NCBI RefSeq assembly: GCF_016652235.1
Contig: NZ_JAEPKU010000039.1
Coordinates: forward strand, 1-35,132
Length of the DNA stretch: 35,132 nucleotides
Direction of reading: 5' to 3'
Source of the DNA: Dysgonomonas sp. Marseille-P4677
GTDB lineage: Bacteria; Bacteroidota; Bacteroidia; Bacteroidales; Dysgonomonadaceae
This document shows, one piece after another, positions 1 through 35,132 of this stretch. The notes under the pieces were generated by a model that made no database searches, was not told the DNA's origin, and saw only the letters and a program-made list of their open reading frames with translations. How positions within the stretch are numbered: the first letter of the stretch is position 1; every line of letters begins with the position of its first letter. The position numbers were made by a program, and so were the translations under genes.

Positions 1-258
1 CTCGATATGTGGGGAAGGAATTTGATATACATATTAAAATTATAAAGGTTATTAATGAAATTTTTTTAAACAAATACTGAACGATCATTTTGATAACAAA
101 ATTACGTAAAACAAAGTGATTCATAGAGTGAATTTCATAGCTGATGAAACATGTACTTGATGAATTTAGATTACATGTTATTGGTTTTCTAACTTGTTAC
201 GATATACACTTTTAATTAGAAATTAAAGCTATAAAGGGAGAGATTTGAGTCTCTACCT
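1..258. other. AT-rich non-coding edge of window
   Basis: I find no convincing gene here. The only structures are a small hairpin (TTTAATT, loop AGA, AATTAAA at 211-227) and the terminator-like repeat at 233-260 belonging to the minus-strand gene that ends at 259. Confidence 0.6.
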
Positions 259-260
259 TT
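233..260 (-). terminator. Probable terminator of the DUF421 gene
   Basis: The arms AAAGGGAGAGA (233-243) and TCTCTACCTTT (250-260) pair over 11 positions with one mismatch around a 6-nt loop. The stop codon of the minus-strand gene lies in the outer arm. On the minus strand the hairpin is followed by a modestly T-rich stretch, not a strong U-tract. Confidence 0.5.
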
Positions 261-945
261 ATTTTTCACGATTTCCTGTTTTAGCTTCTACCCATTCGTT
301 GTTATTATTGCAGTACTCGCATATGTTACTTTCCCCCGCTTTCATAGTTTTTGTATATCCACAATACGTACAGGCATATGTAGCGGAATATTCTATTTGT
401 TTAGTTTTCTTCTTCAGATAGTGTGGCCATATAGGTAAGCCGGCTTTTATATCCGAAGAATCATAGAATAAAATGCTTAGTTCGCCGCTTGTCTCCAATA
501 TGGCACTTTCCACTTGTCCTAAATGGAAAATATGTTCGTGTCGAAGTATTGAAAAGAATTCATCCATTGCCAGTTCTTTATGTTTTAATGATTCTTTTGA
601 TGCTTTTCCTTGATCGATAATACAATACGGTTTCCCTTCAAGGATTTTTTCCATTTTTTCCGAATTCTCTATCAATTTGGTGATAAGCCAATAAGAAAGG
701 AAAACAATAATAAAAACCACTAAAGCATATACGATACCAATCTCTTTATAGATCATAGGATCACCTGCAGCAGAACCTAGGGCGATAATAATAATTAACT
801 CAAATATAGAAAGTTGCTTTACTGCTCGTTTTCCTGTGATACGCAGAGCTGTGAAAAGCAGAAAGAACATAATCACCGAACGAATAGCTATTTCTACAAG
901 AAATATAAAATTTTCAGTACCCCAAAAGATATTATACCAATCCAT
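259..945 (-). CDS. DUF421 (YetF/YcaP-like) membrane protein with C-terminal zinc ribbon
   Basis: This 228-residue protein has three hydrophobic N-terminal segments (about 14-34, 45-65 and 70-92) and a soluble remainder, the layout of the DUF421 family. Family features include RITGKRAVKQLS after the first helix and the later LRHEHIFHLGQVE stretch. The family is widespread in bacteria; its role is not settled, and in Bacillus the YetF group has been linked to spores and the envelope. The unusual part is the tail: C192xxC195 and C209xxC212, 13 residues apart, resemble a rubredoxin-like zinc ribbon not expected in a minimal DUF421 protein. The start ATG fits the first helix. It may be co-transcribed with the protease gene upstream on the same strand, but a 300-bp gap separates them. 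Function unknown. Confidence 0.8.
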   Translation of the reverse strand: MDWYNIFWGTENFIFLVEIAIRSVIMFFLLFTALRITGKRAVKQLSIFELIIIIALGSAAGDPMIYKEIGIVYALVVFIIVFLSYWLITKLIENSEKMEKILEGKPYCIIDQGKASKESLKHKELAMDEFFSILRHEHIFHLGQVESAILETSGELSILFYDSSDIKAGLPIWPHYLKKKTKQIEYSATYACTYCGYTKTMKAGESNICEYCNNNNEWVEAKTGNREK

Positions 946-1248
946 AGTTGTTTTAATTTGAATACATTGATTATCAATCGTATTTCATTTTTAACAATGG
1001 AGAATAAATAATTGTTTTGTCCCGAATCCGGTAGGTCTGATAGTTATTGAACTAAGCTGCCTTCCGGTACGTTTATCTTAAAATAATGAAATTTCATTTC
1101 AAATCATATTAGAACCGTCACTATAATAAAATCCTGTATAGCCGTAAAATATAATGTCTTTCTTTATTATATAGGAGAGCTTAATGTATGGATCATGCTC
1201 TGTATTAACAGCTTCTACTACTATAATAATATCTTTTATTACCATTTA
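946..1248. other. Gap between DUF421 and protease genes
   Basis: This 303-bp stretch holds a possible 48-codon minus-strand ORF (1099-1245), a perfect 14-bp palindrome AATGAAATTTCATT at 1085-1098, and an imperfect inverted repeat (CCGGTAGG 1028-1035 with CCTTCCGG 1060-1067). A weak match to the Bacteroidota -7 box for the DUF421 gene lies at 975-982 (TACGATTG on the minus strand, 7/8), with no -33 partner. I see no RNA gene. Confidence 0.5.
1099..1245 (-). CDS. Possible small protein of 48 residues
   Basis: An ATG at 1243-1245 opens 48 codons ending in TGA at 1099-1101. It begins only 3 bp after the stop codon of the protease gene on the same strand, so it could be translated by coupling. 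The peptide starts MVIKDIIIVVEAVN and ends FYYSDGSNMI; it is mixed hydrophobic and charged with no obvious signal peptide or membrane helix. I do not recognise it. It could be a real short protein, a remnant of a longer protease tail, or chance in AT-rich DNA. The perfect palindrome at 1085-1098 overlaps just past its end. Confidence 0.3.
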   Translation of the reverse strand: MVIKDIIIVVEAVNTEHDPYIKLSYIIKKDIIFYGYTGFYYSDGSNMI

Positions 1249-3918
1249 TTAAATGAGTATTTTATGTGTGACGGTTTCTTGTTCAGTTTTTATGAGAATA
1301 ATATGGACTCCACGTTCCCATTTATCGGTAGGTAATATCATAGGGGTTAAATCGGAAGAACCCGAATATTGACGGATAATTTGTCCTGATAAATTGAATA
1401 TGTAAATATATTGTATTTTCGATTTGGGTATAATACGTAATTGTTTGATAGCTTTGTCAAATATAATTAATACAGCATCATCCCAAACCGGCAAATCGAC
1501 ACACTGTTTTTGATCCTTCGAAACTTTTCCGTTTAGAAAAGTTGCATTCACTGTATAGCAATGAGATTGTCGAGACATATCCGGTGTATAGTCTATATAT
1601 GATCCTGCTGTAAGATCAGAAGCAAGTAACTGCCCATTACGATAAATTGTATACCAAAAATCAGATTTCTCTATTACTTTTGCATCGGCTTGTATATTCC
1701 AGTTTCCTCTTATTCCAAATGATTCGGCATAATAATTTTTATTATCAAACCATAACATGTTTCTCTCTTTTATGATTGGAATATTACCATATGATACAAA
1801 TAAACCAAAGGCGTTGTTGACCTCATAGCCCACATAGAGATCTTTACTTAAATCGACATTAATCGGTGTATCAAAGGTATATTTATTGTATTCTCTTGGA
1901 GTTAAAGTGTTTATTTCCTTACTGAAAATATCTGTTCCATCCTGCTTTATCTTTAGCGTGCAAGATGTTACTTCATCACAAGGAATAAATCTTATAGATG
2001 TTAACATTACACTTCTGTACGCAGCTAAATCATCCACTGTCCATTTCGATAATATTCTGTAATGACCTATTGATTCTTGGCTAAATGTATTCGAAATATT
2101 TTCGTTATCTCGAGACATCGTTTTTTGCTTTTCCGTCAAAGGTATATCACGATCGTGGAGAATACCTCTTCTTTCCCATTTCAGGTTTATTCTATCTCTA
2201 CGAGGATCTACCGATGCAGTAAATGAATTAGGGAGAATAACTCCAATCCACTCTTTAACTTTTATATGTTGTTTTTTTACAAGTGATTTTTCTGTGGATA
2301 ATCCTTTATCTATAGTTAATTTTACATCGTATATGCCCGGTGTATCGTAAGTAACGGTAGGGTTTTTGTCTGTTGAAATATATGGATGTCCTCCTTCAAA
2401 AGTCCAGGTATAAGTATGTGCGCCATAAGAGAAATTTTTCATAATAATAGAATCTCCTTCTGTTATAGATAACATATTGGACGTAAATTCAACCCTGAGG
2501 GTATCTACTTCATATCGTCCTTCTACAACTGTTTTTCCCGTTTTAGTAGCATCTAAATATGTTTTCATTTTCTGAGTATACATATCCCAATGCTGACTGA
2601 ATTTACCATATAAGTTATTTCCGGTTCTATAATTACAAGAAGAATTACCTCCGGATAAAGTTCCTACAATCAATTTGTTTTCGTTGAATAGGGGAGAGCC
2701 TGACGAACCACCTTCAGTTACACTATGCCCATTTTTTGTAGCAGAAAATATTACCTTCCAATGGGCATTTTGTGCTCCGATTGCTTCATTGTTTCGCCAT
2801 GTGGCGGATACAGCGGGAACTGTATAGGTAGATATTTTTTTTACATCTCCTCTGGGATGGTGAATACCAACTCCATGTTTCGGAGCATTCTCTCCAATAT
2901 CCCAGCCATTATAGTATACATCGTATGAAGGCGGAACATTATCGTTCAACATTAATAAAGCACCATCCGACCCGCCATTAATATCTATAGCTGCAAGCAA
3001 TTGTGCGCCAACCATCGTTTTTGTACCTGTTGGAACATCGTTTATCCTTTCACAACCCGGAGATTCGAAATGAAAATAGAATATCATCTGACTGAATATT
3101 GCCGGATTTTTCGCGTCGTCAAAAAAACAATGGTAAGCACTCAAATAATAAGGTTTTATCGTATCGGATGTATTATTGACCAGAGAACCACTGCAGAAAT
3201 ACCAGCCGTCATTTAAGGGAGTTATAGTCTGGGCTATTCCTTTTTTCTGATGTTGCCAATCATCTCCCTCCGAGCAATTGATATTGACTTGGCACGATCC
3301 CGAAACATCTATGCCAGAACGTAATGTTGTTGATACTGATATGTAATTATAGCAATAGCCAATACCGGAAATCTGAATTCTTGGTTTCTGAGTATTCAAT
3401 GTGTCTTTTGCTTCCACATATTCGAGTACTATATTATCTCCTGCAACTGCTTCTGTTGCAAAAGATTTTCCTGACGGATTTGTTATACTTGTATAAGCTC
3501 CCAATATATGCGAATAGTCACTATTATATATAAATAATTTAGCACCTGTTGGTATTTCAAATTCATTATATTTAAGAATTAGTGCTACTGCATTCGAACA
3601 TTCGATAGGTAATCGCCATATACGCTGGCCATTTTCCAAAGTTGTCCACTCTCCCGAATTTTCCATACTAAAGTTGACATCGATATTATATGCAATCCGT
3701 AGAGGAGCTCCGGCTGCTTCACGAATTGCATCTTCTTTCTTTAACTGATCTACATTAAAGTTTATAGGGACATTATAAGAATGAGTCGATTTCTTTAAAA
3801 CAGTTTTTGAGATGAGGCTTGGAGGAAGCCCTCCTTCGCTTATTTGAGCAGTTGTTGATATTGATATTAAAAGAAAAAATATAATTGAATGAATAGTAAA
3901 TATGATATTCTTTTTCAT
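1249..3918 (-). CDS. Secreted lysyl-endopeptidase-like serine protease with PKD domain and T9SS tail
   Basis: This 889-residue protein starts with a Sec signal peptide ending STTAQ (about 1-25). The trypsin-fold domain at about 200-460 shows His263 (SAYHC), Asp318 (GGSDGALL) and Ser406 (GGSSGSPLF), the spacing and context of the lysyl endopeptidase (Achromobacter protease I) group. A PKD domain follows at about 480-553 (YTWTFEGG, TYDTPGIYDVKLTI). A fibronectin-III-like region at about 560-800 appears interrupted by a beta-rich insert (about 610-745, WTVDDLAAYRSVMLTSIRF), an arrangement I recall from Porphyromonas-type surface proteins. The last 70 residues look like a type A T9SS sorting domain (IYIFNLSGQIIRQY, ending THKILI). 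I infer secretion across the outer membrane by T9SS and protein degradation outside the cell. The exact cleavage specificity is not provable here. Confidence 0.85.
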   Translation of the reverse strand: MKKNIIFTIHSIIFFLLISISTTAQISEGGLPPSLISKTVLKKSTHSYNVPINFNVDQLKKEDAIREAAGAPLRIAYNIDVNFSMENSGEWTTLENGQRIWRLPIECSNAVALILKYNEFEIPTGAKLFIYNSDYSHILGAYTSITNPSGKSFATEAVAGDNIVLEYVEAKDTLNTQKPRIQISGIGYCYNYISVSTTLRSGIDVSGSCQVNINCSEGDDWQHQKKGIAQTITPLNDGWYFCSGSLVNNTSDTIKPYYLSAYHCFFDDAKNPAIFSQMIFYFHFESPGCERINDVPTGTKTMVGAQLLAAIDINGGSDGALLMLNDNVPPSYDVYYNGWDIGENAPKHGVGIHHPRGDVKKISTYTVPAVSATWRNNEAIGAQNAHWKVIFSATKNGHSVTEGGSSGSPLFNENKLIVGTLSGGNSSCNYRTGNNLYGKFSQHWDMYTQKMKTYLDATKTGKTVVEGRYEVDTLRVEFTSNMLSITEGDSIIMKNFSYGAHTYTWTFEGGHPYISTDKNPTVTYDTPGIYDVKLTIDKGLSTEKSLVKKQHIKVKEWIGVILPNSFTASVDPRRDRINLKWERRGILHDRDIPLTEKQKTMSRDNENISNTFSQESIGHYRILSKWTVDDLAAYRSVMLTSIRFIPCDEVTSCTLKIKQDGTDIFSKEINTLTPREYNKYTFDTPINVDLSKDLYVGYEVNNAFGLFVSYGNIPIIKERNMLWFDNKNYYAESFGIRGNWNIQADAKVIEKSDFWYTIYRNGQLLASDLTAGSYIDYTPDMSRQSHCYTVNATFLNGKVSKDQKQCVDLPVWDDAVLIIFDKAIKQLRIIPKSKIQYIYIFNLSGQIIRQYSGSSDLTPMILPTDKWERGVHIILIKTEQETVTHKILI

Positions 3919-3958
3919 CTGAGACTAGCTATTAGACTATATTATAAAATAAGCAATA

Positions 3959-3966
3959 CAAATCTA
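3959..3966 (-). promoter_or_regulatory. Candidate -7 box for the protease gene
   Basis: The minus strand reads TAGATTTG, a perfect match to the Bacteroidota -7 consensus TAnnTTTG. It would start transcription near 3952, about 33 nt before the ATG at 3918. No TTTG -33 element is seen at the usual distance. Confidence 0.45.
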
Positions 3967-4096
3967 CAACAATACGCAACAGGTGTCTATAACCATATAT
4001 GATGATATTTTGGATGAAGAATACTTATTTATGGGGATTGATATGGCAGGTATTTTTTTGGAAAATTTACACTTCTAAAGCATTATTATTCGACTT

Positions 4097-7063
4097 ATGT
4101 CTATAAAGAGATTTTTTTTCTGTCTTTTTTTTTGCATTTGTTTTATTTACTCTGCTTATGGCCAACAATATACCATAGAAGGGAAAATATTAAACAATAG
4201 AACAAATGCACCGATTGATTATGCAACTGTAGTCCTTTCCAATAATGAATTTTGGGATACAACTGATGATGATGGACATTTTCAAATAAAGAATGTTCAT
4301 TCAGGAAAGGTTACTATTGTTATACATTGCTTTGGCTACGAAAAAAAAGAATATGAGGTAAATGTAGATCGTGATATTTCGGATTTGGTGATACACTTGA
4401 ACGAAAAGGCTCTTACTCTGAATGAAGTAGTTGTTACAGCGCAAGGAGGGAAGCAAATAGCAAATTCGTATGTTATAGATCGTGTCGCACTCGATCATAT
4501 GCAAATGATAAGTGTTGCCGATATCAATAGTCTGTTGCCCGGAGGAAAGACCAATAGTACTTTACATTTAGTTTCCGGGGCTGAACGCCTTTCTGTCAAC
4601 GGAGGGGCTAAAGAAGAGGGCAATGCCACCTTTGGTACTGCAGTAGAAGTAGATGGAGTACGTATATCAAACAATTCGGGACGGGATTTTAATACATCCG
4701 GAGGAGTAGTAATAGGTGGTCCCGACATTCGCAATATCGCTTCAACAAATATAGAATCGGTGGAAATCGTTACAGGTGTTCCATCTGTAGAATATGGCGA
4801 TCTGACAAATGGAATGGTAAAAATCAATTCGAAAAAAGGCAAAACACCTTTCGTCATTGATATGGCTACCAAACCAAATACAAAACAGATTGCCGTAAGC
4901 AAAGGTCTGGATTTAAATAATAACAGAGGAATATTAAATTTAAGCTACGAACACACAAAATCAATTTCCAATTTAGCCTCACCTTATACTTCATACGATC
5001 GTAACGGATTGTTCCTTAATTATTCGAATGTATTTAACCGTTCCAATGATCAGCCTATTACGTTTAATGTGGGGTTGTCCGGGAATGTTGGAGGATATGA
5101 TTCTAAATCAGATCCCGATCTGTTTGTTAATACATATACCAAACAAAAAGACAATGTACTGCGGGCTAATGTTTCAGCTAAATGGCTGTTGAAGAAAAAA
5201 TGGATTACAAATTTGGAGATGTCGGGTGCAATAAACTATACCGACAAATTGCTCGAAAACAGTGAGAATAAATCTCGCTCTTCATCTACTGTGTCTATAC
5301 GTACTCCAGAGGAAGGGTATCACATTGGACAAGCTTATGAGGAAAATCCCAATGCAGATATAATCCTTATTCCACCAGGATATTGGTACGAATTGTCTTA
5401 TCTGGATTCTAAACCGTTAAGTATTTCGGCAAAGATAAAGGCCGACTGGGTACGCAAATTCGGGATTGTAAATAGCAAAGTAATGATAGGCGGAGAATAT
5501 AGTACAAGCAGTAATAAAGGGCGTGGAAGATATTATGCAGATCCTTTGTATACTCCTACTTGGCGCGAATATAGGTATGACAAGGAACCGGCCTTGAACA
5601 ACTATGCGATATATGCCGAAGATTTGGTAACGATACCGGTAAATCAGTCGAGACTTGAATTCATAGGAGGAGTACGTTCCGATATCACTTCTATAGATGG
5701 TTCGGAATATGGAACTGTAAATAGTCTTTCGCCGCGATTTAACGCAAGGTATGTATTTTGGGAAGGACGAAAAGATCATACTATAAGGGATTTTAATATC
5801 AGATTAGGCTGGGGTAAAGCTGTAAAATTACCTCCATCAGCTGCATTATATGCTCTTCCTAGCTATAACGATATTCTTACTTTTGCTCCGGGAACAACCT
5901 CCGAAGGAAAGACTTATTATGCTTACTATACAATACCCAGTAAAAGAATATATAATAACGACCTTAGATGGCAATACAATATCCAGCAGAGTATAGGTGT
6001 CGATATCAACATAAAAGGTACAAAGGTTTCTCTGAATGCTTCGCGTGATAAGACGTATAATCCATATATGAGTACATCTGTATATGAACCTTTTACATAT
6101 AATTTTACCGATCAGAAAGCTCTAGAATCGTCTCTGATCCCAATAGAGAACAGAATTTATAATGTAAATAAAAATACGGGGATAGTAACCGTTACAGACA
6201 ATACGGGGATACAAACTCCGGAAACTTTAAGCTATTCTCAAAGACTAAAATTGAAGGGTAATACGATGTATATCAATGGGTCACCAGTAGAAAGGAGATC
6301 GTTTGACTGGATCGTAGAGTTTGGTAAAATACAAGCTATTAAAACCTCGATCAGATGGGATGGAAGTTATTATTATTACAAGAATACCGAAGAATCTATC
6401 GTGCAAGGTACCTCATCTCGCAATGTAGAAAGTGAGGACGTCAAATATATCGGCTATTATGTAGGAAGTAATAGTAGCGTGGTTAATGGTGAAATATCGA
6501 AATCTCTGAATACAAATTTGACTCTGACAACGCATATACCGACTTTAAGGTTGATTGTTTCGTTACGTCTTGAAGCCTCTTTGTATAATTACAGCCAGAG
6601 TCTTAGCGAATATAAAGGCAAAGCCTTAACATTTAATATCGCAGACAAGAATGATAATTTCCCTTCTGGTTCTCAGCAGAATATTTATGAGGGAAACAGT
6701 GCTACTGCAATATATCCTTTATATTATTCGACTTACGATGATCTGAATACAAAAATACCTTTTGCCGAGAAGTATGCGTGGGCAAAAGAAAATGATAAGA
6801 ACTTATATAATGAGCTTAGTAAACTGGTAAATAAAAACAGTTTTATACGAACATTCAAAGCCGATAAATTATCGGCTTATTATTCGGCAAACATAAGCGT
6901 AACTAAAGAAATAGGGCGTTTTGCCTCTATATCGTTCAATGCAATCAATTTTTTGAATAGTCTTCAAAAAGTACATTCGGAAAAGTGGGATGCATACTAT
7001 TCCTTATACGGTTCGTATATCCCTTCTTTTTATTATGGAATGTCTTTAAGAATAAAATTGTAA
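4097..7063 (+). CDS. TonB-dependent outer-membrane receptor
   Basis: The 988-residue protein has a signal peptide (1-22, ending AYGQ), a CarboxypepD_reg-like domain at about 24-103 (YTIEGKILNNRTNAPIDYATVVL), a TonB-box-like stretch LNEVVVTAQ, a plug domain at about 118-247 (SVEIVTGVPSVEYGDLTNGMVKI) and a long beta-barrel ending in GMSLRIKL. Such receptors import scarce ligands (siderophores, heme, cobalamin, glycans) across the outer membrane using energy from TonB-ExbBD. No SusD gene follows, so it is probably not a glycan SusC. It is the first of eight genes on this strand; the next begins 19 bp downstream. The signal-peptide codons contain T8 (4112-4119) and T9 (4125-4133) tracts, possible slippage sites. 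The ligand is unknown; iron-related cargo is suggested only by the PepSY gene at the end of the operon. Confidence 0.9.
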   Translation: MSIKRFFFCLFFCICFIYSAYGQQYTIEGKILNNRTNAPIDYATVVLSNNEFWDTTDDDGHFQIKNVHSGKVTIVIHCFGYEKKEYEVNVDRDISDLVIHLNEKALTLNEVVVTAQGGKQIANSYVIDRVALDHMQMISVADINSLLPGGKTNSTLHLVSGAERLSVNGGAKEEGNATFGTAVEVDGVRISNNSGRDFNTSGGVVIGGPDIRNIASTNIESVEIVTGVPSVEYGDLTNGMVKINSKKGKTPFVIDMATKPNTKQIAVSKGLDLNNNRGILNLSYEHTKSISNLASPYTSYDRNGLFLNYSNVFNRSNDQPITFNVGLSGNVGGYDSKSDPDLFVNTYTKQKDNVLRANVSAKWLLKKKWITNLEMSGAINYTDKLLENSENKSRSSSTVSIRTPEEGYHIGQAYEENPNADIILIPPGYWYELSYLDSKPLSISAKIKADWVRKFGIVNSKVMIGGEYSTSSNKGRGRYYADPLYTPTWREYRYDKEPALNNYAIYAEDLVTIPVNQSRLEFIGGVRSDITSIDGSEYGTVNSLSPRFNARYVFWEGRKDHTIRDFNIRLGWGKAVKLPPSAALYALPSYNDILTFAPGTTSEGKTYYAYYTIPSKRIYNNDLRWQYNIQQSIGVDINIKGTKVSLNASRDKTYNPYMSTSVYEPFTYNFTDQKALESSLIPIENRIYNVNKNTGIVTVTDNTGIQTPETLSYSQRLKLKGNTMYINGSPVERRSFDWIVEFGKIQAIKTSIRWDGSYYYYKNTEESIVQGTSSRNVESEDVKYIGYYVGSNSSVVNGEISKSLNTNLTLTTHIPTLRLIVSLRLEASLYNYSQSLSEYKGKALTFNIADKNDNFPSGSQQNIYEGNSATAIYPLYYSTYDDLNTKIPFAEKYAWAKENDKNLYNELSKLVNKNSFIRTFKADKLSAYYSANISVTKEIGRFASISFNAINFLNSLQKVHSEKWDAYYSLYGSYIPSFYYGMSLRIKL

Positions 7064-7082
7064 ACAACTATTATTAATTAAC

Positions 7083-8426
7083 ATGATGAAAAAATTTATT
7101 TACTTATTAATTTGTACACTCTTTGTTTTCACTTCATGTAGTGACGACAATAATGATGATGGTAACTATAAAACATTTTCTGTAACGGTTCAACTTACGT
7201 ATCCGGCCGAAAGTAATTATAAGGCTGTTGAAGGTGTATCGGTAAAGTTGGACAGTAAAAGCGGTTCAGGTTCATACGAAGCAAAAACAGATGGAAGCGG
7301 TAAAGCTGTATTAGCTGTGCCTGCCGGTATATATGATATTTCTGCAACTGAACGCAGGTTTATCAGCAATCAACGTATAAACTTTAACGGAATAAAAACC
7401 GGCTTGGTTGTAAATGACTCTTGGACTGCCGCTAATATTCAGGAGCTGGAACTGCAATTCTCAAAATCTGCTCAAATAGTAATAAAAGAGTTATACGTTG
7501 GAGGTTGCCCGAAAGATGATGGTTCGGGAACATTTAACTACGATAAATATGTTGTTTTATATAATAATTCGGAGGAGGATGCTAATGTTGGAAAGATGGC
7601 GTTGGCTATGACCATGCCATACAATTCGACTGGTACAAATAACTATTATGACGCAGGAGGTCAGCTAACATACGCAAATCAGGGATGGATACCTGCAGGA
7701 CAAGGACTTTGGTATTTTCAGCAAGATGTGGTTGTTTCTCCCGGAAAACAAATAGTTGTTGCATTAAGCAATGCTGTAAACAATACAATAACATACAGTA
7801 AATCTATTAATTTCGATAACCCGGAATATTATTGTACATATGACAATACTGTTTATACACATGCACTTACTTATCCAGCTCCGGCTGCTTCTATTCCTAC
7901 AAGCCATTATCTGAAAGCTGTTTCCTATGGTGCAGGAACTGCATGGGCCTTAAGTGCACTATGTCCTGCTTTTTATTTATTCACGCCTGATGGAACTACA
8001 GTAAAGGATTTTGCTAACGATGCGTCGAAAAATGATTCGTATGGAGGTTCGTCCGTTTTACAGAGCAAAAAGGTTCCTTTGGAATGGATCACAGATGGTA
8101 TCGAAGTATTTACTACCTCCTTAGATGATAACCGAAAGAGACTGACTTCGACAGTAGATGCCGGATATGTATATTATACTAATAAACAAGGTTATTCTGT
8201 ATACCGAAATGTAGATAAAGAAGCGACAGAGGCTATCGAGGGTAATAAGGCAAAGCTTATTTATGGTTATAATCTTGGAACTACAAATGTAACTAAAGGT
8301 AGTACCGACCCGAGTGGAATAGATGCGGAAGCATCAATAAAAAATGGTGCACGTATCATATATAAAGATACAAACAATTCGTCGGAAGATTTTCACCAAC
8401 GTAGTCAGGCTTCTTTAAGAAAATAA
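7083..8426 (+). CDS. DUF4876 surface lipoprotein
   Basis: A lipoprotein signal peptide with lipobox FTSC places the lipidated residue at Cys19. The next residues, SDDNNDD, form an acidic patch like the lipoprotein export signal that sends Bacteroidota lipoproteins to the cell surface, so surface exposure is likely. Residues about 30-100 look like a small beta-sandwich of the carboxypeptidase-regulatory type (VEGVSVKLDSKSGSGSYEAKTDGSGKA, shown here only as its boundary: VEGVSVKL to KTDGSGKAVL). After that comes a lamin-tail-like region from about 130 (IVIKELYVGG, YDKYVVLYNNS). Length (447) and the tail ending QASLRK fit my memory of DUF4876. It sits 19 bp after the TonB receptor and 8 bp before the barrel gene, so it probably captures ligand for the receptor. 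Biochemical function is not established. Confidence 0.8.
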   Translation: MMKKFIYLLICTLFVFTSCSDDNNDDGNYKTFSVTVQLTYPAESNYKAVEGVSVKLDSKSGSGSYEAKTDGSGKAVLAVPAGIYDISATERRFISNQRINFNGIKTGLVVNDSWTAANIQELELQFSKSAQIVIKELYVGGCPKDDGSGTFNYDKYVVLYNNSEEDANVGKMALAMTMPYNSTGTNNYYDAGGQLTYANQGWIPAGQGLWYFQQDVVVSPGKQIVVALSNAVNNTITYSKSINFDNPEYYCTYDNTVYTHALTYPAPAASIPTSHYLKAVSYGAGTAWALSALCPAFYLFTPDGTTVKDFANDASKNDSYGGSSVLQSKKVPLEWITDGIEVFTTSLDDNRKRLTSTVDAGYVYYTNKQGYSVYRNVDKEATEAIEGNKAKLIYGYNLGTTNVTKGSTDPSGIDAEASIKNGARIIYKDTNNSSEDFHQRSQASLRK

Positions 8427-8434
8427 GATTATTA

Positions 8435-10081
8435 ATGAACGACAGATATAAGATACTTCGCTCAAGTGCGTTGATTGCATTATTTACTATACTGTTTGGC
8501 GGGATTTTTTGTCCTGCCAAACTTACTGCACAACAAACTGATAGTTTATGGCGAGACATTAACTATATACGTCTTTCTGATATACGTCTTTCGGGGTACA
8601 ATATGACGGGGTTAAGGTATTTACCTGTAAATAATGCGTCGGAAGCAAAAATATATACTCGGAAAGATATTGGCGATTTCATTAATTATTATGAGTCTGA
8701 CAATAGCTTCAAACTAGGCGCAGAAGTCGAATCTTACTATCGTTTGAATAAGAAATCAGTTTTTTACGGAAAAGTCGGATATAGTTACTTTAAGGGACGT
8801 AATATGGGAGGTTCGTTTTTTATCAATCCCAATTATAACCCTATAGATATTCAGGAGTCTGCTGATAGTACACGGGGGATAAAGAAAAAGGAGTTGTATC
8901 ATCTGATTGGAGGAGTAAGTGTTGACTTACATCCCAAAATTAGTATCGGGGGGAAAATAGACTATGAAGTAGGAAATTACTCTAAACAAAAAGACCTGAG
9001 GCATGTAAACAGATTTCTGGACCTAAAAGCGACAATCGGAGTCAGTTATCGATTGAAGAAGGGTGTAGAATTGGGTGCAAATTATTATTTCAACCGTAAT
9101 GTGGAAAACCTAGAGTTTTTGAGGGAAGGAAATACAGATAAAACATATGAATCCTTAATTAGTATAGGAAACTACATTGGGAAGAAAGAACAATTTGGAG
9201 AGGACGGTTATTATACGGCTAAAAATAAGAGAACGCCAATGGTAAATAAGTTTCATGGGGCTTCCTTACAACTATATTTATCTCCTGTCAAACAGTTTTC
9301 TATTTTTAATGAAGTTACCTATAAATCACGAAAAGGGTATTATGGAGTTCCTGCTACAGCAAGTATCGTTCTTACTGAGCATAGTTCTGATATTTTGGAA
9401 TATCATGTGGCTTTTGCCCTTCAAAAAGAACGTTCCTTACATACTCTTAACATAAATGTAAGTCATGAAGATTTAAAGAATAATGAAAATATATTCAGAA
9501 AAGAAACCACTCCCGGAGAGACGTCTGTAATCTCATATTATGGTAGGTCAGAGATTCTTAAGAAAGAAGAATTGTGTATCTCCGCTGAGTATCTAGGCCA
9601 TTTGGAAATAGATAATTATCATCCTGCATGGGTAATCAAGGCTGGGTTTGACTTTTATAGGCGGCAGCAAACAGCCTCATTGTATCCATTTTACAGGAGA
9701 CAAACCGTAAATAGTTATTCTGTAAATATATCAGGAAAACATCATATTAAGATAGGAGAAAATAATATGTATAGTGTAGGTCTCTTGGCTTCATATAGGG
9801 CGGGAGATGGAACACCTTTTTATGATGCATTATATGCAGAGCCATCCGATTCGCAGAAAGACGTTTATAAAACAAATGACAGATATCTTTATCGGGAGTT
9901 CGAATACCTTACATTGCAACAGATAACCGGTGGGGTAAATTTCAGATATTCAACAACTTTTATAAAAGGGGTTAAAAGCTATGTTCAGGCCGATTATGGA
10001 TTGGCTAAAGCTTTTGATGTTAGATATATCGAAGGGAATTTTCATAATACAATAAGCCTTACATTAGGCTGTACATTTTAA
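8435..10081 (+). CDS. DUF6850-family outer-membrane beta-barrel protein
   Basis: The 548-residue product has a signal peptide (cleavage likely after LTAQ, about residue 33) and then alternating beta-strand patterns rich in Tyr, Gly and Phe (GKVGYSYFKG, LGANYYFNRN, VNFRYSTTF), ending LTLGCTF with a C-terminal Phe, as expected for an outer-membrane barrel recognised by BAM. I assign it to DUF6850 from its neighbours and overall pattern. It starts 8 bp after the DUF4876 gene, implying co-translation and a shared complex or pathway. It lacks a plug domain, so it is not a second TonB receptor. Its role could be a passive pore or a partner of the receptor. Confidence 0.7.
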   Translation: MNDRYKILRSSALIALFTILFGGIFCPAKLTAQQTDSLWRDINYIRLSDIRLSGYNMTGLRYLPVNNASEAKIYTRKDIGDFINYYESDNSFKLGAEVESYYRLNKKSVFYGKVGYSYFKGRNMGGSFFINPNYNPIDIQESADSTRGIKKKELYHLIGGVSVDLHPKISIGGKIDYEVGNYSKQKDLRHVNRFLDLKATIGVSYRLKKGVELGANYYFNRNVENLEFLREGNTDKTYESLISIGNYIGKKEQFGEDGYYTAKNKRTPMVNKFHGASLQLYLSPVKQFSIFNEVTYKSRKGYYGVPATASIVLTEHSSDILEYHVAFALQKERSLHTLNINVSHEDLKNNENIFRKETTPGETSVISYYGRSEILKKEELCISAEYLGHLEIDNYHPAWVIKAGFDFYRRQQTASLYPFYRRQTVNSYSVNISGKHHIKIGENNMYSVGLLASYRAGDGTPFYDALYAEPSDSQKDVYKTNDRYLYREFEYLTLQQITGGVNFRYSTTFIKGVKSYVQADYGLAKAFDVRYIEGNFHNTISLTLGCTF

Positions 10082-10164
10082 ATACCTGAATAAGAAAATT
10101 TTCTTTGTTTTTTGATACAACTAAAAATTACTTATAGCTAAAAATTAATTTGATAAATCAACGA
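10082..10164. other. Operon gap with palindrome
   Basis: This is the longest gap inside the eight-gene operon. It contains the perfect 14-bp palindrome AAGAAAATTTTCTT at 10092-10105. I see no strong terminator or promoter, so the ABC genes are probably co-transcribed with the outer-membrane genes. Confidence 0.4.
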
Positions 10165-11040
10165 ATGGATACCGTTATACGATGTGATAATATTACCCAT
10201 TATTATGGGAATAAGCTAATATATGAAAACCTGAACTTCGAAGTTAAGCAAGGGAAAATACTTGGCTTGCTGGGCAAAAATGGAACAGGAAAAACGACCA
10301 TTATAAATATACTTAATGGTTATTTACAACCTAGATCGGGTAATTGTTGCATTTTTGGTGAAAATATGAACCAAATATCTCCTGCTACAAAAGCACGGAT
10401 AGGCTTGTTGCTCGAAGGACATGTACAACATGCCTATTTTAATGTCCGTCAGATAGAACGTTTCTACAGTAGTTTTTATCCCAACTGGAAACGTGAGGCC
10501 TACTATGAGCTTCTTAAGAAACTTCAAGTAACCGAAACACAGGCAATAAGTACAATGTCTTGTGGACAACGTTCTCAGGTAGCATTGGGGCTGATATTTG
10601 CTCAAGATCCCGATCTATTGATTCTGGATGATTTCTCCATGGGGCTTGATCCTGGTTATCGCCGGTTATTTATTGAATATTTGAAAGAATATGCTACATC
10701 GGGAAATAAAACAATCTTTCTCACATCCCACATCATTCAGGATATGGAGATGCTTATAGACGATTGTATGATACTCGATTATGGATGTTTGTTATTACAC
10801 GAACCAACACGATATATATTGGATAATTTCAGGCGATTCCGTTTCAAGTCTGAAGCCACAGCAATAGGATCAATAGACGGTTTGTGGAATAGCGAAAAGA
10901 TAGGCTCGACGTGGGAGACCTACTCATTTTTGTCCGATGATGAGGTTAAGAATAAATTATCATCATATAACATTAGTGATCTAAAAGAAGAAAAACTATC
11001 ATTGGAAGACGCTTTTATTGGGTTGACCGGAAAATATTAA
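10150..11040 (+). CDS. ABC transporter ATP-binding protein
   Basis: This is a cytoplasmic ABC ATPase of about 296 residues. It shows Walker A GKNGTGKTT (42-50), a signature loop MSCGQ (about 136-140), Walker B LLILDD (156-161) and an H-loop His194 (LTSHI). Overall it resembles the YtrB/NatA type that pairs with ABC-2 permeases. Two features are off-consensus: Cys replaces the first Gly of SGGQ, and Asp161 stands where the catalytic Glu normally follows Walker B. These may slow ATP hydrolysis. The longest frame opens with TTG at 10150; an ATG at 10165 (MDTVIRCDN) leaves the whole ABC fold intact and is the likelier start. The permease gene follows 13 bp later. Substrate unknown. Confidence 0.85.
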   Translation: MINQRMDTVIRCDNITHYYGNKLIYENLNFEVKQGKILGLLGKNGTGKTTIINILNGYLQPRSGNCCIFGENMNQISPATKARIGLLLEGHVQHAYFNVRQIERFYSSFYPNWKREAYYELLKKLQVTETQAISTMSCGQRSQVALGLIFAQDPDLLILDDFSMGLDPGYRRLFIEYLKEYATSGNKTIFLTSHIIQDMEMLIDDCMILDYGCLLLHEPTRYILDNFRRFRFKSEATAIGSIDGLWNSEKIGSTWETYSFLSDDEVKNKLSSYNISDLKEEKLSLEDAFIGLTGKY

Positions 11041-11053
11041 AACAAGATTAATT

Positions 11054-11725
11054 ATGTTTCAAGCATTATTTTATAAAGAATGGATCAAAAGCCGACGACT
11101 GATTTTCCTTATCGGAATTGTTCTTATTGGGGCTATCATTTATAGTTTTATTAATATCGCGCAAACATTCCGGGTCGAAGGTTCTATACAGGCATGGAGT
11201 GATGTTATATTAAAAGATATTGCTGTTTTACCTGCTTTTTTTCAATGGTTGCCTATTCTGATTGCATTAACTATTTCTTTTACTCAGTTTATACCTGAAA
11301 TGACGAATAAAAGATTAAAGCTTACACTGCATCTGCCCGTACCCGAAAGTAAGACTATTGCCACTATGCTTTGTTATGGGCTTTGTGTCTTGCTGATAAT
11401 TTATTTGGCTACCTATCTTGTCCTTATGATCGGGTTGTCATTTTATTTCCCTTTCGAAATTAGGGTAATTGCTACTTGGAGATTATTACCTTGGTTTGCA
11501 GCCGGGATAACGGGATATTTACTTGCAGCATGGATTTGTATCGAGCCTGTTTGGCGACAACGTATATGCAATACTTTTATTTCCATATGTATCCTTTCGT
11601 TATTTTTTATTAAAGCTCAGTCTGGTGCTTATTTACCACTATTGCCTTTTTTACTTATTATAATGATCGTGTGCTTTGGAAATCCATTTTATTCTTCGGC
11701 ACGCTTTAAAGAAGGAAAACAATAA
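11054..11725 (+). CDS. ABC-2-like permease subunit
   Basis: This 223-residue protein is almost entirely hydrophobic, with about six predicted membrane helices (roughly 15-35, 60-80, 102-127, 138-160, 170-187 and 190-207). It starts MFQALFYKEWIKSRR, a cytoplasmic amphipathic opening typical of ABC-2 permeases. It lies between the ATPase gene (13 bp upstream) and the DUF4857 gene, so the three probably form one inner-membrane complex. No substrate residues can be named from sequence alone. Confidence 0.75.
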   Translation: MFQALFYKEWIKSRRLIFLIGIVLIGAIIYSFINIAQTFRVEGSIQAWSDVILKDIAVLPAFFQWLPILIALTISFTQFIPEMTNKRLKLTLHLPVPESKTIATMLCYGLCVLLIIYLATYLVLMIGLSFYFPFEIRVIATWRLLPWFAAGITGYLLAAWICIEPVWRQRICNTFISICILSLFFIKAQSGAYLPLLPFLLIIMIVCFGNPFYSSARFKEGKQ

Positions 11726-11757
11726 TAATATCATTAAAATATTTGAATGGAATAACA

Positions 11758-12990
11758 ATGAGATACAAGAAGTTAATATATTGCCTGATCCTTATACTTA
11801 CTACCTTGATGATGCTGTGGTTGTTGCCACTGTTAGTCAATAAGCTTACGTATAAGCCGGATCATTATCCTTTTGTTTACTATAGCACTATGCTTGAAGA
11901 ATTGGCAATCATAGACTATGGGAACAAAGAGTATCCTATGACAAACAAAAATGGAGATAGTTTCACAACTGCCGAAATGGATTCACTGCTTCCAATGCTT
12001 AATTACCGCCAGTTGATGAATGACGGACGAATGCCGGACAGCATAAAAGGGCAGGAGATGAATCCCCGAATGTTGCGGATGACTTCATTTACATTTAGAT
12101 ATAATCCATCCGAAACAAAAACGCCTGGCAACGGGCTGTATATACTGTTCGAATCAATGCCTAAACGGGTCGGATTGACCATGCCTGAAGATGTATTCAG
12201 AATGAAGAATAACATTGAGTTTATAAATACGGAAAGTAATACTGTAAATGAAACAAAGAGCAGGGAATTTCAGTCTGAATTGGAAAAGCAGGGATATTCT
12301 TTCCCTTCTCAATGGTTTGCAGGAAATCCAAACCCCAGGAAATCTTATGATGAAGGTTATTTCAGTTTAGACAACAAGGGACAATTGTTTCATATAAAAA
12401 TGGTAAACGGACGCTCTTATATCAAAAATACCCATATTGGAGAGAAAATAGATATCGGATATTTTTCAATGCTCGAAGTGGCAGACAAGCGTTTTTATGG
12501 CTTTCTGTTTAGCAATCAGGGAGACATATATATTATCCAAAATGAATCTGGTAATTATCAGGCAATGAAATTGGATATAGACCCGATTGACCTGAAAAAA
12601 GATCAAGTTTTTATTATGGGAAATCTTTTTGAATGGACAGTGTCTGTAGTCAAACCGGAAGAGAAACTGTGCTATGGCTTGGATAATAATTCGTTGAAGC
12701 AAATCGATAATTATAGCATGAAACGTGAACCGGATAAATGGGATAAGGTTGTGAAATGGATATTTCCTGCATATTTGACTATCGAAAGCAAATATTCAAA
12801 CTTTCTGGTTCCTCAAATACATTATGTGGGAGTATATGCCTTTATTCTAAATATATTATTATCAGTTTGCTATGTGCTTATTCTTTCCGAATCTCGGAAG
12901 GTTAAGATATATAAGTCTTTATACATTCTGGTAACAGGTATCGCCGGATTCTTAGCATTATTAATTCTACCTAAATCAAAAAAATCATAA
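11758..12990 (+). CDS. DUF4857 inner-membrane protein
   Basis: I recognise this as a DUF4857-type protein, which in Bacteroidota accompanies an ABC ATPase and permease. It has one N-terminal membrane helix (about 5-28), a large soluble, probably periplasmic domain of about 320 residues, and two C-terminal helices (about 356-377 and 385-404) followed by a lysine-rich end. The frame also allows a TTG start at 11743, adding five residues, but the ATG at 11758 (MRYKKLIYCL) directly precedes the first helix with positive charges and is preferred. Its layout resembles a permease-like subunit with a large extracytoplasmic sensor or docking domain. It could connect the ABC complex to the outer-membrane parts of the operon. 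Function not established. Confidence 0.7.
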   Translation: MRYKKLIYCLILILTTLMMLWLLPLLVNKLTYKPDHYPFVYYSTMLEELAIIDYGNKEYPMTNKNGDSFTTAEMDSLLPMLNYRQLMNDGRMPDSIKGQEMNPRMLRMTSFTFRYNPSETKTPGNGLYILFESMPKRVGLTMPEDVFRMKNNIEFINTESNTVNETKSREFQSELEKQGYSFPSQWFAGNPNPRKSYDEGYFSLDNKGQLFHIKMVNGRSYIKNTHIGEKIDIGYFSMLEVADKRFYGFLFSNQGDIYIIQNESGNYQAMKLDIDPIDLKKDQVFIMGNLFEWTVSVVKPEEKLCYGLDNNSLKQIDNYSMKREPDKWDKVVKWIFPAYLTIESKYSNFLVPQIHYVGVYAFILNILLSVCYVLILSESRKVKIYKSLYILVTGIAGFLALLILPKSKKS

Positions 12991-13002
12991 ATTAATTGAA
13001 AT

Positions 13003-13539
13003 ATGAAAAAGTTATTATTCATTGCGTTTATTTCATGCTTCGTTGCAGCATGTGGAAACAAGAAAGCAGAACAGGCTGATCAAAAGGCCAATGTTGAAAA
13101 ATCTGAAGCATCAGACTTGGTTTATAAGTTAGACGATCTCTTGACTATTGCCGATCAGCTGGTTGATAAAACGGTAAAAGTAAGAGGTAATGTGACCCAT
13201 ACCTGTAAACACTCCGGAAAAAGATGCTTTATTGTCGGAGAAAAAGGGGATGTATCTATGAGAGTGGAGGCTAAAGGTAATATCGGAGGCTTTAATCGCG
13301 AACTGACAGGTTCCGATATAGAGATCACAGGTATTTTGAAGGAACGCCGGTTGACAAAAGAATACATAGACCAAATGGAAAAAGAAACAAATGAAAAAGC
13401 GGTAAAAGAAGATGGTTCTGCGGAATCTTGTCAGGCCGAGCTAAATAATATAGCCAGTATGAGAAAGTGGATGAAGAACCACGACAAAGACTATTATTCA
13501 ATTTATTATATGGATGGACAAGATTACACAGCCCTCTAA
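13003..13539 (+). CDS. Periplasmic OB-fold-like lipoprotein with Cys/His motif
   Basis: A lipobox VAAC gives a lipidated Cys17; the following GNKKAEQ has no acidic export signal, so the protein probably faces the periplasm. Residues about 55-115 (KTVKVRGNVTH, SDIEITGILKERRL) look like the small OB-type beta-barrel of the tRNA_anti-like group found in many periplasmic proteins. A compact motif, Cys68-x-His70-x4-Cys75, lies in the first strand-loop and could bind a metal, heme or cluster or be redox active; a further Cys is at 143. The C-terminal 60 residues are charged and helical. It lies 12 bp after DUF4857, and its 3' end overlaps the PepSY gene by 26 bp, strongly suggesting coupled expression with that protein. 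Molecular function unknown. Confidence 0.75.
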   Translation: MKKLLFIAFISCFVAACGNKKAEQADQKANVEKSEASDLVYKLDDLLTIADQLVDKTVKVRGNVTHTCKHSGKRCFIVGEKGDVSMRVEAKGNIGGFNRELTGSDIEITGILKERRLTKEYIDQMEKETNEKAVKEDGSAESCQAELNNIASMRKWMKNHDKDYYSIYYMDGQDYTAL

Positions 13540-14086
13540 ATCGAGAATAAGAAACAAAATAACTAAATGGGCACGAATCATCCACCGGGACTTAGGATTC
13601 TTAATGGTTGGTGTCTGTTTAGTTTATGCTATATCCGGAATTTTACTGAATCACATGAATGGTAAAGATCCGGCTTTTCATACAGAAGAAGTGACTATCC
13701 AACTCTCGTCGGGTTTAAATAAAGAAGACCTGATGGTAGCATGGAACGATAAGAAAGGTCTTCCTGTTTTGAGAAAAGTCTTGCCATTAGATGATGAGCA
13801 TTTACGGCTTATGCTTGAAGGTGGGGTAGGAGTATACAATATGGATACGGGAACTATTGACTATGAGAAATATACAAAAAGAGAATTTGTATATTGGATA
13901 AATAAACTTCATTACAATAAAGTGAAAGGATGGAGTATTATGGGCGATTTTTTTGCTGCTTCTCTTATATTCTTTGCCTTGTCGGGTTTGGTGATGGTCA
14001 GGGGGAAAAACGGGATTATGGAGCGTGGAAAATGGTATCTCATTGTCGGACTATTGATCCCGGTTGTATATGTCATAGTAGCATAA
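13514..14086 (+). CDS. PepSY-associated TM-helix protein
   Basis: The 190-residue protein begins with a basic stretch then KWARIIHRDLGFLMVG, the hallmark first helix of PepSY_TM proteins, with His24 and His47 at its two ends. A short periplasmic PepSY-like region follows (about 50-125), then KLHYNKVKGW (His133) and two further helices (about 143-163 and 173-190). In Bacteroidota, proteins of this group are linked to iron uptake; XusC of the xenosiderophore system in Bacteroides thetaiotaomicron is a PepSY protein, and related proteins are thought to be ferric reductases. I infer a reductase or iron-release role from family and context only. The start overlaps the preceding gene by 26 bp. It is the last gene of the operon; a terminator lies about 60 bp downstream. 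Confidence 0.8.
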   Translation: MDKITQPSKSRIRNKITKWARIIHRDLGFLMVGVCLVYAISGILLNHMNGKDPAFHTEEVTIQLSSGLNKEDLMVAWNDKKGLPVLRKVLPLDDEHLRLMLEGGVGVYNMDTGTIDYEKYTKREFVYWINKLHYNKVKGWSIMGDFFAASLIFFALSGLVMVRGKNGIMERGKWYLIVGLLIPVVYVIVA

Positions 14087-14147
14087 GATGTTTTATAGTA
14101 ATAGAAATAATATAAATTAGCGGTTAGGCTATTTAGTACATAATTTC

Positions 14148-14182
14148 GGGGAATCAAAAAAATGTGATTCCCCAATTTTCTA
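14148..14182 (+). terminator. Intrinsic terminator after the envelope operon
   Basis: GGGGAATCA (14148-14156) pairs perfectly with TGATTCCCC (14165-14173) around an A-rich 8-nt loop and is followed by AATTTTCTATTTT. It lies between convergent genes and may also act on the minus-strand fumarase transcript, though the tail on that side is weaker. Confidence 0.8.
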
Positions 14183-14192
14183 TTTTATAACT

Positions 14193-15596
14193 CTATATGT
14201 TGTTAAGTCCAACCATATTTTCGGGTTTTACCCATTGATCATATTCGTCAGCGGAGAGATATCCCGATTCAATTGCAGCTTGCCTTAATGTCTTATTCTC
14301 GTTATAAGCTTTTTTTGCTATTGAGGCAGCGTTGTTATAGCCAATTCTAGGATTCAGAGCAGTTACAAGCATTAGCGAGTTGTTTAAATGTTCTTCAATC
14401 TTTTCATATACAGGCTCAATGCCAACGACACAGTTTTCATTGAAGCTGGCACAACCTTCTCCGATCAATCGTGCACTATGAAGAAAATTATATATAATCA
14501 TAGGTTTAAATGCATTTAATTCAAATTGCCCTGACAATCCTCCTATCGAAATTGCGACATCGTTACCTAACACTTGCGCTGCAATCATAGTTAAGGCTTC
14601 GCACTGAGTAGGATTTACCTTTCCTGGCATAATAGATGATCCCGGTTCATTAGCGGGGAGTCGTATTTCCCCGATTCCGCAACGAGGTCCTGAGCTAAGC
14701 ATTCGTATATCATTTGCGATTTTCATCAAGCTTACTGCTACTGTTTTCAGGGCACTATGCGATTCTACCATTGCGTCATGGGTAGCTAATGCTTCAAATT
14801 TATTAGAGGCTGATATAAATGGCAAACCGGTCAAACTACTTATCTTATCAGAAACCTTATCCGCAAAGTGGGGAGGTGTGTTTAATCCTGTACCTACGGC
14901 CGTTCCTCCGAGTGCTAGTTCGCTCAAATGAGGCAATGTATTTTTTATTGCTTTTAAACCATGATCAAGTTGCGACACATATCCGCTAAATTCTTGGCCT
15001 AACGTAAGTGGAGTTGCATCCATAAAATGTGTCCTTCCGGTCTTTATAATACGTTGATACTGTTTCGATTTATCGAGTAGGGTATTCCTTAATTTTTCTA
15101 TACCCGGAATAGTCTTTTCTATCAGTATTTTATATGCAGATATATGCATTGCCGTAGGGAATGTATCATTAGACGATTGTGATTTATTTACATCATCATT
15201 AGGTGATAAGAACTTTTGGATATCAGTAAGACTCCCTCCCAATAGAACTTGTGCTCTATTACTGATTACTTCATTTACATTCATATTTGTTTGCGTTCCA
15301 CTACCAGTTTGCCAGACTACTAACGGAAAAGAGTCATCTAATTCTCCGGTTAGTATTTCATCGCAGACACGACATATAATGGAGCATTTATCTTCAGCTA
15401 ATATTCCTGCTTCAAAATTTGTCATTGCTGCGGCTTTTTTTAGGTAAGCAAACGCATGTATAACTTCAATGGGCATTCTATTGATGTCTCGTGCTATATC
15501 GAAATTGCTGATACTTCTTTGTGTCTGCGCTCCATAGTAGGAGTCGATAGGTACTTTTACTTCCCCCATCGTATCTTTTTCTATTCTATATTTCAT
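14193..15596 (-). CDS. fumC: Class II fumarate hydratase
   Basis: This 467-residue cytoplasmic enzyme interconverts fumarate and L-malate. It carries the conserved blocks of the fumarase/aspartase superfamily: [12 protein letters not shown] (about 99-110), [11 protein letters not shown] (about 141-151), TGRTH with the catalytic-region His190, and [15 protein letters not shown] at about 319-333 with the catalytic serine loop. The [10 protein letters not shown] form points to fumarase, whereas aspartases have PAKVNPVIPE. Length matches FumC. The class II enzyme is iron-free and oxygen-stable; anaerobic Bacteroidales often rely on iron-sulfur class I fumarase, so this one may serve under oxygen exposure or iron shortage. 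It stands alone on the minus strand, convergent with the iron-like operon. The start ATG is the first in frame and gives the usual N-terminus ([14 protein letters not shown]). Confidence 0.95.
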
Positions 15597-15800
15597 CTTT
15601 ATAATAATTTAATTGAAGAGTGTTGTTAATCTGTTACTTGGACAAGAACAGTTCTATAATATTGCCTATCTAAGGTAGGTAAACTTTTATTATAATATGC
15701 TGTGTAATCTAATTAATTATTTAAGTATAAGTGACTTTAACATATTAGTTCTTTTCTCAATACTCCATTTATTATGTTCGGGAAGAGCCGAAGATCTTTA

Positions 15801-15814
15801 ATTATCCGGATAAT
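15801..15814. promoter_or_regulatory. Perfect 14-bp palindrome, possible operator
   Basis: ATTATCCGGATAAT reads identically on both strands and lies about 60-75 bp upstream of the candidate GH92 -33 box. A dimeric regulator could bind it; which one is not known. Confidence 0.35.
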
Positions 15815-15875
15815 ATGATTACAACTTTGTGTTAGGCTATATTTAAATTACCAGATGTTACTCGTCGTGTACAAC

Positions 15876-15907
15876 ATTGCATGATGTTTGATTAGGTTGT
15901 ATCTTTG
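15876..15907 (+). promoter_or_regulatory. Candidate promoter of the GH92 gene
   Basis: ATTG (15876-15879) and TATCTTTG (15900-15907), spaced 20 bp apart, match the Bacteroidota -33 (3/4) and -7 (8/8) elements. Transcription would start near 15914, leaving a leader of about 95 nt before the ATG at 16009. Confidence 0.65.
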
Positions 15908-16008
15908 TACACTATGGATGTACCTATACTGTGATAAATTTGTATTAGGTTGCATTGAAGGAGATATCAGCTTATGAAAAAATAAATATTCTTTAAATAA
16001 ATGTTATA

Positions 16009-18336
16009 ATGAAAAGATATATCGCTTTGTTTATTACTATTTTCACAATTACGGGCTTGTTGTATTCTCAAAATAAACGACCTGTAGATTGGGTAAATTC
16101 TTTTATAGGCACGACGAACTTCGGGACGACTAACCCGGGGGCAGTGGTTCCTAATGGTATGATGTCTGTAGTGCCGTTTAATGTGATGGGAAGTAAAGAT
16201 AACGCCTTCGATAAGGACGCTCGTTGGTGGTCGACACCTTATGAATATACAAATGTCTATTTTACAGGATACTCACATGTGAATTTAAGTGGAGTAGGAT
16301 GTCCCGACCTTGGTTCACTATTGATAATGCCTACAACCGGAGAGTTAAATGTAGATTATAAAAATTATGGTAGCCGTTATAGTCAGGAAAAAGCTTCTCC
16401 CGGATATTATTCTAATCGACTTACAAAATATGATATTCTTACAGAAGTAACTTCTACAATACGAACAGGTGTTCATCGCTATACATATCCTAAAGGACAG
16501 GCTAATGTATTGCTTAATTTGGGGCAGGGGCTAACGAACGAATCGGGTGCTTTTGTCCGTTTCAATGGAGCAAATGAAGTAGAGGGTATGAAAATGCTTG
16601 GGACATTTTGCTACAATTCGCAAGCGATATTTCCTATATACTTTGTTACGCGTATTGTAGGAAAAGAACCGTCAAATAGTGGGTTCTGGAAAAAGCAACG
16701 TCCTGTGGAAGGAGTTAAGGCTGCATGGGATCCTGATCAGGGACGCTATAAAATATACGATAAGTATCGCAAGGACATAGCCGGAGACGATATAGGAGCA
16801 TGGTTTAGTTTCGACATGCAATCTGAAGGTCAAATTGAAGTACAGATAGGTGTTTCATTTGTCAGTATAGAAAACGCACGTCTTAATCTTGATACCGAAA
16901 TCAAAAATAAATCGTTCGACACAATATGCTCCGAAGCTCGTGAAACATGGAACAATGATTTGTCGCGTATAATAGTTGAAGGTGGAACAGACGATCAAAA
17001 GACAGTATTTTATACAGCACTCTATCATTCATTGATACATCCCAATGTACTGAATGACGTTAATGGTGAGTATCCGGCTATGGAGAGTGACAAAATCCTT
17101 AAAACAGATAATACTCGTTACACTGTTTTTTCATTATGGGATACTTACCGTAATCTTCATCAACTGATGACCCTTGTTTGGCCCGATCGTCAAACAGATA
17201 TGGTACGTTCGATGATAGATATGTACAGAGAATGGGGATGGATGCCTAAATGGGAGCTATATGGGCGAGAAACCTGGACTATGGAAGGAGACCCTTCTAT
17301 TCCGGTTATAACAGATACCTGGTTAAAAGGATTACGCGATTTTGATATTGAAACGGCTTACGAAGCTTTTCACAAATCGGCGACTATGCAGGGTATAAAC
17401 TATCCAACCGATACAGTCAGAAAAGGAGGAGCACTTCCCGATTCATACTATGCTTCTTTAGGAGGCGAATTTAATCGTATGCGCCCCGATAATAACGACT
17501 ATATGCGTCTAGGTTATGTGCCGTTACGTAGTGAGTTTGATAATTCGGTCTCACATGCGCTCGAATACTATATAGCAGATCATTCATTGTCGCAATTGGC
17601 CCAAGCACTCGGAAAGAAAGACGATGCTGCTTATTTTAAGAAACGCTCTTTAGGATATAAAAGTTACTATTCACCTGAGTATGGCACATTTCGTCCAATA
17701 CTACCTAACGGCCAGTTCTTGTCTCCATTCAATCCGCAACAGGGTATGAATTTTGAAGAAAATCCCGGTTTCCATGAGGGTAGTGCTTGGAATTATACCT
17801 TTTATGTACCTCATGATGTAACAGGGCTTGCCAAATTAATGGGAGGAAAGAAGAAGTTTGTTGATAAATTGGAGATGGTATTCGAAAAGGGTTATTACGA
17901 TCCTGCCAACGAACCTGATATAGCGTATCCGCACCTCTTTAGTTACTTCAAAGGAGAAGAATGGCGTACACAATATCATGTGCGTCGTTTATTAGACAAG
18001 TATTATACAACTAAGCCTGATGGTATACCGGGCAATGATGATACCGGAACGATGTCGGCTTGGGCGGTATTTAATATGATGGGATTCTATCCTGATTGTC
18101 CGGGAAGCCCTTATTATACCTTGACCAGCCCTGTTTTTGATCGTATTGTTATAAAACTTGATAATCGCTACTACTCGCAAGACGTATTAGTGATAGAAAG
18201 TAAGCGGAATAAAGCAGAAGATATATACATAAAAAGCATGACATTAGGAGGAAAACCTCTTAAAGATTTTCGGGTGTCGCATCAAGATCTTATTGATGGA
18301 AGAAAATTAATTATAGATGTGACATCTAAGAAATAA
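16009..18336 (+). CDS. GH92 family alpha-mannosidase
   Basis: The 775-residue product has a signal peptide ending LLYSQ (about 1-21) and spans the whole GH92 fold: an N-terminal beta-sandwich opening DWVNSFIGT with the GYSHVNLSGVGCPDLG block, then an (alpha/alpha)6 domain. Family hallmarks are LWDTYRNLHQL (about 376-386), HEGSAWNYTFYVPHD with the probable acid Glu590, and GIPGNDDTGTMSAW with probable base Asp677/Asp678. GH92 enzymes are calcium-dependent exo-mannosidases that trim alpha-linked mannose from N-glycans or yeast mannan; linkage preference (often alpha-1,2) cannot be read here. The signal peptide is not a lipoprotein type, so a periplasmic site is likely. It has its own promoter. 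The GH2 gene follows 223 bp downstream, suggesting a shared glycan-degrading role, but no SusC/SusD pair accompanies them. Confidence 0.93.
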   Translation: MKRYIALFITIFTITGLLYSQNKRPVDWVNSFIGTTNFGTTNPGAVVPNGMMSVVPFNVMGSKDNAFDKDARWWSTPYEYTNVYFTGYSHVNLSGVGCPDLGSLLIMPTTGELNVDYKNYGSRYSQEKASPGYYSNRLTKYDILTEVTSTIRTGVHRYTYPKGQANVLLNLGQGLTNESGAFVRFNGANEVEGMKMLGTFCYNSQAIFPIYFVTRIVGKEPSNSGFWKKQRPVEGVKAAWDPDQGRYKIYDKYRKDIAGDDIGAWFSFDMQSEGQIEVQIGVSFVSIENARLNLDTEIKNKSFDTICSEARETWNNDLSRIIVEGGTDDQKTVFYTALYHSLIHPNVLNDVNGEYPAMESDKILKTDNTRYTVFSLWDTYRNLHQLMTLVWPDRQTDMVRSMIDMYREWGWMPKWELYGRETWTMEGDPSIPVITDTWLKGLRDFDIETAYEAFHKSATMQGINYPTDTVRKGGALPDSYYASLGGEFNRMRPDNNDYMRLGYVPLRSEFDNSVSHALEYYIADHSLSQLAQALGKKDDAAYFKKRSLGYKSYYSPEYGTFRPILPNGQFLSPFNPQQGMNFEENPGFHEGSAWNYTFYVPHDVTGLAKLMGGKKKFVDKLEMVFEKGYYDPANEPDIAYPHLFSYFKGEEWRTQYHVRRLLDKYYTTKPDGIPGNDDTGTMSAWAVFNMMGFYPDCPGSPYYTLTSPVFDRIVIKLDNRYYSQDVLVIESKRNKAEDIYIKSMTLGGKPLKDFRVSHQDLIDGRKLIIDVTSKK

Positions 18337-18353
18337 AAAAAGAAACTTTTTTC

Positions 18354-18392
18354 AAGGTTGTCGTGGCTAGATTCTAGTTTTACGACAACCTT
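18354..18392 (+). terminator. Long hairpin after the GH92 gene
   Basis: AAGGTTGTCGT (18354-18364) and ACGACAACCTT (18382-18392) form a perfect 11-bp stem with a 17-nt loop that itself contains CTAG-ATT-CTAG. No U-tract follows on the plus strand, so it may stabilise the mRNA 3' end or terminate with help, rather than act as a classic intrinsic terminator. Confidence 0.5.
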
Positions 18393-18414
18393 CTGATTTA
18401 TCAGAAAGATAAAC

Positions 18415-18446
18415 TTTGAGAGTTAAAATTCTTTTCCTTATCTTTA
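18415..18446 (+). promoter_or_regulatory. Candidate promoter of the GH2 gene
   Basis: TTTG (18415-18418) and TATCTTTA (18439-18446) are 20 bp apart and match the Bacteroidota -33 (4/4) and -7 (7/8) elements. A start near 18453 would give a leader of about 107 nt. This suggests the GH2 gene is transcribed separately from GH92. Confidence 0.55.
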
Positions 18447-18553
18447 ACACTCTTAAAAAATGCCTGAATAAATACTCAAATTTTTCTTTATAAACGGAAA
18501 ATGATAAGTGGTTATCCGGCATTGTGTTAACATCTAATATAACCGCATAGTAA

Positions 18554-22147
<3,594 letters not shown>

Positions 22148-22174
22148 AAGAAAGGGTAAAGATATAATAGTTTT

Positions 22175-22213
22175 AAAGCCTAGAGTTGGAGAAAGCCTAG
22201 GCTTTATCTTTTA
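22175..22213 (+). terminator. Intrinsic terminator between GH2 and copA
   Basis: AAAGCCTAG (22175-22183) pairs with CTAGGCTTT (22197-22205) and is followed by ATCTTTTATA. The left arm is also repeated directly (AAAGCCTAG at 22192-22200), which makes a 14-bp palindrome AAAGCCTAGGCTTT at 22192-22205. It sits between convergent genes. Confidence 0.7.
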
Positions 22214-22238
22214 TAATAAAATATATCGCTTTATTACT

Positions 22239-24455
22239 CTATTTCTTCCATTTCAGCATTAAGCTATTTGTAACTACGCTAACACTACTCAAAGCCATTG
22301 CTGCTCCTGCTATCATCGGGTTCAATAAGAATCCATTGATAGGATAAAGCAAGCCTGCTGCAATAGGAATACCTATAAGGTTGTATATAAAAGCCCAGAA
22401 AAGATTTTGGCGTATGGTGGTAACTGTCTGTTTCGATAGCTTAATTGCTTCCGGTATCTTGGTTAGATCAGACGAAATAATAGTCATTTTTGCCACATCA
22501 ATGGCTATATCGCTTCCTTTTCCCATTGCGATACTTAGATCAGCCTGGGCTAGAGCAGCACTATCATTGATGCCATCTCCTACCATCGCAACAACCTTTC
22601 CTTCTGTTTGAAGTTGCTTTACAAAAGCAGCTTTTTCCTGTGGCAATACTTCAGCTTTATAATGATTAACTCCAGTACTTGATGCTATTTCTTTTGCTGT
22701 AGTATCAATATCACCCGTAAGCATGTAAACTTCGATACCTGAAGATTGGAGTTGCTGTATAGCCTTCTTCGATGTTTCTTTTATCTTATCGGTAATGGCA
22801 ATTATAGCCAGAGCATTTTTTGTATTAGCAAACCAAATTATAGTTTTAGAGTCTTTGCTCAGCAGATCAGCTCTTTGTCGCAATGTTTCGTCAATCGCTA
22901 TGCTGTTTTCCGAAAGTAATCTCTCATTACCGGCATAGTATATATGCTCATTTATAATCCCTTTCACACCTTTTCCGGTCATACTCTCAAAATTGATAAT
23001 CGGTGCAGAGTTAATATCTGATTTTTCAAAGTGTTTTACAACCGCTTCTCCTAAAGGATGTTCCGATTGTTTTTCCAGACTGAGGAGAATAAAGCTTTTA
23101 CTTTCATCGTTATCCAGCCAAAAGGTATCTGTAACTTCGGGTTTACCTTCGGTTATAGTTCCGGTTTTGTCTAATATGACAGCATTGACTCTTTTTGCCG
23201 ATTCAAGGGCTTCCGCATCTTTTATCAGTATTCCCTTTTCTGCACCTTTACCTATGCCTACCATTATAGCTGTTGGGGTTGCCAGTCCTAGAGCACAGGG
23301 GCAAGCAATGATGAGAACGGTTACCAGTGCCAGTAACCCATGTGTAAATCCATTGGTTGGGTCGAGTATCAGCCATAGTATAAATGAAAGTATTGCAATA
23401 CTTATTACTACAGGAACGAAAATTCCAGCAATCTTATCTACCAGCTTTTGCACAGGTGCTTTACTACCCTGTGCTTCTTGTACCATCTTTATTATTTGAG
23501 AAAGGACAGTTTCTGCTCCTATCTTTTCTGCTTTGAACCGAAAGCTCCCTTTCTGATTTATTGTTCCTGCAAATACTTTATTACCTGTTTCCTTTAGTAC
23601 AGGTATTGGCTCTCCACTAAGCATACTTTCGTCCACATACGACGAGCCTTCTGTTATAGAACCATCAACAGCTATCTTCTCACCGGGTTTTACCAATATA
23701 ATATCATTGATCTCAACTTTGCTGATGGGAGTTTCTATGTGTAATCCGTTTCCGGCAATTATTGTTACGGTTTTCGGCTGTAAACCTATCAGTTTTTTTA
23801 TTGCAGATGATGTATTCCCTTTAGCCTTCTCTTCCAGCAGACGTCCTAATAAAATGAATGCTATAATTACACTGGCAGCTTCAAAATATACATGTGGTTC
23901 AACTCCTCTATCGATCCAGAATGATGGATATACTGTATTGAAAACACTGAAAATATAGGCTATACTGGTACTCAGAGATACTAGGGTATCCATTGTTGCC
24001 GAACGATGCTTTGCCTGTATCCATGCATTTTTGAAGAAGTCTCTGCCCAACCAGAAAACAACAGGAGTAGATAGTATCCACATTATTTCGTTAGCGAAAG
24101 GTATATTCATAAAGAACATACCGATAATGACCACAGGTATGGATAATACAATTGCCCAAAACGTACGCTTTTTCAGTGAAGTTTCTTTCTCGGCGTGGAT
24201 TTCTTCAAGTATTTCGGACGTATTTTCGGCTTCTTCTATAAGCATATCATATCCGCCGTTTTGTACTGCACTTTGTAGTTTATTGGGCGATGTGACAGTC
24301 GGGTCGTATTCGATTGTGGCGTTTAATGTTGCAAAATTAACTGCCGCTTTTAAAACTCCTTCCTGTTTGCTGAGTATATTCTCTGTTCTGGCCGCACACG
24401 ATGCACAGCTTAATTTCAGCACAGGGAATGTCTTTGTTATTGTGCTGCTTTTCAT
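22239..24455 (-). CDS. copA: Cu+-exporting P1B-type ATPase
   Basis: The 738-residue pump has one N-terminal heavy-metal-associated domain (about 8-75) with Cys17-Ala-Ser-Cys20, then the P1B core: TGE-type actuator motif LSGEP (about 280), the transport-site Cys385-Pro-Cys387 in the sixth helix, phosphorylation site Asp429 in DKTGT, the SEHPLG motif (His466-Pro467) typical of P1B nucleotide binding, and GDGIND (about 626-631). The last helices carry Tyr691-Asn692 and Met720-xx-Ser723-Ser724, the residues that define the Cu+ (P1B-1) group. It therefore exports Cu+ from the cytoplasm using ATP. It begins 12 bp after the CopZ-like gene, so the two are co-transcribed. The single HMA domain resembles that neighbour (both end GGYDM), suggesting duplication. 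Confidence 0.95.
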   Translation of the reverse strand: MKSSTITKTFPVLKLSCASCAARTENILSKQEGVLKAAVNFATLNATIEYDPTVTSPNKLQSAVQNGGYDMLIEEAENTSEILEEIHAEKETSLKKRTFWAIVLSIPVVIIGMFFMNIPFANEIMWILSTPVVFWLGRDFFKNAWIQAKHRSATMDTLVSLSTSIAYIFSVFNTVYPSFWIDRGVEPHVYFEAASVIIAFILLGRLLEEKAKGNTSSAIKKLIGLQPKTVTIIAGNGLHIETPISKVEINDIILVKPGEKIAVDGSITEGSSYVDESMLSGEPIPVLKETGNKVFAGTINQKGSFRFKAEKIGAETVLSQIIKMVQEAQGSKAPVQKLVDKIAGIFVPVVISIAILSFILWLILDPTNGFTHGLLALVTVLIIACPCALGLATPTAIMVGIGKGAEKGILIKDAEALESAKRVNAVILDKTGTITEGKPEVTDTFWLDNDESKSFILLSLEKQSEHPLGEAVVKHFEKSDINSAPIINFESMTGKGVKGIINEHIYYAGNERLLSENSIAIDETLRQRADLLSKDSKTIIWFANTKNALAIIAITDKIKETSKKAIQQLQSSGIEVYMLTGDIDTTAKEIASSTGVNHYKAEVLPQEKAAFVKQLQTEGKVVAMVGDGINDSAALAQADLSIAMGKGSDIAIDVAKMTIISSDLTKIPEAIKLSKQTVTTIRQNLFWAFIYNLIGIPIAAGLLYPINGFLLNPMIAGAAMALSSVSVVTNSLMLKWKK

Positions 24456-24467
24456 TTTTGTTATTAA

Positions 24468-24701
24468 TTAAATATACATATCATATCCTCCGTCTTGAAC
24501 AGCTACACGCATTTCTTCTGGAGATATTATGTCGGGATTATATTCTATAACGACCGAAGATGTTTCAAAATCAGCTGATGCTTTTACAACTCCTTGCTTT
24601 TCTTTCAATATATTTTCAACACTCTTTGCGCATCCGCCACAACCAAGTTTACCTAATGTAAATGTCTTATTAACTGTATTTTTATTATTCATTACTTCCA
24701 T
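24468..24701 (-). CDS. copZ: CopZ-like heavy-metal-associated protein
   Basis: This 77-residue protein is a single ferredoxin-like HMA domain with Cys21-Gly-Gly-Cys24 and the beta-strand pattern VVKASADFETSSVVIEY, ending GGYDMYI. Such proteins carry Cu+ to CopA. The usual Met two residues before the first Cys is Leu-Gly here, a small departure from MxCxxC. The start may be the ATG at 24701 or an ATG three codons later (MNNKN); both leave the domain whole. It lies 12 bp before copA and 84 bp after the AraC-type regulator gene. The name is by family and context. Confidence 0.8.
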   Translation of the reverse strand: MEVMNNKNTVNKTFTLGKLGCGGCAKSVENILKEKQGVVKASADFETSSVVIEYNPDIISPEEMRVAVQDGGYDMYI

Positions 24702-24725
24702 ATTTGTTCTAGATTATTAATAATA

Positions 24726-24748
24726 CAAAAATAGAGGACGAGAAGAGG
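24726..24748 (-). promoter_or_regulatory. Candidate activator-type promoter of copZ-copA
   Basis: The minus strand reads TATTTTTG (24726-24733), a perfect -7 box, about 25 bp before the copZ ATG. No -33 element is present at the usual distance. In its place is a direct repeat CCTCT-N6-CCTCT (24733-24748), 11 bp or one helical turn apart, which suits an AraC-family activator contacting RNA polymerase. Confidence 0.45.
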
Positions 24749-24785
24749 TAAATTGTTATATTTTTTATTGGAAAGTTTATATCAT

Positions 24786-25355
24786 TTACACCTCGTCTAA
24801 CGGTTTACGTTTGTTTTCTTTTATTTTTTTGAAATGACTGGGGGTGAAACCTGTGATTTTCTTAAATTGAGCACTAAGATGCGCAGTGCTGGAATAATTT
24901 AATTGGCATGCAATCTCATTTAAGGTAAGTTCATCATACACCAGTAGTTCCTTTACACGTTCTATTTTCAGCGTGATGAAATATTTCTCGATTGTTGTAC
25001 CTTCAACCTCAGAAAAAAGGTTGCTTATATAATTATAATCGTGATGTAGTTTCTCGCTAATGTATTCAGATAGATTTACCTTCAGATCATTATCGTTATA
25101 GTGTACCAACTTTATAAGCAGTGTTTTTATTTGTTCTATCAACCGGCTTTTTTTATCATCGATAAGGTAAAAACCGACAGCTTCAAGATCTCTGCTTAGC
25201 AGTTCTTTCTTCTTTTCATCAATTTCTTTTTCGAGAGTAACCTCTCCCAGTTTTATGGATTGCGGTACAATCTCTAGTTTATCGAGTAAATCTTTCACAA
25301 CCATTATGCAACGATTACAGACCATATTCTTTATATATAGTTTTTTATTATCCAT
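24786..25355 (-). CDS. AraC-family regulator with N-terminal HMA-like metal domain
   Basis: The 189-residue protein opens with LYIKNMVCNRC, an HMA-type strand and intact MxCxxC motif (Met11, Cys13, Cys16), followed by an alpha/beta pattern to about 68 that resembles the fold of CopZ. The C-terminal half (about 85-177) is an AraC-type double helix-turn-helix (LNEIACQLNYSSTAHLSAQF, then FTPSHFKKIK). I infer that Cu+ binding to the Cys pair changes DNA binding and that the targets are the adjacent copZ and copA. A linker of about 20 residues joins the parts. It lies 84 bp upstream of copZ on the same strand. Silver, zinc or another soft metal is also possible. No enzymatic or effector domain other than HMA is seen. 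Confidence 0.8.
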   Translation of the reverse strand: MDNKKLYIKNMVCNRCIMVVKDLLDKLEIVPQSIKLGEVTLEKEIDEKKKELLSRDLEAVGFYLIDDKKSRLIEQIKTLLIKLVHYNDNDLKVNLSEYISEKLHHDYNYISNLFSEVEGTTIEKYFITLKIERVKELLVYDELTLNEIACQLNYSSTAHLSAQFKKITGFTPSHFKKIKENKRKPLDEV

Positions 25356-25391
25356 AATTTCTAGAGTTTTTAAACTTTATAATACTAATAA

Positions 25392-25399
25392 CAAAGATA
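25392..25399 (-). promoter_or_regulatory. Candidate -7 box of the HMA-AraC gene
   Basis: The minus strand reads TATCTTTG, a perfect -7 match, placing the start near 25385 and leaving a leader of about 30 nt. No good -33 partner is seen. Confidence 0.5.
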
Positions 25400-25666
25400 C
25401 GTTTTCTATTTGTTTAGCGTTTTATAAATTAATTGGAAATGAATAAATTAAAATGGCTATTTTGGCCAATTTACTTTTCATCTATTTGGATATTTTGTAT
25501 TAGCATGAATAACAAAAAGAAGAATAAAGTGTTAAAAAATAAAAAAGATGTAACCTTTTTTATTTTTTTACGACATATAAATATAAAGATGAGTTTTCAA
25601 AAGTATTATATACAATAATACTTATCTTTACACGAAAAGGGATTTTAGGCTTAAATATAAATTGGA

Positions 25667-25697
25667 ATTGATTCATCTTTAGAATTATCCATATTTG
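25667..25697 (+). promoter_or_regulatory. Candidate promoter of the exporter operon
   Basis: ATTG (25667-25670) and CATATTTG (25690-25697) are 19 bp apart and match the -33 (3/4) and -7 (7/8) elements, giving a start near 25704. A second possible -7, TATCTTTA at 25623-25630, has no -33 partner. Confidence 0.4.
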
Positions 25698-25728
25698 TGG
25701 TTCATTACATATTTAATAGTAAACGAGC

Positions 25729-26424
25729 GTGATAAGAATTAATAATTTGAACAAGACCTATTATAATGGTGCTCCTTTGCACGTTTTGAAAGGCATTAAT
25801 CTGGAAGTCGAAAGAGGTGAGTTGGTTTCAATAATGGGAGCTTCCGGTTCAGGTAAGTCTACTTTATTGAATATTCTCGGTATACTCGATACATACGATA
25901 CTGGCGAATATTATCTTGACAATGTTTTGATAAACAGGCCGAGTGAAACCTCCGCGGCAGAGTTACGAAACAAGAAAATCGGTTTTATCTTCCAGTCATT
26001 TAACCTTATTTCATTTAAAAATGCGCTCGAAAATGTAGCCTTACCACTATATTATCAGGGAATCAGCCGAAAAAAGCGGAATGCAATGGCTATGGAATAT
26101 CTCGACAAAATGGGATTGGCTAGTCATGCAGCGCATATGCCCAACGAATTATCGGGAGGTCAAAAACAGCGTGTGGCTATCGCTCGTGCCCTTATAGCAC
26201 AACCTCAGATTATATTGGCTGACGAACCTACAGGAGCTTTGGATAGTAAGACCTCTCGTGAAGTAATGCAATTGCTTCGCCAAATAAACGAGAATGACGG
26301 TATCACAATGCTTATTGTAACACACGAACAATCTGTGGCTAATGCTACAGATCGGGTTATACATATCAAGGATGGTATAATTGGTTCGATAGAAATAAAT
26401 GACAATCCTGTAATAGAAATGTAA
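25729..26424 (+). CDS. MacB/LolD-type ABC ATP-binding protein
   Basis: This 231-residue ATPase shows Walker A GASGSGKST (37-45), Q-loop Gln89, a canonical signature LSGGQ (141-145), Walker B IILADE with catalytic Glu166, and H-loop His199. The ADEPTGALD and FIFQSFNLI motifs are typical of the MacB/LolD/FtsE group, in which the ATPase is a separate subunit working with FtsX-fold permeases. The start codon is GTG at 25729 (product begins MIRINNLNKTYYN), which fits the family N-terminus. The first permease gene begins 12 bp downstream. It would drive mechanotransmission-type export of a periplasmic substrate through the adaptor and TolC protein encoded in the same operon. Confidence 0.92.
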   Translation: MIRINNLNKTYYNGAPLHVLKGINLEVERGELVSIMGASGSGKSTLLNILGILDTYDTGEYYLDNVLINRPSETSAAELRNKKIGFIFQSFNLISFKNALENVALPLYYQGISRKKRNAMAMEYLDKMGLASHAAHMPNELSGGQKQRVAIARALIAQPQIILADEPTGALDSKTSREVMQLLRQINENDGITMLIVTHEQSVANATDRVIHIKDGIIGSIEINDNPVIEM

Positions 26425-26436
26425 AGCCCTTTCCTT

Positions 26437-27690
26437 ATGTTTGACTTTGACTCATTGCGTGAAATACTTTCCACTATAAGCAAAAATAAATTGCGGACTT
26501 TCCTTACCGGATTGGCTGTGTCGTGGGGGATATTTATGCTTATCATTCTTTTAGGAGCTGGCAATGGCTTGAGAAATGGAGTTACTTCTAATTTCTCTCA
26601 GCGTGCAAAGAACTCGGTAACTCTTTGGCCGGGGTGGACTTCCATGCCATATAACGGTTTACCTTCTAACAGGAATATCAAATTTGATTATAAAGATTAC
26701 GATCTTATCCGAAATAAGATACCTGAAGTTGAATATGTCTCAGTTCGTGTGGACCAATCAGCTACGCTTACTTACGAAAAAGAGTATGGAGCATGGTCTT
26801 TAGTAGGTGTGACAGATGAAGCCGCTTATATAAACAATATTGAAGTAAAAAGCGGAGATGGCCGTTTCCTGAATAAGATAGATGTTAAAAATAAACGTAA
26901 AGTTATAGTAATAAGTTCCGATATAAAGAAGGTCTTATTTAAAGACGAGGATCCAATAGGCAAATATATTACAGCAAATAATACTACTGCTTATCAGGTG
27001 ATTGGCGTCTATGACGACTCCAACAGCTTTGGCAATAGCCCTCCTGCATATATCCCCTTTACAACAGCACAAATGTTGTACAATAAAGGTTGGGGCTTTC
27101 GTAGAATCGACTTTACTGTGTTAGGATTAGATACGAAAGAGAAAAACGAAAAGTTTATAGAGCGTTTGCGTAATCAAATGGGTAAACTCCATAACTTCGA
27201 TCCTTCAGACCGATCGGCACTGTATGTGAGAAATACAGCCGAAGATATGTTGGAGGCCGAAAGTATATTTGCCATTATTACGATGTTTATTATTGTAATT
27301 GGAGTATCGTCTCTATTGGCGGGGATAGTAGGTGTAGGAAATATTATGTTGATTACGGTGAAAGAGCGTACACGCGAAATTGGTATACGGAAAGCTATTG
27401 GAGCAACACCTTTTTCTGTACTAAAACTTATTATTTTCGAGTCTATACTTATAACTTCTGTGGCAGGTTATTTAGGTATGGTACTTGGTATAGCTATAAC
27501 GGAAGGAATTAGTAAAGCAATGGAAGGTGCAGCTTCCGATGGCCCTACGGTATTTAAAGATCCTACGGTAGATCTTGGTACAGTTGTAATCGCAACCATA
27601 GCATTGGTAATAGCCGGTACCATAGCGGGCTTGATTCCGGCCTTAAAGGCAACGAGAGTGAGTCCTATAGAAGCAATGAGAGCTGAATAA
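26437..27690 (+). CDS. MacB-like FtsX permease, first copy
   Basis: The 417-residue permease has a first helix at about 22-42 (FLTGLAVSWGIFMLIILLGAG), a MacB periplasmic core domain (about 45-270), and the three-helix FtsX domain near the C-terminus: about 275-305, about 325-350 (ILITSVAGYLGMVLGIAI) and about 380-402, with the conserved cytoplasmic stretch KERTREIGIRKAIGA between. It lacks a fused ATPase, unlike E. coli MacB, and uses the separate subunit just upstream. It is clearly paralogous to the next gene, so the pump probably contains a heterodimer of permeases. Confidence 0.9.
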   Translation: MFDFDSLREILSTISKNKLRTFLTGLAVSWGIFMLIILLGAGNGLRNGVTSNFSQRAKNSVTLWPGWTSMPYNGLPSNRNIKFDYKDYDLIRNKIPEVEYVSVRVDQSATLTYEKEYGAWSLVGVTDEAAYINNIEVKSGDGRFLNKIDVKNKRKVIVISSDIKKVLFKDEDPIGKYITANNTTAYQVIGVYDDSNSFGNSPPAYIPFTTAQMLYNKGWGFRRIDFTVLGLDTKEKNEKFIERLRNQMGKLHNFDPSDRSALYVRNTAEDMLEAESIFAIITMFIIVIGVSSLLAGIVGVGNIMLITVKERTREIGIRKAIGATPFSVLKLIIFESILITSVAGYLGMVLGIAITEGISKAMEGAASDGPTVFKDPTVDLGTVVIATIALVIAGTIAGLIPALKATRVSPIEAMRAE

Positions 27691-27703
27691 TATAAAGATA
27701 AAG

Positions 27704-28960
27704 ATGTTTGATTTAGACAATTGGCAAGAAATATGGGCAACCATAACCCGAAATAAGTTTCGTAGTATTCTTACGGGATTAGGTGTTTCATGGGGGCTTT
27801 TTATGTTGATTCTGCTCATTGGAGTAGGAAATTCCTTTGAAGGAGGTATAATGAAGAATGTGAACGGGTTTGCAGCTAACTCATGTTTCTTTTTTACAGA
27901 CCGTACCAGTGAGGCATATAAAGGATTTCGCAAAGGACGTTTGTGGAATATGAATAATCGGGATCTGACGTTGATTAGACAAAAAGCGCAATCGGTAGAG
28001 TTGATCTCACCTGTTCTTTTCGGTAATAGTGGAGATAAGAATGTTGTTAATGGCTCTAAGTCTGGTTCGTATGGTACTCGTGGGGTTTATCCTGCGCATT
28101 TTCAGATAGAACAGCAACATGTACTTGCAGGGCGGCTATTCAATCAGATAGATATAGAAGGATATAGAAAAGTTTGTGTTATAGGAAAAGAAGTTTACGA
28201 AACACTTTTTAAATCAGGAGAGAATCCGGAAGGTCAATTTATTCGTGTAAATGGGATCTATTTTCAGGTTATCGGAGTTATTCGCCCTATGTCGAGAGCC
28301 TCTATCGGAGGGGATGTAGAATCTACTGTATTCATCCCATTTACGACTATGCAGAGGGCATTTAATCAAGGAGATATAATTCACTTTTTGGCGTGTACAA
28401 CAAAATCTGGATATACGGGATCTATGGTAGAAGAAGAAGTGAAGAACATTCTTAAATCGGCTCATGATATAGCTCCTTCCGACGAGAAGGCTGTACGAAG
28501 CTTTAATATCGAAAAGGAATTCCAGATGTTTAATAATTTGTTTACGGGTATCAATTTTCTTATCTGGTTTGTCGGAGGTGGAGCTTTGCTCTCGGGTATA
28601 ATAGGTATTAGTAATATCATGCTTGTGACCGTAAGGGAGCGTACACGGGAAATTGGAGTACGAAGGGCGTTAGGGGCTAAGCCGATGACAATTGTAAAAC
28701 AAATCCTAAGCGAAAGTTTTGTATTGACTCTTATTGCCGGATTTTTAGGATTCTTCGTAGGGATTGCCTTAGTGGAAATTGTAAATGTTGCGATGACTAA
28801 CAATTTGAGCGATGATGTCTTCCTCATTCCGCCATATGTATCATTCTGGACAGCGATAAAAGCAATGATTGTACTTGTATTTGCTGGTGTTTTGTCCGGT
28901 CTCATGCCAGCGATGAGAGCATTGAGTGTAAAAGCAATTGATGCAATCAGGGATGAATAA
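27704..28960 (+). CDS. MacB-like FtsX permease, second copy
   Basis: This 418-residue protein parallels the previous one along its whole length: first helix at about 22-42 (ILTGLGVSWGLFMLILLIGVG), periplasmic core, and C-terminal FtsX domain with RERTREIGVRRALGA and a final pair of helices. The periplasmic domains differ much more than the membrane parts, which suggests specialised substrate or adaptor contacts on each side of a heterodimer. It starts 13 bp after the first permease; the adaptor gene follows 62 bp downstream. Confidence 0.9.
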   Translation: MFDLDNWQEIWATITRNKFRSILTGLGVSWGLFMLILLIGVGNSFEGGIMKNVNGFAANSCFFFTDRTSEAYKGFRKGRLWNMNNRDLTLIRQKAQSVELISPVLFGNSGDKNVVNGSKSGSYGTRGVYPAHFQIEQQHVLAGRLFNQIDIEGYRKVCVIGKEVYETLFKSGENPEGQFIRVNGIYFQVIGVIRPMSRASIGGDVESTVFIPFTTMQRAFNQGDIIHFLACTTKSGYTGSMVEEEVKNILKSAHDIAPSDEKAVRSFNIEKEFQMFNNLFTGINFLIWFVGGGALLSGIIGISNIMLVTVRERTREIGVRRALGAKPMTIVKQILSESFVLTLIAGFLGFFVGIALVEIVNVAMTNNLSDDVFLIPPYVSFWTAIKAMIVLVFAGVLSGLMPAMRALSVKAIDAIRDE

Positions 28961-29022
28961 TTATTATTGAGTAATAAGATGATTAACAAATATAATAGAG
29001 GAAATAATAAACCATATATAAT

Positions 29023-30147
29023 ATGAAAAAGGTTCTTAAAATAGTTTTACTTGTGCTCTTGGGTATTTTGGTGGTTGGCACATTTGTATTCCTTGCGATA
29101 AAGTCGCAGCCTAAAGAAAAAGTATATGAAATTGCAACAGTGGAAGAAGGATCGGTAGAAAATACGTCTGTTGCTACCGGAAAGGTTTCACCTCGTGACG
29201 AAATTTTGATCAAACCTCAGATATCGGGAATTGTATCGGAGGTACTCAAAGAGGCGGGAGACTTTGTGAAGCAAGGCGATATAATAGCAACAGTAAAGGT
29301 TATACCTGAGGTCGCTCAACTAAATTCGGCAGAGTCCCGCGTGAATGTAGCTCAGATTAATCTTACTCAGGTGAAGGCAGAATACGAACGTCAAAAAGAT
29401 TTATTTGCTAAAAAAGTAATAGCCAAGGAAGAAATGGATAAATCTGAGGCTGATTATAAAAAAGCAATCGAAGAATTAGAAAATTCAAAAGATAATCTGG
29501 ACATTGTAAAAACAGGTATATCAAAGAAAACAGCACAATATAGTAATACGCAGATTCGTTCTACTATTACAGGAATGATACTTGATATTCCGATAAAGGC
29601 AGGTAACTCTGTTATTCAGGCGAATACTTTTAATGATGGTACTACGATTGCAACTGTAGCCAATATGAATGATATGATATTTATCGGGAAAATTGACGAA
29701 ACAGAGGTTGGTCGTGTACATACGGGGATGCCGATAAAATTGTCGGTAGGAGCTATTGACGGAAAGAAATTCGATGCTACGTTAGAATATATTGCACCTA
29801 AGGGTGTAGAAGAAAACGGGGCTATTTTGTTCGAGATAAAAGCTGCTGCACGTATTCCCGATACTGTAGTTGTAAGAGCAGGGTATAGTGCAAATGCTGA
29901 AATTGTATTAGCCAAGGTTGAGAAAGTATTAACTATTCCGGAAAGTACAATTACATTTAGCAATGATTCATCTTATGTATATTTACTGAAAGATTCTGCC
30001 GATCACAAACAAATCTTTGATAAGAAATATGTGAAAATAGGATTATCGGACGGAATAAAAGTGGAAGTAAAAGATGGCCTGAAAAAGGGAGATAAAATCA
30101 GAGGTAATGAAGTAACTGATAAACCGAAAGAAGCACCTAAGAAATAA
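29023..30147 (+). CDS. HlyD/MacA-type periplasmic adaptor
   Basis: The 374-residue adaptor has an N-terminal membrane anchor (about 5-26), then the split biotinyl-lipoyl domain (ILIKPQISGIVSEVLKEAGDFVKQGD at about 61-86, written here by its ends ILIKPQISG and VKQGD), a helical hairpin of about 97-170 rich in Glu/Lys that would touch the TolC tip, the returning lipoyl half (IRSTITGMILDIPIKAG), and beta-barrel and membrane-proximal domains (TIATVANMNDMIFIGKIDE onward). The C-terminus is lysine-rich. It bridges the inner-membrane permeases to the outer-membrane channel encoded 9 bp downstream. In E. coli macA precedes macB; here the order is reversed. Confidence 0.9.
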   Translation: MKKVLKIVLLVLLGILVVGTFVFLAIKSQPKEKVYEIATVEEGSVENTSVATGKVSPRDEILIKPQISGIVSEVLKEAGDFVKQGDIIATVKVIPEVAQLNSAESRVNVAQINLTQVKAEYERQKDLFAKKVIAKEEMDKSEADYKKAIEELENSKDNLDIVKTGISKKTAQYSNTQIRSTITGMILDIPIKAGNSVIQANTFNDGTTIATVANMNDMIFIGKIDETEVGRVHTGMPIKLSVGAIDGKKFDATLEYIAPKGVEENGAILFEIKAAARIPDTVVVRAGYSANAEIVLAKVEKVLTIPESTITFSNDSSYVYLLKDSADHKQIFDKKYVKIGLSDGIKVEVKDGLKKGDKIRGNEVTDKPKEAPKK

Positions 30148-30156
30148 ATAGAATTT

Positions 30157-31485
30157 ATGAAAAAATATATAATATCGTGTGGGCTTCTCCTAATGTCTTT
30201 CTATATACAGGCACAAGGAAAATGGACATTGAGGCAATGTGTCGACCATGCTGTACAAAACAATATCGAGCTGAAACAGCAATCACTTAATGTGAAAAAC
30301 TCCGAAATTAATCTGAGTACGAGTAAGAATAGCCGTCTACCTGATTTGAATGCTAATCTTGGGCAAAGTTTTAACTTTGGTCGTTCAACACTTGGATCTA
30401 ATATATCTGAGTCGGTAAATTCGGCTCGTTCTTCATTTGGAATATCTACATCTGTACCTATATTCACAGGTTTTAGGATTCCTAACCAAATTAAAGCTAA
30501 TGAATTGGCTCTGCAAGCTGCGATGGAAGGTTTGAAAAAGGCAAAAGAAAATCTTGAGCTTCAGGTTGTATCCTTATATCTGGATGTTTTATTTAAGAAA
30601 GAAATATTGAAAGTTTATAAGGAACAAGCCGCTTTGAGTAACCTTCAAGTAGAGCGAACGGCTACTTTAGTCGAAGCAGGGAAAGTGCCGGCTTCTCAAC
30701 TGTATGATATGAAAGCTCAGTTAGCTAAAGATGAATTGAATGTAACAATGTCTGAGAATGATTTGTCTCTGTCATTATTAAATTTATCGCAGTCACTAAA
30801 TCTTCCTAATACAGAACATTTCGATGTCGAGGAACCTGTATTGGATGGTGTAATAGATAGTAATATAGAAAGTATTTTGCCTCCTAGTCAGGTTTATCAA
30901 ATGGCTCTGGGTATAAAACCACATATCAAAGAAGCAGAATACAAGCTGGAAAGTAGTAGAAAAAATCTTAAAGTAGCACAATCTGGTTATTGGCCAACCC
31001 TTAGCCTTGGAGCAGGATATAATACATCATATCAGAATGTATCGGGGCAAAGTAGTCCTTCGTTTAGAAACCAGATTCGTGATTTTGGTTCGGAATATAT
31101 AAGTTTGAGTTTAAATATTCCTATCTTTAATCGATTCGAAACCCGAAATAGGGTGAGAAGTGCAAACCTTGAGATCGAAAATCAAAGCTTGGCTCTTGAC
31201 AACGTGCGTTTGGCTTTATATAAAGAAATACAACAAGCCTTTCAAAGTGCGGTCTCTGCTGAGGCTAAATATACATCTACTGGTAAAGCTTTGGATGCTG
31301 CAATGGAATCATTTAAATATGCACGCGAGCGTTATGATGTAGGTAAATCAACGGTTTTTGAATATAACGAGGCTCAGACAAAATTGTTGACGAGTAAATC
31401 GGAGCGTATACAATCAAAATATGATTTCATATTCAGATCAAAAATCTTAGACTTTTATCAAGGAAAAGAAATAAATATAAAATAG
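30157..31485 (+). CDS. TolC-family outer-membrane efflux protein
   Basis: The 442-residue protein has a signal peptide ending YIQAQ (about 1-19) and two repeats of the outer-membrane efflux fold: WTLRQCVDHAVQNN at the start of the first, a long helical hairpin with KENLELQVVSLYLDVL, then a second repeat from about 245 (QVYQMALGIKPHIKEAEYKL) containing the barrel strands ISLSLNIPIFNRF and the helical EIQQAFQSAVSAE. It forms the trimeric channel that completes the tripartite pump. It is the last gene of the operon, with a strong terminator 30 bp after its stop. Confidence 0.92.
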   Translation: MKKYIISCGLLLMSFYIQAQGKWTLRQCVDHAVQNNIELKQQSLNVKNSEINLSTSKNSRLPDLNANLGQSFNFGRSTLGSNISESVNSARSSFGISTSVPIFTGFRIPNQIKANELALQAAMEGLKKAKENLELQVVSLYLDVLFKKEILKVYKEQAALSNLQVERTATLVEAGKVPASQLYDMKAQLAKDELNVTMSENDLSLSLLNLSQSLNLPNTEHFDVEEPVLDGVIDSNIESILPPSQVYQMALGIKPHIKEAEYKLESSRKNLKVAQSGYWPTLSLGAGYNTSYQNVSGQSSPSFRNQIRDFGSEYISLSLNIPIFNRFETRNRVRSANLEIENQSLALDNVRLALYKEIQQAFQSAVSAEAKYTSTGKALDAAMESFKYARERYDVGKSTVFEYNEAQTKLLTSKSERIQSKYDFIFRSKILDFYQGKEINIK

Positions 31486-31515
31486 TAGTTTAGTGAGGCG
31501 CCTTCCATAATGATT

Positions 31516-31551
31516 AAAGCCCTACGATTTTTTATATCGTAGGGCTTTTTT
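31516..31551 (+). terminator. Strong intrinsic terminator of the exporter operon
   Basis: AAAGCCCTACGAT (31516-31528) and ATCGTAGGGCTTT (31536-31548) form a perfect 13-bp stem with a 7-nt T-rich loop, followed immediately by a T-run to 31551. It lies between convergent genes and may also act weakly on the putA transcript. Confidence 0.9.
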
Positions 31552-31583
31552 ATATCGATTTTATAAATAGCTCAATCGGACCG

Positions 31584-34500
31584 TTATTTTTCTTCTCCAA
31601 AGATGCTGCCATATCGGTGATACTCATGTGCAATACTTTGTTCTTTCAGATAATGAAGTAATTCTAAACGACCTTCAGCCAAAGGCTTGTTTGTTGCGAT
31701 GTGCTTACCAAGTTTAGCAGCCTTCTGATAGATTGCATCGGATATATCGGCAGAGCAGGTACGTATACGCTCATACTCATCGATTTCTTCAATAAATCTG
31801 TCTTCATCCTGTACCCTGATCTGTATCCCCAATAAGGTCATAACAGCTTTCTCTATCACTTTTAGGGATTCATTGTCGCTTGATATACTAACGGTTATAG
31901 GCACTTTTGATATATGAGCCGCTTGTAAGATAAGCAATATGTCCGAGATAGAATCACTTTGCTGCACCCTCAATCCCATGCTTTTGAGTGGCAGATAACG
32001 GAAGAAGTTTGTTTCTCCATACAGATTATTTATATCCTTTTCCTGCGAGAATTCGCTTTGCCATGCTTTTTGATAGCTATCATATGCAAAGTTTAAACGA
32101 GTTTTTCCCTTTTCATCTTCGATCAAAGCACTTAAGGGTGAAGCCGGACAAACTTCAGCAATTTCTTTTTCGGTAAATTCTACAAAGCACGATACATAAT
32201 TAGGACCTCCGGCTTTAATACCACCGCCGAATGCTGAGCGCTTCATACCTCCAAATGGTTGACGATTTACTATGGCGCCTGTTATTCCTCTATTAATATA
32301 TAAGTTTCCGGCTTCAATACTATTTTTCCATAATTCCTGTTCGTCTTCATCCAAGCTTTGAAGTCCGGCTGTAAGTCCATATTCCGACGAATTAGCATAT
32401 GCTATTCCCTGCTCCAGATCGTTGATACAAACGACAGATAAAAGAGGAGCAAAGAGTTCGTTCTTGAACGTGAAGCTGCCCGGTTTGACGCCCCATTTTA
32501 CAGTCGGTTTGAGTATATATTTCTTTTCATCCAGGTATTCGGGCGCTACAAGCCACGATTCACCATCTTCAAGATGTTCGATAGCGTATTGCAACTTTTC
32601 ATTATCATTGGTAATCATTGGCCCTACCATATTCATTGTATCCCATACACTGCCTGTACGCATGCTTATAACAGCATCTTTAAGTTTGGACTTAAAGTTC
32701 TCGTCATTAAATGTTTTTTTATCGACAAGCAGTAGTGAACAAGCAGAGCACTTTTGTCCTGCATTACCAAAAGCTGAGGTTACTGCATTTTGGATAGCAT
32801 GATCTTGATCTCCGTGTCCGGTTAAGATAATTGTATTCTTACCTCCGGTCTCAGCCGAAAGGGGAGTCTTAGGATTCTTCTCCAAGAGCCTGAATGCAGT
32901 ATCTGTACCTCCGGTTAAGATAATATGCTTAACCGATGGGTGAGCTGTCAGATAGTCTAACGAAGATCTATCAGCACTGCAAACTACCTGTAGAGAGTCT
33001 TTTGGTATTCCAGCTTCCCAGAAGCATTTAGCAAATTCCCAAGCTATAGGCAATGCTACGGTTGCAGGTTTTAATATTACTGTATTTCCTCCCGATAATG
33101 CCGCAGCTACACCGCCTATAGGAATAGCCAAAGGGAAATTCCATGGCGGGATAACTAATATAGTGCCTTTAGGGTTGTATGAAATTGTTTTCAATTCTTC
33201 GAAATGCTTCAGAGTAATAGGGTAGAAGCGGCAAAAGTCTATCGCTTCCGATACTTCAACATCTCCTTCTAAAAAAGTTTTACCTGTAATAGCAGCCATG
33301 CAACCTATCAGGTCACCGCGTTTTGCACTTAAATTATCGGCTACTTTATGGAGTATTTCATTGCGTTTGTCAATCGGGGTTTTTCTCCATTCCGATTTAT
33401 CTTCTTCGGCAACTGTTATTATTTCTTTAATTTGATCGAGAGAGGATAGGTTTGCTTCACAAAAACATACTTCATCATTTCTACTACGGTCGTAATATTT
33501 CTTTTTATGGTCGCTTAGAATTTCTTTATCTCCTATCTGTACGGGAACAATAAAGTTTTTATCATTTACTAATGTACCCCATTTACGAAGCGATTCTAGT
33601 GCCCACTCACGATTTTCATGAAGATCGAGATCGGTGTCGGGTTCATTTTTAAAAATATTTATGTCTTTAACCGGAATAGGTTTTTCTTTTCTGTTTTGTG
33701 TGCGGAAGCTAATTGGCTTAACGCTGTCTTTCTTTTTGTATGCTTCGATAAACTGATCGGTAAGGAATTTCCATTGGGGACTATCCAGTTTGAGATCGAA
33801 TGAATAGCTTAAGAAGTTATCTTTGCCTGTATTTTCATCTAGACGACGAACCAAGTAAGATACAGCATTGAGGAAATGTTCTTTCTTTACTACAGGTGTA
33901 TAGAGTATTATTTGCTTGTCGAAACTTCTTATTACACGTGGTAAATTATTTGCCATGCCTTCAAGCATTTCAAATGTAACGTACTCCGAAACACCATTTC
34001 TTTGGCTTAATAAGTAAGCATAACCGATACTGAAAAAATTGTGAGAGGCTACTCCTACATGCAGTGCTTCTGCATTCTCGGGTTTAAGAGCAATATCAAG
34101 TATATGTAAATAGTTGGCATCAACATCTACTTTCGTTGGTAGTACCGGATTTTCCCATCCTTTGAGAGATGAGATAATACTTTCCATTTGTAGATTTGCT
34201 CCTTTCACTAGACGCATTTTTAACGGGGCACCACCAGCTTCGAAGCGTTTCTTTGCAAAATTCAATAAGCGTTCTTGGAATAGTCCGGCATCGGGTAGAT
34301 ATGCTTGTATAACTATTCCTGCGGTGTAATTTTTGAACTGTGGCATACTCAATACTTCTTCGAATACATCGAGTGTTAATTCGGTATCTTTGTATTCCTC
34401 CATATCAAGATTTACAAATTTAGGTTTTGTAATCCCGTTATGGTCGGTATATGGATAATCGATTGCCTGTTGGTATACCGCTGCAACCAACTTGCATAAT

Positions 34501-35090
34501 TCCTTTTTGTTTTGTTCGTAGCTCAAAGAGTGTATTTGCGCATATATACCGGACAATTTTATCGATATATAGTTGATATCAGGCTCTTTCAGCGCTTCTA
34601 GATAATGTTTGTAACGATGTTCGGCTTCAGCATCACCTAGTACTACTTCGCCTAGAAGATTTACATTTTGACCAATCTGAGCTTTCCATCTTGAGGATAA
34701 ATGGTTAGTCAGCGCCGGACGTTCTTCGGATATAATTATTTTATTAGTCTCTTTTCTCAACCTGTCTTTGAACAGCGGAATGGAAATATCATCAAACAGA
34801 TAACCGATGCTGGTAAAAAGTTTTAATTGAAATTGGTCGAAAGAATTAAAGAAATCAGGGACTCCATATTCCTTAATTAGGAGTTTCATTCGCCGTGCCA
34901 ATTTTTTATTATCTCTTATTTGCGACGATTCGTCCAGCATTTTGGATAATAATGTTTTATTCGCCGGGTTTTGAATGAGTGAAGCAAACTTTTTTTGTTC
35001 TTTAACTTCCTCTGGGGTTAATTCTTTTTCGGCCTTCAGGAGAAATTGTTTGGCCCATTCGAGGACTTCGGTAGAGGTGATGTTTTCCAT
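31584..35090 (-). CDS. putA: Bifunctional proline dehydrogenase / glutamate-semialdehyde dehydrogenase
   Basis: This 1168-residue enzyme oxidises proline to glutamate in two steps. The N-terminal part holds the FAD-dependent proline dehydrogenase barrel (about 135-460) with RLVKGANLQME (Arg293, Lys296), EYVTFEMLEGM and the substrate-binding Arg415-Arg416 in YLVRRLDEN. The C-terminal part is an NAD-dependent aldehyde dehydrogenase (about 510-1000) with Asn651 (PPWNFP), Glu747 (ETGGKN) and catalytic Cys781 (GNAGQKCSAC). About 160 residues follow the dehydrogenase and end GSIFGEEK. No ribbon-helix-helix DNA-binding domain is evident at the N-terminus, so it is probably not the self-regulating type of E. 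coli PutA. The short-hairpin sequence AGGT-CAAGA-ACCT lies just upstream at about 35108-35120. The gene stands alone on its strand here. Confidence 0.94.
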   Translation of the reverse strand: MENITSTEVLEWAKQFLLKAEKELTPEEVKEQKKFASLIQNPANKTLLSKMLDESSQIRDNKKLARRMKLLIKEYGVPDFFNSFDQFQLKLFTSIGYLFDDISIPLFKDRLRKETNKIIISEERPALTNHLSSRWKAQIGQNVNLLGEVVLGDAEAEHRYKHYLEALKEPDINYISIKLSGIYAQIHSLSYEQNKKELCKLVAAVYQQAIDYPYTDHNGITKPKFVNLDMEEYKDTELTLDVFEEVLSMPQFKNYTAGIVIQAYLPDAGLFQERLLNFAKKRFEAGGAPLKMRLVKGANLQMESIISSLKGWENPVLPTKVDVDANYLHILDIALKPENAEALHVGVASHNFFSIGYAYLLSQRNGVSEYVTFEMLEGMANNLPRVIRSFDKQIILYTPVVKKEHFLNAVSYLVRRLDENTGKDNFLSYSFDLKLDSPQWKFLTDQFIEAYKKKDSVKPISFRTQNRKEKPIPVKDINIFKNEPDTDLDLHENREWALESLRKWGTLVNDKNFIVPVQIGDKEILSDHKKKYYDRSRNDEVCFCEANLSSLDQIKEIITVAEEDKSEWRKTPIDKRNEILHKVADNLSAKRGDLIGCMAAITGKTFLEGDVEVSEAIDFCRFYPITLKHFEELKTISYNPKGTILVIPPWNFPLAIPIGGVAAALSGGNTVILKPATVALPIAWEFAKCFWEAGIPKDSLQVVCSADRSSLDYLTAHPSVKHIILTGGTDTAFRLLEKNPKTPLSAETGGKNTIILTGHGDQDHAIQNAVTSAFGNAGQKCSACSLLLVDKKTFNDENFKSKLKDAVISMRTGSVWDTMNMVGPMITNDNEKLQYAIEHLEDGESWLVAPEYLDEKKYILKPTVKWGVKPGSFTFKNELFAPLLSVVCINDLEQGIAYANSSEYGLTAGLQSLDEDEQELWKNSIEAGNLYINRGITGAIVNRQPFGGMKRSAFGGGIKAGGPNYVSCFVEFTEKEIAEVCPASPLSALIEDEKGKTRLNFAYDSYQKAWQSEFSQEKDINNLYGETNFFRYLPLKSMGLRVQQSDSISDILLILQAAHISKVPITVSISSDNESLKVIEKAVMTLLGIQIRVQDEDRFIEEIDEYERIRTCSADISDAIYQKAAKLGKHIATNKPLAEGRLELLHYLKEQSIAHEYHRYGSIFGEEK

Positions 35091-35132
35091 ATGTTTACTA
35101 GGTATTTAAGGTCAAGAACCTATTTATTATTG

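What the first reader, a model, noticed from the sequence alone, without database searches (positions are those of the whole stretch)
4097..14086. Eight-gene surface-to-cytoplasm operon with three domains of unknown function
A TonB receptor, a DUF4876 surface lipoprotein, a DUF6850 barrel, an ABC ATPase, permease and DUF4857 protein, an OB-like Cys/His lipoprotein and a PepSY protein lie on one strand with gaps of 8-83 bp and one 26-bp overlap. Together they span every envelope layer. Known systems with TonB receptor plus PepSY in Bacteroidota (XusABC) handle siderophores; the ABC/DUF4857 and OB-like parts are extra. I infer an uptake or metal-release machine whose mechanism is not described to my knowledge.
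Basis: partly seen in the sequence, partly recalled or inferred. Interest (0 to 1): 0.72.

Follow-up and report, generated by a model that had tools for sequence, protein, structure and literature searches.

The report
Iron-regulated envelope-spanning uptake operon
Eight neighbouring genes of a Dysgonomonas-like bacterium form one conserved operon that most likely captures an iron-carrying molecule outside the cell, pulls it through the outer membrane and frees the iron with an ATP-powered, electron-fed machine whose workings are still unknown.

Summary
Relatives keep the set together: all eight in one same-strand run in 10 of 44 DUF4857 regions, in five orders; in two of the ten the OB-type gene is a DUF4920 cousin.

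Iron is well supported. A published B. theta operon with the same parts list rises 36.7-128-fold under iron depletion (PMC10434189). I found a 20-bp inverted repeat, AATACC-N8-GGTATT, upstream of the operon. The window copy (4020-4039) was not used to build the model; 0 of 5000 shuffles reach its score. The motif also precedes feoAB in three genomes and a xusAB-like operon in this genome, but not this genome's own feoB.

Best reading: surface capture, TonB import, then iron release in the periplasm by ABC/DUF4857, OB-fold lipoprotein and PepSY protein. The release step is inferred. In other Bacteroidota the operon adds M16/M28 peptidases and a NapH-type polyferredoxin, hinting at a peptide or protein carrier. 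New variant of TonB-dependent iron uptake.

The parts
4020..4039 (+). candidate iron-responsive operator, AATACTTATTTATGGGGATT (consensus AATACC-N8-GGTATT), starting 77 bp before the first start codon
   Evidence: PWM score 18.4, best in the window (next 13.7), window copy not in the training set; 0 of 5000 dinucleotide shuffles of the intergenic region reach it; similar position in relatives
4097..7063 (+). TonB-dependent receptor, 988 aa, with CarboxypepD_reg-like N-terminal domain
   Evidence: Pfam PF13715 2e-20, PF07715 4.8e-5
7083..8426 (+). DUF4876 lipoprotein, 447 aa, probable surface cargo-capture protein
   Evidence: PF16215 2.4e-18; solved relative 4q1z, 'Putative lipoprotein', E 1.1e-8; surface location and capture inferred
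8435..10081 (+). DUF6850 protein, 548 aa, probable outer-membrane beta-barrel
   Evidence: PF21012 4.8e-47, residues 58-548; barrel nature inferred from sequence
10150..11040 (+). ABC ATPase, 296 aa (TTG 10150 or ATG 10165), exporter/GldA-like by best family matches
   Evidence: PF00005 1.8e-22; best NCBIfam matches PmtA, DrrA, GldA, NodI, all far below cut-off
11054..11725 (+). ABC-2-like permease, 223 aa, at least five hydrophobic segments
   Evidence: relatives L106 and L107 have it fused to DUF4857
11743..12990 (+). DUF4857 protein, 415 aa (TTG 11743 or ATG 11758): N-terminal TM helix, beta-propeller-like domain, two C-terminal hydrophobic segments; probable ABC subunit
13003..13539 (+). 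OB-fold lipoprotein, 178 aa, with H66-x-C68-x-H70 and C143
13514..14086 (+). short PepSY_TM-like protein, 190 aa, three hydrophobic segments, invariant H24, H47, H133
   Evidence: PF16357 8.7e-14; three His in 27 of 27 homologues, hydropathy
14148..14173 (+). terminator-like hairpin after the last gene
   Evidence: 9-pair stem, 5 G-C pairs, T-rich tail; consensus match only, 8 such sites against 5.6 expected in the 10.5-kb stretch

Best explanation
This is a TonB-dependent iron-uptake system under an iron-responsive repressor. SHOWN by sequence: one conserved gene set with two sub-modules (TBDR-DUF4876-DUF6850 and ATPase-permease-DUF4857) plus an OB lipoprotein/PepSY pair, and an operator-like motif shared with feoAB and xus-like operons. 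INFERRED: the DUF4876 lipoprotein captures an iron-carrying ligand on the surface; the TonB receptor pulls it through the outer membrane; DUF6850 assists at the outer membrane. In the periplasm the ABC pair drives the DUF4857 propeller, its extracytoplasmic subunit, to engage the ligand. The short PepSY protein, probably with heme on its conserved histidines, passes electrons to Fe(III). The OB lipoprotein holds the released metal through its HxCxH site. Fe(II) then enters through FeoAB. Some relatives in the order carry a NapH-type polyferredoxin beside the operon and no OB/PepSY pair there, as expected if the pair's role includes electron delivery.
For: Conserved co-location in shuffled orders. 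Iron-depletion induction of the B. theta operon that matches by annotation, 36.7-128-fold, and of P. gingivalis PG1019-22, 20.8-214.5-fold (PMC10434189); a P. gingivalis DUF4876 gene with LFC -5.42 between hemin conditions, which I read as lower in excess hemin (PMC10470040). Operator: window site 0 of 5000 shuffles; score >=17 at 13 of 35 DUF4857 loci, four of them outside the training set (W, L028, L032, L039); before feoAB in three genomes, imelysin operons in two, and a DUF4374/TBDR pair in this genome. The GGTATT half lies exactly 27 nt before TAnnTTTG in 6 of 11 operon promoters, so it overlies the promoter as a repressor site would. DUF4857 fused to the permease in two relatives. OB-type and PepSY genes adjacent in 23 of 23 regions that hold both. 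PepSY_TM proteins include heme-bearing ferrisiderophore reductases (PMC13038864 passages). No PepSY gene in any of the 4 regions, of 33 in the order set, that have the polyferredoxin.
Against: No assay of any component; cargo unknown. The PepSY protein has three invariant histidines, not the four that bind two hemes in FoxB. Its swap with the polyferredoxin is not strict: L099 and L100 have both, and two of the four polyferredoxin genomes of the order carry a PepSY_TM_like_2 gene elsewhere. This genome's own feoB contig has no site above score 6, and most fetched motif sites lie by genes with no evident iron role. The consensus with two mismatches is not enriched in the window. The window has no TAnnTTTG at the expected spacing. 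The ABC pair looks exporter-like, so its role in uptake would be indirect; 5 of 44 DUF4857 regions lack a called ATPase, some of them cut short. The system is patchy: 20 of 149 genomes in the order, 15 of 395 in the phylum, absent from one same-genus and one same-family genome.
Confidence: 0.6

Rival explanations
1. Protease-associated import: the cargo is an iron-carrying peptide or small protein, as in the ferredoxin uptake system Fus. The receptor imports it, periplasmic M16 and M28 peptidases digest it, and the inner-membrane module recovers the iron. The compact operon of the window would rely on unlinked peptidases.
For: In other Bacteroidota the same operon carries an M16 gene (L097-L101, L104; also L130, L131, L141) with HxxEH intact in the 6 of 6 examined, and in several an M28 gene, on the same strand and mostly with short gaps; the gap before M16 in L097 is 328 bp. 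Solved relatives of the M16 protein of L099 include PqqL over nearly its full length, E 8.7e-18. Fus-like clusters are proposed as iron-protein importers in Proteobacteria (PMC6793856 passages). A secreted trypsin-like protease gene is divergent from the window operon across a 178-bp gap.
Against: No M16 gene passes the threshold in the 33 regions of the order set; one weaker, 428-aa M16-like ORF lies some 9 kb from DUF4857 in L095. The M16 protein of L099 is closer to other zinc peptidases (4nnz, E 1.1e-67) than to PqqL. No ORF of that size lies upstream of the operon in the near relative L023.
Confidence: 0.25
2. The ABC pair with DUF4857 is an exporter that returns the emptied carrier (siderophore or peptide) or secretes a chelator, and reduction by the PepSY protein alone releases the iron.
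For: The ATPase's best family matches are exporters (PmtA, DrrA, NodI), all below cut-off, and the permease is weakly ABC-2-like. No periplasmic binding-protein family is matched in the operon.
Against: None of the window genes scanned is a chelator biosynthesis gene (four ORFs at 26437-31485 not scanned). The propeller-like domain fused to the permease in relatives suggests work on a periplasmic partner.
Confidence: 0.2
3. Copper or another metal: a TonB copper-chelate importer with a PepSY copper reductase, like CrtA-CrpH, with an ABC machine acting like NosDFY in copper delivery.
For: CrtA and CrpH pair a copper TBDT with a PepSY_TM protein (PMC13038864, PMC12914433 passages). One of two polyferredoxins scanned (L046) matches the MerTP mercury-transport model after its Fer4 domains, E 1.2e-4, below cut-off, and a Cys in that stretch is kept in 10 of 11. 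HxCxH suits soft metals (recalled).
Against: The motif is shared with feoAB, xusAB-like and imelysin operons, and the operons that match by annotation are iron- or hemin-regulated.
Confidence: 0.08
4. Heme uptake: the ligand is heme and the periplasmic module extracts iron or hands heme on.
For: A P. gingivalis DUF4876 gene changes with hemin. A CbiX chelatase-like gene lies beside the PepSY gene in L107.
Against: Hemin also supplies iron. In PMC10434189 the Hmu hemin-uptake locus of B. theta is a separate one, BT0491-BT0498.
Confidence: 0.1
5. [quoted passage not shown]
For: One gene, BT3630, is annotated fimbrillin family there.
Against: No protein of the window operon matches a fimbrillin family. 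TBDR and PepSY have no part in known fimbrial assembly (recalled).
Confidence: 0.03

Closest known systems
XusABC (BT2065-BT2063), xenosiderophore use in B. theta
   Same: TonB receptor, lipoprotein, PepSY inner-membrane protein; iron-regulated; the operator motif precedes a DUF4374/TBDR pair in this genome
   Different: DUF4876 in place of DUF4374; adds DUF6850, an ABC pair, DUF4857 and an OB lipoprotein; the PepSY protein here is short, 190 aa
NosDFY/NosL/NosR copper-delivery module (recalled)
   Same: ABC-2-like ATPase and permease, extracytoplasmic partner, Cys-bearing lipoprotein, and in relatives a polyferredoxin that matches NapH and NosR models below cut-off
   Different: DUF4857 model looks propeller-like, whereas NosD is a beta-helix (recalled); iron regulation; TonB receptor in the same operon; no ABC permease found with the permease profile in the PDB sequence search
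Fus / PqqL-YddB protease-associated import (PMC6793856)
   Same: TonB receptor linked to a probably periplasmic M16 peptidase in the extended operons
   Different: No linked M16 in the window; the passages seen speak of Proteobacteria; M16 not specifically PqqL/FusC-like
FoxB and CrpH, PepSY_TM metal reductases
   Same: PepSY_TM-related family with conserved histidines
   Different: One short PepSY unit with three invariant His instead of two units with four
P. gingivalis PG1019-PG1022
   Same: DUF4876 and TonB receptor, 20.8-214.5-fold up in low iron
   Different: No ABC/DUF4857/PepSY part named in the annotation quoted there

Membership tests
TonB-dependent transporter | Plug domain | tested here: met
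   PF07715 24.3 bits, just above its cut-off of 23.9; the barrel part has no Pfam match of its own
Iron-responsive regulon of Bacteroidales | Shared operator motif with known iron genes | tested here: met
   Motif before feoAB (3 genomes), imelysin operons (2), xusAB-like pair (own genome) and this operon; own feoB lacks it
Iron-responsive regulon of Bacteroidales | Fur-family protein binds the operator | not testable with these tools
   Fur-family genes exist in 5 of 5 genomes searched; binding needs an experiment
XusABC | DUF4374 (XusB) lipoprotein in the operon | tested here: not met
   No DUF4374 among the eight proteins
FoxB-type PepSY reductase | PepSY_TM-related family match | tested here: met
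   PF16357 8.7e-14, above cut-off; PF03929 just below its cut-off
FoxB-type PepSY reductase | Four conserved His, two on each membrane face | tested here: not met
   Only H24, H47, H133 conserved, 27 of 27
NosDFY | Right-handed beta-helix NosD subunit | tested here: inconclusive
   DUF4857 model (pLDDT 77.3) is propeller-like with TM helices and its listed matches are propellers; a match not listed is not excluded
NosDFY | Permease homologous to NosY | tested here: inconclusive
   Profile search of PDB sequences found no ABC permease at E <= 0.1
Fus-type protease-associated import | M16 peptidase gene linked to the receptor | tested here: not met
   None in the window operon; present in relatives outside the order
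Fus-type protease-associated import | Receptor homologous to FusA/YddB | not tested
   -
BT3625-BT3633 type operon | Same gene families in one operon | tested here: inconclusive
   Matches by published annotation only; B. theta sequences were not compared; L043 and L095 have the order TBDR-DUF4876-DUF6850-OBL-PSY-ATPase-permease-DUF4857, which fits the listed order

The most novel reading that the evidence does not exclude
A phylum-wide iron-piracy machine of Bacteroidota that imports whole iron-carrying peptides or small proteins. An ABC-driven, propeller-bearing periplasmic unit pulls the iron out mechanically, with electrons from interchangeable donors (a short PepSY protein or a NapH-type polyferredoxin). 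The extended form digests the carrier with M16/M28 peptidases. It would combine what Fus and Nos do separately and, to my knowledge (recalled), would be the first ABC machine that strips rather than carries a metal in iron uptake.
Probability: 0.2. Interest if true: 0.85.

Novelty: new variant of a known kind. Interest (0 to 1): 0.6.

Why it matters
Gut and oral Bacteroidota compete for iron with pathogens, and as far as I recall only Xus and Hmu are understood in some detail. The operon that matches by annotation is among the strongly iron-induced loci of B. theta, yet I found no functional study in the held library. The motif proposed here, if it is the operator, would let the iron regulon be read from sequence in Bacteroidales and is easy to test. 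The ABC/DUF4857/OB/PepSY unit poses a clear question: how iron leaves its carrier in the periplasm.

Tried and rejected
Strict either/or use of PepSY and polyferredoxin: rejected, since L099 and L100 hold both and two of four polyferredoxin genomes of the order (G050, G089; not G096, G132) have a PF16357 gene elsewhere.

FeoB next to OB/PepSY as a general rule: rejected. Of six OB-PepSY pairs seen outside the operon (L109, L110, L111, L133, L134, L142) only L109 has feoB genes among the neighbours scanned (not every neighbour was scanned).

OB-like hits in distant genomes: those of L099, L103 and L112 are DUF4920 proteins; L097, L100 and L113 show the same CxxxGCW-type motif instead of HxCxH. 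They are cousins, and the OBL count includes four of them (L097, L099, L100, L103).

The motif by simple pattern is weak: own genome 29 matches against 20 for the reversed control; five relatives 8/5/5/8/9 against 3/2/2/6/3, forward strand; window with two mismatches 3 against 2.5 expected. I fetched 16 of the sites with flanks: 5 precede feoAB or imelysin operons, L212 precedes a TBDR and L220 a TBDR-like ORF, 9 have no evident iron role, and one of these, L210, scores under 14. In the own genome I fetched 15 of the 29 sites, in 14 regions (L180 a repeat, L177 the feoB contig): one is xusAB-like; L169 and L173 precede TBDR-like ORFs that were not scanned; the other 11 regions have no evident iron gene among ORFs judged by eye.


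Full report
WHAT IS THERE. Eight + strand ORFs fill 4097-14086. They are a TonB receptor, a DUF4876 lipoprotein, DUF6850, an ABC ATPase, a small weakly ABC-2-like permease, DUF4857, a small lipoprotein without a Pfam family above cut-off, and a short PepSY_TM_like_2 protein. Gaps are 19, 8, 68, 13, 17 and 12 bp, and the last pair overlaps by 26 bp. A 178-bp gap separates the set from a divergent trypsin-like gene with a T9SS tail, and a terminator-like hairpin follows at 14148-14173. The genome, G000, is a 4.73-Mb draft. The closest named relative of DUF4857 found is in Dysgonomonas sp. BGC7, 58% identical; from this I take the order to be Bacteroidales.

CONSERVATION. DUF4857 occurs in 20 of 149 genomes sampled in the order and 15 of 395 in the phylum, the own genome counted in each and one other genome in both. 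I read 52 regions (L023-L053, L095-L114 and the window), chosen for a DUF4857 or OB-type match, some cut by contig ends; 44 contain a called DUF4857. Of these 44, 28 have the TBDR, 27 DUF4876, 27 DUF6850, 39 the ATPase, 34 the permease, 24 an OB-type lipoprotein and 23 the PepSY gene. All eight lie in one same-strand run (gaps up to 250 bp) in 10 of 44, window included, in five orders. In two of these ten, L099 and L103, the OB-type protein is DUF4920. In L025 the inner and outer modules sit side by side on opposite strands. Order changes with retained linkage argue for a working unit. OB-type and PepSY genes are neighbours in 23 of 23 regions that hold both, three of them with the DUF4920 kind.

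IRON. PMC10434189 (passages seen) reports that B. theta BT3625-BT3633 (DUF4857, hypothetical, ABC ATPase, two PepSY-TM, fimbrillin, two DUF4876, TonB receptor) rises 36.7- to 128-fold with 150 uM dipyridyl, and P. gingivalis PG1019-22 20.8- to 214.5-fold. The authors call the B. [quoted passage not shown] That it equals the window operon rests on family names; B. theta sequences were not compared. PMC10470040 (one passage) gives LFC -5.42 for a P. gingivalis DUF4876 gene between hemin conditions; I read it as lower expression in excess hemin.

OPERATOR. Upstream sequences of relatives share an inverted repeat, AATACC-N8-GGTATT. A position matrix from 13 such sites, the window not among them, scores window 4020-4039 at 18.4; the next best site in 35 kb scores 13.7. 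None of 5000 dinucleotide shuffles of the 178-bp intergenic region reaches 18.4, and none of 30 shuffled windows holds such a site. The looser test, consensus with two mismatches over the whole window, is not significant: 3 matches, 2.5 expected. Scores of 17 or more occur in 16 of 57 upstream stretches, at 13 of 35 loci; in 9 of the 13 a site lies 68-105 bp before the called start. W, L028, L032 and L039 were not used for training, and L028's site lies only 11 bp before its called start. Of the loci outside the order, only six had a stretch that the test took (L097, L098, L099, L100, L103, L105); none reaches 17, the best 15.6, and several of these stretches are internal to the operon. Elsewhere the motif precedes fused feoAB in three genomes (scores 28.0, 21.0, 19.3) and imelysin operons in two (23.0, 20.1; families). 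In the own genome it precedes a TBDR/DUF4374 pair, the Xus families (22.9). The own feoB contig (3.4 kb) has no site above 6. The GGTATT half lies exactly 27 nt before TAnnTTTG in 6 of 11 operon promoters and 1 of 6 others. TAnnTTTG is the recalled Bacteroidetes -7 element, so the repeat would cover the -33 region, as a repressor site does. The window lacks a clear TAnnTTTG. Fur-family genes are present in 5 of 5 genomes searched, but binding is untested. PgFur does not bind the E. coli Fur box (PMC6613475 passages), so a different operator in this phylum is plausible.

EXTENDED FORMS. In Bacteroidota outside the order the operon can also hold BNR-repeat proteins, those scanned with a T9SS tail, an M28 peptidase, an M16 peptidase with HxxEH intact in 6 of 6, a NapH-like polyferredoxin of about 650 aa, and in some a FecR gene (Pfam-checked in L104) and a sigma-factor-like ORF before the TBDR. 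BNR and polyferredoxin genes also occur in four regions each of the order set. In L131 TBDR-DUF4876-DUF6850 stands with M28-M16-polyferredoxin and no ABC pair in the stretch held, which begins inside the TBDR and ends at the contig end. In the order set 4 of 33 regions have the polyferredoxin and 18 the PepSY gene, none both; in the other set L099 and L100 have both. I read PepSY protein and polyferredoxin as alternative, sometimes joint, electron donors. PMC13038864 (passages) reports a partial functional overlap of a PepSY_TM protein, CrpH, and the putative copper reductase CcoG; that CcoG is also a polyferredoxin is recalled.

MECHANISM. Best reading, confidence 0.6 for the whole and higher for iron: capture by DUF4876, TonB-driven import, ABC/DUF4857 engagement of the ligand, reduction through the PepSY protein, holding of Fe(II) by the OB lipoprotein, entry by FeoAB. 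All steps after the gene families themselves are inference. PMC13142918 (passages) states that in the Xus model XusC reduces the iron and an unknown inner-membrane protein then likely carries Fe(II). The cargo is open: siderophore, or, as the peptidases in relatives suggest, a peptide or protein.

NOVELTY. Searches for DUF4876, DUF4857/DUF6850 and the locus tags listed expression data; I saw no functional study, though I did not open every paper listed. I therefore rate it a new variant of TonB-dependent iron uptake.

Noticed in passing
window 1249-3918 (-): 889-aa protein with trypsin-like and PKD domains and a T9SS sorting tail, divergent from the operon; the operator at 4020 lies between the two genes, so it may control both. 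No ORF of that size lies upstream of the operon in L023.
   Followed up: partly
L206:9800-13524 (-), own genome: DUF4374 lipoprotein plus TonB receptor (best NCBIfam match MxcH siderophore receptor, below cut-off), a xusAB-like pair with a strong operator site 84 bp upstream.
   Followed up: yes
L208, L209, L218, L213, L222: AATACC-N8-GGTATT before feoAB and imelysin operons: a candidate general iron operator of Bacteroidales.
   Followed up: partly
L109:9133-15005 (-): Free-standing OB-PepSY pair next to two feoB-like genes.
   Followed up: partly
L027:16865-18568 (+): NosD/beta-helix-like gene follows DUF6850 in a locus where DUF4857 stands without a called ABC pair.
   Followed up: no
L106-L108: ATPase next to DUF4857, fused to the permease in L106 and L107, near TonB receptors without DUF4876/DUF6850; CbiX-like gene next to the PepSY gene in L107.
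   Followed up: partly
window 22239-24455 (-): Copper-type P-ATPase with HMA domain (CopA-like), next to a 77-aa ORF at 24468 that weakly hits the polyferredoxin profile (E 5e-6).
   Followed up: no
window 25729-31485 (+): MacB/LolD-type ABC ATPase followed by two permease-like ORFs and adaptor- and TolC-like ORFs, by resemblance; only the ATPase was scanned.
   Followed up: no
L036, L038, L039: 581-691-aa protein of unknown function divergent from the TonB receptor; an operator site lies in the shared intergenic region (scores 25.1 in L036, 17.3 in L039, 10.0 in L038).
   Followed up: no
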